Below, in pieces: positions 1 through 64,000 of a DNA stretch of 64,000 nt (positions within the stretch are counted from its first letter, which is position 1; every line of letters begins with the position of its first letter). The position numbers were made by a program, and so were the translations under genes. The DNA lies in contig JAKMFL010000051.1 of NCBI GenBank assembly GCA_022425485.1, positions 1 through 64,000 on the forward strand, read 5' to 3'. The notes beneath the pieces are model-generated. The model saw nothing but the letters and a program-made list of their open reading frames with translations. It was not told the origin of the DNA and made no database searches. This DNA is from Alphaproteobacteria bacterium (GTDB lineage Bacteria; Pseudomonadota; Alphaproteobacteria; Puniceispirillales; Puniceispirillaceae).

Positions 1-256
1 CCTGATACAAACTCAGCAGCTGATGATTGTCTAATGGCGCAACCATCCGGCCTTTACGGCCTTTTTCAACCACAAGCCCATCTTTTTCCAACAGGATTAA
101 TGCATGACTTACCGGTTGCCGGCTAACTCCCAATTCCGCTGCTAGCGCTTCTTGAGCAAGACTGGCAGATGGGCGCAAATCGCCTGTCACGATAGCCTGC
201 TTTATCTGCGCATAGACCTGATCTATCAAGGCTGGTTTGGTGTCAATTTGAAGCAT
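1..256 (-). CDS. GntR-family transcriptional regulator (N-terminal part, cut by window edge)
   Basis: Read on the minus strand from the ATG at 256, about 85 residues are visible before the window ends. They form a winged helix-turn-helix of the GntR type: a lead-in helix (IDQVYAQIKQAIVTGDL), then ALAAELGVSRQPVSHALILL as recognition helix, then a wing (GLVVEKGRKGRMV). Arrangement of the first helix is typical of the FadR/FCD subfamily, but the effector domain lies outside the window, so the ligand class cannot be named. The gene is divergent from the asparaginase at 440 and shares a 183-bp spacer with it. Control of that gene is therefore plausible but is inference. Confidence 0.85.
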   Translation of the reverse strand, partial: MLQIDTKPALIDQVYAQIKQAIVTGDLRPSASLAQEALAAELGVSRQPVSHALILLEKDGLVVEKGRKGRMVAPLDNHQLLSLYQ

Positions 257-285
257 ATTTAAACGAAGTCCAAAATTGATTAGTT

Positions 286-299
286 TTCTGAATTCAGAA
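286..299. promoter_or_regulatory. 14-bp perfect palindrome between GntR gene and asparaginase (candidate operator)
   Basis: TTCTGAATTCAGAA is its own reverse complement. It sits about 30 bp upstream of the GntR start codon inside the divergent spacer, where an autoregulatory operator would be expected. No footprint or family consensus is matched, so the operator role is inference. Confidence 0.35.
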
Positions 300-439
300 T
301 TCACAAATTTTAGTAAAGGGCGAAAGAATGAAATAGTCAAGCCCGAACAGTGCCTAATAAGCAAAAATTTTGGGCAATCAATCGTGGTTGATCTATTATT
401 AGGTATCAGCCAATCTTTATTATCTTTATTGAGTTTTTT

Positions 440-1480
440 ATGCAAAAGCCGCTTATCTCCCTACCCTTAATATCAAGCACCCCCCTAGAAATAGAAGTTC
501 GCCGGGCGGGCGCGCGCGAATCCCTGCATTTGGTTGATATAGTGCTATGTGATGCAGAGGGCCGGCTTATCCTAGCGCTTGGCAACGAGGAAGCAGAAAT
601 ATTTCCGCGCTCCGCTATCAAGCCGTTACAGGCTATCCCCCTTATCGAAAAACTGTTGCGCGATAGCAAAGCAGACATTTTCAGCGATGAAGAGATAAGC
701 TTTATTTGCGCTAGCCATAACGGCGAGCCGCATCATGTAACATGCGCACGCAGCCTGTTAAATCGATTTTCTATAGACGAAGAAGCCTTGATTTGCGGGG
801 CGCATTGGTCACTAGATACAGACAGCCTGATAGAACAGGTACGAAGCCTTGCGCATCCCACACGCGCGCATAATAACTGCAGCGGCAAACATTCAGGCAT
901 GCTCGTCCTTGCGCATCTCGAAGGCCTGCCCCTAGCCGATTATCATCACCTAAGCCATCCCATCCAGCAAAATATTCTGGGCGTTTTAGAAATGATGATA
1001 GGACGCGATATTCTCAGCTTCACGCATGGCATAGATGGGTGCGGGGCGCCTGCCTATAGTGCGCCTTTGGGAAATTGGGCACGCGGCCTAGCTCTGTTTA
1101 CGGGCGATGATAGCTTGCCAGAAATACGGCGCGAAGCATGCCAGCGCATCACCCGTGCCATTGCTGCCGCCCCGCATATGATGGCTGGCCAAAACCGAGC
1201 CTGTTCAGCCGTCAACCATTGTTATGGAACCGAAATTACCGTTAAAACCGGAGCAGAAGGCGTATTTGCTGCTGCGTTTCATGAATTGGGACTAGGCTTA
1301 ATGCTAAAGGCGCGAGATGGGCATAAGCGGGCAGCAGAAGCTGCCTTAGGCGCGGTCATTCATGCTCTTGGCTATCCCCATCATCCAGAACTAGACAGGT
1401 TTTTTCGGCCAATATTAAAAAATTGGGAAGGTATAGAAGTAGGGGATATTAGGTGCGACCCCCACCTGTGGACACGCTAG
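440..1480 (+). CDS. Asparaginase of the asparaginase II (Rhizobium ReAV-like) family
   Basis: Cytoplasmic L-asparagine amidohydrolase (asparagine to aspartate plus ammonia) of the Pfam Asparaginase_II family, 346 residues, near the usual 330-345. The residues known to build the Ser-Lys and Zn site of Rhizobium etli ReAV all appear: Ser58 and Lys61 in FPRSAIKP, Cys147 and Lys150 in CSGKHSG, Cys201 in DGCGAP. Hence a zinc-dependent Ser/Lys asparaginase is likely, unrelated to the E. coli type I/II enzymes. The ATG at 440 lacks a good Shine-Dalgarno, but no better in-frame start precedes the conserved EVRRAGARES segment. The divergent GntR gene may regulate it. Confidence 0.88.
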   Translation: MQKPLISLPLISSTPLEIEVRRAGARESLHLVDIVLCDAEGRLILALGNEEAEIFPRSAIKPLQAIPLIEKLLRDSKADIFSDEEISFICASHNGEPHHVTCARSLLNRFSIDEEALICGAHWSLDTDSLIEQVRSLAHPTRAHNNCSGKHSGMLVLAHLEGLPLADYHHLSHPIQQNILGVLEMMIGRDILSFTHGIDGCGAPAYSAPLGNWARGLALFTGDDSLPEIRREACQRITRAIAAAPHMMAGQNRACSAVNHCYGTEITVKTGAEGVFAAAFHELGLGLMLKARDGHKRAAEAALGAVIHALGYPHHPELDRFFRPILKNWEGIEVGDIRCDPHLWTR

Positions 1481-1666
1481 AGCCAGCGCTATTATTGCCT
1501 TTGCGTGCGGAAAAAAGCGAACCAGCCTACACATATGATAAACAGCGGATAGCTAAGGGCAGGAAAAGATTGCATCATCAAAAGTATGGCTGTATCGCTA
1601 TTGCCGCTATTGCAGCAGGCGATTAAAGCTGTATCTGATGTCGGGAGAATTCAAACCTCTGCGGTT

Positions 1667-2293
1667 CTAGGCTACAATTAAAATAGCCCCGCCAACCAAA
1701 ATCAAGACAACGCCACTTACCTGATTGAGGCGTTTGCGCATATGGATAGAGTAGATAAGCCTACGCGCACGCCCAACAAGCACTGCAAGACCTAAATTAC
1801 CTACAAATGGAACAAGCGCAGAGCTGAGCGCAATCACGGTAATATCAGCGGTGGTTGCTCTAGAGACATCAAAAAAACCAGGCAAGATGCCAATATAAAA
1901 TAGCATTGCTTTGGGATTACCAATAATGACCGCCAACCCAGCTAAAAATCCAGCAAACACGCCTTCAGCTTTCAAACGGCTATTTGCCTCTAACTTCTGA
2001 ACAGGGGCAAAATATAATCCTATCCCCATTATCACAAATACCGCTACCGCCAGATATCGAAGCCAGAATAAAATATCCCCATGCAAGCTAACAAGCTGGC
2101 CAAGCGATAATAACGCTAATACTGGCCAGCAAATATCGCCTACTGCCACCCCTAGCGCGAGCGGCCACGCGCCAGAAAATCCCCCCTTTAATGCGCGCGC
2201 AATAAGCGCAACCCAAACAGGCCCCGGCGTGATAAATAACAAAAAAAGCGCGAATAGATACAAGCCTAATTCAGGCAGGCTTAAGCTGAGCAT
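1667..2293 (-). CDS. LysE/RhtB-family amino-acid exporter
   Basis: Inner-membrane efflux permease of 208 residues, the normal LysE/RhtB length, with about six hydrophobic segments. The signature TPGP occurs near residue 23, in the first hydrophobic segment, followed by a glycine-rich second segment (GVAVGD). The substrate is probably an amino acid or homoserine-like compound, but it cannot be read from sequence. It follows the msrC/46-residue-protein operon on the same strand with only 36 bp between, so co-transcription is likely. A 187-bp spacer with no supported gene lies downstream, up to the asparaginase stop. Confidence 0.88.
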   Translation of the reverse strand: MLSLSLPELGLYLFALFLLFITPGPVWVALIARALKGGFSGAWPLALGVAVGDICWPVLALLSLGQLVSLHGDILFWLRYLAVAVFVIMGIGLYFAPVQKLEANSRLKAEGVFAGFLAGLAVIIGNPKAMLFYIGILPGFFDVSRATTADITVIALSSALVPFVGNLGLAVLVGRARRLIYSIHMRKRLNQVSGVVLILVGGAILIVA

Positions 2294-2329
2294 ATCTTGG
2301 ATAGAACCTGTCTGTTAGTGAAAAATACG

Positions 2330-2470
2330 TCAGCTTTTGCGTTTTTCATGAAGATAGTCAAGCAGATAATACCCCGCCATAACAATAACGAACCAAGCCA
2401 CAAACTGGTCTTTTAGATGATCTGAAGCCATCTCGTCAGTCTTCTGCTTTTCTGTTTGCGGCGCGCGCAT
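2330..2470 (-). CDS. 46-residue single-span membrane protein, translationally coupled to msrC
   Basis: The ATG at 2470 overlaps the TAA stop of the msrC gene by one base (TAATG), a classic coupling arrangement. The product has a charged N-terminal part (residues 1-22), one hydrophobic segment around residues 23-40 (FVAWFVIVMAGYYLLDYL) and a basic tail (HEKRKS). This is the layout of a small inner-membrane protein with its tail on the cytoplasmic side. No family is recognised. Coupling, clean membrane segment and position inside a compact operon support it being real; the short length is the main doubt. Confidence 0.55.
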   Translation of the reverse strand: MRAPQTEKQKTDEMASDHLKDQFVAWFVIVMAGYYLLDYLHEKRKS

Positions 2471-2955
2471 TATACCCCCACCGCTTGATAGGCTTCTGCA
2501 TTATAAATAGGGATAAGAATATCCACCATCATTGTAGTTAGCGCGTCTATATCTGCGGGCGTGAAAAAGTCCGGCTGATCAGAATCAATATCCAACACCG
2601 CACGCACCATGCCTGCATCATCTATTACAGGAATCACCAATTCTGAGCGTGTGCTGGAGGCGCAGGCAATATGCCCATCAAACTGTTCTACATCTGCAAC
2701 CAGCTGCGGTGAAGCGGTGCGTACCGCTGCCCCGCATACCCCTTTATCAAAAGGGATAGTAAGGCAACCATGCCCGCCTTGATAGGGGCCAATTTTCATT
2801 AAATTTGGGGAAACGACTCGGTAAAAACCCACCCAGTCAAAACCGTCAAAGCTGGCAAATAATTCTTGTGCAAGGGTAGCCATTAAAGCAATTTCATCGC
2901 GCTCACCCTGACAAATTGCACGTAAACGCATCCCTACTTCCCGGTAATCGCGCAT
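2470..2955 (-). CDS. msrC: Free methionine-(R)-sulfoxide reductase (GAF domain, fRMsr/MsrC type)
   Basis: A single GAF domain of 161 residues. Reduces free L-methionine-(R)-sulfoxide in the cytoplasm using thioredoxin. The three family cysteines are present: Cys64 in GHGCLTIP, Cys74 in GVCGAAV and Cys98 in GHIACAS, matching the E. coli Cys84/Cys94/Cys118 arrangement, and the substrate-pocket motif SELVIPV follows. These separate it from sensory GAF proteins. The start overlaps the stop of the upstream gene by one base (TAATG), and its own stop overlaps the next start in the same way. It is therefore a middle gene of a tightly coupled operon. Confidence 0.88.
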   Translation of the reverse strand: MRDYREVGMRLRAICQGERDEIALMATLAQELFASFDGFDWVGFYRVVSPNLMKIGPYQGGHGCLTIPFDKGVCGAAVRTASPQLVADVEQFDGHIACASSTRSELVIPVIDDAGMVRAVLDIDSDQPDFFTPADIDALTTMMVDILIPIYNAEAYQAVGV

Positions 2956-3329
2956 TATTTCTGCCTTGCTTCTTGCTGTGCTAAAAAATTTGGATTGGTG
3001 ATGACTAACTTTGCTTTAACATACTCTAATAAATATCTTTGTAACAATGCACTGTCTGGCAACTTATGCTCACCTTTGCGCAAGTTTGTTGCAAGTTCAG
3101 CACAACTTTGTCCAGTTGCCAAGGCTAGCTTATCCTCCGGGCTATCTGCATTCGCTAAATTTTGCCGCAAGATATTCAATGCGCGGCGCATCATGGATTT
3201 ACGAAAATTTTGCTCTGGCGGCAAATTGTCGGCTAGATGAGTGTTAAATTCGGCTTCTATCGCCGCCGCTAGCCCAGCCAGTATTCTCATATCATTTGTG
3301 TTTTTATTTTTATTTTTCACCTCGGTCAT
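2955..3329 (-). CDS. DUF6285-like small protein, probable partner of the adjacent kinase (LvaB-like)
   Basis: 124 residues, mostly helical, without catalytic motifs. A lysine/asparagine-rich start (KNKNKNTND) precedes a core of amphipathic helices, e.g. residues 44-58 and 67-90. It overlaps the kinase stop by four bases (ATGA) and is followed by msrC with a one-base overlap. Known context: in the Pseudomonas putida levulinate (lva) operon a small protein, LvaB, is needed with the kinase LvaA. Its size and the gene order kinase-small protein beside an acyl-CoA dehydrogenase match what is seen here. Function as a kinase accessory subunit is inference from that context. Confidence 0.65.
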   Translation of the reverse strand: MTEVKNKNKNTNDMRILAGLAAAIEAEFNTHLADNLPPEQNFRKSMMRRALNILRQNLANADSPEDKLALATGQSCAELATNLRKGEHKLPDSALLQRYLLEYVKAKLVITNPNFLAQQEARQK

Positions 3330-4429
3330 GCCCTAAAATCCTGCCATCTATCTTCTTCTATTTCGTTCATCAGGCTAAGCATATGATATTCCATTTCTGC
3401 AACCATCTGACCAGACAGCGCCAATTGCAAGGCAGGTTCTTGCCCACTATCATTGCGGCGAGCCTGTTGCAGGGCAATGACCGCCCATCTTATCTCTGCC
3501 ATCACCTGCCAGCATCCCAAAGCAGATAGATTAATTGTCTGCCCTGATGCCGTTTCATAAGCTTCACGGAACGGGGCAAAAGGCGCTAAGCCGCCGACGC
3601 TTAAATGGTCATTGCCAAAACGCCAGCATCTAGCGCAAAGCCATCCAATATCTTCATGGCTATCACTAAATCCAGCAAACTCCCAATCCAGAAGCGCCGT
3701 CATTTTTCCCGCTTCAATTAAAAAATTTCCAGCCCTGAAATCACGGTGACACAAAACAGGTTCTGCCCCTGTTTGCCAGATATCCATCCTGTCTTCCAAC
3801 CAGTTTAGGGCAAATTCTAGAACTGGCTGAGAGGCGCCGAGCAGGTCTAAATAGCCGCGCATTTGCGATAATATATGCGCTTGTGGATTGGGTTTTGGCT
3901 GGCCGAGGCGCTGGGCTAATTCTGCTGTGGGCAGGCTTTTATGCAGACGCGCCATTTCTGTGCCAAGCTGACGTGCAAGTGCCGGAGAGCCATGTGCAAA
4001 GGCTGGCAGGCGAGCTAGCTTATGCGCTTGTGCTTGGCCTGCCATTGCCTCCATTATAAAAAAGGCGTTGCCAATTACCTGTTCATCCTCACATAAACAG
4101 ATAGGTGTTGGCGCACTCACCCCATTAGCAAAAGCATGCGAGAGTACGGCAAATTCCATCACCCGGCTATTGGAAACGCTAACACAAGAAGGGGCATCTT
4201 TACGTAATACCCATTTTTGTACCCCATCATATTTTCCGCCATTAATCTGTAGGTTTAAAGACCAGTTTTCCTGAATAGCGCCACCAGAAAGCGCATGAAT
4301 ATCTGTTATTGAAACCTGCTTTGCCTCAAACTTATCTGCCAGATATCGGCTGAGTTTTTCAGGACTGAACGGTACGTCTAGCAACACATCAGGCACCCCA
4401 ATGCCAATAATCGCTGCCTTGTGTGTCAT
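3326..4429 (-). CDS. APH-family kinase, probable 4-hydroxyacyl-CoA kinase (LvaA / ACAD10-11 kinase-like)
   Basis: Aminoglycoside-phosphotransferase fold. The Brenner motif HRDFRAGNF and the metal motif ALLDWEFAGFSD are visible, along with an N-terminal ATP-binding part (LSGGAIQENWSL). Proteins of this family next to ACAD11-like dehydrogenases phosphorylate the hydroxyl of 4-hydroxyacyl-CoA thioesters, and the dehydrogenase partner then removes the phosphate. The immediate neighbours here are such a dehydrogenase and a DUF6285-like protein, so this role is favoured over antibiotic resistance. The ATG at 4429 gives a 41-bp overlap with the dehydrogenase. In-frame GTG codons near 4395 and 4386 would give almost no overlap and are possible true starts. 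Confidence 0.8.
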   Translation of the reverse strand: MTHKAAIIGIGVPDVLLDVPFSPEKLSRYLADKFEAKQVSITDIHALSGGAIQENWSLNLQINGGKYDGVQKWVLRKDAPSCVSVSNSRVMEFAVLSHAFANGVSAPTPICLCEDEQVIGNAFFIMEAMAGQAQAHKLARLPAFAHGSPALARQLGTEMARLHKSLPTAELAQRLGQPKPNPQAHILSQMRGYLDLLGASQPVLEFALNWLEDRMDIWQTGAEPVLCHRDFRAGNFLIEAGKMTALLDWEFAGFSDSHEDIGWLCARCWRFGNDHLSVGGLAPFAPFREAYETASGQTINLSALGCWQVMAEIRWAVIALQQARRNDSGQEPALQLALSGQMVAEMEYHMLSLMNEIEEDRWQDFRA

Positions 4430-5588
4430 AATGCCGTGCCAGCACCATCTTATGCACCTCATCCGCACCATCTACCAGACGCGCCTGACGGGCATAGCGA
4501 TAAATCCATTCTAGCGGCGTATCTTTGGAATAGCCGCGCGCACCATTTAACTGGATGGCGGTATCCACAACCTTATGCAAGGTATTAGCGACATGAATTT
4601 TTGCTGAGGAAATTTCTTTGCGCGCAAAACTGCCTTGATCAAGGCACCATGCCGCATGCATCACCAGCAATCGCCCAATTTGTATATCATGAGCTAGCTC
4701 GCCCATCATAATTTGCACAGATTCCCTATCTGCTAGCCGCACACCAAATCCGTGCCGATGGGCAGTATATTCTGCGGCTATTTCCATACACCGCTTGGCC
4801 AACCCCAGCCAGCGCATGCAATGTGTTAGACGGGCTGGCCCTAGACGAATCTGTGTTACCTTCAGCCCATCACCAATTTCCAACAATCTGTTTTCATCTG
4901 AAATTTCCAGCCCATCAAAAACTAGTTCACAATGCCCGCCATGCTCTTCGGGGCCCATAATCGGAATGCGTCGTTCTATGTGCCAGCCGGGCTGGTCTTT
5001 ATGAAACAGAAAAGCCGTCAGACCCTTTCGTGTATCATCGGACGTGCGCGCAACAAGAATAAAATGTGCAGCTTCTTCCGCGCCAGTGATATACCATTTA
5101 CGCCCATTGATGACCCATTTATCGCCTTTGGGTATAGCCGTAGTAAGCATCATAGAGGGGTCGGAGCCGCTACCTGGTGCCGGTTCTGTCATAGCAAAGC
5201 TAGAGCGCACCTCTCCATCAATAAGCGGCTGTAGGAACCAATCCTGCTGCGCCTTCGTCCCAATTTTGGATAGCAAGTTGATATTGCCATCATCCGGGGC
5301 GGCACAATTCAAAACCGCCGGCCCAAATATAGACCGGTTAGCTTCTTCATATAAAGCTGCCCAGCCGCGCACAGGCAAACCCATACCGCCGCGCAGGATA
5401 GGGGCTTGCGGCGCCCACAAACCTGCCTCTTTTGCCTTAAGCCTTACTTTTTCTAGGACAGGAAGAGCGATATTTTCATGTGCATCATAATTCGCCGCAT
5501 CTGCTTCAAGCGGCAGCACATTTTCTGCAATGAACGCTTTTGTCTTTATCCGCAGAGCTTCAAATTCTGCTTCAAGGGTAAAATCCAT
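4389..5588 (-). CDS. Acyl-CoA dehydrogenase of the ACAD11/LvaC type
   Basis: FAD flavoenzyme of 399 residues with the full acyl-CoA dehydrogenase domain order: N-terminal helical, central beta domain with the flavin signature FAMTEPAPGSGSDP, and C-terminal helical domain. The C-terminal RLVDGADEVHKMVLARHY is the ACAD11-like version of this motif. Paired with an APH kinase and a DUF6285-like protein, it would act on phosphorylated 4-hydroxyacyl-CoA and yield an enoyl-CoA (inference from the Lva and ACAD10/11 systems). The ATG at 5588 was chosen because it begins the conserved MDFTLEAEFEALR. A longer frame to 5657 adds residues that do not resemble the family. First gene of the operon. Confidence 0.85.
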   Translation of the reverse strand: MDFTLEAEFEALRIKTKAFIAENVLPLEADAANYDAHENIALPVLEKVRLKAKEAGLWAPQAPILRGGMGLPVRGWAALYEEANRSIFGPAVLNCAAPDDGNINLLSKIGTKAQQDWFLQPLIDGEVRSSFAMTEPAPGSGSDPSMMLTTAIPKGDKWVINGRKWYITGAEEAAHFILVARTSDDTRKGLTAFLFHKDQPGWHIERRIPIMGPEEHGGHCELVFDGLEISDENRLLEIGDGLKVTQIRLGPARLTHCMRWLGLAKRCMEIAAEYTAHRHGFGVRLADRESVQIMMGELAHDIQIGRLLVMHAAWCLDQGSFARKEISSAKIHVANTLHKVVDTAIQLNGARGYSKDTPLEWIYRYARQARLVDGADEVHKMVLARHYDTQGSDYWHWGA

Positions 5589-5789
5589 TTCTTTCACACC
5601 TATCTTGGCCAAACTCTTATTTCTGAACCGCCAGCCTTGAGTCTGGCTAAATATCACTTTAGATCCTCATGCTAAGACAGGGCGCGCAAAAAATAAAGGC
5701 AAGCAGCCGGGATAATTTCATCAGCACGGCTCGTTTAATTTAAAAGCTAGCTATTGAAACAAGCCTAGTGCCTAGCTAAGATTATCCCT

Positions 5790-6302
5790 ATGGAAAAAGA
5801 TAATGAAAAACACATGCCAGTTGACCAGCTAAACAAGACTATTGGTGTGCTGGCACGCAGAGAAACCGAAGCGCGGCTTATGGCGCCCCTGATAGAAGCG
5901 CTATCGAAAGCTTTTGGGCGTGAGGAAGTACTGGCGGTTATCCGCGATACAGTTATTAAAATTGCGCATGATCAAGGGGCGGCATTAGCAAAAGAATATG
6001 GTACCAGCTCAGACGCTTTCCTTGAAACCTTATCTTTCTGGCGTCAGGATGGTGCATTGGAAATAGATATTCTGAGCCATACTGAGGAACAGCTGGATTT
6101 TAATGTCACGCGGTGCCGCTATGCAGAGATGTACAAAGCGCTAGGGATGGAAGAATACGGGGCGGTTTTATCATGTAACCGCGATTTGGCGTTAATAGAA
6201 GGGTTTGATGAAGGGGTTAAACTTGAGCGTGAGCAAACCATTATGGGCGGTGCCAGCTGTTGTACGTTCCGCTATGATTTCAGCAATGCTGATAAAAGCT
6301 AA
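5790..6302 (+). CDS. L-2-amino-thiazoline-4-carboxylic acid hydrolase-like protein
   Basis: 170 residues. The layout matches the ATC-hydrolase family (Pfam PF14196): a helical N-terminal half, then FWRQDGALEIDIL, then DFNVTRCRYAEMYKALG, and a cysteine-containing end (MGGASCCTFRYDF). The family takes its name from the enzyme that opens 2-aminothiazoline-4-carboxylate to N-carbamoylcysteine, but most members are uncharacterised, so the substrate here is open. The conserved Cys in TRCRYAEM and the final Cys-Cys pair are the obvious candidates for catalytic or metal roles. It is a single plus-strand gene convergent with the BKACE gene, with adjacent stop codons. Confidence 0.75.
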   Translation: MEKDNEKHMPVDQLNKTIGVLARRETEARLMAPLIEALSKAFGREEVLAVIRDTVIKIAHDQGAALAKEYGTSSDAFLETLSFWRQDGALEIDILSHTEEQLDFNVTRCRYAEMYKALGMEEYGAVLSCNRDLALIEGFDEGVKLEREQTIMGGASCCTFRYDFSNADKS

Positions 6303-7229
6303 CTAGAAGCCGACCCTGTCCGCACCTTTTAGCTGCAACATCTCACGCGCCTCATCTGGGCTGGCAATTTCCAGCCCCATACCTTCGATAAGACCGCGAA
6401 CACGCGTCACCTGCTCAGCATTTGATTTTGCCAGCTGTTTTGGCCCACCCCAAAGGCTGTCTTCTAGACCAACACGCACATTGCCGCCCATGCCTGCTGC
6501 CATAGCGGCGATACGCATCTGATGCCGGCCAGCCCCCAACACAGACCAGCGATAGTCAGAACCAAACAGCCTATCTGCGGTGCGCTTCATATGGATAACA
6601 TCTTCTTCATGGGTGCCGATGCCGCCTAGAATTCCAAAAACAGATTGCACAAAAAAGGGCGGTTTTACGATGCCTCTATCCGCAAAATGGGCAAGCGTGT
6701 AGAGATGTCCAATATCATAACATTCGATCTCAAATCGCGTTTGATTTTCCGCACATGTGGTCAAGATATATTCAATATCTTCAAAGGTATTTTTGAAAAT
6801 TAGGCTAGTAGAGTTTGCCAGATAGGGCTCTTCCCAATCATGGTTAAATTCCTTGAAGCGCTCTAGCATTGGATATAAGCCGAAATTCATCGACCCCATA
6901 TTTAGAGAGGCCACTTCTGGGCGAAAGGTTTCTGCTGGACGCACCCTTTCTTGCACGCTCATGGTTGGCGCCCCACCTGTCGTGATATTAACCACAGCAT
7001 TACTAGCCTGTTTCACGCGTTGCAAAATCGGTGCGAACGCTTCAGGTGACTGGTCAGGACGGCCAGTTTCCGGGTCTCTTGCGTGCACATGCACACACGC
7101 CGCCCCTGCCTCAGCCGCGCCAATAGCGGCATCTGCAATTTCTTGCGGCGTAACGGGCAAATAGGGAGACATGGAAGGGGTGTGAATAGCCCCGGTTACC
7201 GCACAAGTAATAATAACTTTGTTTGCCAT
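6303..7229 (-). CDS. Beta-keto acid cleavage enzyme (BKACE, Kce family)
   Basis: 308-residue TIM-barrel enzyme of the DUF849/BKACE family, which condenses a beta-keto acid with acetyl-CoA and splits it to acetoacetate plus a new acyl-CoA. The zinc-binding His47 and His49 are in CVHVHARDP, and other family blocks are visible (NITTGGAP, GLEDSLWG). The substrate differs between members (3-keto-5-aminohexanoate, dehydrocarnitine and others). The next gene upstream is a lambda-crystallin-type 3-hydroxy acid dehydrogenase, which would make a 3-keto acid for this enzyme; this pairing is inference. No aminohexanoate or carnitine genes are close by. Confidence 0.85.
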   Translation of the reverse strand: MANKVIITCAVTGAIHTPSMSPYLPVTPQEIADAAIGAAEAGAACVHVHARDPETGRPDQSPEAFAPILQRVKQASNAVVNITTGGAPTMSVQERVRPAETFRPEVASLNMGSMNFGLYPMLERFKEFNHDWEEPYLANSTSLIFKNTFEDIEYILTTCAENQTRFEIECYDIGHLYTLAHFADRGIVKPPFFVQSVFGILGGIGTHEEDVIHMKRTADRLFGSDYRWSVLGAGRHQMRIAAMAAGMGGNVRVGLEDSLWGGPKQLAKSNAEQVTRVRGLIEGMGLEIASPDEAREMLQLKGADRVGF

Positions 7230-7254
7230 TTTCTTCGTTCCTCACCCAGAAATT

Positions 7255-8187
7255 TTAATTCTTATCTTGTTCATTCTTATGATAAGTCAAGGCAGCTAGT
7301 CGCTCATTACGCCAGTTTGATCGGCCAGCAATATCTGATGCTGGCAAGCGCCCTTCCCAGTTTTCTGTTATTTTTTGTGTCCAGCCCTTATCAAATACAT
7401 CTGCGCCAGCGGGGGTTTTTGCCATCTTGGCAAATACCGGGCCATAGCGGGAAAAATAATCTTCGGCCCCTTCAGGCGCATTGAGCTCAATTGTCTCAAA
7501 TGGGCCCATAAATGCCCAACGCAAACCGAGCCCGTCTTTAACTGTTTTATCTAAATCTTCTACCGAAATAATACCCTCACCTACCAGCTTTAGCGCTTCG
7601 GCCAATAATGCGCCCTGCAAACGGTTCAGCACAAACCCATCTATTTCTTTATGCACACGCACCGGCACCTGACCAATAGATGCATATATATCATAGGCCT
7701 TTATTAAAACCGCTTCCTTTGTCCAAGACGCGCCACATACCTCTACCAGCGGTACCAAATGCGGCGGATTCACTGGATGGCCAATCAGAACGCGTTCCCG
7801 CCCAGCAAGCTGTTCAGAAAAGAGCGAGGCGACAATCGAAGAGGTCGAAGAGGCTATCGGCACATCTAGCGGTACAAGCCTGTCAAGTTCAGCAAAAATA
7901 TCTATTTTGGCATCCAGCCTTTCTGGGCCATTTTCCTGCACAAAGTCAGCCCCGCTTAAGGCTTCCTGTAAATCATTACTATAGGCGATAGCGTTTAACA
8001 GTGTATCTGCATTCTCTGCCAGCTTATGGCGCACCAAAATTTGGCTTTCTTCCTGCAGTTTTTCGGGTAATCCTGCCAGCAATTCTGCACTAATATCATA
8101 CATCTTTACCTGCCAACCTGCTCTGGCAAATACAAGCGCCCATGCCCTGCCGATTAGCCCAGAGCCGATTATTGCAACAACAGACAT
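7255..8187 (-). CDS. 3-hydroxy acid dehydrogenase, lambda-crystallin / L-gulonate 3-dehydrogenase-like
   Basis: NAD-dependent dehydrogenase of the 3-hydroxyacyl-CoA dehydrogenase superfamily, 310 residues from the ATG at 8187. The Rossmann motif is IIGSGLIGRAWA. The catalytic His sits in IGHPVNPPHLVPLVEV and the family block DGFVLNRLQGAL follows. These blocks, and a C-terminal GLRWAFMGPFETIELNA, resemble lambda-crystallin and L-gulonate 3-dehydrogenase more than fatty-acid HADs; L-carnitine dehydrogenase is a second possibility. It lies 25 bp upstream of the BKACE gene and probably feeds it a 3-keto acid. A GTG at 8217 would add ten residues. Confidence 0.8.
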   Translation of the reverse strand: MSVVAIIGSGLIGRAWALVFARAGWQVKMYDISAELLAGLPEKLQEESQILVRHKLAENADTLLNAIAYSNDLQEALSGADFVQENGPERLDAKIDIFAELDRLVPLDVPIASSTSSIVASLFSEQLAGRERVLIGHPVNPPHLVPLVEVCGASWTKEAVLIKAYDIYASIGQVPVRVHKEIDGFVLNRLQGALLAEALKLVGEGIISVEDLDKTVKDGLGLRWAFMGPFETIELNAPEGAEDYFSRYGPVFAKMAKTPAGADVFDKGWTQKITENWEGRLPASDIAGRSNWRNERLAALTYHKNEQDKN

Positions 8188-8328
8188 CTTTTTAAAAAAC
8201 CCTATCTTGATAACCACTTGTTACAGTGGAAGATGCGCCAAGAGAACTGTCAAGGGTTTGACTTTACAAAATTATCAGAACAGACTTTAGCGATAGTTTA
8301 ACAGACCAGCTACTAGAAGAGAGATGAG

Positions 8329-9105
8329 ATGGATTTAGCGCTTCAGGGCTTACGCGTTTTTGTCAGTGCGGGGGCTAGCGGCATTGGCCTTGCTATTGTG
8401 GAAAGTTTCCTGACGGAGGGCGCGGAAATTGCCACCTGTGATGTGGATGAGGCCAGTCTGAATGCGCTGGCGCAAAAATATCCCAACATCCATACCTATC
8501 TTTGTGATGTGTCTGACAGTGGCGCTATTCAGGGCGTTATCCATAGCGCGGCGGCACAAATGGGTGGACTTGACTGCCTTGTAAATAATGCTGGCATTGC
8601 TGGGCCTACGGCGAAGATCGAAGAGATTGATGATGCGGCATGGCAACGCTGCCTTGATATTTGTCTTAATGGGCAATTTTATTGTGTCAAAGCCGCGCTC
8701 AGCTATCTACGGGAAAGTAGTAATCCATCCATTGTCAATTTATCGTCTGCCGCAGGCAAATATGGCTTTGCCTTGCGCACCCCTTACGCCGCCGCGAAAT
8801 GGGGCGTTATCGGCTTGACCAAATCCCTGTCGATAGAATTAGGAGAGAATAATATCAGGGTCAATGCGATACTACCCGGGCTAGTTGCAGGTGAGAGGCA
8901 GCGCCGCGTAATGGAAGCCAAATCCCAGCAGCTCGGCGTACCGTTTGCTGAAATAGAAGCCGCAGCGTTTTCTTTTTCCTCGATGAAGGATTATGTAACA
9001 GCCCAACATCTAGCAGACCAGATCCTGTTTCTGGCGAGCCCGCGCGGCAAAATGATAAGCGGCCAAGCCTTATCGATTGACGGCGACACCAAAATGTTGC
9101 TTTAG
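8329..9105 (+). CDS. Short-chain dehydrogenase/reductase
   Basis: Classical SDR of 258 residues. The cofactor motif is SAGASGIGLAI with Asp-containing ATCDVDE after the second strand, which suggests NAD(H) preference. NNAG follows, then the catalytic Ser in VNLSSAAGKYG and Tyr/Lys in TPYAAAKWG. The substrate is unknown. The gene is divergent from the dehydrogenase at 8187 across a 141-bp spacer and convergent with the HupE-like gene. It may share control with the BKACE pair, but nothing in the sequence proves that. Confidence 0.85.
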   Translation: MDLALQGLRVFVSAGASGIGLAIVESFLTEGAEIATCDVDEASLNALAQKYPNIHTYLCDVSDSGAIQGVIHSAAAQMGGLDCLVNNAGIAGPTAKIEEIDDAAWQRCLDICLNGQFYCVKAALSYLRESSNPSIVNLSSAAGKYGFALRTPYAAAKWGVIGLTKSLSIELGENNIRVNAILPGLVAGERQRRVMEAKSQQLGVPFAEIEAAAFSFSSMKDYVTAQHLADQILFLASPRGKMISGQALSIDGDTKMLL

Positions 9106-9111
9106 GACAGA

Positions 9112-10308
9112 TCAGAAACCCACCCATCCCAAACGCTCTGCTGTCCAGTAAAACCCTGTGGCCGCAATGGCAATAGAAGCTGGAATTTGAATTACACGCC
9201 GGTAAAAACGCGCTGAGGGGCGCTGCCATAAAAATACCAGATATAGCGGGGCAACAATGGCAAGCTGACCTATTTCAACCCCAATATTAAAGCTGATAAG
9301 GGCCGGCAAAAACTGTGCGGTAGGCAAGCCAAAATCAGCTAAGACAGAGGCAAATCCAAGCCCATGTAATAGGCCAAAACCTGTAATTAATAAGCCCCGT
9401 TGCCAGCTGAAACGGCCCTTTGCCCAAATCGTTTCCACCGCAACATAGGCGATAGAAAGCGCGATAAGCGGTTCCACAATTTGACCAGAAATGCGCACAA
9501 TCCCCAAACTAGACAACGCAAGAGTAATCGTATGCGCAAGGGTAAATAAACTAATCTGATAAAGGAGAACACGGCCAGATAGGCTAAACAAAAACAGCCC
9601 TAAGACGAACAAAATATGATCAAGACCACGCGGAATGATATGCACAAAGCCCGAATGCACATAGCGGCGCACCACATCCAGCATGGAGACCTGTACAGGG
9701 CTGCTTAGACTTATCACATCGCTCTTCTCACCAGGGGCGAGATAGGCAGCATATAAAGGCTCCGAGGATGTGTCGCTTGACGCTTGGCGCACAATCAACG
9801 GGCCAAGCGCAGATGCCCAATACAGAATAACGTCTTTATCCCCCTTAAGAGGGGCGGCGGTAAATCGTATCGTTGTTTGCCTTGCCTGACTTTCTTCAAG
9901 ACCTGTTTCAACGGTGACATCGCGCAAGCTTAGCGGCACTCTAGCCCCGCCATTTTCAACAAAGATTTGCGCGGCTAGCCGTGGCCAATTCGCGCGTACC
10001 TGCTGTGCCAGATCAACTGCGCTCATAGCCCGGATTTGATCATATTCATCAGACTTATCGCTGTCATCTGTATCGGTAAGGGCACCAACATCCATGCCAG
10101 ACAAAAATATTTCCGCTGTCATATCCAGCGTTACATCCAATGAGGCGGGCGGTGTTTGTAAAACCTCAAATTCCATCAAAGGGGGTCTAATTTCATGGGC
10201 GTGTGACAGGCTCGAGCCGCCAGCGATTAGCGCCAGACAGCATAACGCAAGACAGCATAGCGCAAAAGAGGTATAAATTTTAACAAAGCTAAGGGTTTGC
10301 GCAAGCAT
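9112..10308 (-). CDS. HupE/UreJ_2-family membrane protein (possible metal permease)
   Basis: The N-terminal signal peptide ends in a Cys/Leu-rich core (ALCCLALCCLALIAGG) followed by AHEIRP, the hallmark start of mature HupE/UreJ_2 proteins. A periplasmic domain of about 170 residues follows, then some six membrane segments, with HIIPRGLDHILFVLGLFL and GFGLLHGLGFASVL carrying the conserved histidines. Relatives are proposed nickel or cobalt permeases. No hydrogenase or urease genes are nearby, so the metal is open. It is divergent from a DUF4198 secreted protein, which supports a metal-handling role. The signal core contains an internal 15-bp duplication (10235-10264). ATG 10320 is an alternative start. 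Confidence 0.8.
   Translation of the reverse strand: MLAQTLSFVKIYTSFALCCLALCCLALIAGGSSLSHAHEIRPPLMEFEVLQTPPASLDVTLDMTAEIFLSGMDVGALTDTDDSDKSDEYDQIRAMSAVDLAQQVRANWPRLAAQIFVENGGARVPLSLRDVTVETGLEESQARQTTIRFTAAPLKGDKDVILYWASALGPLIVRQASSDTSSEPLYAAYLAPGEKSDVISLSSPVQVSMLDVVRRYVHSGFVHIIPRGLDHILFVLGLFLFSLSGRVLLYQISLFTLAHTITLALSSLGIVRISGQIVEPLIALSIAYVAVETIWAKGRFSWQRGLLITGFGLLHGLGFASVLADFGLPTAQFLPALISFNIGVEIGQLAIVAPLYLVFLWQRPSARFYRRVIQIPASIAIAATGFYWTAERLGWVGF
10235..10264. repeat. 15-bp in-frame tandem duplication in the HupE-like signal peptide
   Basis: AGACAGCATAACGCA is followed by AGACAGCATAGCGCA. It encodes the doubled ALCCL unit of the signal-peptide core. Confidence 0.88.
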
Positions 10309-10407
10309 ATAAAGAACCATTATTTTATAACAGGCGAAGAGATTTTGACAGAAACTTATCTTTGTAAACCCTATCCTCAGAACGGTATATTTTAAAGGTC
10401 TAATTTT

Positions 10408-11250
10408 GTGAAAATAGCTAGAGACAAGCCCCGCCAACTTATCCGCAAAACTCTCGTCTATAGCCTTATGTCTAGCGCTTTACTCTTCACCTATGCTGCG
10501 CTGGCACATGAAGTATGGCTAGCCCCGCAAACCTATCATGGGGAGCGGCAAACACCCGTGCAAATTGACATTCGCCTTGGCCAGAATTTCATTGGGGATG
10601 CGCTGCGTTATCGCCCCCGCACTATCGCGAAGCTTGCCTTTTTAACCCGCACTGCAACGGCGCCTGTCACTGGCCGCCTTGGCGACTTGCCTGCTATCCA
10701 GACCGCTGCGCCGGAAGATGGCCAGAATATTCTGATCTATCAGAGCCTGCCCGAAAAAATGCTCTATAAAAACTTTGATAAATTTGCTGAATTTGTGCAG
10801 GAAAAGGGAGATGAAAAATTGCTGGATCAGCATGGTCAGCGCGGGCTGCCAGATACGTATTTCACCGAGATCTATAGCCGCTTTGCAAAAACTATCCTGC
10901 TTCGCGGCGGCGGCGGAAAAGGCGTTCAAGATCGGCTGGCCGGATTAGAGGTTGAGTTTGTCTTGGAGGGCGGTTTGATGACAACAGATAGCCCCCTTCC
11001 TATCCGCCTATATTATCAGTCTGCGCCGCTAGCCCATGCAAAGATTACTATCCTTGATAAGGGCAGAAAAGGGAAAATCTCCCAGCAAAAAACCTTTTCT
11101 GATGGGCAGGGGTATATCTATCTAATCCCTGTTAAGGGGCATGAATATCTCATCGACCATGTAACTATTCGTGCTATCCAACCAGAAGAAAATCCGCATC
11201 AGGCGGCATGGGAATCACTTTGGGCGTCGCTGACCTTCAAAGCACCATAA
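10408..11250 (+). CDS. DUF4198-family secreted protein
   Basis: Starts at GTG 10408. A signal peptide (residues about 10-33, ending in YAALA) is followed directly by HEVWLAPQTY, the typical mature start of DUF4198 proteins, whose N-terminal His is often linked to metal binding. The C-terminal part is beta-rich (PIRLYYQSAPLAHAKITILDKG and FSDGQGYIYLIPVKG), as expected for an immunoglobulin-like periplasmic module. It is divergent from a HupE/UreJ_2 gene with about 100 bp between start codons, so the two may form one metal-acquisition unit. The exact role of the family is not settled. Confidence 0.75.
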   Translation: MKIARDKPRQLIRKTLVYSLMSSALLFTYAALAHEVWLAPQTYHGERQTPVQIDIRLGQNFIGDALRYRPRTIAKLAFLTRTATAPVTGRLGDLPAIQTAAPEDGQNILIYQSLPEKMLYKNFDKFAEFVQEKGDEKLLDQHGQRGLPDTYFTEIYSRFAKTILLRGGGGKGVQDRLAGLEVEFVLEGGLMTTDSPLPIRLYYQSAPLAHAKITILDKGRKGKISQQKTFSDGQGYIYLIPVKGHEYLIDHVTIRAIQPEENPHQAAWESLWASLTFKAP

Positions 11251-11271
11251 TCGCTGCTGACCAAAGCCGCC

Positions 11272-12165
11272 CTATCGCGCCTTGCTGAGCGAGAGTTCAC
11301 GAAACCAAATAATCATCCCAGAACTAACAATAACCAGCGCACCAATAATAGTCCATCTATCTGGCAAATGTTCAAACACCAGATAGCTCCAGCCGGTCAA
11401 AAACAGAATAAAGGAATAGCCAAACGGGCTCAGCACGCTAGCTGGGGCATAATTATGCGCAATGGTTAAAACCTGATGTCCAGCCCAGCCAAAAAACCCT
11501 AGCGATATTAAAATGGCCCATTCAAAAAGACTGGCAGGTGCTTGCCAGAAATAAATTGCAAATGGCAGCAAACAGACACTCCCTACCATCCCAGAGTGAA
11601 ATTGCAGGACATCCGTGCTGACCAAACCAGAGAGATGACGCGTTAAAATCGAATAAAGCGAAAAACAGAAAGCCCCACTTAAAGAAAGAAATACAGCGAT
11701 GTGAAAACTTTCATCGAACGGGCGAATGGCAATAGCCACCCCAGCAAAACCCAGCATAATTGCTGACCACCGATAGATACCTACCCGCTCGCCCAGCAAT
11801 GGCCATGAAAGCAAACAGATAAAAATAGGGGCTGAAAAAAGAATAGTAGACGTTAGGGTTAGGGGCAGCCAGCGAATAGCAAAGAAATTAAAAACGGTGG
11901 AGGCCATCAGTAATGCCCCGCGTAACATGACCAACTTTAAATGCGGGCTGGTGTAACGGGACAGGGTAAAGCCGCCCCTGCCGACCAGCGCGGTGGAAAT
12001 AGCAAAATGCCCAATATATCGCATAAAGGCTAATTGCGCTGAATGAAGACCCAAAAGGGCAAGCCATTTTGCGCCCGCATCAATGAAAGAAAACAACGCA
12101 TAAGCGGCAAGCATCAATAAAATACCAAAGCGCACATTATCCTGATATTGGCCAGCAATTGCCAT
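11272..12165 (-). CDS. EamA/DMT-superfamily permease
   Basis: 297 residues with about ten membrane segments arranged as two EamA repeats (residues about 15-140 and 155-285), the standard length. Each repeat ends with a GLAGVAI-like block (LGFAGVAIAIRP in the first). Such permeases export metabolites or take up amino acids and sugars; the substrate cannot be read. The gene follows the PhyH gene on the same strand with 94 bp between. It is the first of five DMT permeases in this window. Confidence 0.85.
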   Translation of the reverse strand: MAIAGQYQDNVRFGILLMLAAYALFSFIDAGAKWLALLGLHSAQLAFMRYIGHFAISTALVGRGGFTLSRYTSPHLKLVMLRGALLMASTVFNFFAIRWLPLTLTSTILFSAPIFICLLSWPLLGERVGIYRWSAIMLGFAGVAIAIRPFDESFHIAVFLSLSGAFCFSLYSILTRHLSGLVSTDVLQFHSGMVGSVCLLPFAIYFWQAPASLFEWAILISLGFFGWAGHQVLTIAHNYAPASVLSPFGYSFILFLTGWSYLVFEHLPDRWTIIGALVIVSSGMIIWFRELSLSKAR

Positions 12166-12259
12166 TATTACCCACGCTCTTTCTTGCCAAACCGCTTCGG
12201 GCCGACAGCAGCTAGATAGCCCTTATTGAAAGAAAGGCACTATCTGTAAAAATTTTGAC

Positions 12260-13156
12260 TTAAATACCAGCCTGCTTTAGCTGCTTTTGAATTTCATAGA
12301 TGGAGCCCTGCTGCGCTGGTTGTGGTTGCGGAATACGAACAGGGGTTGCAGATACGCGCGGGGCAATAGTCGGTTCACCGCACAACATCCGCTGATTATA
12401 TTCTTCGATATCGTTAAATTTGGTCATGCCGCCCATAATAGGAAAGGCGTCTGCTGCCATCATTTCAATAAATAACAAGCGGCGCGGGCGGTCTGAAATA
12501 TTCTCAGCAGACCCATGCACAATCCGGCCATGATGAATTGAAACTGAACCTGCAGGCCCATTTAATTCAACTGCCTTATCTGGGTCTAAACCATTATCTT
12601 CTAAAGACAGGCCGCCTGCAAAAACACCCTCTACATGATGGTCATAAATGGGACCTTTATGAGAGCCAGCGAACACCTTTAAGGGGCCATTTTCAGTGCG
12701 CATATCATCGATAATCACTGCTAATGCCAGCACATCATCATTAGTATGCGGGTAAAATGCAAAATCTTGATGCCAGTCTATTGGGGCGCCATAGCCCGCA
12801 GATTTCATATTCAATTTTGTTGTATGCAGGCGAATATGCGCGCCGATTAAATCGCGTATTGGGGCTAAGATCGCATCTGAATACATCAGATCGCGCACAA
12901 TATCAGATTGGGTATGCGGCAATTTAATACGCCGAATACGCGGCTCGTCTGGTCTGTGGCTATCTTCCAAATCAAGCTTTTCATCTGATTCGGTCATGCC
13001 ATAGGCGGTGTGCTCAATACGCGCTATCTCACCACGCAACGCTTCAATAACAGACATATCCAGATGGTTTTCCAGCAACAGATACCCTTGCTCGTTATAA
13101 AAATTAGCCTGCGTGGTTGTCAGACATTCAAGCTCTGGCTTTTTATCTATGTCCAT
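12260..13156 (-). CDS. Phytanoyl-CoA dioxygenase (PhyH) family oxygenase
   Basis: Fe(II)/2-oxoglutarate oxygenase of 298 residues. The iron triad is His129 and Asp131 in DWHQDFAFYPH and the distal His214 in GRIVHGSAEN, and an arginine a few residues on (SDRPRR) is suited to bind 2-oxoglutarate. The substrate is unknown; PhyH relatives hydroxylate ectoine, acyl-CoAs or small organic acids. A GAGGGAG ribosome binding site precedes the ATG. It is downstream of the UxaA-family dehydratase on the same strand. A second PhyH gene lies about 3 kb away on the same strand, suggesting two hydroxylation steps linked to this cluster. Confidence 0.83.
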   Translation of the reverse strand: MDIDKKPELECLTTTQANFYNEQGYLLLENHLDMSVIEALRGEIARIEHTAYGMTESDEKLDLEDSHRPDEPRIRRIKLPHTQSDIVRDLMYSDAILAPIRDLIGAHIRLHTTKLNMKSAGYGAPIDWHQDFAFYPHTNDDVLALAVIIDDMRTENGPLKVFAGSHKGPIYDHHVEGVFAGGLSLEDNGLDPDKAVELNGPAGSVSIHHGRIVHGSAENISDRPRRLLFIEMMAADAFPIMGGMTKFNDIEEYNQRMLCGEPTIAPRVSATPVRIPQPQPAQQGSIYEIQKQLKQAGI

Positions 13157-13212
13157 TTTTTCAACTCCCTCGTTGCAAATTGCGATGCTGTCCTTCTAGG
13201 GTTTTTAAACCC

Positions 13213-14724
13213 TTACATGGTGGCGCCAATTTGCCACGGAACAAACTCATAATCGCCCAAACCTTGCGCCTCTGATTTTGATTGCTTACCAGAAGCAACA
13301 TCCAGCAATAGCTGATAAATCTCCTGCCCTTTTTCTTCTAAACTCTGGCCTTCTGTTAGCATGGCACCAGCATTGATATCCATATCCTCTATCAGCCTTT
13401 CATACATTTCTGTATTGGTAGCTATCTTTATACAAGGCGAAGGTTTAGAGCCAAAGGCAGAGCCGCGGCCAGTGGTAAAAGCCACCAGATTACAGCCGCT
13501 GGCAATTTGCCCTGTTACCGAAGCTGGGTCATAGCCAGGCGAATCCATGAAAGCAAAGCCCTTTTTATTCACCGGTTCTGCATATTTATAAACGCCGGTT
13601 AGCGGGGTTGTTCCACCCTTCGCAGCCGCACCAAGGGATTTTTCTAAAATTGTGGTGAGCCCACCTTTTTTATTACCCGGACTAGGATTGTTATCCATCG
13701 AGCCTTTATTGCGCTCTGTATAGTCTTCCCACCAGCGTATCAGTCCAACCAATCTCTCGCCGGTTGCTTTATCTGCTGCACGCCTCGTTAATAAATGCTC
13801 TGCACCATAAATCTCAGGTGTTTCTGCCAAAACGCCTGTGCCGCCCTGTGCCACCAATAAATCACACGCATAGCCAAGAGCCGGATTTGCGGTGATACCA
13901 GATAGGGCATCAGAGCCGCCACATTGCAAAGCAACGGTTAATTCAGATACAGGGCAAGGCTCACGCTCGCATTTATTCGCCTCTGGTAACATTTCGCGCA
14001 CCATAGCAATACCCGCTTCAACTGTTTTTGCTAGACCAAAGCTGTCCTGAATATTCATCGCCTTAAAAAGAGGCCCCTGTTTCAGGCCATAAGCTTCTAA
14101 GAGCCAGTCAATTTGGTTCATCTCACAGCCTAAACCTACCATTACAATACCCGCATGGTTTGGATTTCGCGCATAGCCCCACATCACCCGCTGCAAAGCC
14201 TCAAACCCGTCTCCTTGCCCAGCCATGCCGCAGCCTGTGCCATGCACAAATGCCGTCACACCATCTACATTCGGATATTTTGCCATCTCCTCAGGCCCAA
14301 ATGCAGACGCTATCATACGCGCAGCGGTGGCAGAGCAGTTCACAGAGGTCAAGATACCAATATAATTGCGTGTTCCCACCTGACCAGAAGGGCGACGATA
14401 GCCCATGAAGGTATCTATTTTATCCCGAGATACCTGCGCAATAGGGCGCAAATCAGTGGCAAATTCATAATCTAAATCAGTATTACGAAACTCAACATTA
14501 TGCGTGTGAATATGGCTTCCTGCAGCAATATCTTCACAAGCATAGCCAATAATTTGGGCATATTTGCGAACTGCCTCTCCTTTGGCGATAGGGGCAGCAG
14601 CAATTTTATGATTGCGCGGGATAAGCCCAGTGGTCGCAACCCCTTCAATATCCACACCAGCCTCAAGAGTTTGCGTGGCAGTAACAACATTATCTGCTGG
14701 GTCTAGACGAATAAAATCAGCCAT
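13213..14724 (-). CDS. UxaA/GarD-family sugar-acid dehydratase (altronate dehydratase-like)
   Basis: 503 residues, a full-length fusion of an N-terminal SAF domain (about 1-95, ending near SHIHTHNVEF) and a C-terminal catalytic domain of the altronate/galactarate dehydratase family. Conserved blocks include GYRRPSGQVGTRNYI, VNCSATAARMI, HGTGCGM, LQCGGSDALSGITANPALG and SGCNLVAFTTGRGSAFG. Cysteines in these blocks are likely metal or cluster ligands. Known relatives dehydrate altronate, galactarate or, in the split SuyAB form, remove sulfite from sulfolactate; the fused form here favours a sugar acid. Adjacent to a COG4091 gene with 49 bp between and probably co-transcribed. Confidence 0.82.
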   Translation of the reverse strand: MADFIRLDPADNVVTATQTLEAGVDIEGVATTGLIPRNHKIAAAPIAKGEAVRKYAQIIGYACEDIAAGSHIHTHNVEFRNTDLDYEFATDLRPIAQVSRDKIDTFMGYRRPSGQVGTRNYIGILTSVNCSATAARMIASAFGPEEMAKYPNVDGVTAFVHGTGCGMAGQGDGFEALQRVMWGYARNPNHAGIVMVGLGCEMNQIDWLLEAYGLKQGPLFKAMNIQDSFGLAKTVEAGIAMVREMLPEANKCEREPCPVSELTVALQCGGSDALSGITANPALGYACDLLVAQGGTGVLAETPEIYGAEHLLTRRAADKATGERLVGLIRWWEDYTERNKGSMDNNPSPGNKKGGLTTILEKSLGAAAKGGTTPLTGVYKYAEPVNKKGFAFMDSPGYDPASVTGQIASGCNLVAFTTGRGSAFGSKPSPCIKIATNTEMYERLIEDMDINAGAMLTEGQSLEEKGQEIYQLLLDVASGKQSKSEAQGLGDYEFVPWQIGATM

Positions 14725-14773
14725 TGCGGAACTACTTTCTTTAAAATTATGTGTATGTACCTATCGAAAGAAA

Positions 14774-16111
14774 CTAGCCCGCTAATAGAGCTGTCATCTC
14801 TTTACGATAACTTATGATATCTTCTACATCCTCAAGCTCGACATCACTGATGGTCACGGCGCTGTCTTTTTTTATAGGATGTTTTAGTTTTACGTTATGT
14901 GCAAGCCCTATGGGAAGCGCATCTATGCTATGGGATATTCTAGCTGGCAGAGCATTTGCCCATACACAATACCCGCCCTCACCATCCAGCATTTCGCCTG
15001 CTTTTAAATCGCGCTTGGCAGTCGCCACTGCATCGCCGCGCCAGTAGCGCGAACAGCCGGTTGGCTCGTGCCGCAAAACAGCAGAGAGCACGCTGGTATT
15101 GGTCTCAAGCCCGATCATATGAAAAGGCCGCCACATGGAGCCATACCAACCAGAGGGGTCAGTTAGAAGCCCATATTGCTGAAAGCAATCTCTTGTATAG
15201 GCATTCGGGGCTTTGAAGGTAACAAACATTCCAAAACGGATATTATTTATCACCTCACGCCCATCTGGTTCCTGACTAGCGGCAATTTCAACCAGCCCCG
15301 ATTTTGCAAGCCTACCCCCCTCGCTGGCTGGCCTGAAAACAGACGCTAAATCATGCAAGCCTGCGGGATGAAAAGCTAGGCCTGTATCGGGGCAATCAAG
15401 GCCTGTTGCGTTAGCCACTGCAGCCATCTCGATAGCTGCCTTTGTGCCATCAGTAAAAGAGTTATACATCTTTGGATTAAAATCACCTGCCGCGACCTCT
15501 GCCTCTGACCAGCCGAAATAGCCCCATACTGTATCCGGCGTAGAATAACGATATTCAGGTTGAAAATTCATCCCCTTACCTGCGGCAACCAGCTCAAAAC
15601 CATTACTATGTACCCAGTCCACTAATTCGCAAATTGCAGCTGGCTGGTCGCCATACGCCATCGAATAAATGACGCCGCGCTCAGATGCCTTTTTAGCAAT
15701 ATAAGGGCCGCATAGAATATCGGCCTCCACATTTACCATTATTACATGCTTGCCACTTTCGATCGCCTGTAAGGCATGACGTACACCAAATAACGGGTGA
15801 CCCGTCGCCTCAATAATACAATCAATTTCGGAAAAGTTGCACAACGCAGAAACATCGTCAGTAAGCCATGTTTTCCTCGCTGCTATAGCCTCTTTAGCGC
15901 TCGCAGAAAAACAGGTTTTTGTATCCCACCCTACTCTTGCAAAGGCTGTCTTAGCCTTGTCCAAATTCAAATCTGCAACTGCAGCAACATGCAATCCTTT
16001 AACATGCTGAGCTTGGGCTAAAACCATAGAGCCAAACTTCCCCGCCCCAATAAGACCTATGCGCAGGGGTTTATTTTTAGCATATTCTGCTAGCAAGCGG
16101 CTGAGGTTCAT
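14774..16111 (-). CDS. COG4091-type NAD(P)-binding oxidoreductase with C-terminal SAF domain (copy 1)
   Basis: 445 residues. The N-terminal Rossmann fold has IGLIGAGKFGSMVL (residues about 17-30) and the block VNVEADILCGP. A homoserine-dehydrogenase-like middle carries MAYGDQPAAICELVDW. A C-terminal SAF-like segment (about 365-445) contains KRDLKAGEMLDGEGGY. Members of this group are linked to branched or unusual sugar-acid catabolism, but no specific substrate can be claimed. A diverged paralogue sits at 32135. The start codon is reached through three tandem micro-ORFs whose stops and starts overlap, the last overlapping this ATG (ATGA). Upstream on the same strand is a PhyH gene; downstream is the UxaA-family gene. 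Confidence 0.78.
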   Translation of the reverse strand: MNLSRLLAEYAKNKPLRIGLIGAGKFGSMVLAQAQHVKGLHVAAVADLNLDKAKTAFARVGWDTKTCFSASAKEAIAARKTWLTDDVSALCNFSEIDCIIEATGHPLFGVRHALQAIESGKHVIMVNVEADILCGPYIAKKASERGVIYSMAYGDQPAAICELVDWVHSNGFELVAAGKGMNFQPEYRYSTPDTVWGYFGWSEAEVAAGDFNPKMYNSFTDGTKAAIEMAAVANATGLDCPDTGLAFHPAGLHDLASVFRPASEGGRLAKSGLVEIAASQEPDGREVINNIRFGMFVTFKAPNAYTRDCFQQYGLLTDPSGWYGSMWRPFHMIGLETNTSVLSAVLRHEPTGCSRYWRGDAVATAKRDLKAGEMLDGEGGYCVWANALPARISHSIDALPIGLAHNVKLKHPIKKDSAVTISDVELEDVEDIISYRKEMTALLAG

Positions 16112-16168
16112 AGGTTTGTCTTTTTCATTTTCTTACTGGTTCTTTCATTTTCTTGGCGGGTCTTTCAT
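16108..16168 (-). other. Three chained micro-ORFs (7, 7 and 6 codons) leading into the COG4091 gene
   Basis: On the minus strand, ATG 16168 encodes MKDPPRK and its stop overlaps ATG 16148 (ATGA). That ORF encodes MKEPVRK and overlaps ATG 16128 (ATGA). The third encodes MKKTNL and overlaps the COG4091 start at 16111 (ATGA). The peptides are similar because they derive from a 20-bp tandem repeat. Ribosome binding sites are weak (AAGAAA). Whether they are translated is unknown; the geometry would allow relay by termination-reinitiation. Confidence 0.4.
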
Positions 16169-16180
16169 TTTTTTGCGGGG
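16121..16180. repeat. 20-bp tandem repeat, three imperfect copies
   Basis: Copies of a TCTTTCATTTTCTT-type unit with period 20 lie between the COG4091 start and the PhyH stop. The repeat produces the micro-ORF chain described for this spacer. Just beyond it (16174-16193) is a GC-rich inverted repeat around TTTTTAC without a following T-run on the minus strand. Confidence 0.8.
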
Positions 16181-16274
16181 TTTTTACCCGCCGCTAAGGA
16201 CATGCTTCCTCTTATCTTTTGAGACATCACCGCTTAGCCAAAAACATTTAGCAAACGACCCACGCTAGGGCGCA

Positions 16275-17234
16275 TTAGGCGCAAAAAGGGGCATCTGATT
16301 GCCAGCGATGGATGGGAATATGCGGCGCGTTGGATAGCCTGCTGCGTGCCTGCTCCCAGCTATGCCGCCATGCCTGCCAGTCGGTTAACACACCCTCAGG
16401 GTCAGCTTTGCTACGTGCAACAAATTCGGGGAAATGGGCACGCCCCGTTGGCTGACCGGTTCGATTAAAACGAATATCAAAAGACCATCTAAATGAATCT
16501 GTCTGGTTTTCCAGCGATGCATGGGCTGTTAGCGGGTCTAGAATCACAATGCCCCCAGATTTGACCGGCAAAGGCACAACCCTATCCATATCAATAAAGC
16601 CGTCTGCTATAGCGGTCTGGCTTTTAGGGCAATGCGGCAACAGCCCTTGATCTGCTTTTTTAGGCAGGACTTGCAGGCAGCCATTTTCCAATGTTGCATC
16701 TGTTATCGCACACCAAATAGTGACCATATCTGTGTGATCTGCCTCATCATGGGCAACCCCCCTATCCTGATGCCAGTCTGTATGGGCGATATGGGCGCGT
16801 ACCTCATCATCATACAGCTTGCGGGCAGGGGGTTTCAGGCGCACATGCTGAATAGGGTTGGACGTAATTTCTGGCCCTATCAGAGTTTCAACAATATCTA
16901 GGAGTTTTGGTGCGGTCAGAAGGGCAAAAACAGCTGGACCAAAATGCATCGGCGTATCGGCACAGATCTGGTCGCCCGGAAGCGAAATATCCATCGGCTG
17001 AAACCAGTCACAACCCGCATCATAACAGGCCTCTAGCTGGGCAAAGAAATCAGCATCTTTCAGCTTTTTATCAATGCGGCCTTGCGCTATCCAGTCATCC
17101 ACCAAGCTTGCCAGCAATACCTGATATTCTGCCCGCACAGGGTCAAGGATGGTTTCTTGGTCAAAGACATTCTCTACCACCAGATAGCCTTGCTTTTCAA
17201 AGAGCTCTTTTTGCGTATCAGATAGCAATTTCAC
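16275..17234 (-). CDS. Phytanoyl-CoA dioxygenase (PhyH) family oxygenase, second copy
   Basis: About 319 residues. Iron ligands are His155 and Asp157 in TDWHQDRGVAH and His238 in DPLTAHASLEN, followed by an arginine in the strand FRWSFDIRF suited to 2-oxoglutarate binding. It is not a close copy of the other PhyH enzyme; the dioxygenase core is broken by longer loops. The frame is open to ATG 17246, but a GGGAGGGG Shine-Dalgarno lies inside that extension. GTG 17234 (spacing about 5) or TTG 17228 is therefore the likely start. It follows the TRAP operon terminator and precedes the micro-ORF/COG4091 unit. Substrate unknown. Confidence 0.8.
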   Translation of the reverse strand: MKLLSDTQKELFEKQGYLVVENVFDQETILDPVRAEYQVLLASLVDDWIAQGRIDKKLKDADFFAQLEACYDAGCDWFQPMDISLPGDQICADTPMHFGPAVFALLTAPKLLDIVETLIGPEITSNPIQHVRLKPPARKLYDDEVRAHIAHTDWHQDRGVAHDEADHTDMVTIWCAITDATLENGCLQVLPKKADQGLLPHCPKSQTAIADGFIDMDRVVPLPVKSGGIVILDPLTAHASLENQTDSFRWSFDIRFNRTGQPTGRAHFPEFVARSKADPEGVLTDWQAWRHSWEQARSRLSNAPHIPIHRWQSDAPFCA

Positions 17235-17296
17235 TACCCCTCCCATCGCGCTGTCCTATGGATTAAGTAGAAAACAGCCGTTCTGAAATGACAAGA

Positions 17297-17332
17297 TAAA
17301 AAAACCCACCTGCAGGAGATGCCGCAGGTGGG
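17297..17332 (-). terminator. Intrinsic terminator of the TRAP transporter operon
   Basis: A perfect 9-bp stem (CCCACCTGC with GCAGGTGGG) and a 10-nt loop are followed on the minus strand by seven T residues. It lies 39 bp past the dctM stop codon. Confidence 0.92.
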
Positions 17333-17370
17333 AGAAGGTATGTTTAACAACGTAACACTAGTCTTGCGTA

Positions 17371-18969
17371 TTACCCCAAGAATACGGTTACAATTTCTGG
17401 CCAAATCAACAGAACAGATAGCGCTAGAAGCTGGATGCCGATAAAGGGCAAGAAGCCTCTGAAAATATCTGTCAAAGAGATATGTGGCGGGGCAACTGAT
17501 TTCAGATAGAAAGCAGCGGGGCCAAATGGTGGAGATAAGAAAGACACCTGCATATTCATACAGAAGACAACCCCAAACCATACCGCAATATAGCGGGGCT
17601 CAATCGAGCCAAGAAAGCCAATATCTTCGATAGGCAGTTTGCGCACAATCGGCAGGAACACAGGCATAATCAACAGAACAATACCTACCCAATCCATAAA
17701 CATACCCATGATGAGGAAGATCAGCATCATAAACAAGATAACGCCCATTGCTGGCAGGTCATACCCAACGATCAGGTTCGCCACATAGGTTGGCCCCCCT
17801 ACAAGCGTATAGGCCGCAGCAAGTGCCGCCGCACCGATGGTGACCCAAATAATCGTGCCCGTTGATTTCAGGGTTCGCATCACCGAATCCCAGACAATCT
17901 CAAACGTCATTTCGCGCCGAATAAGACCAATAACAAACACCGCAATAACGCCCATACCTGCCGCTTCGGTAATACCCGTAATGCCGCCATAGATAGAGCC
18001 AAGTACCACGCCAATAACAATAGTTGGCGCTATCAGGCCCTTACCCATTTCCCAACCATTTTGCGTGCGCTCTTTGCCAACTACCAGATACATAATGGCA
18101 AGGCAGATGAAAAACGCCGCGCCAATATATGGCATATCCGAGACCATGCCGAGGAAGATAGGGTCTACCCCTTCTTGGATAATATTCTCACCTGTAAGGG
18201 TAAAGAACACTGCCCGCAAGAACAGAACGCCAGTAATCCAAAGGCCAAAACGGGCAAGGAAACCAAGGAACATCAAAGATTTCTCAGAAGTTGGCGGATC
18301 GCTCGGATCGGGTTCTGGCAGAGGGGCATCCTGAGGGCGAAGCCTCGTGATGACCATAATATAGATGATGAAGAAAGAGGCCAACATAAAGCCCGGCAAG
18401 AATGAAGCCGTAAATAGCGCCTTAATAGAGGTCTCTGTAATCAGACCATAGAAAATCAAAACGATAGAGGGCGGGATCATTGTCCCTAGCGAGCCTGAGG
18501 CACAAATCGTACCAATGGCTAGGTTCTGATTATAGCCCAGACGCAACATTTGTGGCAGAGCAATCAAGCCAAGCAAAACCACCTCACCGCCGATAATCCC
18601 TGACATCGCAGCCATAATCACGGCCATGATAGAGGTCACAATCGCGATACCGCCGCGTGTCCGGTTGAGCCAGATATTTAGCGAGGAATACATATCGCGC
18701 GCAATGCCCGATCGCTCCAATAACGCCGCCATAAAAATAAATAAGGGCACCGATATCAGAACGTAATTCGTCATCTGCCTGTAGACTGCCTGACTAAGCA
18801 CGGAAAACGGCCCACGACCAAAATCCATAAACATCAAATCAGGGCCAAATTTTAACACCAAAGCAACAACAGCTAGAAACGCTGAGGCAAAACCAAGCGG
18901 CATGCCAATCGCCAATAATACAAACATCCCCCCCAAGAGGATAAGGCTAAGGGTACCTACATCAACCAT
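17371..18969 (-). CDS. dctM: TRAP transporter large permease subunit (DctM)
   Basis: Twelve-plus-segment integral membrane subunit that couples solute import to sodium or proton flow. At 532 residues it is longer than the usual 430 because of a charged cytoplasmic loop around residues 210-235 (RLRPQDAPLPEPDPSDPP) and an extra hydrophobic block up to about 300. Conserved blocks include LERSGIARDMY, GIIGGEVVLLGLIALP, SLGTMIPPSIVLIFYG and ITGITEAAGMGV. The ATG directly follows the dctQ stop (TAAATG), so the two are coupled. The terminator lies just after. Confidence 0.93.
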   Translation of the reverse strand: MVDVGTLSLILLGGMFVLLAIGMPLGFASAFLAVVALVLKFGPDLMFMDFGRGPFSVLSQAVYRQMTNYVLISVPLFIFMAALLERSGIARDMYSSLNIWLNRTRGGIAIVTSIMAVIMAAMSGIIGGEVVLLGLIALPQMLRLGYNQNLAIGTICASGSLGTMIPPSIVLIFYGLITETSIKALFTASFLPGFMLASFFIIYIMVITRLRPQDAPLPEPDPSDPPTSEKSLMFLGFLARFGLWITGVLFLRAVFFTLTGENIIQEGVDPIFLGMVSDMPYIGAAFFICLAIMYLVVGKERTQNGWEMGKGLIAPTIVIGVVLGSIYGGITGITEAAGMGVIAVFVIGLIRREMTFEIVWDSVMRTLKSTGTIIWVTIGAAALAAAYTLVGGPTYVANLIVGYDLPAMGVILFMMLIFLIMGMFMDWVGIVLLIMPVFLPIVRKLPIEDIGFLGSIEPRYIAVWFGVVFCMNMQVSFLSPPFGPAAFYLKSVAPPHISLTDIFRGFLPFIGIQLLALSVLLIWPEIVTVFLG

Positions 18970-19782
18970 TTACGTCCGCTCCTCAAGCGTTTTGCGGATA
19001 TTCTCAATCTCAGTCTGATCAATCTCATCCGCAGGCGTATGTTTCACATCTTCTTTGTTCCAATCTGCAATGAGGTTGGAAATCGCCTGAATACATACCA
19101 GCGTAATGATAATCAGAATCGCCGGCTTTACTGTTGCAGGGATGGGGGGATCCCATGCCGTGCCAAACCGCTCAAACCGCTCAAATTTATCTACGGCTTC
19201 GTCAAACGCGCCCCAGATAAGGCAGAATGTAAAAATCGTTATCAGCAATACAGAGACCGAATCAGCGAGCTTTTTAGCCCAACGCGGAAACATCTCATAA
19301 ATAATGAAAATTCGAATATGACTGCGCTGTTGCATCGCATAAAGCCCCGCCAGCAAGAACAGGAAGGAAGCAATCCACAACGTCATTTCATTCGCCCAAA
19401 GGGTGGGGCGGGCAAACACATAGCGTGATATCACCTCATAGAGCATCGCAATTTCAATGAAAATGATAGACATCATTGCGATTCGCGAAGATACCAGCGA
19501 AACAATATCAAAAAATCCTGCCTTTTCAGGCTCAATCGCCCCTTTATTATCTGAAAGATATATGCCGGCAATTAATAGTGAGAACGCAAGCAGAAGCATA
19601 AATGTCCGCGCCAACAGTCCACCTTCTGGGCGCAACATTTCATGTACACCCACTCCACTATCTAAAAATGCTTTATTAAAGACCAGGACAAAGAAAACAA
19701 ACAAAGTTAAGCATGCTGATATTGTGGCTGTCTGTCTTACTGGCTTGCGAAACCTTCCTAGCCAAACGCTGTCGTCACTCAT
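18970..19782 (-). CDS. dctQ: TRAP transporter small permease subunit (DctQ)
   Basis: About 270 residues, long for DctQ (usual 160-200). An N-terminal extension contains two additional hydrophobic segments (about residues 15-40 and 65-85) before the standard four-segment DctQ domain, whose core is WANEMTLWIASFLFLLAGLYAM and HIRI. Start chosen at ATG 19782, preceded by AGGGGTGGA; the frame also opens at 19803. A small in-frame 9-bp duplication gives FERFER near the C-terminal part. Works with DctM; stop and dctM start are adjacent. Confidence 0.88.
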   Translation of the reverse strand: MSDDSVWLGRFRKPVRQTATISACLTLFVFFVLVFNKAFLDSGVGVHEMLRPEGGLLARTFMLLLAFSLLIAGIYLSDNKGAIEPEKAGFFDIVSLVSSRIAMMSIIFIEIAMLYEVISRYVFARPTLWANEMTLWIASFLFLLAGLYAMQQRSHIRIFIIYEMFPRWAKKLADSVSVLLITIFTFCLIWGAFDEAVDKFERFERFGTAWDPPIPATVKPAILIIITLVCIQAISNLIADWNKEDVKHTPADEIDQTEIENIRKTLEERT

Positions 19783-19872
19783 TATTCCACCCCTAATCTT
19801 CATTTAGAAAATTACTTTTATTTTTTTTTACGACTTTAAATTTTATTAAAAAAATCTGTTTTGTATAAGTGT

Positions 19873-19912
19873 GTAAAAACGAGAGAGCAAAAAAACTTTC
19901 TGCTCTCTCGTT
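19873..19912 (-). terminator. Hairpin between dctP and dctQ (attenuator-like terminator)
   Basis: A perfect 12-bp stem, AACGAGAGAGCA (19878-19889) with TGCTCTCTCGTT (19901-19912), is followed on the minus strand by a short T-run. It is placed after the binding-protein gene and before the permease genes, where partial termination or mRNA protection would give more binding protein than permease. Confidence 0.8.
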
Positions 19913-19942
19913 CGTTTATAGCCTTATCAAGACATCAAAACC

Positions 19943-20974
19943 TTATTTTGAAGTCAGACCAAGCTGGCCTAGATATTCGCGGTGGCTCTTAACCAACGCT
20001 GCGGCTTCTGGTGTTTTTGCAGCCCAGCCATTCCAAGCTTCTTGAGCGATTTGGCGGAACTTTGCACGGTCTTCTGTTGACCAGTCATATAGCATCACGC
20101 CTTTGGCTGTCAGCATAGCTGCAGCTTCTGCGTTCTTCTTTTCATTTGAAAGTGCTGCGTGCAGAGATACTTTCTGCATTGCTGTGTCGATAATCCGGCG
20201 CTGTGATTCTGTCAGACCGTCCCAAACTGCTTTGTTACAAGCCAAGTGATCAGATGGCATTGAATGGAAGCCTGGGTAAGTCGCGTGATTTACCAGATCA
20301 TAAAGACCTAGACCCACGTTGTTATTCAGACCAGAAGCATCCGCACCATCGATGATGCCTGTTTCCAATGCGGTAAAGATTTCGGTGAAATCCATCACAA
20401 TTGGAGACGCGCCAAGACCGGCAAAAATTTCTGTCTCTAGACCCGGAGGTGAACGGAATTTCCAATCCTTTAGGTCTTCAAACCCTCTGAGAGGCTTTGA
20501 TGATGACAAGCTTTCCTGACCGTATACGGACCAGCCAATAAGCTGCATGCCATAAGCATTGTAGAGTTCCTGTGCGGCATCATAACCACCACCATAATAT
20601 AACCAGCTAAGCTGCTGATATGGTGTGTCATAACCACCCATAATATCCCCGACAAACTGGAAAGCTGGGTTCTTACCTGTTTGGTAAGCACCACCAGTCA
20701 TGTCACAATCTAGAATTCCATTAGCTGCAGCGTCAAATGTTTCAACTGACCCAACTACTGAAGACGCCCAAAACATTTCAATGTCGATAGAGCCGTCAGA
20801 CATGGTCTCAACATCGTCAACCCATTCCTGATAAATCATGCCAGTTGGGTGGTCCATCGCGTAGTGTGTTTGAATTCGCAGCGTTGTTTTGCCGCCATGT
20901 GATCCAGCCAGAGCTGGGCCCGCAAGCATGCCTGCAACTACAGCAGCACCAATTGCTAATTTTGTGAACTTCAT
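19943..20974 (-). CDS. dctP: TRAP transporter solute-binding protein (DctP family)
   Basis: Periplasmic binding protein of about 343 residues. A clean signal peptide (MKFTKLAIGAAVVAGMLAGP then ALAGSHG) is followed by TLRIQTHYAMDHPTG and the DctP core with LKDWKFRSPPGLETEIFAGLG, the carboxylate-binding arginine region, and a GIIDGADASG block. The ligand is likely an organic or sugar acid by genomic context. ATG 20974 is preceded by GGAGGAA at good spacing. It is the first gene of the operon, followed by a strong hairpin and then dctQ-dctM. Confidence 0.93.
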   Translation of the reverse strand: MKFTKLAIGAAVVAGMLAGPALAGSHGGKTTLRIQTHYAMDHPTGMIYQEWVDDVETMSDGSIDIEMFWASSVVGSVETFDAAANGILDCDMTGGAYQTGKNPAFQFVGDIMGGYDTPYQQLSWLYYGGGYDAAQELYNAYGMQLIGWSVYGQESLSSSKPLRGFEDLKDWKFRSPPGLETEIFAGLGASPIVMDFTEIFTALETGIIDGADASGLNNNVGLGLYDLVNHATYPGFHSMPSDHLACNKAVWDGLTESQRRIIDTAMQKVSLHAALSNEKKNAEAAAMLTAKGVMLYDWSTEDRAKFRQIAQEAWNGWAAKTPEAAALVKSHREYLGQLGLTSK

Positions 20975-21362
20975 CACGTTCCTCCGTTATGTTTAAATAT
21001 CAGGAGGAGATTATAATGTTTATTGAAAAGCAAATTGTTCCCCCCCAGTTAACAGATGAAGTGAAGTGTATTATTGGGGGAATGTCCAGAGAAAATTGGT
21101 CTTCAATTGTCAAATTTTGTTCTTTTTTCCATGATCTCATAAAGTTATTTTAAAAAATCGTTCCAAACTGGTCGGAATCACTATGATTCTTGATTATTTG
21201 ATCAGCTTATGCGCTATAATTATATTGATAAAACTTCGTTTTTTGCCCGCATGAGGCTTGGATTATGGACGGGAATTAAACTGGCTTTCCTTTTGGCTGA
21301 AGCTTCAGGATGCTAAAAATAAATTAAGGCCATGTACCTAAGACCCCAATTAAAGAGACCTC
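20975..21362. promoter_or_regulatory. Divergent spacer between dctP and the enolase-family gene
   Basis: This 388-bp AT-rich region must hold promoters for the TRAP operon (minus) and the enolase-family gene (plus). It contains an inverted repeat TTCCCCC (21038-21044) / GGGGGAA (21076-21082) with a 31-bp spacer, and a 45-codon ORF listed separately. No confident -35/-10 pair was identified on either strand. Confidence 0.5.
21016..21153 (+). CDS. Possible 45-residue protein with a strong ribosome binding site
   Basis: ATG 21016 is preceded by AGGAGGAG at a 7-nt spacing, the best Shine-Dalgarno in this spacer. The product starts MFIEKQIVPPQLTDEVK and ends in a hydrophobic/basic stretch (FFHDLIKLF). 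It holds two cysteines, has no recognised family, and its composition is credible for a small protein. The ORF overlaps the TTCCCCC/GGGGGAA inverted repeat. Against it: short length, and the SD could be a coincidence in a purine-rich stretch. Confidence 0.35.
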   Translation: MFIEKQIVPPQLTDEVKCIIGGMSRENWSSIVKFCSFFHDLIKLF

Positions 21363-22514
21363 ATGATGAAAATTACCAGCATCCATGCGCATATCTTGTC
21401 CTCCCCCCTAGAAACACCCTTTGCTTTCTCACAAGGCTGGGTTTCGACACGTTCAGCAACATTAATAGAAGTAACAACAGATACTGGTCTTACGGGCTGG
21501 GGAGAGGCGTTTTGTCAGGGTTTAGAGACCCCGCAAATTGCAGCTACCGCCATCGAGAGTTGCTTTGCGCCAATGCTGATAGGCCGCAACCCGTTAAGCA
21601 CTGAAAAGCATTGGTTTGATATGTATAATCGCTCGCGCGATTTCGGCCGCAAAGGTGCCGTAATGGCAGCGATAAGCGGTATCGACATCGCTTTATGGGA
21701 TATTGCTGGGCAAGCCTATAAGCAGCCTGTCTGGCAATTATTGGGCGGCGCGCATCGCCGGCAAGTTGAGCCCTATGCGACAGGTTTTTACCGCATCAAA
21801 GGGCAAGGCGAGGCAGAACGTCTGGCAGAAGAAGCACAAATGCATGCGCAAAACGGCTTTCGATATATGAAGGTGAAGCTGGGCTTTGGCGTCAGGGATG
21901 ATATCTGTGTGATGAAAGCCATTCAAAAGGCTATTGACCCCGCTAAAATTACGCTGATGGTAGACAGTAATCACGCCTATGGCCGCAGTGAGGCGCTATA
22001 TCTAGGGCAGGCTTTGGCAGATATGCATCTTCGCTGGTATGAAGAGCCCGTAGCCCCAGAAGATTATGAAGGCTATGCAGATTTGCGGCGCCGTCTACCC
22101 ATGGCCATAGCGGGCGGAGAAAACGAACATAGTTTATATGGATTTAATGCCCTGTTCGAGGGGGCATGCGTTGATATCGCCCAGCCTGATATCGGCTCTT
22201 GCGGGGGCTTTACCGCAGCACGCCACATCACCGCCCTTGCGCAAGCCAAAGGTGTAGAGATAAATCCGCATGTCTGGGGCAGCGCGGTAGCGCAAGCGGC
22301 ATCGCTTCACCTAATAGCCGCCCTTCCTAATACGCATCACTCCTTATTTGCCCGCCAGCCTATTCTTGAATATGACCAATCCTCTCATCCATTTCGGCGC
22401 GAGCTGACCCGCCACCCGATTCAGATGCAGGACGGCTTTGTGCACATTAATGATGCGCCCGGCCTCGGCATAGAAATACGCAAGGATACGCTTGCGCATT
22501 ACCGCATAAATTAG
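21363..22514 (+). CDS. Enolase-superfamily (mandelate racemase/muconate lactonizing enzyme) sugar-acid dehydratase
   Basis: 383 residues with the N-terminal capping domain and C-terminal barrel of the MR/MLE group. Catalytic elements visible: Lys170 and Lys172 in YMKVKLGFG, metal ligands Asp201 (VDSNHAYG), Glu227/228 (WYEEPV) and Glu253 (GGENEH), and the Asp276-His303 dyad region (DIGSCGG, NPHVWGS) typical of the mandelate-racemase subgroup. Members of this subgroup dehydrate acid sugars such as rhamnonate, fuconate, galactonate or arabinonate; the exact sugar is not evident. Divergent from the TRAP operon, which may import its substrate. Start ATG 21363 (MMKIT); the second ATG is possible. 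Confidence 0.85.
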   Translation: MMKITSIHAHILSSPLETPFAFSQGWVSTRSATLIEVTTDTGLTGWGEAFCQGLETPQIAATAIESCFAPMLIGRNPLSTEKHWFDMYNRSRDFGRKGAVMAAISGIDIALWDIAGQAYKQPVWQLLGGAHRRQVEPYATGFYRIKGQGEAERLAEEAQMHAQNGFRYMKVKLGFGVRDDICVMKAIQKAIDPAKITLMVDSNHAYGRSEALYLGQALADMHLRWYEEPVAPEDYEGYADLRRRLPMAIAGGENEHSLYGFNALFEGACVDIAQPDIGSCGGFTAARHITALAQAKGVEINPHVWGSAVAQAASLHLIAALPNTHHSLFARQPILEYDQSSHPFRRELTRHPIQMQDGFVHINDAPGLGIEIRKDTLAHYRIN

Positions 22515-22546
22515 CCAGAATTAGCTGTCAGCTTTTTTGAGCTAGG

Positions 22547-23527
22547 CTAGGGTTTAGGCAAATCATCTTCTAGATAGATTTTGATAATCTCTTCAAAACT
22601 TGCCTCACTTTCAAAGCCGAGAGCGTGCGCCCGGGCGGTATCAAAATTGCGTGGCCAACCAGCAACAATTTTCACAATCCGTTCTTCTAGCTGCGGTTTA
22701 ATCAGTGCCACCACATCACTGCCTGCGACATTACGCAACGCTTCTATCTGCTCGGCAACCGTGCAGGAAACGCCCGGCATATTTAAAGAGCGTCTACTGC
22801 CAAGCTGAGACAAGTCAAGCGAAGCCGCATGGGTTAAAAAGCGGGCTGCTGAACGCGGCGAGGCATGCCAGTGGCGCACGTCATCGCTAACAGGTAGTAT
22901 CGCTTCAACGCCGTTTAGCGGTTCTCTGATAATGCCAGAAAAGAAGGAAGATGCTGCCAGATTAGGCTTGCCCGGACGCACGCAGATGGTCGGCAGGCGA
23001 ATAGATATACCCTCAATATACCCCTTGCGGCTGTAATCAGCTATCAGCATTTCAACAATGGCTTTTTGTGCCCCATAGGAAGTTTGCGGCGCACATAAAA
23101 ATTCATCCGAAATTTTATCTGGGAAAGGCGGGCCAAACACCGCTATCGAAGAGGTAAAGATGATTTTCGGCACATATGTGCCGCCGCTATCATCGTGATG
23201 CTGGCGCAGCGATTCTAAAAACGCCCAAGAACCCGCCATATTGACCTGCCAGCCTTTGCTGAATTCTAGCTCTGCTTCACCAGAAACAATAGAAGCGAGG
23301 TGAAAAATAACATCTGGCTTCAAATCTGCCAGCTTTTGCATTTCTGCAGCCTCAGCAATATTGCCGACCAACACTTCGCTAGCCCCGGACCAAGATGCAG
23401 TATTTGCGGGCACCATATCATGCAGGTAGATTTTAGAAATATTTCCAAGACCTGTATCCGCATTTTGTAATCTGCTAAGCAGTTTCTGGCCAACCATCCC
23501 TGCTGCGCCCATAATCAGAACTCGCAT
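22547..23527 (-). CDS. D-erythronate dehydrogenase-like NAD-dependent epimerase/dehydratase family protein (DenD-like)
   Basis: Extended-SDR Rossmann enzyme of 326 residues: MRVLIMGAAGMVGQKL cofactor loop, IFTSSIAVFG with the catalytic Ser, and YGAQKAIVEML with the Tyr/Lys pair. The blocks HDMVPA, HLASIVSGEAELEF and RLPTICVRPGKPN fit the DenD group that oxidises D-erythronate to 2-oxo-tetronate. In characterised pathways DenD works with an isomerase, a DUF1537 kinase and an aldolase; only a possible isomerase (30140) is present here. The start at ATG 23527 begins the Rossmann strand; a TTG 30 bp further out is an alternative. Confidence 0.78.
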   Translation of the reverse strand: MRVLIMGAAGMVGQKLLSRLQNADTGLGNISKIYLHDMVPANTASWSGASEVLVGNIAEAAEMQKLADLKPDVIFHLASIVSGEAELEFSKGWQVNMAGSWAFLESLRQHHDDSGGTYVPKIIFTSSIAVFGPPFPDKISDEFLCAPQTSYGAQKAIVEMLIADYSRKGYIEGISIRLPTICVRPGKPNLAASSFFSGIIREPLNGVEAILPVSDDVRHWHASPRSAARFLTHAASLDLSQLGSRRSLNMPGVSCTVAEQIEALRNVAGSDVVALIKPQLEERIVKIVAGWPRNFDTARAHALGFESEASFEEIIKIYLEDDLPKP

Positions 23528-23844
23528 CCCTCTTCTCCCACTATTATTTATAAGCAATCATTTATAACCACATCATTTTTAACTGGTTTTTTTCGATGTG
23601 ATGCTGTCATTATATTGAGGAACGCGAACAGGAAATCAAAAAGAAAAATAAAATAACATAAAAAATATAAAGACAGATTGCTGATATCATGGTGTAAATC
23701 TGCCAATATCTTTACCAGACCAGCTATACAGCGCTATCGCGGCAGAACGACGTGCATTTTGTTTTTATGCCAAATCAGGGTTAAAGACCAAAAGGCCAAA
23801 TAGAATTAAAAGCCAAGTAGAATTAAAAGTAGGAAGATTAGAAG
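23528..23844. promoter_or_regulatory. Divergent AT-rich spacer upstream of the xylonate dehydratase-like operon
   Basis: This 317-bp region lies between two divergent starts. It includes a poly-A-rich stretch (about 23630-23670) and a 17-bp tandem duplication adjoining the ribosome binding site of the plus-strand operon. No open frame with a ribosome binding site and no clear promoter consensus were found. Confidence 0.5.
23796..23829. repeat. 17-bp tandem duplication at the 5' leader of the IlvD/Edd gene
   Basis: CCAAATAGAATTAAAAG is followed immediately by CCAAGTAGAATTAAAAG (one mismatch), and then by the AGGAAG ribosome binding site of the gene starting at 23845. Confidence 0.9.
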
Positions 23845-25650
23845 ATGACCGATAAAAAAATTACGCCCGAACAACTTCGCTCTCGCATGTGGTTTAACAA
23901 CCCAAATGATGCTGAAATGACGGCGTTATATACAGAACGCTATTTGAATTATGGTCTGACACGCGATGAGCTGCGCTCAGGCAAGCCTATTATTGGTATC
24001 GCGCAGACCGGCTCTGATCTATCCCCTTGCAACCGGCATCACCTAGAGCTGGCAAAGCGGGTGCGGGATGGCATTATTGCTGCGGGCGGTGTGCCAATGG
24101 AAATTCCAGTGCATCCGATTCAGGAAACAGGCAAACGCCCCACCGCAATGTTGGACAGAAACCTTGCCTATCTTAGCCTTGTAGAAACCTTGTATGGATA
24201 TCCAATAGATGGCGTGGTGCTGATGATCGGCTGCGATAAAACCACACCTGCTTTGTTAATGGCGGCCTCTACGGTAGATATTCCGGCAATTGCACTATCT
24301 GTTGGGCCGATGCTAAATGGCTGGCATGATGGCGAGCGCACTGGCTCTGGCACTATTGTTTGGAAGGCACGTCAAATGATGGCCGCAGGCGAGATTGATG
24401 ATGATGGCTTTTTGGATCTGGTCACATCATCAACCCCATCTACCGGCTATTGCAATACAATGGGCACGGCCACAACCATGAATTCGCTAGCCGAAGCGCT
24501 AGGCATGCAATTGCCTGGTTCCGCTGCTATTCCTGCCCCGTATCGTGAGCGTGGCCAGATATCTTATGAGACAGGCGCGCGGATTGTGGATATGGTCTGG
24601 GAAGACTTGAAACCATCAGATATCATGACCCGCGAAGCCTTTGAGAATGCGATTGTCATAAACTCGGCTATTGGTGGTTCCACTAACGCGCCTATCCATC
24701 TAAATGCTGTGGCGCGGCATTTGGGTGTCAGCCTAAATAATGATGACTGGCAGGCCATTGGGCATAAAATTCCGCTGCTGGTAAATCTGCAGCCAGCTGG
24801 CGAATATTTAGGAGAAGATTACCACCGCGCTGGCGGCGTTCCAGCTGTGGTGGCTGAATTGATGCGTCATAATTTACTGCCACATCCGAACGCGATTACG
24901 GCAAATGGCGTGTCTATGGGTAGCAATTGTGAAACCGCAAAGATCAAAAATGATAAGGTGATTAAAACGGTAGATAACCCGCTGAAAACAGATGCTGGCT
25001 TTATCAATTTGAAGGGCAATTTATTCGATAGTGCCATCATGAAAACCAGCGTGATCAGCACCGAATTTTCAGGTCGCTATCTATCAAACCCTGATGATCC
25101 AAACGCCTTTGAAGGCACAGCTTTTGTTTTTGATGGGCCAGAAGATTTCCACCATAAAATTGATGATGAAAGTTTAAAGATGGATGCGCATTCTATTTTA
25201 GTGATGCGCGGGGCGGGGCCAAAGGGCTATCCGGGCGGTGCTGAGGTGGTAAATATGCGCCCACCTGCCTATCTGATAAAACAAGGAGTCTCAGAGCTTC
25301 CATGTATTGGCGATGGTCGGCAGTCTGGCACCTCTGGCTCCCCTTCTATCTTGAATGCCTCACCTGAGGCGGCCGATGGCGGCGGCCTTGCTCTATTGCG
25401 TTCTGGCGATAGGGTGCGCATTGATATGAATGATTTTACTGCCGATATCTTGATAAGTGATGAAGAGATGGAAGCCCGCAAAAAAGAGCTGCAAGAGGCA
25501 GGCGGTTATCCATCACCAGAAAGCCAGTCTCCTTGGCAGCAATATTTCCGGGAAATGGTAATGCCTTTCTCAGAAGGGATGGTGTTGAGAGACGCGCCAA
25601 ACTATCAGTCTATAGCGCGAACCAAAGGGATACCTCGCGATAATCACTAG
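23845..25650 (+). CDS. IlvD/Edd-family sugar-acid dehydratase, xylonate dehydratase-like
   Basis: 601 residues. Dehydrates an aldonic acid to a 2-keto-3-deoxy acid using an iron-sulfur cluster and Mg. Cluster cysteines: Cys62 (SPCNRHH), Cys130 (GCDKTTPA) and Cys203 (GYCNTMGTA), the spacing seen in pentonate dehydratases. C-terminal [20 protein letters not shown] also fits. Blocks such as [19 protein letters not shown] and ALGGSTN-like [14 protein letters not shown] resemble Caulobacter D-xylonate dehydratase more than IlvD or gluconate dehydratase. A substrate such as xylonate, arabinonate or fuconate is therefore likely. Head of a five-gene plus-strand operon with an FAH hydrolase and three dehydrogenases. 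Confidence 0.85.
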
Positions 25651-25690
25651 GAATAAAATACCCAGAATAAAACACTACGAATAAAGTACT
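25649..25690. repeat. 14-bp tandem repeat, three copies, after the IlvD/Edd stop codon
   Basis: Units AGGAATAAAATACC, CAGAATAAAACACT and ACGAATAAAGTACT start at the stop codon and run toward the next gene. Immediately downstream two copies of the palindrome AAGTACTT flank TTCGAA (about 25684-25705). Confidence 0.8.
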
Positions 25691-25727
25691 TGGTTCGAAG
25701 TACTTGCAATAAAGGAGTTGTAGAAAA

Positions 25728-26573
25728 ATGAAACTTGTTAGATTTGGCGCATTAGGCGCAGAAAAACCCGGCATTCTAGATGCAGATGGGCAGATTCGTG
25801 ATCTATCTGGCCATGTGAAAGATATTAATGGCGCGACGCTTTCGCCTGCTGGTTTGGACGCAATTCGCGCTGTCGATCTATCTAGCTTGCCGGTGGTAAG
25901 CAGTCAGGAAAGGCTGGGGGCATGTGTTGGCGGCATTGGCAAATTTATGTGTATCGGGTTGAACTATTCTGATCATGCTGCTGAAACCGGCTCTGACATA
26001 CCAGAACATCCTATCTTATTTATGAAAGCCACTTCAGCTGTGGTAGGCGCAAATGATACGGTAATGTTACCGCGCGGCTCAACCCAAACGGATTGGGAAG
26101 TAGAGCTAGGCGTGGTCATCGGAAAAGCAGCGAAGTATGTTTCTGTAGAAGACGCCCTAGATTATGTTGCAGGCTATTTTGTCTCTAACGATGTATCTGA
26201 GCGCCATTTTCAAGCAAAGCTAACCGGCCAGTGGACAAAGGGCAAATCCTGCGACACCTTTGGCCCTATCGGCCCGTGGCTGGTAACCGCAGATGAAATT
26301 GCTGACCCCCAAAATTTGGATATGAGTTTGGATGTAAATGGTAAGCGGATGCAAACTGGCAATAGCTCGACCATGATCTTCAGCGTTGCGGAATGTATCT
26401 CGCATCTCTCACAATTAATGACCTTGCAGCCAGGTGATGTCATCTCTACCGGTACGCCGCCAGGTGTTGGTATGGGCATCAAGCCTGAGCCTGTCTATTT
26501 ACGTGAAGGCGATGTAATGGATGTGTGGATTGATGGGCTAGGCAAGCAACGCCAGCACGTCGGTCAAGACTAA
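25728..26573 (+). CDS. Fumarylacetoacetate-hydrolase-family enzyme, diketo-deoxy-sugar-acid hydrolase-like
   Basis: 281 residues. Shows the FAH domain with CIGLNYSDHAAETG, metal-ligand blocks in TDWEVELGVVIG and NDVSERHFQ, and the product-exit motif STGTPPGVGMG. The long N-terminal lead (FGALGAEKPGILDADGQIRD) is typical of 2,4-diketo-3-deoxy-L-fuconate/rhamnonate hydrolases, which split a diketo acid to pyruvate plus a hydroxy acid. Dehydratase upstream and an SDR downstream are the partners such a hydrolase needs; this pathway assignment is inference. AAAGGAG precedes the ATG. Confidence 0.82.
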   Translation: MKLVRFGALGAEKPGILDADGQIRDLSGHVKDINGATLSPAGLDAIRAVDLSSLPVVSSQERLGACVGGIGKFMCIGLNYSDHAAETGSDIPEHPILFMKATSAVVGANDTVMLPRGSTQTDWEVELGVVIGKAAKYVSVEDALDYVAGYFVSNDVSERHFQAKLTGQWTKGKSCDTFGPIGPWLVTADEIADPQNLDMSLDVNGKRMQTGNSSTMIFSVAECISHLSQLMTLQPGDVISTGTPPGVGMGIKPEPVYLREGDVMDVWIDGLGKQRQHVGQD

Positions 26574-26612
26574 GCAGAAAATCCATTATCTAGCTGAGGG
26601 AGGCAAGGACAG

Positions 26613-27362
26613 ATGTACGCCAAATATGATATGTCAAAAGAGGTTGCCATCATTACTGGTGGGGCAATGGGTATCGGGCTTGTTTGCGCACAGCGATTAG
26701 CCGAAAATGGTGCAGAAATTATTCTCTGGGACCGTGATAGTGAAGCGTTAGAAGCGGCAAAGGCTGCTTTTAATAAGCCTGTTGCCACTATTCAGGTTGA
26801 TATTTCCGACCCCCAATCCGTAGCCGCGGCAATGGCTGCGAGCACAAAACATCATAGCCGCATCACCCAATTGCTGAACTCTGCTGGTATTGCTGGCCCT
26901 GCGGTACCAACCCTTGATTATACTGCCGAAGATTGGTGCCAAGTTATCGATATCAATCTGAATGGCACTTTTTATGTCAATCAGGCGGTATTGCCCACAA
27001 TGAAGGCCCAAAATTATGGGCGAATTGTAAATGTTGCCTCTGTAGCAGGTAAAGAAGGCAATCCTAATGCAGGGGCATATTCTGCTTCAAAAGCGGGGGT
27101 AATCGGGCTGACAAAAACGCTTGGCAAGGAAATGGCAACCTATGATATTGCGGTAAATTGCATCACCCCCGCAGCAGCACAAACCCGTATTCTAGAACAA
27201 ATAACCCAGCAACATATTGATTATATGCTGTCTAAAATTCCGCGCGGACGCTTTGTCCTAACCGATGAGATTGCTTCGATGGTGGCGTGGCTATTAAGTG
27301 CTGAAAACAGCTTCACGACAGCAAGTGTTTTTGATATTTCTGGTGGCCGGGCAACTTATTAA
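26613..27362 (+). CDS. SDR, 2-keto-3-deoxy-sugar-acid dehydrogenase-like
   Basis: 249-residue classical SDR. Cofactor loop GGAMGIGLVCA with Asp after strand 2 (ILWDRDSE), so NAD is likely; NSAG motif; catalytic Ser in VNVASVAGKEG and Tyr/Lys in GAYSASKAG. Its position directly after the IlvD/Edd dehydratase and FAH hydrolase is the arrangement of the non-phosphorylative fuconate/rhamnonate route, in which an SDR oxidises the 2-keto-3-deoxy acid to the diketo acid. A GGGAGGCAAGGA ribosome binding region supports ATG 26613. Confidence 0.8.
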   Translation: MYAKYDMSKEVAIITGGAMGIGLVCAQRLAENGAEIILWDRDSEALEAAKAAFNKPVATIQVDISDPQSVAAAMAASTKHHSRITQLLNSAGIAGPAVPTLDYTAEDWCQVIDINLNGTFYVNQAVLPTMKAQNYGRIVNVASVAGKEGNPNAGAYSASKAGVIGLTKTLGKEMATYDIAVNCITPAAAQTRILEQITQQHIDYMLSKIPRGRFVLTDEIASMVAWLLSAENSFTTASVFDISGGRATY

Positions 27363-27390
27363 GCCTGCCAATTAGAGGAGTTACACCAAA

Positions 27391-28272
27391 ATGAATGATA
27401 AACCGCACATTGCCTTTCTGGGCATTGGCCTGATGGGCAACCATATGGCGCGCAATATGCTACAGGCAGGATATACCCTTAGCGCGTGGAACCGCACCAT
27501 TAGCAAGGCAGAAGCGCTAGCCGTGGATGGCGCACAGATAGCCCAAAGCCCGGCCGAAGCGGTTGAAGGGGCTGATTATGTCATTACCATGCTAAGCGAT
27601 GGGCCAACCGTGCGAGATATGTTTTTCACGCAAGGCCTTGCGCTGCAGATGAAAGAAGGCGCCTGTTTGATAGATATGAGCTCTATCAAAGCCAGCGAAG
27701 CGCGCGAGCATGCAGAAGAAATGCGCAAAATTGGCCGCAGTCATTTAGACGCGCCTGTATCGGGTGGCACCAAAGGCGCAGAAGCGGCAACATTGGCGAT
27801 TATGGTTGGCGGCAATCCTGAAATATTTGATAAAGCTGAGGCTGTTTTTGCGCCAATGGGAAGGGCCGTTCGTGTTGGCCCAGATGGCTCTGGCCAGCTT
27901 TCCAAACTTGCGAATCAGACGATTGTAGCCGTGACCATTGGCGTTGTAGCCGAAGCGATGTTGCTCGCTGAAAAGGGCGGTGCAGACCCTGCGGCCATTC
28001 GCGATGCGTTAAAGGGCGGTTTTGCAGACTCCGTTATCCTGCAGCAACATGGAGAACGGATGACCACTGGTAATTTTACACCCGGCGGTCTAACCAAATT
28101 CCAGCTTAAAGATATAAATAATGCGCTTGAAGAGGCTGGCCATCATAGCCTGAGCTTGCCCCTGACCGAACAAATCCAAGAGCGTTACACAGCCTTGGTA
28201 AATGAAATGGATGGTGCAGATACTGACCATTCTGCGATTTATCTTGAGCTGCTCCGCCATAATAACCTCTAG
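27391..28272 (+). CDS. 3-hydroxyisobutyrate dehydrogenase family, tartronate semialdehyde reductase-like
   Basis: 293 residues of the beta-hydroxyacid dehydrogenase family: FLGIGLMGNHMA cofactor loop, substrate motif LDAPVSGGTKGAE (Ser124) and catalytic Lys172 with Asn175 in SKLANQTIVA. This spacing is common to GarR, MmsB and glyoxylate reductases. In a sugar-acid operon, reduction of tartronate semialdehyde or glyoxylate is the most natural task (inference). GAGGAG ribosome binding site with 28 bp to the preceding SDR. Its stop lies inside a 17-bp tandem repeat. Confidence 0.82.
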   Translation: MNDKPHIAFLGIGLMGNHMARNMLQAGYTLSAWNRTISKAEALAVDGAQIAQSPAEAVEGADYVITMLSDGPTVRDMFFTQGLALQMKEGACLIDMSSIKASEAREHAEEMRKIGRSHLDAPVSGGTKGAEAATLAIMVGGNPEIFDKAEAVFAPMGRAVRVGPDGSGQLSKLANQTIVAVTIGVVAEAMLLAEKGGADPAAIRDALKGGFADSVILQQHGERMTTGNFTPGGLTKFQLKDINNALEEAGHHSLSLPLTEQIQERYTALVNEMDGADTDHSAIYLELLRHNNL

Positions 28273-28312
28273 AGAAAAATAACCTCTTGGGGAAATTAAC
28301 TTCTGGGGGAAA
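28262..28312. repeat. 17-bp tandem repeat, three copies, spanning a stop codon
   Basis: ATAACCTCTAGAGAAAA, ATAACCTCTTGGGGAAA and TTAACTTCTGGGGGAAA. The first copy contains the last codons and TAG stop of the HIBADH-family gene; the remaining copies fill the spacer to the next gene. Confidence 0.85.
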
Positions 28313-28355
28313 CACCCTTTTTTAAGCCCTTCCAAAAAAGAAAGTAGAAACAAGA

Positions 28356-29318
28356 ATGAAACCTGAATTGCTCATTATTGGCGACATAACCCCGCGTATG
28401 GCAGCAGCGTTTGACGCTTCTTTTGTCTGCCATACTTTCACTGAAATAACAGACATAAACAGCTTTATCGCTGAAAAAGGCGAGGCAATTGAGGCTGTCG
28501 CCACCACGGGACATGACGGGGTGCCCGCGCCGTTGCTGACCGGGCTTAGCCAGCTAAAAGTTATTTCTTGTTATGGGGTTGGGTATGATGCAATTGACGT
28601 AGGCGAAGCGGCTAGCCGCGGTATCATTGTTACCCATACACCGAACGTCCTAAACGATGAGGTCGCTACCACTGCGGTCATGCTGTTGATGGCCTGTTAT
28701 CGCCAACTGATCGTCAATCATAACTATATTCTGGCAGGCGATTGGGTAAATAAGGGCAATGCCCCGCTAAACCGTACCATTGATGGAATGTCTGTTGGCA
28801 TTTTGGGATATGGGCGCATTGGCCAGACGATTGCAAAAAAACTAGAAGCCTTTGGTTGCAAGATTTCCTATCATGCGCGCTCAGAGCGCAGCGATAGCCC
28901 GCATCGCTATTATGCAAAACTCAATGATATGGCGCGTGATGTGCAAGCGCTTATTGCTATTACACCGGGCGGTGCAGCAACCAAGCATCTGGTTAATCAA
29001 GAAATATTGGAGGCCCTTGGGCCGGAAGGCTGTCTTGTTAATGTGGCAAGGGGCAGCGTGGTTGATGAGGCGGCTCTGGTGAACGCCTTGCAAAAAGGCA
29101 CGCTTGGCTATGCGGGCTTGGACGTGTTTGACAAAGAACCACAAGTTCCAGAAGCTCTGTTTAATATGCCAAACGTGGTGCTAACCCCGCATATTGGTTC
29201 TGCAACGGTTGAAACGCGGCAAGCTATGGGCGACCTAACCGTTGATAATTTGGTGCATTTCTTTGAAAAAGGTGCCGTGTTAACCCCTGTTCCAGAATGC
29301 CAACATCTGATTAAATAA
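28356..29318 (+). CDS. D-2-hydroxyacid dehydrogenase (hydroxypyruvate/glyoxylate reductase-like)
   Basis: 320 residues with the D-isomer dehydrogenase layout. Substrate-binding residues lie in SCYGVGYDAID. The NAD(P) loop is GILGYGRIGQ. Catalytic Arg is in VNVARGSVVDE, Glu in DKEPQVPE and His in LTPHIGSATVETR. Likely reduces hydroxypyruvate or glyoxylate released by the upstream enzymes, or oxidises a D-2-hydroxyacid. Last gene of the plus-strand operon and convergent with the next SDR (10 bp between stops). Confidence 0.87.
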   Translation: MKPELLIIGDITPRMAAAFDASFVCHTFTEITDINSFIAEKGEAIEAVATTGHDGVPAPLLTGLSQLKVISCYGVGYDAIDVGEAASRGIIVTHTPNVLNDEVATTAVMLLMACYRQLIVNHNYILAGDWVNKGNAPLNRTIDGMSVGILGYGRIGQTIAKKLEAFGCKISYHARSERSDSPHRYYAKLNDMARDVQALIAITPGGAATKHLVNQEILEALGPEGCLVNVARGSVVDEAALVNALQKGTLGYAGLDVFDKEPQVPEALFNMPNVVLTPHIGSATVETRQAMGDLTVDNLVHFFEKGAVLTPVPECQHLIK

Positions 29319-29328
29319 AAAATAGCCC

Positions 29329-30093
29329 TCAGACCGTGGTGGTCATCCCGCCATCTACATAGATAATCTGGCCATGCACAAAATCAGAAGCAGGCGCAGC
29401 TAAATAGATAGCTGTGCCCACCAGATCTTGAACCTCTCCCCACCGGCCAGCTGGCGTATTATCTGTTAGCCACTGGCTAAAGGCCTGATCTGTAAACAGG
29501 CTTTGGGTTAGTTCTGTAGAAATATAGCCGGGGCCGATTGCATTACAGTTAATGCCATGTTCTGCCCATTCTGAGGTCATCGCCCGTGTCAGCCCAGCAA
29601 CAGCAGCCTTTGAGGTGATATAAGCGCTGACATGATGACGCGCCATCTTGCTCATGATAGACGCAATATTGATAATCTTGCCCTGTCCGCGTTTTGCCAT
29701 ATGCCGCGCTGCTGCCCGCGACACATGAAAGACGCCTTGTGTGTTGGTAGCAAGCACCCTGTCAAAGTCAGCGGCGTCAAAATCCATCAAACTAGAGCGA
29801 TGCTGAATACCGGCATTATTAATGATAATATCTATCGGGCCGTGGTTGGCTTCATAGCCATCTATGGCTGCGATACTCGCCTCATTATCAGCTACATCAA
29901 AGACAAGTTCTGATGCTGTGTAGCCCGCTTCGCGCAACGCAGTTACTGCACGCGCCGTTTTATCCTGACCGCGTCCATTAATCAGAATATTCGCGCCTGC
30001 TGCTGCAAGCCCGCCAGCCAACGCGAAACCGATACCCCGCCAAGCGCCCGTTATCAGCGCCGTTTTACCTGTTAAATCAAAGAGCGTTTGCAT
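29329..30093 (-). CDS. SDR, gluconate 5-dehydrogenase-like
   Basis: 254 residues. Cofactor loop ITGAWRGIGFAL; Arg in NGRGQDK after strand 2, which suggests NADP(H); NNAG; Ser in INIASIMSKM and Tyr/Lys in SAYITSKAAV; C-terminal GQIIYVDGGMT. Overall pattern resembles IdnO/Ga5DH ketogluconate reductases. Third gene of a minus-strand run with the LtnD-like and TIM-barrel genes, with 46 bp to the isomerase. Substrate not defined. Confidence 0.82.
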   Translation of the reverse strand: MQTLFDLTGKTALITGAWRGIGFALAGGLAAAGANILINGRGQDKTARAVTALREAGYTASELVFDVADNEASIAAIDGYEANHGPIDIIINNAGIQHRSSLMDFDAADFDRVLATNTQGVFHVSRAAARHMAKRGQGKIINIASIMSKMARHHVSAYITSKAAVAGLTRAMTSEWAEHGINCNAIGPGYISTELTQSLFTDQAFSQWLTDNTPAGRWGEVQDLVGTAIYLAAPASDFVHGQIIYVDGGMTTTV

Positions 30094-30139
30094 AGCTCCA
30101 GCTTCCTTTCAAACTACTATCTTATGCACCCAAAAAGCT

Positions 30140-31003
30140 TCAAGAAAAGAGGGTTTTGAAACGCTCTATATTGCCGCGAAACCCTTCTTCAAAATCACCA
30201 TTGCCCGGATGATAGACGCTCTCAAAAGACACTACCCCATCATAAGGCATATCTCTTAGCCCTTGTGCGATAGGGGCAAACATTTCTGCTAATTGCCCCT
30301 CTCCCATAGGCCGAACTTCCAGCGTGGCTTTTGGGGTGTCCACTTGCACATCCTTGATATGGACATGCCCCAGATAGCCATCCTTTACGGTCGCAAAGCC
30401 ATCTGGCCATGCGCGTTCATGGCACCAGCAATTATTAGCTGGATCCCATAATACCTGTAACACATCTTTGGCATCTAACGCATCTATCAGCTTCACGGCT
30501 GTATAATTAGAATTTACCATCGTGCCATTGCCCGTTTCAACCACAAGCGTGACGCCTTCCGCTCTGGCAAGCTCTATGGCAGGCGCGATAAGGGGCGGCA
30601 ATGTATCCCATGCCCCTTTGGCAACATTCCATTGTTCTGCTCCGTTCATCCCCCATAAAATTTGTTCTTTTTTAGAGGTCATAATGCGAACCAAAGGCGA
30701 GGATAGCTGATGCGCCATATCTATTACCCGCTTTAACGCTTCCATATGGCGGGTATGATCTGGATCGCCCGGCCGATTGCCCGTGGTGAGACCAGCAAAA
30801 ATATGACGAGAAAGACAGGAAACAGGTTTCTGATACTGTTTTAACAACTCTTTAATTTTGGCCATATCGCTGGCATCATGATCCCCAATTTCATGATCCC
30901 AGATAAATTGCAGCTCGGCATATTCCAGACCAAATTCATCCATAACTTTCAGCGCATGTTCAAAATCGCGGCTAATACCGTCACAAATCACCCCTAATTT
31001 CAT
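30140..31003 (-). CDS. Xylose-isomerase-like TIM-barrel protein (sugar-acid isomerase/epimerase candidate)
   Basis: 287 residues of the AP-endonuclease-2/sugar isomerase barrel. Putative metal ligands follow strands 5-8: Glu in TLVVETGNGT, Asp in VLWDPANN, His in LGHVHIKD and Glu in VVSFESVYHP. Between an LtnD-like dehydrogenase and a gluconate-5-dehydrogenase-like SDR, it could play the part of the OtnI-type 2-oxo-tetronate isomerase, but the sequence does not settle which sugar. ATG at 31003. Confidence 0.78.
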   Translation of the reverse strand: MKLGVICDGISRDFEHALKVMDEFGLEYAELQFIWDHEIGDHDASDMAKIKELLKQYQKPVSCLSRHIFAGLTTGNRPGDPDHTRHMEALKRVIDMAHQLSSPLVRIMTSKKEQILWGMNGAEQWNVAKGAWDTLPPLIAPAIELARAEGVTLVVETGNGTMVNSNYTAVKLIDALDAKDVLQVLWDPANNCWCHERAWPDGFATVKDGYLGHVHIKDVQVDTPKATLEVRPMGEGQLAEMFAPIAQGLRDMPYDGVVSFESVYHPGNGDFEEGFRGNIERFKTLFS

Positions 31004-31061
31004 TTGCCCCTATCCCCCTTTAATATGTTCTCTTTTATATATCAGCCAGTTTATGTATCAG

Positions 31062-31952
31062 CTAGCGATGGAGTTCAGCGCCGACAATTTCCTCTAGCAC
31101 ACGCGTTACTACCCAATTATCCCCATCTGGATATTTTGATTTCCCAGCATGGAATAACTGCATCGCTGTGGACGCTGTATGCAGCGGCACGCCTAGCTGT
31201 TCTGCCATCGATAAACAAATTGTCAAATCCTTGTGCATCGTTGAAATATGGCTGCCTGTCCCTGCAAATTTACGGTCAATAATATTTTCAAGTGCGGTGC
31301 GCGCTACCCCGCACCCAGCCCCAGAAGTAGAGACCACCTTAAATAAGGTTTCCCCATCTATACCGGCCTTTGCGGCGAGCGAAGCGGCTTCGAAGGTCGC
31401 CGAGAAAATAGACCCGATAATAGATTGCAGACAAGCCTTGATCATTTGCCCCTTTGGCGCGGCATCCCCAACAATATGAATGGTCGATGACACCGCTTCC
31501 ATTATCGGACGGCACGCGGTAAGGGCAGCTTCAGGCCCTGCGGCCATCATTGTCAGCGTGCCAGATTGTGCGCCCGGAAATCCGCCACTAACCGGGCTAT
31601 CAATTAAGTGAATAGCTGTATCAGCCAGCCTTTTACCTATCGCTTCAGACTCTGCCGGCTTAATGGTGGCTGTCAGAATAATGGACGTGCCATCTGACAT
31701 ATTTGCAGCCAACCCACCTTCGCCAAAGATAACGGCCTCTGCTTGTGCGCCGGTCATCACCATCACAAATACAGCGCTAGCATCCCTGGCTAATTCAGCT
31801 AGGTTTGCCGCAGCAATTCCGCCAGCCTTTGTAAAAGCCTGCATGCGCTCTGTATCTAGATCCAGCCCATGCACAGCAAACCCGTTCGCCATCAAATTCT
31901 TAGCGATACCGCTACCCATATCCCCGATGCCTATAATACCAACTTTTGTCAT
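31062..31952 (-). CDS. Beta-hydroxyacid dehydrogenase, L-threonate dehydrogenase-like
   Basis: About 296 residues. Loop IIGIGDMGSGIAKNL, substrate motif IDSPVSGGFPGAQSG and catalytic Lys172 in MIKACLQSIIGS; the Lys-Ala-Cys variant differs from the Lys-Leu-Ala-Asn of the GarR-like gene at 27391. This points to the threonate/4-phosphate-type branch of the family. Start set at ATG 31952, preceded by AAGGAGG with 10-nt spacing; the frame is open to 32015. Likely first gene of a three-gene transcript. Confidence 0.78.
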   Translation of the reverse strand: MTKVGIIGIGDMGSGIAKNLMANGFAVHGLDLDTERMQAFTKAGGIAAANLAELARDASAVFVMVMTGAQAEAVIFGEGGLAANMSDGTSIILTATIKPAESEAIGKRLADTAIHLIDSPVSGGFPGAQSGTLTMMAAGPEAALTACRPIMEAVSSTIHIVGDAAPKGQMIKACLQSIIGSIFSATFEAASLAAKAGIDGETLFKVVSTSGAGCGVARTALENIIDRKFAGTGSHISTMHKDLTICLSMAEQLGVPLHTASTAMQLFHAGKSKYPDGDNWVVTRVLEEIVGAELHR

Positions 31953-32134
31953 GGCCCTAGACCCTCCTTTTTTGCATTCTAGCAAAATGAAAATGACCCT
32001 TTCATAACAAACCAAATAACAGCCCCCTTCAACAAAAAAGAGGGTTTGGTTAATTTTCTTTTGCCGTTGACATGCCTTGCGTTAAAGCGACACTGTAAGA
32101 CGCTTTATTTTTCATTAAACTTTTTGGGTGTCTT

Positions 32135-33499
32135 ATGAATCTTTTTACCCGCCTGCAAGCGCATCATGATGCTGGCAAGACCATCACCATTGCGATGATA
32201 GGGGCAGGAAAATTTGCCACGATGTTTTTAGCTCAATTACGCAAATTACCAGCTATTCATTTAGCCTGTCTGGTCGATTTAAACCCAGAAGGGGCGAAGC
32301 AGAATCTAGCGCTTGCCGGGTGGCCGGAAGAGGGCTATGACGCCGCAGATATCGATACGGCCTTGCGCGGCAAAACCATCTACGTAAGCGATGATTGGCA
32401 AGCGGCCATAGACCATCCCGGCATTGAAATTATTATTGAGGTCACTGGCGATCCGCTGGCTGCTGTTAGGCATATAACCGCAGCATTTGCAGCGCAAAAA
32501 CATGTCATTAATGTCACCGTTGAAGCAGATGCTTTTTGCGGGGCAGGGCTGGCCGCCGCCGCCAGTGATGCCGGGGTGATTTATTCTATGGCCTATGGCG
32601 ATCAGCCTGCATTGGCAGCAGATTTAACAGACTGGGCTAGGGCCTGTGGCTTCAAGGTGATGGCAGCTGGCAGAGGGCATAAATGGATGCCGCATTACCG
32701 TCATTCCACGCCAGATACAGTCTGGGACCATTGGGGACTGACGGCCGAGCAGGCAGCGCGTGGCAAGCTAAATCCGAAGATGTTTAATGCGTTCCTTGAT
32801 GGTTCTAAACCGGCGATAGAATCAGCCGCGATTGCCAATGCCTGTATTTTGAAAGCCCCAAAAGAAGGGCTGGCCTTTCCATCTGGTGCTATCGAAGATA
32901 TCCCGCAATTAATGCGTCCAAAAGCGCTGGGAGGTATTTTGGAAGATAGCGAAATGGTGGAGGTAATATCCTGTCTAGCCAAAGATGGCACGCCGATAGT
33001 TAATGATATCCGCAAAGGCGTATGGGTGGCTATCGAAGCAGATAGCGATTATATGAAAAACTGCTTTGAAGAATATAGTGTGACGACGGATGATACCGGC
33101 CGCTATATGGCTGCCCATAAAAAATGGCATCTTATCGGTTTGGAACTCGCTATATCGGTGGCCAGCATTGCTTTTCGGGGCGAAGCAACAGGCTTTGCAC
33201 GGGTTTTTAATGCTGATGTTGCCGCGATTGCCAAATCATCTTTGCGGCGGGGCACTGTGTTGGATGGCGAAGGCGGCGCAACCATTTATGGCGGTCTGCG
33301 GCCAGCATCTGATAGTCTGGCAGGCGGGTATCTGCCGCTAGGGCTTGCCAATCATGCAAAGCTGAAAGTCGATATCCAACCTGACCAGATAATCACCTTT
33401 GCAGATGTAGAGATAGATGAGAGAAGTAAAGCCTTTGAAATGCGCCAATATACGCAAACCAGACTTGATGCACCGCCACTGGTCTGGGCAGGCGCTTGA
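32135..33499 (+). CDS. COG4091-type NAD(P)-binding oxidoreductase with SAF domain (copy 2)
   Basis: 454 residues, same domain order as the protein at 14774: Rossmann loop IAMIGAGKFATMFL, block VTVEADAFCGAG, YSMAYGDQPALAADL, and C-terminal SAF-like region with SSLRRGTVLDGEGGA. Shared blocks such as YRHSTPDTVW versus YRYSTPDTVW show paralogy, but divergence is broad. The two copies probably act on different but related sugar acids. It is followed by a flavin reductase (60 bp) on the same strand. Upstream, an AAAGCG/CGCTTT inverted repeat (about 32092-32113) is a weak operator candidate. Confidence 0.78.
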   Translation: MNLFTRLQAHHDAGKTITIAMIGAGKFATMFLAQLRKLPAIHLACLVDLNPEGAKQNLALAGWPEEGYDAADIDTALRGKTIYVSDDWQAAIDHPGIEIIIEVTGDPLAAVRHITAAFAAQKHVINVTVEADAFCGAGLAAAASDAGVIYSMAYGDQPALAADLTDWARACGFKVMAAGRGHKWMPHYRHSTPDTVWDHWGLTAEQAARGKLNPKMFNAFLDGSKPAIESAAIANACILKAPKEGLAFPSGAIEDIPQLMRPKALGGILEDSEMVEVISCLAKDGTPIVNDIRKGVWVAIEADSDYMKNCFEEYSVTTDDTGRYMAAHKKWHLIGLELAISVASIAFRGEATGFARVFNADVAAIAKSSLRRGTVLDGEGGATIYGGLRPASDSLAGGYLPLGLANHAKLKVDIQPDQIITFADVEIDERSKAFEMRQYTQTRLDAPPLVWAGA

Positions 33500-33559
33500 T
33501 GCGTAAAAATCTATACATCAATCAAGACGTTAAAAAATTGTACAGATCAAAGGATTATT

Positions 33560-34054
33560 GTGGCCAGTATGGATAGCGTTATCACAGAGCATGAAAGCAA
33601 AAAACTGCGTCATACGCTTGGCCGTTTTGCCACTGGTGTGGCTGTTGTCACCACCAGCTCTGGCGGAAACCAGCCAAGTGGGCTGACCATCAATTCATTC
33701 AGTTCTGTATCCCTTGATCCGCCCCTTATTTTATGGAGTCTTAGCTTAAACTCTGCGCGGCGTGACATTTTCGAAAGCGCAGAATATTTTGCCATTAATA
33801 TATTAGCTGGCGACCAGTTAGATCTCTGTCAGCATTTTTCTTCTACCATACCAGACCTGTTTTCAGATATTGCGTGGCAGCCTTCGCCAAACGGTCAACC
33901 TATTTTAGATGGGGTGGCAGCCAGCCTTGAATGCCGGACATGGAATTTGGTTGAGGGCGGCGACCATATCATTATTCTGGGCGAGGTATTAGCCCACCAT
34001 CATAATGACAAAGCGCCGCTTATTTTCGCAAAAGGTCAGCTCACCTCCCTTTAA
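33560..34054 (+). CDS. Flavin reductase-like protein (HpaC/FMN-binding split barrel)
   Basis: 164 residues, the standard length for NAD(P)H:flavin reductases of two-component monooxygenases. Motifs: RHTLGRFATGVAVVTT, GLTINSFSSVSLDPP and a late GDHIIILGEV with histidines that bind flavin/NADH (HHHNDKAPLIF). GTG 33560 has AAAGGA upstream; ATG 33569 is the alternative. No monooxygenase partner gene was found in the window, so it may act alone or serve a distant oxygenase. Confidence 0.85.
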   Translation: MASMDSVITEHESKKLRHTLGRFATGVAVVTTSSGGNQPSGLTINSFSSVSLDPPLILWSLSLNSARRDIFESAEYFAINILAGDQLDLCQHFSSTIPDLFSDIAWQPSPNGQPILDGVAASLECRTWNLVEGGDHIIILGEVLAHHHNDKAPLIFAKGQLTSL

Positions 34055-34088
34055 TGGCCGATAAAGCAAGCTGACCTCTGCCTTCCCC

Positions 34089-35072
34089 TTATAGACCTGT
34101 TTCTATCAGCGTGACGCCTGTTGTTTTGCGCCCTGTTAAGGCACGAAACGCTTCTGCTGTATCTGCCAAATCATAGCGCTGATTAACGCTTGCCTTAATT
34201 TTGCCCGCACTTAGCATAGAGAAAAGGTTCTGAGCCATCTCTGCTAATTGCGCGTTAGACGCGATATAGGTGGCAAGCGTTGGACGCTGTGCATAAAGAG
34301 AGCCATTCGCCGCCAAATCCCCTAATTTGAAATCCGTGATAAGCCCACTAGACTGGCCAAAGGCGATAAAATGTCCGCAATCCTGCAAGACCTGAAGCGA
34401 GCCGGGGTAGGTATCCTTGCCCACAGAATCATACACAGCGCGCACCCCTTTGCCGCCAGTAATATCCTTGACCGCGCCAACAAAATCATCTGTTGTATAA
34501 TTAATCACATGGTCATATCCAGCCTCGCTAGCAAGCGCACATTTCTCTTTAGAACCTGCTGTTCCAATAGAAGTGACGCCGATAGCTTTTAGCCATTGCC
34601 CTGCCAACAGACCAACCCCACCAGCTGCCGCATGGAACAACACCGTATCGCCTGCCTGCAACGGCACTGAACGGGTAAGCAAATATTCAACCGTCATCCC
34701 CTTTAGCATCGTTGCCGCTGCCATATCATCAGATACATCATCTGGCAGCTGTACAAGCCTGTCTGCGGCGATTACCCGCTCTTCAGCAAAAGCCCCGACC
34801 ACCATTGGATAGCCAACACGGTCACCTTCTTTAAAGCCGGTTACGCCCTCGCCAACCGCTAATATTTTGCCAACCCCTTCATTGCCCGGCACAAACACAT
34901 CATTTTCAGGAAAGGGATAAACGCCAGAAGTCTGATATACATCCAAAAAATTCAGGCCCATTTTTGTCTGCGATACAGTTACCTGACCTGCAGCTGGGCT
35001 AGGGGTAGGCCGGTCACGCAACTCTAATACATCTGCATTCCCCGGTGTTTCTGCACAAATGAAACGTCCCAT
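34089..35072 (-). CDS. Quinone oxidoreductase-type zinc-independent MDR (QorA-like)
   Basis: 327 residues. N-terminal GroES-like domain with LNFLDVYQTSGVYPF and VPGNEGVGKILAVG, then a Rossmann domain with AAAGGVGLLAGQWLKAIG. It lacks the catalytic zinc ligands of alcohol dehydrogenases, which fits NADPH:quinone reductases. ATG 35072 has GAGGAGAAAAAAT upstream; the frame begins with a TTG 15 bp earlier. Convergent with the flavin reductase gene. Confidence 0.87.
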   Translation of the reverse strand: MGRFICAETPGNADVLELRDRPTPSPAAGQVTVSQTKMGLNFLDVYQTSGVYPFPENDVFVPGNEGVGKILAVGEGVTGFKEGDRVGYPMVVGAFAEERVIAADRLVQLPDDVSDDMAAATMLKGMTVEYLLTRSVPLQAGDTVLFHAAAGGVGLLAGQWLKAIGVTSIGTAGSKEKCALASEAGYDHVINYTTDDFVGAVKDITGGKGVRAVYDSVGKDTYPGSLQVLQDCGHFIAFGQSSGLITDFKLGDLAANGSLYAQRPTLATYIASNAQLAEMAQNLFSMLSAGKIKASVNQRYDLADTAEAFRALTGRKTTGVTLIETGL

Positions 35073-35272
35073 ATTTTTTCTCCTCAAAATGATATTTGCT
35101 TAAAATTGGCAAAAGCGCCTAAGCGACGATAACGCGATAACAATCTAATAATAGAGGCCCTTTCGTAATTGTCATGTTGTTTTTGGCTTGTCAGCTCCTT
35201 GGATGTCTAGGCAGACTAGGAGGCATATTATCTATCCCAAAAGCTGCTTTTTTTTAGTGAGGAGTAAAATCC

Positions 35273-36445
35273 ATGAATGCGAGCTCTAGCCGCGCTTCTG
35301 CCTTGCAACCTAGCCTGATAAGAGAAGTTGCAGAAACAGGCATGGGTATGCATGATATCATCCCGCTCTGGTTTGGTGAGGGGCGCTGGCCGACTTCTAA
35401 AATCGCGGTTGCCGCTGCCCAAAAGGCCCTTTCAGAAGAAGATCATTTTTATCAACCTAATAGCGGCAAACCTGCTTTGCGCCGCTGTTTGCAACATTAT
35501 ATGAATAGATTATATGCGCTGAATTTGGATATATCGTCTATCACCGTGACGGGCTCTGGTATGCAAGCGATGATGCTCAGTGCGCAAGCCCTAACCGACC
35601 CGGGAGATAAAATTATAGTGGTTGGCCCTGCTTGGCCGAATTTGGCAGAGAGTTTTAAAATTGCGGGCGGGGTGATTACTTTCATCCCATTAATGCCTGA
35701 AAATGGGCGCTGGCATTTGGATATGGACAGAGTGCTAGATAGCCTTACACCAGACACCAAAGCTGTGCTGGTCAACTCGCCCAACAACCCCACTGGCTGG
35801 GTAATGCCAGAAGATGCCCAACAGATATTGCTAAATCATTGTCGCAAACATGGTATTTGGATTATCTCAGACGATGTCTATTCACGACTTTATCAGCATG
35901 GCGATGCCGCGCCGCATATAATGCGCCTTTGCGCCCCTGAGGATAGGGTTATTTCTGTAAATAGCTTTTCTAAAGCTTGGTCAATGACGGGCTGGCGACT
36001 TGGCTGGCTGGCTGGCCCACCAGATTTAGAGCCTATATTCGCCCAGCTTACCGAATATAATATTTCGTGTAGCGCTGGTTTTATCCAAGAAGCGGGTCAG
36101 GCGATGATAGAGCATGGGGAGGGTGAGGTACGCCAGCTACAAACGCGCCTTAAGGAAAGCTATCAGCTGACAAAAGCGCGCTTGCAAGCTATCGCAGAGG
36201 TAGATTTTATCGATCCCGATGGTGCATTTTACAGCTTTTTTTCTATTCATGGCATGACCAATAGTACGGGATTTTGTAAAGCTTTGCTGAAGACTGCGGG
36301 GGTAGGCCTTGCCCCTGGTCTTGCCTTTGGCACGGAGGCAGAAGGCTATGTCAGGCTTTGCTATGCACAAGAACCTGCGCTGCTAAATGATGCCTTTGAC
36401 CGATTTGAAACGGGCTTTAAACAAGCTATAAAAGAAAGCCATTAG
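35273..36445 (+). CDS. Class I/II PLP-dependent aminotransferase
   Basis: Fold-type I aminotransferase of 390 residues. PLP phosphate/ring contacts are in TGSGMQAMM, the Asn/Pro block VNSPNNPTGWVM, Asp in ISDDVYSRL, and Lys234 in NSFSKAWSMTGWRLGW; the C-terminal carboxylate-binding Arg is in YVRLCYA. Amino-donor and acceptor are unknown. GAGGAG lies 9 nt before the ATG. Followed 35 bp later by an Ldh2-type oxidoreductase, so a joint amino acid/keto acid conversion is possible. Confidence 0.87.
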   Translation: MNASSSRASALQPSLIREVAETGMGMHDIIPLWFGEGRWPTSKIAVAAAQKALSEEDHFYQPNSGKPALRRCLQHYMNRLYALNLDISSITVTGSGMQAMMLSAQALTDPGDKIIVVGPAWPNLAESFKIAGGVITFIPLMPENGRWHLDMDRVLDSLTPDTKAVLVNSPNNPTGWVMPEDAQQILLNHCRKHGIWIISDDVYSRLYQHGDAAPHIMRLCAPEDRVISVNSFSKAWSMTGWRLGWLAGPPDLEPIFAQLTEYNISCSAGFIQEAGQAMIEHGEGEVRQLQTRLKESYQLTKARLQAIAEVDFIDPDGAFYSFFSIHGMTNSTGFCKALLKTAGVGLAPGLAFGTEAEGYVRLCYAQEPALLNDAFDRFETGFKQAIKESH

Positions 36446-36510
36446 CGCCAATCAGAAGCAAAAGAAAAGACATCTAGGATTTGAGGAGTTCTAAGGAAAT
36501 GGAGCGTGCA

Positions 36511-37584
36511 ATGTATATTGATCAAAACGAAATAACGAACTGGCTAACAGAAATCTTTACCGCTGCTGGCTGTCCAGAGGGGGAAGCCGCATTGATCGCT
36601 ACACATTTGGTGGATGCAGATGCATCTGGCCATCCAAGCCACGGCATTGTCCGGGTGCCCCGCTATATGGAATATATCAAAGAAGGAACTGTGCGCCCGG
36701 TTTGTGCCCATGAAACCCTAATGTCGTCTGGTAGTTTGCGCCTTATTGACGGGCTATATAGTTTTGGTCAGGTTTTAGGTCATCATGTTGTTGCACAAGC
36801 AAAACAGATGGTTGCAGAAGATGGGTTGGCCTTAATAGGGTTGCGCAATGCAGGGCATCTAGGGCGGATTGGCGGCTGGGCAGAATTGCTAGCTGAAGCA
36901 GGGCTTGTCTCTCTGCATTTTGTCACTGTTGCAGGCTCGCGCATTGTTGCCCCTTTTGGTGGACGCGAAGCCCGTATTTCTACGGCCCCTATTGCTATCG
37001 GTATACCGCAAGATGACGGCAATCACTTTATTCTCGATTTTGCCACTAGCCGCGTTGCAGAAGGTAAAATTTTGGTCAGCCAGAAAACCGGCACCAATTT
37101 GCCTGCCGATGCGATGGTTGATAAAGATGGCGGGGATTCAGACCAGCCTGTAACTATCTACGGGGAAAGCGCGACAAGCTCTGTGCCAAACCCGCGCGGC
37201 GGCGAGGGGGCTATTCAGACTTTTGGCCAGCATAAGGGCTCTGGGCTAGGGCTGGCCTGCGAGCTTCTAGCAGGGGCTCTGACAGGGGCCGGCACTAACG
37301 CACATGATCGCCCCTTTTGTAATGGCATGTTATCGCTTGTTTTCAAGGCAGATGACTTTGATACTGAAAACGCGATGCAGCAGGAGGTGCAAGATTTTAT
37401 CGCCTCTATTCGTGCCTGCCCGCCACGCGAGGCAGGAAAGGCTGTGCTTATTCCGGGTGACCCAGAGCGTGCTAAGCGTGCCGAAGTACAGGCTAAAGGG
37501 GTAAGCTTAAGCGAGGCTATTATTGACCAGTTAAAGACTATCTCTGACGAGCTGTCTGTACCGCGGCCGGATAGCCTAGCCTAA
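36511..37584 (+). CDS. Ldh2-family (YlbC/malate-L-lactate dehydrogenase type) oxidoreductase
   Basis: About 357 residues of the NAD(P)-dependent malate/L-lactate/ureidoglycolate dehydrogenase superfamily, with SGHPSHGIVRVPRY (catalytic His), the nucleotide-binding NAGHLGRIGGWAE and STAPIAIGIP, and LDFATSRVAEGK. Sequence relatives act on 2-hydroxy acids or sulfolactate; no more can be said. ATG 36511 has GGAG at 6-nt spacing; ATG 36499 with an upstream GAGGAG is an equal alternative. Transcribed with the aminotransferase. Confidence 0.83.
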   Translation: MYIDQNEITNWLTEIFTAAGCPEGEAALIATHLVDADASGHPSHGIVRVPRYMEYIKEGTVRPVCAHETLMSSGSLRLIDGLYSFGQVLGHHVVAQAKQMVAEDGLALIGLRNAGHLGRIGGWAELLAEAGLVSLHFVTVAGSRIVAPFGGREARISTAPIAIGIPQDDGNHFILDFATSRVAEGKILVSQKTGTNLPADAMVDKDGGDSDQPVTIYGESATSSVPNPRGGEGAIQTFGQHKGSGLGLACELLAGALTGAGTNAHDRPFCNGMLSLVFKADDFDTENAMQQEVQDFIASIRACPPREAGKAVLIPGDPERAKRAEVQAKGVSLSEAIIDQLKTISDELSVPRPDSLA

Positions 37585-37605
37585 GATTAGAGCAGTTTAG
37601 GGGGA

Positions 37606-38307
37606 CTAGGTTCTGGATTTCTCAAACGCGGCCCATGCCGCCTCAAAGCGCTGAAAATCAAAGCCGGGCTTGTTTGCAGCTTCCAAAACAATTTGCTCAC
37701 TTGCGGCGAGCTGATCTAAGGCGGCAATCATATTCCCTAGAATTTCGGCGGGGATAACACATGCGCCATGCCTATCTGCATGGATAAGATCGCCAGCGCG
37801 CACCTGCATACCAAACACCTCAACCGGGCAATCATAGTCCAGCACATGCACAAAGCCATGACTTGGCCCAATAGATCCCGCTAGCACTGGAAAGCCTGTT
37901 GGCAAATCCCCTAAGTCGCGCACCAGCCCGTTCGTAACCACCCCTTCCAGACCAAAGCCTTTATGAACGCTGGTGTTAATCTCTCCCCAATAGGCACCGC
38001 AAGCCTGCTCATGATCGGTATCTTCAATAACGATAATGCCCGGGCGCGCACCCTCTGCCACATAGCGATAATAGCCCATCCTGCGCTCTCGCAATGTCTC
38101 GGCACTATCCTCTGGCGGCATCTTGCCCTGAATTTTAGCCGTTAGGGCATAGCCAACTAATGCAGGGGCTTCTGGCTCTGTGCTAACCAGTTGCTGGCGG
38201 GTGAAATTGGCAAAGCCACGCTTTTTCTGCGCTACCTCAATAGCATTGCAAATTGTAGGTGTGTCTACAGCCTTCAATCTTTCCAATAATTCTGTATCGA
38301 TAGCCAT
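37606..38307 (-). CDS. RraA-like protein (HMG/CHA aldolase family)
   Basis: 233 residues of the RraA/HMG-aldolase fold. N-terminal VDTPTICNAIE and the later active-site loop VVTNGLVRDLGDLP carry the expected Arg-Asp pair, and HADRHGACVIPAE follows. Family members split 4-hydroxy-4-methyl-2-oxoglutarate-type compounds to pyruvate or decarboxylate oxaloacetate; RNase-inhibitor members are shorter. A C-C cleavage role in the sugar-acid cluster is plausible (inference). Downstream of HisD-like and SDR genes on the same strand. Confidence 0.8.
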   Translation of the reverse strand: MAIDTELLERLKAVDTPTICNAIEVAQKKRGFANFTRQQLVSTEPEAPALVGYALTAKIQGKMPPEDSAETLRERRMGYYRYVAEGARPGIIVIEDTDHEQACGAYWGEINTSVHKGFGLEGVVTNGLVRDLGDLPTGFPVLAGSIGPSHGFVHVLDYDCPVEVFGMQVRAGDLIHADRHGACVIPAEILGNMIAALDQLAASEQIVLEAANKPGFDFQRFEAAWAAFEKSRT

Positions 38308-38327
38308 TATCTGCTTACTCCCCCCCC

Positions 38328-38363
38328 ATATTTAGATTGTCAAAAGTATTTAGATTGTCAAAA
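38328..38363. repeat. 18-bp tandem duplication between RraA-like and SDR genes
   Basis: ATATTTAGATTGTCAAAA is followed by GTATTTAGATTGTCAAAA, filling most of the spacer upstream of the RraA-like start and next to a run of seven C residues. Confidence 0.9.
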
Positions 38364-38369
38364 ACGCGT

Positions 38370-39134
38370 TTATTCTGCTGTCCAACCACCATCCACTAAC
38401 AGGCTGGTTCCGGTAATCATCGAAGCCGCATCTGAGGCTAAAAATACAACACTACCCATAATATCTTCAACTTCGGCCACGCGGCCTAATTTAATCTTGC
38501 CCATTATCCACGCGTGTTTTTCTGGATCATCGAAGGTGGACTGGGTAAGCGCGGTGCGCACAAAGGTCGGGCAGACCGTATTAATACGCACACCAAACTG
38601 TCCCCATTCAATCGCCATTGCTTTGGTAAAGCCCTCGACACCAAATTTAGAAGCGCAATAAACCGATCTCTCAATACCGCCAACATGCGCCATTTGCGAA
38701 GTAATGTTAATAATGGAACCGGGCTTGCCAGCCTCTATTAATTGGCGAGCTACAGCTTGTGAGAGAAAATAAGCACCGCGCAGATTTACATCCATTACAG
38801 TGTCAAAATTATCTGTTTGTGTATCTATAGCAGGGCTATGTTTAGCTATTCCGGCTGAGTTTACAAGTATATCAAATTGGCCAAGCGCATCGAGGCTTTC
38901 TTGCATTTGTGCAACATTACTAACATCCATAATGGCCGCACTAGCAGATAAGCCAGCTGCACTCGCAGCAGCAACAAATTCGTCTAACTTATCTTTCGAA
39001 CGCGCCGCAACAACGACATCCGCGCCAAATTCAGCCAAAGCAGCTGCACAGCCAAGCCCGATACCTGACGATGCGCCAGTAATAAGCGCACGCCGTCCAT
39101 CAAGGCGAAAAGCAGGGGTTTTAGGCAGTTCCAT
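38370..39134 (-). CDS. Short-chain dehydrogenase/reductase
   Basis: 254 residues. Cofactor loop ITGASSGIGLGCA with Arg in AARSKDKL (NADP preference likely), NSAG, Ser in INITSQMAHVGG, and Tyr/Lys in SVYCASKFGVEG; ends in GTSLLVDGGWTAE. Between the HisD-like dehydrogenase and the RraA-like protein on one strand, it may take the same sugar through successive oxidation steps. Substrate unknown. Confidence 0.84.
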   Translation of the reverse strand: MELPKTPAFRLDGRRALITGASSGIGLGCAAALAEFGADVVVAARSKDKLDEFVAAASAAGLSASAAIMDVSNVAQMQESLDALGQFDILVNSAGIAKHSPAIDTQTDNFDTVMDVNLRGAYFLSQAVARQLIEAGKPGSIINITSQMAHVGGIERSVYCASKFGVEGFTKAMAIEWGQFGVRINTVCPTFVRTALTQSTFDDPEKHAWIMGKIKLGRVAEVEDIMGSVVFLASDAASMITGTSLLVDGGWTAE

Positions 39135-39151
39135 ATTTTTAAACTTTCTAA

Positions 39152-39188
39152 ATGTAATCTATAGGGCTGGATGTAATTTATAGGGCTA
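39152..39188. repeat. 19-bp tandem duplication between SDR and HisD-like genes
   Basis: ATGTAATCTATAGGGCTGG is followed by ATGTAATTTATAGGGCTA. It lies in the 59-bp spacer just before the HisD-like stop codon. Confidence 0.88.
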
Positions 39189-39193
39189 ATCCC

Positions 39194-40504
39194 TTATTCG
39201 GCCGCCTCACCATAAGGTACATTCTGGCCGCCATATCGGCGCACTCTGATATTGCACTGCTCCGCATGCCCAACAAAACCCTCCAGCATACATAGCCGCG
39301 AGCCATATGCCCCTATCATAGCAGCAGCTTCATCTGTCATTACTTTCTGGTAGCTATGGGTTTTAAGGAACTTGCCTACCCATAATCCGCCTGTATAGCG
39401 CCCAGCCTTTTTTGTTGGCAAGGTGTGATTGGTGCCAATAACCTTATCCCCGTTCGCCACATTTGTGCGCGCGCCTAAAAACAACGCCCCATAACAGGTC
39501 ATATTTTCTAAAAACCAGTCATCTCTATCGGTCATGACCTGAACATGCTCAGACGCAATATCATCTGCAACTTCAAGCATTTCATCATAGCTGTCACATA
39601 CAATTACCTCACCATAATCTTGCCAGCTGACAGATGCGGTATCTGCGGTGGGTAGTATCGTTAGAAGCCGGTCAATCTCGCTCAAGGTCTCCCGCGCTAA
39701 TTTTTCAGAATTCGTTAGCAAAACAGCTGGCGAGTTATAGCCATGCTCTGCCTGACCCAAAAGGTCAGTGGCGCATAATTCTGCATCAACGCTTTCATCT
39801 GCGATCACCATAGTCTCGGTAGGGCCAGCAAATAAATCGATGCCCACCCGTCCGTAAAGCTGGCGCTTAGCCTCAGCCACATAGGCATTACCAGGCCCTA
39901 CCAACATATGCACAGGATCTATCGTTTGCGTTCCCAGCGCCATAGCGCCAACTGCCTGTATTCCGCCTAGTACATAAATTTCATGCGCACCGCCTAGATG
40001 CATCGCAGCGATAACAGCTGGATTTGGCGCCCCATTAAAGGGCGGCGTGGCAGCAACAATACGCGGCACACCAGCTACAGAAGCGGTGGCCACAGACATA
40101 TGGGCAGAGGCCACCATCGGGAACTTACCGCCGGGCACATAACAGCCAACCGATTGCACGGGAATATTTTTATGTCCCAGAAGTACGCCCGGCAGCGTTT
40201 CCACCTCTACATCGCGCATGCTATCGCGCTGAATCTGAGCAAATTTTCTGACCTGCTCTTGGGCAAATTTTAAATCTTCCATATCCCGGTCAGATACTTG
40301 CGCCATCAACGCGTCAATTTCAGAAGCAGAAAGCCGGAAAGCAGACGGGCTATAGTTATCGAATTTTTCTGATAGGGCGCGCACCGCAGCATCGCCTTCC
40401 CTTTCAATAGATGTCAAAATTTCTTCAACATTTTTCCGAACTTGCGCATCATCTTCAGCGCGCGCTGTTTCTGTCTTACCGTTTTTTAAATACCGAATAG
40501 CCAT
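39194..40504 (-). CDS. Histidinol-dehydrogenase-family enzyme, HpsN-like alcohol dehydrogenase
   Basis: 436 residues. HisD fold with [44 protein letters not shown] and catalytic Glu/His region with Zn ligands QAEHGYNSP and EGFVGHAEQ. The substrate loop [21 protein letters not shown] differs from true histidinol dehydrogenases, and no other histidine genes are present. It therefore fits the catabolic branch that includes HpsN (sulfopropanediol 3-dehydrogenase) and polyol dehydrogenases. Start at ATG 40504 (GAGGGA upstream); the frame extends to 40555. A sulfonate substrate would need sulfolactate genes, which are not seen. Confidence 0.8.
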
Positions 40505-40621
40505 AAAAAATCCCTCATAGAATATGCGCTCTTTTAACCAAGCCCTGAGCGTCATCTTAATGTAATCTTTATAGTAAGCGAGAAAAGCTCTTTTTTAAAA
40601 GAAGAGATATCTCTTTCCTAC

Positions 40622-41974
40622 CTAACGAAATAGCGGCGCTAGCGAAGCGGCAAGACTTTCTGCCTGCTTGGCGATGGTGCCGGCACCGATAACATCACCA
40701 AGACTGCTGGCCGTCATTGCGCCTAGGGCATATAAATTATCATATGGTTTTTTCTGGCCATCCAGCACTTTAAAATCAGACGCAATGCGGGCGCTGCGCT
40801 GGCTAAAATCCGGGGCGATAATTCCGGCCTTTAGCAGCTTCAATATCAAGGGGCAGCCCGCAGGCCCTGTGCAGTTCACTACCTTGTCTGCGCTTAGGGT
40901 ACTGCCATCTTGCAATTGCACCAAGAGCTTGGCTTCTTGCTTTTTTAGCCCGCTAACCCGGCCCTTAATCAGCTGAAGCTGGCCTTTATTCATCATCGCT
41001 TGAGCCGCCTCAAAATTTTGCGGTGCAGACCTGAACCGCGCCAATTGCCACCAATGCCCCATATACCGCAATAACCGTTTTTTCTCTGTATCATCCAAGC
41101 CTTGCCATACGGCATTTAAATTTATGCGAAGCGCTTCAAAACGAGATTGCCAAGCCGGCGCCGTCCAATTTCGAGACCCTAGAGTGTTTGAGAAGAATTT
41201 CAAAAACTGGCTAGCAGAAGCAATATTATCTGGCCATTTGACCGGCGGCTCAATTTTCCAGTCGGTTTGTTTTGGGGGCAAGACAGCAAAGGGCATCACA
41301 ATCTCAATTTTGCCCTCATGACCTTTATTTGCCAGACTGTAAAGGCCATCCATCGCTGTGAGACCGCCGCCAATGAAAACAATTTTATCGCTTGTCTTGA
41401 TGTTTTCTAGCCACTTTCCAGACCACGGATTTTCCACTGCCCTTTCTGTTGACAAGCTGGCAGAAACCTCACAGGGCCAGCGCGGTGGCGGGTTGCCTGT
41501 TGCCAGAACCAACTGGTCAGCCATAAGGCTGTCCCCGTTAGTGAGATTAAGCTGCCAGCATTGTTTATGTTGCGCGAGGCTTGCAACCTGCATATCCATA
41601 AAATTCAGCGCATCAAAGCCTTCGATACGCTTACTAAGATAAGAGAGATAACGCGCAAAATCAGATCGCCGATAAAAGGCACCTTGAGGATTACGCGCCT
41701 CATTATCTTCAAGCTCTGTGGCCGCCCAATTCAGAAAGTCATCTGGCTGGCCAGAAAATATGCGCATTATCTGGGCTCTGACATTTAGCCTGTAATCACC
41801 ATGCGTAGCGCTATACGCAGCACCATACCCAAAAGGGTGTGGGCCAATGATGGTTATGTCGGTTGCTTTTACGGCATGTGTTTCTAGCAAATGTGCCACA
41901 AGGCAGAAACTGGAAAATCCACTGCCAATAATGACCAGCGGATGAACGGCAATATCTGGGGATTGCGCCGACAC
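40622..41974 (-). CDS. FAD/NAD(P)-binding oxidoreductase (NAD_binding_9 type)
   Basis: About 450 residues. N-terminal dinucleotide motif VIIGSGFSSFCLVAHLL, then the family block GYGAAYSATHGDYRLNV, a second motif VFIGGGLTAMDGLYSL, and C-terminal VVNCTGPAGCP and GAMTASSLGDVIGAG. Similar proteins are annotated as uncharacterised FAD-dependent oxidoreductases or N-hydroxylases. The start at GTG 41974 is decided by AGGAGG seven nt upstream; the frame runs to 42046 and into the rhodanese gene only through a TTG. Together with the upstream rhodanese it may form a small redox/sulfur unit. Confidence 0.78.
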   Translation of the reverse strand: MSAQSPDIAVHPLVIIGSGFSSFCLVAHLLETHAVKATDITIIGPHPFGYGAAYSATHGDYRLNVRAQIMRIFSGQPDDFLNWAATELEDNEARNPQGAFYRRSDFARYLSYLSKRIEGFDALNFMDMQVASLAQHKQCWQLNLTNGDSLMADQLVLATGNPPPRWPCEVSASLSTERAVENPWSGKWLENIKTSDKIVFIGGGLTAMDGLYSLANKGHEGKIEIVMPFAVLPPKQTDWKIEPPVKWPDNIASASQFLKFFSNTLGSRNWTAPAWQSRFEALRINLNAVWQGLDDTEKKRLLRYMGHWWQLARFRSAPQNFEAAQAMMNKGQLQLIKGRVSGLKKQEAKLLVQLQDGSTLSADKVVNCTGPAGCPLILKLLKAGIIAPDFSQRSARIASDFKVLDGQKKPYDNLYALGAMTASSLGDVIGAGTIAKQAESLAASLAPLFR

Positions 41975-42012
41975 CTCAGCACCTCCTAGAGCTACAGGCA
42001 AATAAGAAGGGC

Positions 42013-42390
42013 TTAGGCTTCTACCGGCCCGCCTTGCTCTTTCCAAGCGCCAAACCCGCCAACATTCGACACATTCTGGTATCCCATTTCAACCAGTGTC
42101 TTTCCTGCAAGCGCTGCCTGACCACCTGCCGCACAAACCAGAATCACTTCTGCATCTTTTTGCATAGCTGAACGGTGAAACTGGGTATTATCGTCAGCAG
42201 CAAATTCGATAAAGCCGCGCGGGATGCGCAAGGCGCCCGCAATCGTTCCTGTTTTGGCAATATCCATACCGTCACGCACATCAACAAAGACCACATTGGC
42301 CTGCCCATGACGGGCGATACCAGCATCTGTATCTATTTTTGATATGATAGCATTCGCTTCGGCGAGAAAATCTTGTGCAGTCTTTGACAT
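42013..42390 (-). CDS. Rhodanese-like domain protein
   Basis: 125 residues, a single rhodanese domain. Active-site Cys in LVCAAGGQAALAG (loop Cys-Ala-Ala-Gly-Gly-Gln), preceded by VFVDVRDGMDIAKTG and ALRIPRGFIEFA, with the end motif GYQNVSNVGGFGAWK. Sulfurtransferase activity is likely but the partner is unknown. AAGGAGA before the ATG. Followed 38 bp later by the FAD/NAD(P) protein. Confidence 0.9.
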   Translation of the reverse strand: MSKTAQDFLAEANAIISKIDTDAGIARHGQANVVFVDVRDGMDIAKTGTIAGALRIPRGFIEFAADDNTQFHRSAMQKDAEVILVCAAGGQAALAGKTLVEMGYQNVSNVGGFGAWKEQGGPVEA

Positions 42391-42439
42391 GTTGTCTCCT
42401 TGAATTAAAAAATAAGAATATCGGCCTGCTCGTGTTTTG

Positions 42440-42471
42440 GCTTGCTAGTATCTCAGCTTGTTAGTATCGGA
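42440..42471. repeat. 16-bp tandem duplication upstream of the rhodanese gene
   Basis: GCTTGCTAGTATCTCA is followed by GCTTGTTAGTATCGGA in the spacer between the DMT permease stop and the rhodanese start. Confidence 0.85.
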
Positions 42472-42485
42472 CGACCCTATCCTGC

Positions 42486-42511
42486 TTGTCAAAAATTTTT
42501 GTCAAAAATTT
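42486..42511. repeat. 13-bp perfect tandem duplication at the DMT permease stop
   Basis: TTGTCAAAAATTT occurs twice back to back, ending one base before the stop codon of the permease gene at 42513. Confidence 0.9.
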
Positions 42512-42512
42512 T

Positions 42513-43379
42513 CTACCGCGCCGCTGCAGAAGGGCCAGATGTTGCAATATAAACGCCAATAGTAGCAGCGATAAGACCTAATATATCTATAACGCTTAAG
42601 GCCTCCCCTAAAAACAAATACCCCATTACAGCAGATACTGGCGGCACGAGAAAAAACAAGGTGGCAGTCTGGCTGGCAGAACCAATTTTTATCAAATACA
42701 TTAAAATCGTAAACGCACCAAAAGAGACAGCTAAAATCTGCCAACCCATCGCATACATAAATTCAGGTGTGAAATAGATAAAAGGTGTTTCAAAAAATGT
42801 CATTACACCCAAATGAAAAAAGCAGGCGGCGAGCGCTTGATAAAAATTTGATACAGATAGAGGCAACTTGCCGCTAAGCTTTTTCTGCCAAAGCGTGCCA
42901 CCTGTCACCGCGATAAGGCCTGTCATCACCGAAGCAAAAGCAATAATTGGAAAGCTGGTGCCAATATCCAAACCTAAAACAGCCGCCGCACCGCCAAAGC
43001 CCAGCGCAATACCAAGCCATTGTCGCCATGTGACCTGCTCCCCTAATACAGGCCCTGCAAGAGCGCCTGTCAAAACAGGCTGCAAGGAAACCAGCAAGGC
43101 CGCCATACCAGCTGGCATACCTTTCGAGATTGCAAAAAACACCCCCCCTAAATACAGGCCATGAAACAGCACGCCTGTCGCGCCCGCCTCTAAAATATCG
43201 GTTAGCGATGCGCGCAGTTTCTCTTGCATAATCAGGGCAAAAATTAAAAACCCAAGCGCAACAATGGCAAACCTAAATCCAAGTGACGCAAAGGGGCTTG
43301 CATCTTGGACAATCACCTTGCCAGTAATAAAAGCAGATGCCCATAGAACAACAAATATTAGAGGAAAGGCTCTAAGCAT
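42513..43379 (-). CDS. EamA/DMT-superfamily permease
   Basis: 288 residues, ten predicted membrane segments in two EamA repeats (about 1-135 and 150-280); conserved WASAFITGK near the start and GVYIATSGPSAA at the end. Substrate unknown. 18 bp after the MBL-fold gene on the same strand, so probably in one transcript with it and with the FAH gene further upstream. Confidence 0.85.
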   Translation of the reverse strand: MLRAFPLIFVVLWASAFITGKVIVQDASPFASLGFRFAIVALGFLIFALIMQEKLRASLTDILEAGATGVLFHGLYLGGVFFAISKGMPAGMAALLVSLQPVLTGALAGPVLGEQVTWRQWLGIALGFGGAAAVLGLDIGTSFPIIAFASVMTGLIAVTGGTLWQKKLSGKLPLSVSNFYQALAACFFHLGVMTFFETPFIYFTPEFMYAMGWQILAVSFGAFTILMYLIKIGSASQTATLFFLVPPVSAVMGYLFLGEALSVIDILGLIAATIGVYIATSGPSAAAR

Positions 43380-43397
43380 TATAGCTGCCGTTTTATC

Positions 43398-44411
43398 TCA
43401 AACTGGCACATAAAGGTCATGCCCCTTATCGTGCTGGGTCTTGTGCAAGCGGCCCGTGGCGACAAGATGCGTTAGATGGGCCCGCGCTTCACCAGAAGCA
43501 AAATATAATTCATGATCGCCAAAGGCACGCCCAAACAACACATCCATTGCCAATGCCACACTAAGAGGCTGGGTTTGTGCAGCATCTTCGAGCTGCTGTA
43601 GGCGGTGATGGTGATGTTCGATTAAGCTTGCGGCGCGTGTACCGCCATCACGAAATGGCCAGTCATGACCGGGAAAAATAGACATATCTGCTGGGAGGGA
43701 AGTCATTTCTTCAAGATATGTAAAATAATGCGAAAGCGAGTCAAAATCTGGATTGCGAATATCAGCAGAGATATTAGGCGATATTCGCGGCAGCAAAAAA
43801 TCAACACTTAAAAACAGATTGCGTTGCCTGTCCATCAAACTAATTTGAGCATCTGAATGACCGGTATCAATACGCACTTCCCACGCACCTGCGCGGCTAT
43901 GAATAACCTCGCCAGCTGTCATTTCTTGGAATATTGGCAAGGGGCTAGCATTAGTACGGTAGCGGCTTCCATTCTGGGCAACCCGCTGAATGGTTTCTGC
44001 AGGCATACCATAACAGCGATAAGTGCGAGACAATATAGCGCCAAACTCTTCTGGCGTCAGGTCAAACAACCAATGCCCATGCACCGCTTCTTCTGCGCTG
44101 GAAAAACAAGGGGCGCCCGTTAGCGATTCTAGCGCCCCAGCATAACCCATATGATCGACATGATGATGGGTAATAAGAATAAACGCGACAGGCTGGCCCG
44201 AAAGTGGCCCCTCCAGCAACATCTGCCAATGCGCCGCGGTTACCTCATTATTCACCCCAGCATCAATAAGACACCAGCCATCTGGTGTATCCAGCATATA
44301 TAAATTGATATGATTAAGCCGAAACGGCAAATCAAACCGCGCCCAATATAAATCATCTGCGAGCTGCGTTAATTTACCCGTTTCTGGGACAGGAATATCA
44401 AGCGGTATCAT
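43398..44411 (-). CDS. Metallo-beta-lactamase-fold hydrolase
   Basis: 337 residues. Zinc motif THHHVDHMGYAG (HxHxDH), an upstream LIDAGVN, a later ligand block GHSDAQISLMD and FPGHDWPF, all in MBL order. A C-terminal winged-helix-like part (ARAHLTHLVATGRLHK) is typical of the LACTB2/SelM-type group of MBL hydrolases. Likely a thioester or lactone hydrolase; the context with an FAH hydrolase suggests small-molecule catabolism. Confidence 0.85.
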   Translation of the reverse strand: MIPLDIPVPETGKLTQLADDLYWARFDLPFRLNHINLYMLDTPDGWCLIDAGVNNEVTAAHWQMLLEGPLSGQPVAFILITHHHVDHMGYAGALESLTGAPCFSSAEEAVHGHWLFDLTPEEFGAILSRTYRCYGMPAETIQRVAQNGSRYRTNASPLPIFQEMTAGEVIHSRAGAWEVRIDTGHSDAQISLMDRQRNLFLSVDFLLPRISPNISADIRNPDFDSLSHYFTYLEEMTSLPADMSIFPGHDWPFRDGGTRAASLIEHHHHRLQQLEDAAQTQPLSVALAMDVLFGRAFGDHELYFASGEARAHLTHLVATGRLHKTQHDKGHDLYVPV

Positions 44412-44457
44412 GCATCATGCCTTTTAACTCACCTCAACACCTCAAAACGCCAGATTT

Positions 44458-45156
44458 TTATGAAAGCGTGACCTTTAGCTCACCGATATTCTCAACCCCG
44501 CCTTCCAGCACGTCACCTGCAGTTACAGCGCCCACGCCAGCAGGGGTGCCCGTCATAATTAGGTCGCCTGCTTTTAGCGTTACGGACTGGCTACAAAAAG
44601 CAATGATATCACGCACATTCCAGATCATGTCGCTTAAATCTGCCTGCTGGCGCATTTCCCCATTTACCCGCAGCCAAATCTGGCCATTATCGAGTGTTTT
44701 CTGGCTGTCAGGCAGAGCTGATAAAGGCTGTAAACTCGTCATGGGAGCAGAATTATCAAACGCTTTTCCCCAGCACCAAGGACGGCCTTTTTCCCGATGC
44801 GCAATTTGTTGATCACGGCGCGTGAAATCAATGCCAACACCGGCACCCCATATGTGTTCCATCGCTTGTTCCGCAGGAATATTTGCGCCTTCCTTGCCTA
44901 TCGCAATAACCATTTCAATTTCATGATGCAGATCATTAGTTATCGGTGGATAAGGGATAGTAGCACCATTTTCAGCAATAGCATCTGCTGGCTTAGTAAA
45001 GAAAAAAGGCGGCTCTTTTTCGCTAAAGCCCATCTCCTTGGCATGCTCACCATAATTCCGTCCAACACAAAAAATGCGCCGAACAGGAAACTGATCTCCA
45101 GAACCCGCAACAGGAACAGAAGCTTGAGGATGTGGTGCAATTACATAATTTGACAT
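44458..45156 (-). CDS. Fumarylacetoacetate-hydrolase-family enzyme (fumarylpyruvate hydrolase/FAHD1-like)
   Basis: 232 residues, the short form of the family. FCVGRNYGEHAKEMG, metal ligands in DLHHEIEMVIAIG and GVGIDFTRRD, and GDLIMTGTPAGVGAV are visible. Short FAH proteins cleave fumarylpyruvate or acylpyruvates, or decarboxylate oxaloacetate; the neighbours do not choose between these. Head of the run with the MBL-fold and DMT genes. Confidence 0.85.
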   Translation of the reverse strand: MSNYVIAPHPQASVPVAGSGDQFPVRRIFCVGRNYGEHAKEMGFSEKEPPFFFTKPADAIAENGATIPYPPITNDLHHEIEMVIAIGKEGANIPAEQAMEHIWGAGVGIDFTRRDQQIAHREKGRPWCWGKAFDNSAPMTSLQPLSALPDSQKTLDNGQIWLRVNGEMRQQADLSDMIWNVRDIIAFCSQSVTLKAGDLIMTGTPAGVGAVTAGDVLEGGVENIGELKVTLS

Positions 45157-45315
45157 GATATACCCTTATCTTTTTTCTTCGACATAGTGAGAGTGACAGC
45201 CCAAAAACCTTTAAATATAAAGGCTAGGATTTGAGCTGGAAAATGAATAAAACCCCTCTTCTATGAACCATAAAAACAAGCTAGCCAACAACTAAATTTT
45301 TTACCCGAAAGCTGG

Positions 45316-46299
45316 TTAGCTGGTTTTAGAAGAAGCCTCGTTGATAGCTTGTTCTGAAATGCGGGCGGCTGATAACGCTACCAATAACCCAGCGGCGACA
45401 ATCAGGCCCATACCTATAAATTCGCCTGTCCTGAAAATATTACCCCATAACAACCAACCAATGATACCAGCTGAAATAAGATAGCTATATTCAAAAATGC
45501 TCATATAACTGGTTTCCGCCATCTGATAGGCTTTTGTGATCATCAAAATACCTAATACAGACAAACCGGTCATCACCGCTACCCAGAAGCAAATTTCTGG
45601 GCCGGGCCAAACCAGCCCCCGCAATAAAAAGGCAGCCTTTCCAGCAGCTGAAACATCCCCTAAATCAAGCGCCAATGCCCATAAAAATCCGATAAGTCCG
45701 ATCATCCCAAAATAGGCCATCGAGAGCGTATAGGGACTTTCCTGTGCACAATAGCGACGGGTCGTGAGGCTTGCGGCGGCATAAAAGGCGCCAGCCAGAA
45801 CAGGCAGAAGTTGAATAAGACTGAACGCTTGCATGTCTGGGCGCAAAATTAGCCAAACCCCAAAACTGCCAAGCGCCACGGCAAGGCTCCGCCGCCAACC
45901 AGGTCTTATCTTGAAAATAATAACTGAAAATAAAAGCACAAAAACAGGCGAGGTAAATAAACCGGCACCTGCTAGGGCTACTGGCAGGAAAGAAAGCACC
46001 GAAAAAAACAGGGCCATAGATAGGGACAAAAATAGCGCACGCCACAAAACAGGCCCCCAGCGCATTGGCCTCAAGCTGAAGGAAATAAAGTTACGCAAAA
46101 ACAGAAATACGGCAATGGACATCGCCGAACGCAGGAAATGATATTGCCCAAGCCCAATATCTTCAGAGACAAGCCTTACCAGATTATCGGACAATCCCAT
46201 AATGGATATCCCGCCAGTTAGCAGGCATGCTGCCAGCAAGGGCAGCGGCATTTTATCAAAAAATACCCTAATAGAGGATAAAAAAGGCGTTACGTTCAT
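45316..46299 (-). CDS. EamA/DMT-superfamily permease
   Basis: 327 residues with ten membrane segments in two repeats and a polar tail (AARISEQAINEASSKTS). First repeat contains LRSAMSIAVFLFLRN and ends with SFGVWLILRPDMQAF. Substrate unknown. Distinct in sequence from the other four DMT permeases of this window. 159-bp spacer to the FAH gene holds no supported gene. Confidence 0.85.
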   Translation of the reverse strand: MNVTPFLSSIRVFFDKMPLPLLAACLLTGGISIMGLSDNLVRLVSEDIGLGQYHFLRSAMSIAVFLFLRNFISFSLRPMRWGPVLWRALFLSLSMALFFSVLSFLPVALAGAGLFTSPVFVLLFSVIIFKIRPGWRRSLAVALGSFGVWLILRPDMQAFSLIQLLPVLAGAFYAAASLTTRRYCAQESPYTLSMAYFGMIGLIGFLWALALDLGDVSAAGKAAFLLRGLVWPGPEICFWVAVMTGLSVLGILMITKAYQMAETSYMSIFEYSYLISAGIIGWLLWGNIFRTGEFIGMGLIVAAGLLVALSAARISEQAINEASSKTS

Positions 46300-46348
46300 G
46301 ATTTCTGTTCTATACCCCAGTTAACCCAGACAGGGAAGAGGGATATGC

Positions 46349-46894
46349 CTAGCTACCGCCGCCAGCATAAGGAGCAGAAACCGCTGTAGTCATCCAAATA
46401 AACTGGCCTTGCTGCGCGCTTTCATCTTGGCTATCTGCCTTAACGTCCGTGTCAGGTGCAAGCGACGCTGGCAGGGGGCGCAAAGACCAAACATAACCAT
46501 AAGCACCGCCATCAGTTGCGCGAATAGTGATAACAAAACGCGCTTCTGTGTCGCTAAGCTTGCGGTCATTTATCACATAGTCCTGCAAGCCAATAAGCGG
46601 CGCATAGGCCGGCAGATCAAAAAGCTGGGAAAAGCGGCTAATAGGCCCTGTCATCTTGCGGTTATCTGGATGGGCAAAGCGCCAGACTTGTTCAATACCA
46701 GCCCGTCTGTCTGTGCCAGCAGCTTGCAGGCCAAGCAGCTGGATTTCTACAACCTCTTCTGGTGAAAGCACGCTTGAAGGTTCAATAAAATCAGAAGAAG
46801 CAGGGGCGCTGTTGGCATATGCAGGCACAGCCTCCTGAACAGAAGCAAGCCCAAAGGCAATCATAGCACAAAATATATGCAGGCTTTTCATCAT
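46349..46894 (-). CDS. DUF4864-like secreted protein
   Basis: 181 residues. N-terminal signal peptide (about 1-28, ending VPAYANSA). The mature part has LSPEEVVEIQLLGLQ, then GIEQVWRFAHPDNRKMTGPISRF, then an immunoglobulin-like or cystatin-like beta sheet (ARFVITIRATDGGAYGYVWSLR). This matches DUF4864-like proteins of cyanobacteria, plants and alphaproteobacteria, which have no known activity. C-terminal acidic linker DTDVKADSQDES. Probably periplasmic. Confidence 0.7.
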   Translation of the reverse strand: MMKSLHIFCAMIAFGLASVQEAVPAYANSAPASSDFIEPSSVLSPEEVVEIQLLGLQAAGTDRRAGIEQVWRFAHPDNRKMTGPISRFSQLFDLPAYAPLIGLQDYVINDRKLSDTEARFVITIRATDGGAYGYVWSLRPLPASLAPDTDVKADSQDESAQQGQFIWMTTAVSAPYAGGGS

Positions 46895-46974
46895 AAACTA
46901 GATACGCAACCGCCTAGGTTTTAGATGAATAAGGCCATTTAGATAAATAAAGTAGGCTTTGAAATAGCTAAATT

Positions 46975-47649
46975 TTATAGATGCTGGGCTAAAGCGCGCA
47001 AATCTGAAACAATATGATCTGGCGCATTCGGCAAGCGTTCGACTGGCATCTGGGCGCGATTAGCCCAAACGGTTTGAAACCCAAACTGCCCAGCAGCGCA
47101 AGCATCCCAGCCATTTGATGAAACAAACAAAATTTCCTCAGGCTTCGCCTGATAGCGGTCAAGCCCAAGCTGATAAACTTGTGGCGCAGGTTTAAAAATA
47201 CCAACATCTTCAACCGATAACAGCGCATCTAACTTGTCCATCAGACCCGCAGCCCTAAAGGCAGTTTCCAGCATATCATGGTTACCATTTGATAAGACTG
47301 CCGCTGGCAAGCCTTTAGTCGCAACAGCATCTAGAGCCATTACCGCATCTTCATACGCAGCGAGCTCACGATAAAGCTTCAGCAATGCATCCCGCATTTC
47401 TGCATTAGACAAGGAGAGCGCCTCCATCGCATAATCCAGCGCATCTGACGTTATTTCCCAAAAGGGTTTGTAGCTGCCACTAAGGGAGCGCAGCCATGTA
47501 TAATTCAACTGGCGGGTGCGCCAAATAGAAGCCAATTCTGGCCAGCAGCTTTGCAATTCTGGAAATTTGCCAGAACTGGCTAATTGTGCGGCCGCCGCAT
47601 CTACATTTAACAAGGTGCCATAGGCATCAAAAAGAACAGCTTTAATCAT
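46975..47649 (-). CDS. Haloacid dehalogenase, type II (L-2-haloacid dehalogenase-like)
   Basis: 224 residues of the HAD superfamily. Nucleophile Asp8 in VLFDAYGTLLN, an Arg/Tyr substrate pocket (TRQLNYTWLRSLSG), Ser/Asn block LSNGNHDML, Lys in VGIFKPAPQVYQ, and FVSSNGWDACAAG with the second Ser/Asn/Asp set. This order is that of L-2-haloacid dehalogenases (cleavage of L-2-chloro or fluoro acids to D-2-hydroxy acids). Start overlaps the upstream permease stop by eight bases. Confidence 0.85.
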   Translation of the reverse strand: MIKAVLFDAYGTLLNVDAAAAQLASSGKFPELQSCWPELASIWRTRQLNYTWLRSLSGSYKPFWEITSDALDYAMEALSLSNAEMRDALLKLYRELAAYEDAVMALDAVATKGLPAAVLSNGNHDMLETAFRAAGLMDKLDALLSVEDVGIFKPAPQVYQLGLDRYQAKPEEILFVSSNGWDACAAGQFGFQTVWANRAQMPVERLPNAPDHIVSDLRALAQHL

Positions 47650-48556
47650 TTATCTTCCTCAATTTAATGCCCGCGCGTCTGGTGACATACAGGCTTAGCA
47701 AAATAATGAGCATCGCCAGAAACGTCATGAGCGTAATCTGCTCATCCAAGAAAAAGAACCCTATCAGTACCGCAACAATCGGAATCAGATAGCCAACATT
47801 TGCCACAAATCCTGCACCTGCCCGCTCTATCAGAACATAACGTAGCGAAAATGCAAAGGCTGTGGATATAATGGCAAGCCATAATAACGCCCCCCACACT
47901 TCTAGCGACCAGCTTTGCGGGGTCGGCGCTTCCAGCCAAAAAGCAGCTGGTACAGCGATACATGAAGAGAGCGCTAGACTACTAGCTGCCAATTGGACAG
48001 GGGTTAAAAGCTTGACGCCCCGCACCATCAAATTTCCAGCCGCATAACAGCCAAAGGCAACGACCAAGGCGAATTGACCAAGTAGCGAGCCCGTGCCGAG
48101 CTTTTCAATCCCATCCTGCATTAACAGGATAATGCCAACTAACCCTAGCAGAACACCAACTAGCCTACCTTTTGTCATCAATTCATCGCGGGTAATAAAA
48201 TGGGCACCAAGAACGGTTACAAGCGGACCCGCTCCGTTTAGAAGACCCGCAACCGCACTATCAACCGTTTGTTCAGCCCAAGAGATTAAAAAGAAAGGCA
48301 GAAGCGTGCCCACAAAACCAATAGCCAGCAGGCGGCGATAAGGCAGACGCGCATAATCTATTTTCAGCCCCCCTGAAAGCACGAGGAAAATAAATAAGAC
48401 TATGAACCCGATTAGCGTGCGCACGGCAACAAGGCTAAATGGCCCGGTACTATCTACCGCTATTTTTATGGCGCCAAAGGCAGAACCCCAAATAACCGAC
48501 AAAACAAGTAGAATCAGAAAATCCAGCGGCTTTGGACGGATAAAATCATGGCTCAT
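47642..48556 (-). CDS. EamA/DMT-superfamily permease
   Basis: 304 residues, two EamA repeats, ten membrane segments and a basic tail (RRAGIKLRKIND). First repeat includes FSLVAVRTLIGFIVLF and GLLNGAGPLVTVLGAHF; the second AASSLALSSCIAVPAAF. The stop overlaps the start of the haloacid dehalogenase (ATGATTAA). This overlap suggests the permease handles the dehalogenase's substrate or product (inference). Confidence 0.85.
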   Translation of the reverse strand: MSHDFIRPKPLDFLILLVLSVIWGSAFGAIKIAVDSTGPFSLVAVRTLIGFIVLFIFLVLSGGLKIDYARLPYRRLLAIGFVGTLLPFFLISWAEQTVDSAVAGLLNGAGPLVTVLGAHFITRDELMTKGRLVGVLLGLVGIILLMQDGIEKLGTGSLLGQFALVVAFGCYAAGNLMVRGVKLLTPVQLAASSLALSSCIAVPAAFWLEAPTPQSWSLEVWGALLWLAIISTAFAFSLRYVLIERAGAGFVANVGYLIPIVAVLIGFFFLDEQITLMTFLAMLIILLSLYVTRRAGIKLRKIND

Positions 48557-48602
48557 AAATCAGCCTTTCAGGGGTGCTAAAATGCTGCAAAGCACTAAAG
48601 CG

Positions 48603-49487
48603 TTAAAGAAGAGTAGTGCTCGCCACTACCAATAATGCACCAAGCCAAGCGCCCCATGCAGGGCATCGCCCAGTTTTATACCAGATAAAAGGTAATATCA
48701 TCACAGGGCTAGTAGCAGACAAAATAGTGACCTCTGCAACATTGCCTGTTTCTAGGGCTTTTAAAAGTAAAAATACACCAAAGCTAAGGCCAAAAAAACC
48801 ATTAGCAAGAATCAATAAAGACAGCTTTATATCTGGCATCAAGGCATGCTCAGACTTACGCCTGTCAAATGGCCATGTTAGCCAGAATACCAGCCCCGCG
48901 ATGGTAACCCGCACCAACCCAACAAACATCGGATCGCCGCCAGCAGACATCACTGGACGCAGTAACAAAACCCCAATAGCCTGACCAAAGGCAGCAAGAC
49001 ATCCCGCTGCTATCCCTATCCAAAGCGGCGGCGTTATGGCTTCCCAAATATGCAGAAGATCGCGTCTTTTGCCATAAATAATGGCAAAACAAATGCCGAC
49101 AAATCCAACCAGAATGGCTAATATTTGAAGACCAGACAGAATTTCATCCAGAAACAACCAGCCTAAAATGGCGGCTATCGGTGCGTTAGCAGCGAATAAA
49201 ATTGCGGTACGTCTGGGGCCCAAGCGGCGCATTGCCACAAATAAAAAATAATCCCCCAATACGACCCCGACAATGCTGGACAGGAACACCGGCAACCAGA
49301 AGGCGGGAGGCATCGCAAAATTGCCGCCTGTTAGCGCTGTCATAATGACCAGCAAAATAGCGGCGGCCAGCATGCGCAGACGATTAAAATGCAAGGAGCC
49401 AAAGCGCAAGGCTGCTTGATGGCTGAACAGGCTAGCCAAGGTCCAGCTGAGCGCAGCGCCTAAAGCAAAAAGATGTGCAAATGCCAT
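48603..49487 (-). CDS. EamA/DMT-superfamily permease
   Basis: 294 residues, ten membrane segments in two EamA repeats (FLSSIVGVVLGDYFLFVAMR in the first, GNVAEVTILSATSPVMILP in the second). The ATG overlaps the metZ stop by one base (TAATG), so the two are translationally coupled. This raises the possibility of methionine- or homocysteine-related transport. Substrate otherwise unknown. Confidence 0.85.
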   Translation of the reverse strand: MAFAHLFALGAALSWTLASLFSHQAALRFGSLHFNRLRMLAAAILLVIMTALTGGNFAMPPAFWLPVFLSSIVGVVLGDYFLFVAMRRLGPRRTAILFAANAPIAAILGWLFLDEILSGLQILAILVGFVGICFAIIYGKRRDLLHIWEAITPPLWIGIAAGCLAAFGQAIGVLLLRPVMSAGGDPMFVGLVRVTIAGLVFWLTWPFDRRKSEHALMPDIKLSLLILANGFFGLSFGVFLLLKALETGNVAEVTILSATSPVMILPFIWYKTGRCPAWGAWLGALLVVASTTLL

Positions 49488-50695
49488 TAATCGCCCGCTA
49501 TCTTATCTAGGACTATCTGATCTAGCGCTTGGCAGAGATCGCGCCATAAATCACCTTGATGTTCTAGCCCAACAGACAGCCTTATATGGCTCTCGCTAAT
49601 CGATAGGGCTGCACGTTCACTATCACTAAGGTTCGCGTGGGTGGTGCTGGCGGGGTGACAGGCTAGTGTTTTCGCATCCCCTAGATTATTGGAAATATCG
49701 ATAAGCTTCAGACTATTTAGAACTGTGAAGGCCGCCTTCCTGCCGCCCCTTACTTTCATAGAGATAATCGAGCCAAAACCAGACATCTGGGCTATGGCCA
49801 GCGCATGTTGTGGATGGCTTTTATGCCCCGGATACTGCAAAGAATCTATAGCGCTATGATCTGCCAGCTTTTCAGCTAACTGCCCAGCAGTGACCGACAT
49901 GGCGGTGACGCGCAAGCGTAAGGTTTCCAGCGATTTTACCAGCACCCAAGCATTGAATGCGCTCATTGAGGCGCCTGTTTGCCGATAAAAAGGCTGAAAC
50001 ACCTCTTCAATGAAGGTTTTATCTGCCAAGACGGCACCGCCTAATAGCCGGCCTTGCCCATCTAAATGTTTGGTAGTGGAATAGGTAACGATATCTGCGC
50101 CTAGTTCCAGAGGCGACTGATAAATGGGCGTCGCAAAAACATTATCGACAATCACCTTTGCCCCAGCTTTATGCGCCAACGCTGATACCGCCGCAATATC
50201 TACGAGTTGTAAAACTGGGTTAGAAGGGCTTTCCATAAATACAAGCTTTGCTGGCTTTGCTAATGCGGCTTGCCATGCCGTAATATCGGTGCCATCCACC
50301 AGCTCAGTCTGGATCCCCCAGCGCGGCAATATTTTCGTCAAAATAGCATGGCAGGCGCCAAATAATGCCTGACTGGCTACAACCCTGTCGCCAACCTCTA
50401 GCTGGCAAGCCATTGAGGCAAAAATAGCTGCCATACCAGTTGCGCAAACACGGCAAGCCTCTGCGCCCTCTATAGCGGCAAGCCTTTCTTCTGCCATTTG
50501 CAAAGTTGGATTGCCATAGCGCGAATAGATAAAATTATCTGCTTCTCCTTTAAACGCTGCGGCAGCTTGCTCGGCACTGTCATAAACATAGCCTGAGTTC
50601 AAAAACAACGCTTCTGAAGTTTCCCGATTTTCTGTTCGTGCAAGACCTGCTCTCACCTGTTTTGTATCGCTGTGCCAGTCCTTAGGAGATGTCAT
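49487..50695 (-). CDS. metZ: O-succinylhomoserine sulfhydrylase
   Basis: 402-residue cystathionine-gamma-synthase-family PLP enzyme. Makes homocysteine from O-succinylhomoserine (or O-acetylhomoserine) and sulfide in methionine synthesis. PLP Lys209 lies in TYSTTKHLDGQGRLLGG, Tyr/Arg phosphate contacts in YSRYGNPT, Asp in VIVDNVFATP and the substrate Arg in ISESHIRLSVGLEH. The DGQGR after the Lys is typical of MetZ. The 125-bp spacer upstream was read for a SAM-II riboswitch without success. Coupled to the downstream DMT permease. Confidence 0.9.
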   Translation of the reverse strand: MTSPKDWHSDTKQVRAGLARTENRETSEALFLNSGYVYDSAEQAAAAFKGEADNFIYSRYGNPTLQMAEERLAAIEGAEACRVCATGMAAIFASMACQLEVGDRVVASQALFGACHAILTKILPRWGIQTELVDGTDITAWQAALAKPAKLVFMESPSNPVLQLVDIAAVSALAHKAGAKVIVDNVFATPIYQSPLELGADIVTYSTTKHLDGQGRLLGGAVLADKTFIEEVFQPFYRQTGASMSAFNAWVLVKSLETLRLRVTAMSVTAGQLAEKLADHSAIDSLQYPGHKSHPQHALAIAQMSGFGSIISMKVRGGRKAAFTVLNSLKLIDISNNLGDAKTLACHPASTTHANLSDSERAALSISESHIRLSVGLEHQGDLWRDLCQALDQIVLDKIAGD

Positions 50696-50820
50696 CTATT
50701 GTCTCTTTATTTTAAGTCAGTGAAAGCCATTGCACAGGTGATAAAAATTTACGCAAAGCATAAAAGGGAATAGGGGTACGCTAACAGCTTTTTTGGTATC
50801 TGGAAGTCAGCGAGGAAACC

Positions 50821-51348
50821 TTAGCTTCGCGGTGCATGTTTTGCAAGAATACGCTGTAACGTGCGCCTATGCATCTTCAACCGTCTGGCCGTTTCAGAAA
50901 CATTGCGATCACATTGCTCAAATACACGTTGGATATGCTCCCATCTTACCCGGTCTGCACTCATCGGATCTTCAGGAGGTTGCGGCAGGTTTCCTTCTTG
51001 TTGAAGCAAGGCCTGTTCAATGGCATCCGGGTTTGCCGGTTTGGGTAAATAATCTAGTGCCCCCGCCTTTACTGCTGCCACGGCCGTAGCGATATTGCCA
51101 AAACCCGTTAGAATGACAATGCGGCAATCAGGGCGCAGGTTGCGTAAAGCGGTGACTATTTCCAGCCCATTTCCATCTTCCAGCTTTAAATCTAATACTG
51201 CAAAATCAGGCGATGTTATTTGAATTTGCTCTCGGGCTTCTTTGACACTCGCTGCTTGCATCACGGAAAAGCCACGCTGAGCCATGGCACGCGATAAGGT
51301 GCGGCGCAGCGCATTATCGTCATCCAAGATCAGAAGTTCTTTTGCCAT
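50821..51348 (-). CDS. regA: RegA/PrrA/ActR-type redox response regulator
   Basis: 175 residues. Receiver domain with Asp9/Asp10 (LILDDDN), phospho-acceptor Asp53 (AVLDLKLEDG), Thr81 and Lys103 (YLPKP). A proline linker (QPPEDP) follows, then a Fis-type HTH ending RNVSETARRLKMHRRTLQRI, a region nearly invariant in RegA/ActR proteins. Global regulator of redox, carbon and energy genes in alphaproteobacteria when phosphorylated by RegB. Downstream of regB on the same strand with a 154-bp gap. Confidence 0.93.
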   Translation of the reverse strand: MAKELLILDDDNALRRTLSRAMAQRGFSVMQAASVKEAREQIQITSPDFAVLDLKLEDGNGLEIVTALRNLRPDCRIVILTGFGNIATAVAAVKAGALDYLPKPANPDAIEQALLQQEGNLPQPPEDPMSADRVRWEHIQRVFEQCDRNVSETARRLKMHRRTLQRILAKHAPRS

Positions 51349-51474
51349 GCTGTTATTTGCACCTAGTTTGGATGGGCCAAATTAAAAATATAAAAGATAC
51401 GCTCAGAACAGCATCTCTTTATTTTAAATGGGGCATTATTCAAAAATTGCCAGACTATCGCAGGATGATTGCCC

Positions 51475-51510
51475 AGAAATGGTTTTATACCCGGAAATGA
51501 TTTTATAAAA
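51475..51510. repeat. 18-bp tandem duplication at the regB 3' end
   Basis: AGAAATGGTTTTATACCC is followed by GGAAATGATTTTATAAAA. The second copy covers the last codons and stop of regB. Confidence 0.82.
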
Positions 51511-52833
51511 TAGAGCCTTGGGACATATGTATGGAAATTTGTGCCCCGCCACCAGCAGGTGCATTCACAATTTCCACCTCACCCTCTAGCGCCTCAATAA
51601 GCGTTATCGCCAGAAACAAGCCAAGCCCCTTATGCCCTTCCCGCCCCTCACGGCTGCTATTCCAAGGCTGACCAACGCGCGACAACACAAGCGGGGTAAA
51701 ACCCGGGCCATCATCACAAATCTCTATAACAATAGCTTTTTGTGACCAACTAGTTGTGAAGGTGATTTGTTTAACAGCAAAGTCATTGGCATTATCAAGC
51801 AGAATTTCTAGCGCGTATTTCAAATCCGGGATCGGCTTGGCCATCGGCTCTGGACTATCATCGAGCGGCCCCGCTTTAAAGCGCACGCGGCTACCAAGCT
51901 CAGCTAATTTAGGGTCTAGAAGCGCCTGTATCATCTGGCTTACCGGCAAGGCTACATCACGAGCGGGCTGGTCTGTTTGCGCATCCTTATCCAATTCACT
52001 AAGGATGGTACGGCAGCGCTCAACCTCATCATTCAACAGGCTAACATCCTGCAACACCTCATCATTACTATCAATTTTCCCTCGTAAAGAGGCTTTCATA
52101 TCGTGACTAATAACAGCAATAGTGTTTAGCGGGGAGCCAAGCTTATGTGCGGCAGCCGCCGCCAAACTGCCCAATACGGTCGCGCGCCTATCGCGTTCTA
52201 GCAGCAACTGCATTGCGGCCAATGCTGCATTTGCCTGACGAGCTTTATCCGCCAGATACCAGACATAAAATCCTATAAAGACACAAGAGACGAGTAGGGC
52301 GGTAAACAGGCCACTTAAATATAAAGCAGGAAGCGCAAAATCAACTTCGGAAAAAGGTAGGGGAAGATAAAAATGCGTGACCATAATCGCGCAAAAACCC
52401 ACCAGCAGGACCAAATAAACCGTTGCCCTAAAATCTAGCAAGGCAGCAGAAACGACAACAGGGGCTAGCAATAACATCGCGAAAGGATTAGCCATCCCGC
52501 CGGTTAGATATAACAGCCCCGACAGCTGCAATACATCAAAAGAAAGCGCTATTAGTAATTCTGGCCGGCTTGTCACGGTTTGATAGCGGCTACGCCAGTT
52601 CTGCCACAAATTTACCGCTGCCCCTACAGCGACCAAGCCAAAAGCACTGGTAAACGCCCCTTCATAGCCAAAACCAAACGCGACAATGACCAGCGCAATC
52701 GTTTGCCCTGCAAGCGCCAGCCAGCGAATCGCAATGACCGCTTTTGTGTCAATCACGGAATGCTGATTTATCGAAGAACTTTGGGTTTGCCGCTGCGAGA
52801 TGGCGGTGCGGAATTTAGCGCCTAACCCGGTCA

Positions 52834-52834
<1 letters not shown>
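51503..52834 (-). CDS. regB: RegB/PrrB/ActS-type redox-sensing histidine kinase
   Basis: 443 residues with six hydrophobic N-terminal segments. The quinone-binding motif GGMANPF (112-118) is exact. The phospho-accepting His230 lies in AHKLGSPLNTI, where the family usual is AHELGTPL. Redox-active Cys274 is in VERCRTIL. Then come N (ILLDNANDFA), G1 (CDDGPGFTP) and G2 (GHKGLGLFLAI) boxes of the kinase domain. Senses ubiquinone redox state and controls RegA. Its ATG overlaps the gyrB stop by one base (TGATG); family neighbours such as senC and ahcY are not seen here. Confidence 0.93.
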
Positions 52835-56389
<3,555 letters not shown>

Positions 56390-56393
<4 letters not shown>

Positions 56394-56419
56394 TATTTCC
56401 AGTTGCGCTATTTCCGGCT
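56390..56419. repeat. 15-bp tandem duplication at the recF start
   Basis: GCACTATTTCCAGTT and GCGCTATTTCCGGCT lie back to back and cover the probable GTG start and the codons before it; three mismatches. Confidence 0.7.
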
Positions 56420-56584
56420 GTTTGCTTGCACCTTTTGATGCAGGATAGCTAACAACATTGCTTGCCACATCACCTGATCGCAAATTTTGGTTATCAAGAG
56501 CTTCCAGTTTCACTTACCTATCCCTGTATCAGGGGTTTTATATGGAATTACATAATTGCCATATTCAATTTAGGTTACGACCAA

Positions 56585-56644
56585 GATTTCAGTTTGCCCA
56601 ATTTCAGTTTGCCCAGTTTCAATTTACACAATTTCAGTTTGGCA
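56585..56644. repeat. 15-bp tandem repeat, four copies, between dnaN and recF
   Basis: Units GATTTCAGTTTGCCC, AATTTCAGTTTGCCC, AGTTTCAATTTACAC and AATTTCAGTTTGGCA. They lie in the recF/dnaN spacer. Spacer-free, so not CRISPR. On the plus strand they would encode an FQFAQ periodic peptide, with no sign of a real gene. Confidence 0.92.
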
Positions 56645-56688
56645 TCATTCCAGACCTAATCCCGGACTATCAAACACGCCCCGAAATA

Positions 56689-57792
56689 TCATACACGCAT
56701 AGGCATGAGCACGAAAAGATTCTGGTCATCTTCAGGCGTTGAAATTAAGCTTGGCGAGCCGGGGTCAGACAAGGCAAGCTGCATCACATCCCCTTCAACC
56801 TGTTGGGCAATTTCCAACAGATAACGCGCATTAAACCCGATATCCAAATCTTCGCCTGTATAGCTGACCTCAATTTCCTCCACCGCAGAAGACGCTTCAG
56901 GCGTACTTGCAGACAAGGTTAGTAAATTGTTGGTAAGGCTGAGTTTCACCGCGCGAGATTTTTCTGATGAAATGGTAGAGACACGGTCAACAGCAGCCGA
57001 AAATAGACCCGTATCAACACTCAAAATCTTATCATTCCCTTTGGGGATCACGCGGGTATAGTCAGGAAAAGAGCCATCAATGAGCTTTGAGGTTAGGCGT
57101 ACGTGACCAAAAGCAAATTCAGCTCTGGTTTCAGATAAATTAACCGACACCTCACCATCTTCATCATCTAACAATTTGCGAAGCTCACCAACTGCCTTGC
57201 GCGGCAGAATAATCTCTGGCATGGCCTCTGCACCTTGCGGCATATCCATCTGGGCTAAGGCAAGGCGATGACCATCTGTTGCCACTGCTGCCAAGGCGCC
57301 ACTATCGCTTTTGTGGAAGAAAATACCGTTTAGGTAATAGCGGGTTTCTTCGTTTGAGATAGCAAAGCGAGTAGTATCTATCTGATGGCGCATATCAGCA
57401 GTTGTTAGGCTGAAATGAACTGGCAAATCACTAATATTGAAAGCTGGAAAATCTTCAACCGGCAGGGTCGGCAACGTAAAGGCTGAACGCCCGGCCTTTA
57501 TAGAGGCATTACCATCTGCCACACTGACCTCTACCTCCGCGCCATCAGGCAGTTTGCGCACAATGTCATAAAACAGATGCGCTGGCACTGTACAAGCGCC
57601 TTCCTGCTGAACAGAACAGCTGATTTGCTCTGCAATATCCATTTCCATATCTGTAGCGGTTAACGATAACTGCCCCGCCTCAGCACGCATAACGATATTG
57701 GCCAGAATTGGAATAGTGTTTCGCCTCTCAACAACAGAACTGACATGCCCGAGAGGACGCAGTAAACTCAATCTGTCTATGGCAAATTTCAT
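56689..57792 (-). CDS. dnaN: DNA polymerase III subunit beta (sliding clamp)
   Basis: 367-residue clamp with three homologous beta-clamp folds (about 1-120, 125-245, 250-366). MKFAIDRLSLLRPLGHVSSVVERRNTIPILANI is the conserved start (ATG 57792; a longer frame to 57828 lacks homology). ATDMEMDI, LPTLPVEDFPAF, FHKSDSGALAAVATDGHRLAL, DGSFPDYTRVIP and the C-terminal LMPMRV are all typical. Ring processivity factor for Pol III. Second in the dnaA-dnaN-recF-gyrB order. Confidence 0.97.
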   Translation of the reverse strand: MKFAIDRLSLLRPLGHVSSVVERRNTIPILANIVMRAEAGQLSLTATDMEMDIAEQISCSVQQEGACTVPAHLFYDIVRKLPDGAEVEVSVADGNASIKAGRSAFTLPTLPVEDFPAFNISDLPVHFSLTTADMRHQIDTTRFAISNEETRYYLNGIFFHKSDSGALAAVATDGHRLALAQMDMPQGAEAMPEIILPRKAVGELRKLLDDEDGEVSVNLSETRAEFAFGHVRLTSKLIDGSFPDYTRVIPKGNDKILSVDTGLFSAAVDRVSTISSEKSRAVKLSLTNNLLTLSASTPEASSAVEEIEVSYTGEDLDIGFNARYLLEIAQQVEGDVMQLALSDPGSPSLISTPEDDQNLFVLMPMRV

Positions 57793-57988
57793 CCGTGCAT
57801 TTCCCTTAATTTGGAAGTGGTTTATCAATTAATCTATTCTACACACAAAATATAGCAGTACAAACAAAATTACGCACCAGATATATGGTAATTTACCTGT
57901 GTTTCACACATCGTTTTTAAAGATTTTGTTTGAATGGGCAGTTTATTAGGCTATGACCCTGTTGAACAACACCCCAAGAGCAGTGCTT

Positions 57989-59584
57989 TTAGTCTGCTAG
58001 AACTGATTTTAACAAGCTTACATCATCTGCTAGCCCTGCATCAGCCTCCATCAATTCCTCAATTTTACGAACCGCATGCATAATAGTGGTATGGTCACGA
58101 TTGCCAAACTGGCGGCCAATTTCAGGATAAGATAAAGAGGTCAGGTTTTTAGCTAGGAACATGGCAATCTGGCGGGGACGAGCAATCTGGCGCGCGCGGC
58201 GCGCCGAGAACATATCCGCAACCCTGATATTGAAATGCGCCGCTACCTGCTTTTGAATATCATCAATGCTGATTTTGCGATTGCTAGAGCGCAGCAGGTC
58301 GCTTAACACTTCTTTGGTGGTCTCTACCGTTACCGCATGCCCTATCAAGGTTGCATAAGCGGTAATCCGGTTAAAAGCACCTTCAACTTCCCGAATATTA
58401 GAGGTGATTTTCCGCGCGAGAAAATCCAGCACCTTATCTGGAACATCTACACCCAATTTCTCACGGCGTGCCTGCAAGATACCAAGGCGCAATTCATAAT
58501 CAGAGGGGTGAATATCTGCTACCATGCCCCAGCCAAGGCGCGAGCGTAAACGCTCTTCCATGCCAGACAAATCTGTTGGTGATTTATCTGCAGAGAGCAC
58601 AACCTGACGCCCATCTTCAACCAGCGCATTAAAGGTGTGGAAAAACTCTTCTTGGGTAGAATCCTTCCCAGAAATAAACTGAACATCATCAACCATCAAC
58701 ACATCTACCGAGCGGAACTGCTCTTTGAAAGACATCATATCCCGATAGCGCAAGGCGCGAATAAAGCGATACATGAACTTTTCAGCAGATAAATACATCA
58801 CTTTGCGATGCGGCTGGCGAAAATGGATTTCCCATGCGATGGCATGCATCAGATGCGTTTTGCCTAGCCCCACCCCGCCATATAAAAATAGCGGGTTATA
58901 GGTAGCTTCTGGACTTTCAGCCACACGTTTGGCGATAGCAAAAGCCAGTTGGTTTGGCGCACCAACAACAAAATTTTCAAACGTAAAGCGGGTATCTAGC
59001 CCTTCGATTCCCGGATGGGCACGTGCCTCTGTTTCTTGCATCTGAGATAAGCGCGGTGGGTAGGGCGCATGAGACGATGCCCCGCCCGAACCAACTTTAC
59101 TCGGGCCATCTTTACTCAGACCATCTCTGGCAAAAGCAGGCCCAGCATCATGGCTAGAACCAGCAGCGGAAGGTGCCTCTATCTCGCTTGCCAAAACAAC
59201 CCGCACATTTGGACGCGCAGATGTTTCAGTTGCAGCCAGCAGACGAATTTTGTCCAGATAATTGGCCAAAACCCGGTCCCGCAGAAAGCTGGTTGACGCT
59301 TTAAGAATTAAATTCTCGCTGGTGAATTCCTTAACTAAAAGTGGTTTAATCCATGCCCGCCATTTTGCGTCTCCGAGCTCTGTTTTAAGCCGGTGCGATA
59401 CCCGCTGCCAGAGCAGATTTTGCTCGGCAAGATGGGGGGTGCCTGCGCTTTCATTGCTTTCATTCTGAGGCTGGCCAATTACTGAAAAATCCTGACGACT
59501 AAGCGATTTATGGCTACCGCTCTGGTCAGGAATGTCTTTGTTAGTTGGCGCCATAGATAGATACTCTTTGCTGCGCTGGGCCAT
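57989..59584 (-). CDS. dnaA: Chromosomal replication initiator protein DnaA
   Basis: 531 residues. Domain I (about 53-130, LLWQRVSHRLKTELGDAKW), a long unstructured domain II with a small internal 15-bp duplication (DGLSKDGPSK), domain III AAA+ with Walker A GGVGLGKTHLM and Walker B LMVDDVQFISGK and sensor ERLRSRLGWGMVADIHP, and domain IV with the DNA-binding FGNRDHTTIMHAVRKIEEL. Binds DnaA boxes and opens the origin. Start ATG 59584; ATG 59554 is an alternative with a purine-rich region upstream. Confidence 0.97.
   Translation of the reverse strand: MAQRSKEYLSMAPTNKDIPDQSGSHKSLSRQDFSVIGQPQNESNESAGTPHLAEQNLLWQRVSHRLKTELGDAKWRAWIKPLLVKEFTSENLILKASTSFLRDRVLANYLDKIRLLAATETSARPNVRVVLASEIEAPSAAGSSHDAGPAFARDGLSKDGPSKVGSGGASSHAPYPPRLSQMQETEARAHPGIEGLDTRFTFENFVVGAPNQLAFAIAKRVAESPEATYNPLFLYGGVGLGKTHLMHAIAWEIHFRQPHRKVMYLSAEKFMYRFIRALRYRDMMSFKEQFRSVDVLMVDDVQFISGKDSTQEEFFHTFNALVEDGRQVVLSADKSPTDLSGMEERLRSRLGWGMVADIHPSDYELRLGILQARREKLGVDVPDKVLDFLARKITSNIREVEGAFNRITAYATLIGHAVTVETTKEVLSDLLRSSNRKISIDDIQKQVAAHFNIRVADMFSARRARQIARPRQIAMFLAKNLTSLSYPEIGRQFGNRDHTTIMHAVRKIEELMEADAGLADDVSLLKSVLAD
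59091..59120. repeat. 15-bp in-frame tandem duplication inside the dnaA linker
   Basis: CCAACTTTACTCGGG is followed by CCATCTTTACTCAGA, in the domain II linker, where length variation is tolerated. Confidence 0.7.
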
Positions 59585-60043
59585 AATCTGGCTATAGCGT
59601 ATGGTTTATTTTTATAAGCTTTGTGCGAGAACCTTTTGATGGCCATTTTACGGTGAAAATAAATGACGCAGTCCCAGAGAGCCCTAACCCTGAAAGTAAA
59701 CAGAAACGCCCCCTTCTTTCAAGTCACGAAACCGCAATTTTGGTAAAATAAATTTGGTTTTTTAGCCCTTTTTTTGCTTGACAGTTTGCAACCCTAAAAA
59801 CCGCTAAAAACAGCACTGAAAAATATTTCCCTTTAAAGAAGAGGGGCTTAAGAAATCCGAATCAAAGTGATTTGATAACTATGGTAGCTAACTTCATAAA
59901 AGAAAGAAGTACGCGCCTAGCCCTTGCTGACCCTTGTATAAGAGCCCTCAGCCAGTTCCGTGAGCGCCCTCAACTGGGCATTAAAAAAGGGCCCGGCTGA
60001 AAAACCGTGCCCTTTATAAAGGATTAATTTTTTAACGTATCTT
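59585..60043. other. dnaA-rpsT intergenic region (459 bp; candidate origin not supported)
   Basis: AT-rich between about 59730 and 59880, with poly-T/poly-A runs. No TTATCCACA-like DnaA boxes were found on either strand. A TTGACA at 59778-59783 faces plus and has no matching -10. The right side holds the rpsT terminator and a CCAGTT/AACTGG inverted repeat (59952-59977). Nothing else can be supported. Confidence 0.6.
59981..60016 (-). terminator. Intrinsic terminator of rpsT
   Basis: On the minus strand AAAGGGC and GCCCTTT form a 7-bp stem, extended by CGG/CCG around a TTTTTCAG loop with one unpaired base on each arm, then T residues. It lies 27 bp past the rpsT stop. Confidence 0.87.
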
Positions 60044-60310
60044 TTAGGCGCTAACGGCCTTTACACGGGCTGCCAAACGGCTGACCTTGCGAGAGGCTGT
60101 GTTTTTATGCAGAACCCCTTTAGTAACGCCGCGCATGATTTCAGGCTGAGCTTCTTTAAGCGCTGTTTGCGCTGCAGCCTGATCACCGGAACTGATAGCG
60201 GTTTCGACTTTCTTGATGAAAGTTCTAATCCGGCTAATCCGGCTTTTGTTAATCTCAGCGCGATTCGCGTTACGGATGATGCGCTTTTTTGCAGATTTAT
60301 GATTAGCCAT
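60044..60310 (-). CDS. rpsT: 30S ribosomal protein S20
   Basis: 88 residues, the usual S20 size, all helix and highly basic. [30 protein letters not shown] is the conserved start at ATG 60310 (a longer frame to 60361 is not conserved). [30 protein letters not shown] is the standard end. Primary 16S rRNA-binding protein of the small subunit. Has its own promoter and terminator, as in most bacteria. Confidence 0.96.
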
Positions 60311-60348
60311 AAAGCTGTACCTCAAAATAAATGTTCGAATGTCGGCGC

Positions 60349-60378
60349 AAGATACGCCCAAACCCGTTGCTAGGTCAA
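60349..60378 (-). promoter_or_regulatory. Sigma-70-type promoter of rpsT
   Basis: On the minus strand TTGACC (60373-60378) and TATCTT (60349-60354) are separated by 18 bp, and TGAGG lies between -10 and ATG as a ribosome binding site. The 5' leader is about 30-35 nt. Confidence 0.75.
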
Positions 60379-60474
60379 GACTTTTATATGATATAGCCCG
60401 TTTGCGGCTTATCCTGTTGCAATGTAAACCTGCGAATCACCTGAATTCAGCGCGCGCATCCGTCAAAAGACCCA

Positions 60475-61299
60475 TTATCTCTGGCAATTCGGGCAGTAGA
60501 AACCAGACCGCCCACCCTGTTTTATTACCTTTATCGGCGCACTGCAACGCGTGCAGGCCTCGCCGCCGCGGCCATAAACCTGTAAATGTTGCACAAAATA
60601 CCCTATCTCGCCGCCAGGTTGGACATGATCGCGCAAGCTTGTCCCGCCTTGTTCTATCGCCGCGTTCAATACATTGCGAATCGCAGGAACGAGGCGCTGG
60701 GCACGCTTGCCAACCACATTACCAGCTTGTCGGCGTGGGGAAATTCTGGCCTCAAACAACGCTTCGCTTACATAAATATTGCCCAGACCAGCTATTAGTC
60801 TTTGATCTAGAAGCGCTGTCTTAATAGGCTGTTTTCGTCCTGCAAACACCGCATCTAGATACTGTTCTGAGAACGCATTTGATAAGGGTTCTACCCCCAT
60901 TGCGGCCAGCAATGGATGTGCAGCCTCATTTCCGCTCTGCAACAGGTCAAGATGGCCAAAACGGCGCGGGTCTGAAAAAACAAACCAGCTGTTATTTGCC
61001 AGCTCCACAGAAAAATGGTCATGTTTGCCAAAGCTTTCAGGACGGCTATCATAAATACGGATAGCACCAGACATTCCAAGATGAATAAGTAAGGTCTGCT
61101 GTCCAGACAAAGGCAGCAGAATATATTTGCCCCGCCGCCATGGCATACCACAAATCTGGCCGGTCAAGATTTCTGCAAGCCCTTGTGGCAATGGCCAGCG
61201 CAGATCGCTGCGCATTAGCCTGACAGAGCGGATCTGCTGGCCAGTCACAACCGGCGCTAGGGCTGTGCGGACTGTTTCAACCTCGGGTAACTCAGGCAC
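60475..61299 (-). CDS. mutM: Formamidopyrimidine-DNA glycosylase
   Basis: 274 residues. GTG start gives PELPEVETVR, with the catalytic Pro1 after Met removal and Glu2. MSGAIRI and the H2TH region GLGNIYVSEALFEARISPRRQAG, then a C-terminal zinc finger with Cys-X2-Cys twice (CTRCSAPIKVIKQGGRSGFYC then PNCQR) follow. Excises 8-oxoguanine and FapyG. Divergent from ubiE; 164 bp to rpsT. Confidence 0.95.
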   Translation of the reverse strand: MPELPEVETVRTALAPVVTGQQIRSVRLMRSDLRWPLPQGLAEILTGQICGMPWRRGKYILLPLSGQQTLLIHLGMSGAIRIYDSRPESFGKHDHFSVELANNSWFVFSDPRRFGHLDLLQSGNEAAHPLLAAMGVEPLSNAFSEQYLDAVFAGRKQPIKTALLDQRLIAGLGNIYVSEALFEARISPRRQAGNVVGKRAQRLVPAIRNVLNAAIEQGGTSLRDHVQPGGEIGYFVQHLQVYGRGGEACTRCSAPIKVIKQGGRSGFYCPNCQR

Positions 61300-61448
61300 T
61301 CTTCAATTTCCCTTGCAACTTCTTTATAGTCATGGTGTATCAGGGATCTGCTGATTTTTCCAACTGTGTTAAAACCCGCTTTGATTCAGGCTATTTCACC
61401 CATTTAAACGTATATAAAAGACAAGATAAAAGGTGAGGGGTATCTAAG

Positions 61449-62204
61449 GTGGCAACAAAAACCCAGAAAGATGTAATAGATTTTGGCTTCTCAGAAGTCC
61501 CGCGTGCGCAAAAGCAAGAACGGGTGGCCGAAATATTCTCATCTGTTGCCCCTTCTTATGACCTTATGAATGACCTGATGAGCGCAGGTGTTCACCGGCT
61601 CTGGAAAGATGCATTGATGGATTGGATGGCACCGCGGCCTACCCAGAGCTTGGTTGATTTAGCTGGGGGTACGGGCGATATTGCGCTGCGGTTTCTAAAA
61701 CGTGGCGGCGGGTCTGCACATATTGTCGATATCAATCCAGAAATGTTAGCAGCAGGGAAAAAACGGCGCGACCTACGCGGCTTCGCCCCGCAATTAAACT
61801 GGACAACTGCGAGTGCCGAAGCGCTGCCTATTGCCGATAATTCAGCTGACCGCGTGACCATAGCCTTTGGCTTGCGCAATGTAACCAACCGCGAAGCGGC
61901 GCTTGCAGAAGCTTATCGTATTTTAAAGCCGGGGGGGCGTTTTTGCTGTCTTGAGTTCTCGCATGTCGATAATCCAGCTTTGTCTAAACTCTATGATTTC
62001 TGGTCCTTTCAAGCCCTGCCGCGCTTAGGGCGCTATATCGCTCGTGATGAAGCGGCCTACCGGTATCTTGCCGAATCAATTCGAATGTTCCCGCGCCCAG
62101 AAGCCTTGGCTGCCGCTTTTGGAGAAGCAGGGTTTGGACAGGTACGAATACGCAGCCTATCTAGCGGGATTGCCGCCATTCATTCTGGCTGGAAGCTGGA
62201 TTAA
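61449..62204 (+). CDS. ubiE: Demethylmenaquinone/2-methoxy-6-polyprenyl-benzoquinol methyltransferase
   Basis: 251-residue SAM-dependent C-methyltransferase of ubiquinone (and menaquinone) synthesis. UbiE signatures YDLMNDLMSAGVHRLWKD and RILKPGGRFCCLEFSHV are visible, with the SAM motif LVDLAGGTGDIALRFL. GTG 61449 is preceded by GAGGGG. The stop overlaps the ubiB start by one base (TAATG), coupling the two quinone genes. Divergent from mutM (149 bp). Confidence 0.95.
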   Translation: MATKTQKDVIDFGFSEVPRAQKQERVAEIFSSVAPSYDLMNDLMSAGVHRLWKDALMDWMAPRPTQSLVDLAGGTGDIALRFLKRGGGSAHIVDINPEMLAAGKKRRDLRGFAPQLNWTTASAEALPIADNSADRVTIAFGLRNVTNREAALAEAYRILKPGGRFCCLEFSHVDNPALSKLYDFWSFQALPRLGRYIARDEAAYRYLAESIRMFPRPEALAAAFGEAGFGQVRIRSLSSGIAAIHSGWKLD

Positions 62205-63700
62205 TGGATATTTTTCTGATTCTTTGGCGATTGCCGCGCACAGGCTTTATTTTAGGGCGGGCTGGTGTTTTGGGGCATCTCGCTAAAATTGATATGCTAC
62301 CAGACTGGTTTTGCCGTCTTCTGTTAGTGCTGAATTTTCTTATCGCCGGGCGGAAATCGCGTAAGGATGCTGGGCAGGCCTTGTGTGAAGCACTGCAGGC
62401 ATTGGGGCCGGGCTTTATTAAATTTGGGCAAGCGCTGGCAACCAGAGCAGATTTAATTGGCCCAGAGCTAGCCGGTGGGTTGGTACAATTACAAGACAGG
62501 CTGCCCCCATTTTCAGGCAAAAGAGCTATCAAAATTATCGAAGATTCCTCGCAAAGGCCGCTTTCTGAGCTGTTCACCTCTTTTGATGAAGAGGCAATTG
62601 CCGCCGCCTCTATTGCACAAGTACACAAAGCCCGCCTAGCTGATGGGCGCGTTGTGGCGGTAAAAATATTACGCCCCGGCATTGCCAAACTTATGCGCCG
62701 CGATGTGCGGTTTTTCCGCGCCATGGCCAGATTAGCCGAAGCTGTTGCCCCGGGCTTGCGCCGCTTAAAGCTGGTTACAGCTGTTCAACAATTTGAGCAA
62801 ATTTCCGATATCGAGCTTGATTTACGAATGGAAGCAGCGGCAGGAACGCGTCTGCAAGAAAATATGGCCAATGATAAAGGCATTCGTATTCCTCATATCG
62901 ACCTTGAGCGCACGAATAGCCATATGCTGGTGATTGAATGGATTGAGGGAATTCGCATTGATGATGTAAAGGCCTTGCAAGCAGCAGGGCATGATATCGC
63001 CAAAATAACCGAAGCCGCGGCAACCAGCTTTTTCAATCAAGTTTTTCGGGATGGCTACTTTCATGCCGATATGCATCCCGGCAATATTTTTGTCACCGCA
63101 GATGGGCTGCTCGTTCCGATAGATTTTGGCATTATGGGACAGCTAGATTTTGCCGACAGATTGTTTTTGGCACGGTTACTAGATGCTATCCTGAAACGTA
63201 ATTATGATGAGGTGGCACGTCTGCATTATGATGCTGGCATGCTAGATGATAGCGTATCCTTAGCTGCTTTTTCGCAAAGTCTTAGGGCGGTTGCCGATCC
63301 GGTGCTTGGCAAGGCACTTGGCGACATCTCGCTTGGCCTTGTGCTTGGCCAGATATTACAAATCTCTGCACGGTTCGACATTTCGGTTCAGCCGCAATTT
63401 AACCTCCTGCAAAAGACCATGATGATGGCAGAAGGCGTGGCTAGAAGCCTAAACCCTAGCGCCGATATGTGGGCGTTTGCGCGGCCGCTTGCCAGTGACT
63501 GGATTAGCTCAGAAGATAATATTCGTGCACAAATAGACCGAGTGCTATCAGATTTTCGCCAGCTTTACCTGAAACTGCCACAGATTCTAGAAAAGCTGGA
63601 TACAGCACCGCCGCCGCCGCCGCCAGCCTCGAGATGGCCCTATCTTATTGCCGCTATTTCTGTTTTGATTGCCCTTTACAGCACGCTCCCTGTTCACTAG
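62204..63700 (+). CDS. ubiB: Ubiquinone biosynthesis accessory ATPase/kinase-like protein
   Basis: 498 residues of the ABC1/UbiB family. KFGQALATRADLIGPELA gives the KxGQ motif, ASIAQVHKARL the Ala-rich loop, VAVKILRPG the ATP-lysine, HADMHPGNIF the catalytic loop and PIDFGIMG the metal motif. Two C-terminal membrane segments are compressed into one strongly hydrophobic tail (WPYLIAAISVLIAL) after a short poly-proline stretch. Supports ubiquinone synthesis at the inner membrane. Coupled to ubiE. Confidence 0.94.
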   Translation: MDIFLILWRLPRTGFILGRAGVLGHLAKIDMLPDWFCRLLLVLNFLIAGRKSRKDAGQALCEALQALGPGFIKFGQALATRADLIGPELAGGLVQLQDRLPPFSGKRAIKIIEDSSQRPLSELFTSFDEEAIAAASIAQVHKARLADGRVVAVKILRPGIAKLMRRDVRFFRAMARLAEAVAPGLRRLKLVTAVQQFEQISDIELDLRMEAAAGTRLQENMANDKGIRIPHIDLERTNSHMLVIEWIEGIRIDDVKALQAAGHDIAKITEAAATSFFNQVFRDGYFHADMHPGNIFVTADGLLVPIDFGIMGQLDFADRLFLARLLDAILKRNYDEVARLHYDAGMLDDSVSLAAFSQSLRAVADPVLGKALGDISLGLVLGQILQISARFDISVQPQFNLLQKTMMMAEGVARSLNPSADMWAFARPLASDWISSEDNIRAQIDRVLSDFRQLYLKLPQILEKLDTAPPPPPPASRWPYLIAAISVLIALYSTLPVH

Positions 63701-63702
63701 AA

Positions 63703-63727
63703 TGTGAAAAATTCACAATTTTGTGAA
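63703..63727. promoter_or_regulatory. Three alternating half-sites upstream of the HTH-containing gene
   Basis: TGTGAA (63703-63708), TTCACA (63712-63717) and TGTGAA (63722-63727) alternate in orientation with 9 and 10 bp between starts. The last two form TTCACAA-TT-TTGTGAA. They lie 33 bp before the start of a gene that itself begins with a helix-turn-helix. Operator role is inference; the first pair could also serve as a weak ubiB terminator hairpin. Confidence 0.4.
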
Positions 63728-63759
63728 ATCTTGACCTCTACAGAGGCGATTGAGAACCG

Positions 63760-64000
63760 ATGAGCGATTTCAAAACTATTTTGGATGCCGCAATCCAGCA
63801 GCTTGGCGGTAATGAAACCGTCCAAAAACTATTAGGCGTGGGCGCAAGTGCACTTTCCAATTATCGCCAGCGTGGCCAGCTACCTGCGGCAAAACAAGCC
63901 ATATTAGAAGCTGAACTTGCCCAGCAAGGCTGGTATTTAGATTTAGAAGGCTTGCAATTTACCCCGTTAAATTCTGGCCAGCAAAGGCGCGTTCTGTTGT
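63760..64000 (+). CDS. HTH-containing protein cut by window edge, possibly CoaBC with an N-terminal HTH
   Basis: ATG 63760 opens a frame through the end of the window (80 codons). Residues about 5-45 form a Cro/YdaS-like HTH (ILDAAIQQLGGNETVQKLLG, then ALSNYRQRGQLPAAKQ). After a linker (LDLEGLQFTPLNSGQQ), the last visible residues are RRVLL, which resembles the first strand of a flavoprotein decarboxylase. In alphaproteobacteria coaBC commonly follows ubiB, so an HTH-CoaBC fusion is possible. Only the HTH is certain. Confidence 0.6.
   Translation, partial: MSDFKTILDAAIQQLGGNETVQKLLGVGASALSNYRQRGQLPAAKQAILEAELAQQGWYLDLEGLQFTPLNSGQQRRVLL

Follow-up and report, generated by a model that had tools for sequence, protein, structure and literature searches.

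A predicted ACAD–APH–DUF6285 module for the dehydroxylation of 4-hydroxyacyl-CoA in a marine SAR116 bacterium

Analysis of a 64,000-nucleotide stretch of SAR116 DNA (hereafter the window) indicates that three of its genes, encoding an acyl-CoA dehydrogenase (ACAD), an APH-fold kinase and a small DUF6285 protein, probably (with a likelihood of about three in four) serve to dehydroxylate 4-hydroxyacyl-CoA and feed beta-oxidation. By analogy with characterised relatives, from which both reactions (phosphorylation and phosphate elimination) are extrapolated, the kinase, with DUF6285 as a bound helical subunit, would phosphorylate the 4-hydroxyl with ATP; the ACAD would then eliminate the phosphate, with FAD but without net oxidation, to give a 2-enoyl-CoA that would enter beta-oxidation. 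The proposal builds on the observed gene order and protein families, on intact kinase and HCMR–D residues, and on kinase–DUF6285 fusions found in relatives.

Layout of the locus

Five overlapping minus-strand genes occupy positions 2330–5588 (ACAD, APH, DUF6285, msrC and a gene for a 46-residue protein, as judged from open reading frame coordinates), with overlaps of 41, 4, 1 and 1 bases between successive genes, in agreement with the five-gene operon described in the initial annotation. Pfam profiles likewise assigned Acyl-CoA_dh_1, APH, GAF_2 and DUF6285 each to the expected gene. The features are:

1667..2293, minus strand: LysE-type exporter (Pfam), 36 bases past the 46-residue gene
2330..2470, minus strand: 46-residue protein with a single hydrophobic helix and DQFVAWF as its conserved core (other genera have homologues)
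2470..2955, minus strand: GAF-type msrC, 161 residues (Pfam, PDB matches, cysteines, alignment)
2955..3329, minus strand: DUF6285 helical small protein in the LvaB position, 124 residues (Pfam, hhalign, fusions, model)
3326..4429, minus strand: APH-fold kinase in the LvaA position, 367 residues (Pfam, motifs, named relatives)
4389..5588, minus strand: acyl-CoA dehydrogenase of the ACAD10/11–LvaC kind, 399 residues (Pfam, PDB alignment, signature, tree)
5790..6302, plus strand: ATC_hydrolase-family ORF (Pfam), between BKACE and ACAD
6303..7229, minus strand: beta-keto acid cleavage enzyme, BKACE (NF053538, 550.7 bits, cut-off 430)
7255..8184, minus strand: 3-hydroxyacid/3-hydroxyacyl-CoA dehydrogenase, HCDH (NF004783, 388.8 bits, cut-off 347)
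8329..9105, plus strand: SDR oxidoreductase (Pfam), divergent from HCDH–BKACE

Every one of the six genus genomes with an uncut locus, the window included, shows the identical five-gene order (in the remaining two, G004 and G006, the contig ends at msrC, and they were left out of the six), and fourfold-degenerate sites have nearly reached saturation in the three most distant of these genomes. This order is more than chance. Four of the six intact loci in the genus have the LysE-type exporter gene, the ATC_hydrolase-family ORF is missing from three genus relatives and the SDR gene is retained in all genus loci. The 9 sites of a promoter scan do not exceed the 11.4 that shuffled sequences would give. 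Genes upstream encode, among others, PhyH oxygenases, a galactarate-dehydratase-like protein and a TRAP transporter.

The dehydrogenase, the kinase and its small partner

The window ACAD matched Pfam Acyl-CoA_dh_1 with 124.9 bits. In a PDB alignment, its R248, R253, HCMR 256–259 and D373 correspond to R626, R631, HCMR 634–637 and D753 of mouse ACAD11 (the PDB chain is numbered one lower than in the paper), residues that, according to passages of PMC12440821, touch the 4-phosphate and whose replacement ablates activity. The R..R..HCMR..D signature was present in 51/51 window-type ACADs, in 25/25 ACADs of a second type ('LvaC-type', a label given by gene context and score and not by comparison with KT2440) and in 2/2 ACAD11 ACADs; it occurred in none of eight ordinary ACADs (two FadE and six own-genome paralogues). 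The window ACAD carries the signature of the phosphate-eliminating ACAD10/11 in full, and R..HCMR..D would provide a short signature for picking out phosphate-eliminating ACADs in genomes. The ACADs of Pseudomonas loci with a PrpR-type regulator share just 32–37% identity with ACAD11, so that these loci were not equated with the published lva cluster and the 'LvaC-type' label follows context and score. Three Pseudomonas genomes hold ACADs 59–60% identical to ACAD11, and no kinase gene lies close by in the two whose surroundings were examined.

Of the eight ACAD matches in its own genome, none but the window ACAD belongs to the ACAD10/11–LvaC kind: the other seven share at most 31% identity with it, and blastp against ACAD11 gave 205 bits for the window ACAD versus 46–86 bits for the paralogues. 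Its identity to ACAD11 is 34%, compared with the 56–62% that P. putida LvaC shares with ACAD11/ACAD10 (passages of PMC11342911), so that it lies outside that close subgroup. In the ACAD tree, it fell in a group of its own, apart from ACAD11; because this tree had very long outgroup branches and the tool issued a long-branch-join warning, only its tight groups were used. Because of the 34% identity and the separate tree position, we do not class the window ACAD as an LvaC orthologue in the narrow sense and place it with LvaC in kind only.

This separate position would also fit a trio that acts on another position or substrate with the same kinase-then-eliminate logic, for instance on 3- or 5-hydroxyacyl-CoA or on a hydroxyacyl-CoA derived from the neighbouring sugar-acid genes. 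The upstream galactarate-dehydratase-like, PhyH and TRAP genes point the same way, as do kinases of the APH fold that act on other hydroxyls, such as the 25-hydroxy steroid kinase described in passages of PMC8449060. However, all known residues contacting the phosphate of 4-phosphoacyl-CoA are unchanged in the window ACAD, and we consider another substrate unlikely.

With 4-hydroxyacyl-CoA as the preferred substrate, phosphorylation would fall to the kinase, which matched Pfam APH with 112.9 bits (an in-frame ATG at 4471 is an alternative start, giving 381 residues) and whose motifs are intact (HRDFRAGN at 228, LDWEF at 247). An LvaAB kinase was recognised by its APH fold, its catalytic motifs (HxD...N and DWE) and the gene of a small partner, and all of these are present. 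The partner scored 29.8 bits against Pfam PF19802 (DUF6285), for a gathering cut-off of 28.1, and the Pfam call is therefore narrow; hhalign against 38 DUF6285 relatives upheld it (probability 98.8, E 5e-17), which bears out the earlier description of the protein as DUF6285-like.

In 83 of 84 loci, DUF6285 follows the kinase or, in six of them, is fused to it (two of the 84, L192 and L193, are duplicate records of L116 and L117). One fused relative was modelled confidently as a single body (mean pLDDT 91.1, pTM 0.89). The top fold match of its kinase part was the 25-hydroxy steroid kinase (Z 25.9–26.4), and the ACAD11 kinase was not among the 50 fold matches listed; when DUF6285 was modelled by itself, no solved structure matched it at E ≤0.001 (best E 1.9), a result neutral as to whether its fold is known. 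DUF6285 is probably a kinase subunit. No paper on DUF6285 was found in the literature searched, and the family gains a testable role, as a hydroxyacyl-CoA kinase subunit, backed by six natural fusions.

Genes adjoining the trio

The survey of related loci used two DNA patterns based on window-kinase peptide motifs and retained the best 80 of 285 relatives, and is biased in both respects. Among these 80, an AMP ligase and an SDR (the LvaE and LvaD roles) were found in 26/42 and 34/42 window-type loci, respectively, the other 16 having no ligase in the stretch, while the five genus records gave no match over threshold for a ligase, LvaR or an LvaD-like SDR. None of the three was found among the ORFs examined at the window locus either (the SDR at 8329 is of a generic kind and transcribed divergently), in agreement with the initial annotation, which had noted the absence of other lva genes.

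By contrast, its 'stand-alone' label had to be given up: HCDH and BKACE are neighbours of the trio in 5/5 genus records and also in G007 and the window. HCDH pairs with BKACE, and BKACE adjoins the trio in all genus loci. BKACE is a possible CoA-entry step, and in this genus HCDH and BKACE may supply the acyl-CoA instead of a CoA ligase. As an extension compatible with 4-hydroxyacyl-CoA dehydroxylation, HCDH, BKACE and the trio could form one ligase-free pathway: HCDH would oxidise a free 3-hydroxy acid, BKACE would convert the product with acetyl-CoA into acetoacetate and 4-hydroxyacyl-CoA, and the trio would dehydroxylate the latter. Such a pathway would account for the genes lying on the same strand with a 60–61-base gap in three of the above loci, and for the lack of a ligase in the five genus records versus its presence in 26/42 loci elsewhere (best 80 of 285 relatives); the exchange has a proposed precedent in deoxyribonate catabolism, where passages of PMC6365646 place BKACE instead of a ligase. 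It fits poorly with the frequent occurrence of BKACE in the order without the trio (of the 24 loci examined outside the genus, none has the trio and 12 carry an HCDH match above 150 bits) and with the NCBIfam name of the window BKACE, 3,5-dioxohexanoate, which would not yield 4-hydroxyacyl-CoA. In the window, moreover, an opposite-strand ORF (5790–6302) separates BKACE from the ACAD, so that one transcript is not required. We hold this pathway as tentative and doubtful; slightly more doubtful still is its fuller version, in which HCDH and BKACE would turn a free 3,6-dihydroxy-type acid directly into 4-hydroxyacyl-CoA by acyl exchange with acetyl-CoA, the trio would dehydroxylate it, and msrC would have joined the transcript in a single marine genus. 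The locus raises a testable question, namely whether a CoA ligase can be substituted by BKACE at the entry step.

The msrC product matched Pfam GAF_2 (44.3 bits) and PDB 1vhm and 3ksf (E 3.6e-23 and 7.8e-27). An alignment of seven genus sequences showed conservation of C64, C74 and C98 (spacing 10 and 24) and of E105, which we take to be the three conserved cysteines and the substrate-binding Glu of free methionine-R-sulfoxide reductase. With the GAF fold, the three cysteines and the Glu all present, msrC is, by sequence, a predicted normal free-methionine-sulfoxide reductase, which may share the trio transcript in the genus. Its link to the trio does extend beyond this genome, to 6/6 intact genus loci, but is restricted to one SAR116 genus: among the best 80 of 285 relatives, msrC stood beside the trio in 4/5 genus loci (the fifth is incomplete) and in 0/75 others. 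Within about 1.5 kb, msrC was found at 0/30 class-wide DUF6285 loci, and trio genes at 0/14 msrC loci of other genera. In a synteny control, 51/60 window ORFs likewise matched relatives' stretches, so that msrC retention is not above background gene order. We regard the position of msrC as gene order peculiar to one genus and not as a proven partnership.

As for the 46-residue product, previously described as a tiny membrane protein, the gene exists and encodes a hydrophobic stretch, but the hydrophobicity is borderline (best 19-residue Kyte–Doolittle mean 1.46); Pfam and NCBIfam gave no match. Homologues occur in 17 genomes outside the genus, with the trio or msrC nearby in none and next to LysE in five. 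Its presumed coupling to the trio did not survive this comparison, and it was rejected as a trio member since its family is found elsewhere without the trio.

These surveys bear on the idea that the trio, msrC and the 46-residue protein form one unit for lipid-peroxidation products and oxidative damage. The overlapping genes and their order, kept in 6/6 intact genus loci despite near-saturated fourfold sites in the most distant three, would suit such a unit, and passages of PMC11342911 indicate that mammalian ACAD10/11 use 4-hydroxy acids, possible lipid-peroxidation products. On the other hand, neither msrC nor the 46-residue gene appeared in any of the 75 loci outside the genus (best 80 of 285 relatives), where sister loci hold a ligase and an SDR instead; both families occur in other genera without the trio, and retention of neighbours is usual (the 51/60 ORFs above). 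The outside-genus survey and the synteny control weaken any coupling through msrC, the suggested connection between lipid peroxidation and damage repair is not supported, and we regard a single unit as very unlikely.

Comparison with known systems

The trio is a widespread three-gene module that very probably makes 4-hydroxy fatty acids usable as fuel by stripping their hydroxyl, and the predicted range of such 4-hydroxy-acid dehydroxylation modules now extends to marine SAR116 bacteria. MsrC differs notably from the 1vhm and 3ksf reductases only in adjoining the trio. The 25-hydroxy steroid kinase of Sterolibacterium (9fsg, 9ft5), the best fold match, phosphorylates a hydroxyl that is later eliminated; its substrate is a steroid, and the passages compared mention no DUF6285 partner or HCMR ACAD.

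Mammalian ACAD10 and ACAD11 share with the window trio the R..HCMR..D active site and the combination of kinase and ACAD roles. In the window, these domains are on separate genes, the ACAD is 34% identical to ACAD11, and a DUF6285 partner is present, of which the passages compared make no mention for ACAD10/11.

The P. putida lva operon (LvaA–LvaB–LvaC) likewise combines a kinase, a small protein and an HCMR-type ACAD in one operon, a likeness judged by gene kinds, motifs and context. Without LvaD, LvaE and LvaR homologues, with the order C-A-B and with HCDH and BKACE alongside, the window locus is not an lva operon proper. DUF6285 also occupies the LvaB position in loci with a PrpR-type sigma-54 regulator, an SDR and an AMP ligase (L122), although the window ACAD falls in another tree group than theirs. 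In passages of PMC6692424, LvaB was pulled down with LvaA, and lvaA, lvaB and lvaC were essential. The families, the fusions and the R..R..HCMR..D signature agree with the original view of the trio as an LvaA/LvaB/LvaC-like module, here with ACAD10/11-type active-site residues.

Gene layout of the locus

As the initial annotation had proposed, the window carries a run of five overlapping minus-strand genes, encoding an acyl-CoA dehydrogenase (ACAD), an APH kinase, a DUF6285 protein (together, the trio), a GAF-type MsrC and a 46-residue protein. Downstream of the run lies a gene for a LysE-type exporter; upstream of it come an ATC_hydrolase ORF on the opposite strand and then BKACE and HCDH genes on the strand of the trio:

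7255-8184, minus strand, HCDH
6303-7229, minus strand, BKACE
4389-5588, minus strand, ACAD
3326-4429, minus strand, APH kinase
2955-3329, minus strand, DUF6285 protein
2470-2955, minus strand, msrC
2330-2470, minus strand, 46-residue protein

Further upstream (11272-20977) lie genes of sugar-acid style (galactarate-dehydratase-like, two PhyH oxygenases, a TRAP transporter), which are partly retained beside the trio within the SAR116 genus of the window (hereafter, the genus).

Active site and partners of the trio

The top PDB match of the window ACAD, 4hr3, is named just putative acyl-CoA dehydrogenase; its best annotated PDB relatives are the ACAD11 structures 2wbi and 8v3u. Residues R248, H256, R259 and D373 align with R626, H634, R637 and D753 of mouse ACAD11 (the chain numbering in the alignment being one below that of PMC12440821). 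According to the available text of PMC12440821, the 4-phosphate is held by R626, H634 and R637, residues that are absent from conventional ACADs and whose replacement ablates activity. In the assembled ACAD set (86 sequences, all counted), the R..R..HCMR..D signature is complete in 51/51 window-type, 25/25 second-group and 2/2 ACAD11 sequences, and in none of the two other FadE from the loci or the six own-genome paralogues. The seven other own-genome matches to the window ACAD are at most 31% identical to it.

In a tree of 69 ACADs (near-duplicates left out), the window protein belongs to a group of 12 rows made up of SAR116 and Paracoccaceae proteins (support 100/100), nested in a 41-row group (90/94). 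Second-type ACADs, so labelled from gene context and score, form a 20-row group (88/99), and ACAD11 joins lone Pseudomonas ACADs (100/100). Identity to the window ACAD is at least 61% for the window type, 40-44% for the second type and 34% for ACAD11. No trio ACAD in this analysis comes up to the 56-62% identity that the available text of PMC11342911 gives for KT2440 LvaC and ACAD11/ACAD10. Two ACAD11-like proteins from Pseudomonas genomes (L262:6228-7472 and L263:6353-7582) are 59-60% identical to mouse ACAD11 and carry the HCMR motif; no kinase gene lies near either.

The kinase motifs HRDFRAGN and LDWEF are intact. The small protein passes the DUF6285 Pfam cut-off narrowly (29.8 vs 28.1 bits), but comparison of its genus alignment with a profile of 38 same-position proteins from the named loci, all 38 of them DUF6285 by Pfam, gives a match with a probability of 98.8. 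DUF6285 occurs in 83 of the 84 loci examined, the exception being L191. At that locus (L191:7451-8899; genome G012, same family), an ACAD gene stands with a long kinase ORF; no DUF6285 is recognisable, and LysE follows directly. In six loci (L147, L154, L160, L168, L179 and L188), DUF6285 is fused to the kinase C-terminus, and one fusion was modelled with confidence across both of its parts (mean pLDDT 91.1, pTM 0.89); both observations agree with the pulldown of LvaB with LvaA reported in the available text of PMC6692424. The fusion carriers are Rhodospirillales-type genomes.

The trio is a real, well-conserved module and very probably serves 4-hydroxyacyl-CoA dehydroxylation.

Position of msrC and the 46-residue gene

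The msrC product is, by sequence, an ordinary free methionine-R-sulfoxide reductase; the genome also has a separate MsrB-family gene. The five-gene order is kept in 6/8 genus genomes, the remaining two being cut at msrC by contig ends. Since no more than roughly one quarter to one third of fourfold-degenerate sites (ACAD, kinase and HCDH genes) agree in the three most distant relatives, this order is old. Gene order is, however, generally conserved in the genus: of the 60 window ORFs with a length of 100 residues or more, 51 were matched in the fetched stretches of two relatives (G007 or G003), and msrC is not special. The proposed msrC-trio link holds in the genus but not beyond it: neither the trio genes nor the 46-residue gene lay within ~1.5 kb of msrC at 14 msrC loci outside the genus, and msrC was found at 0/30 class-wide DUF6285 loci and 0/75 named loci outside the genus (among the best 80 of 285 relatives). 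Members of the 46-residue family are present in 17 genomes from other genera, beside LysE in five and near the trio or msrC in none. The suggested tie of the trio to oxidative repair thus finds no support beyond shared position in one genus.

Gene company in relatives and known systems

Genes accompanying the kinase at the named loci (best 80 of 285 relatives), by group: genus (5 loci), window-type ACAD elsewhere (42), second type (25), no ACAD in the stretch (8)
AMP ligase: 0/5, 26/42, 11/25, 3/8
SDR (>100 bits): 0/5, 34/42, 17/25, 6/8
BKACE: 5/5, 0/42, 0/25, 0/8
HCDH (>200 bits): 5/5, 0/42, 0/25, 0/8
msrC and 46-residue gene: 4/5, 0/42, 0/25, 0/8

The fifth genus locus, L110, stops within the DUF6285 gene, and L110 and L111 belong to the same genome. 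Genome G001 has the cluster a second time, split and at contig ends (L007, L008, L110), either as a duplicate or from a mixed assembly.

As these counts show, the trio is usually accompanied outside the genus by LvaE-/LvaD-like partners, and in the genus by BKACE and HCDH. The ACAD gene lies 60-61 bases after BKACE on the same strand in three genomes (G003, G005, G007). At 24 BKACE loci examined outside the genus, the trio was found at none and an HCDH match (>150 bits) at 12. The window BKACE and that of locus L120 share 97% protein identity, while just 65/147 fourfold sites agree, which indicates very strong purifying selection relative to the neighbour genes. For deoxyribonate, the available text of PMC6365646 proposes a dehydrogenase with BKACE in some bacteria, and a CoA synthetase with a thiolase in another. 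The analogy suggests that dehydrogenase and BKACE may replace CoA-ligase entry to the trio in the genus. Note that the curated family name of the window BKACE (3,5-dioxohexanoate) does not itself predict 4-hydroxyacyl-CoA.

Several Pseudomonas loci, L135, L137 and L186 among them, match the levulinate cluster published for P. citronellolis in their gene content; in that cluster, no lvaB was found according to the available text of PMC6692424. A histidine phosphatase gene is common to that cluster and 18/25 second-type loci (among the best 80 of 285 relatives), and several of the latter, e.g. L135, L137 and L186, carry a DUF6285 ORF directly 3' of the kinase; as far as that text goes, the gene at the lvaB position may therefore have been overlooked. 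The trio of the window is a module of a kind already known, in a new genomic setting.
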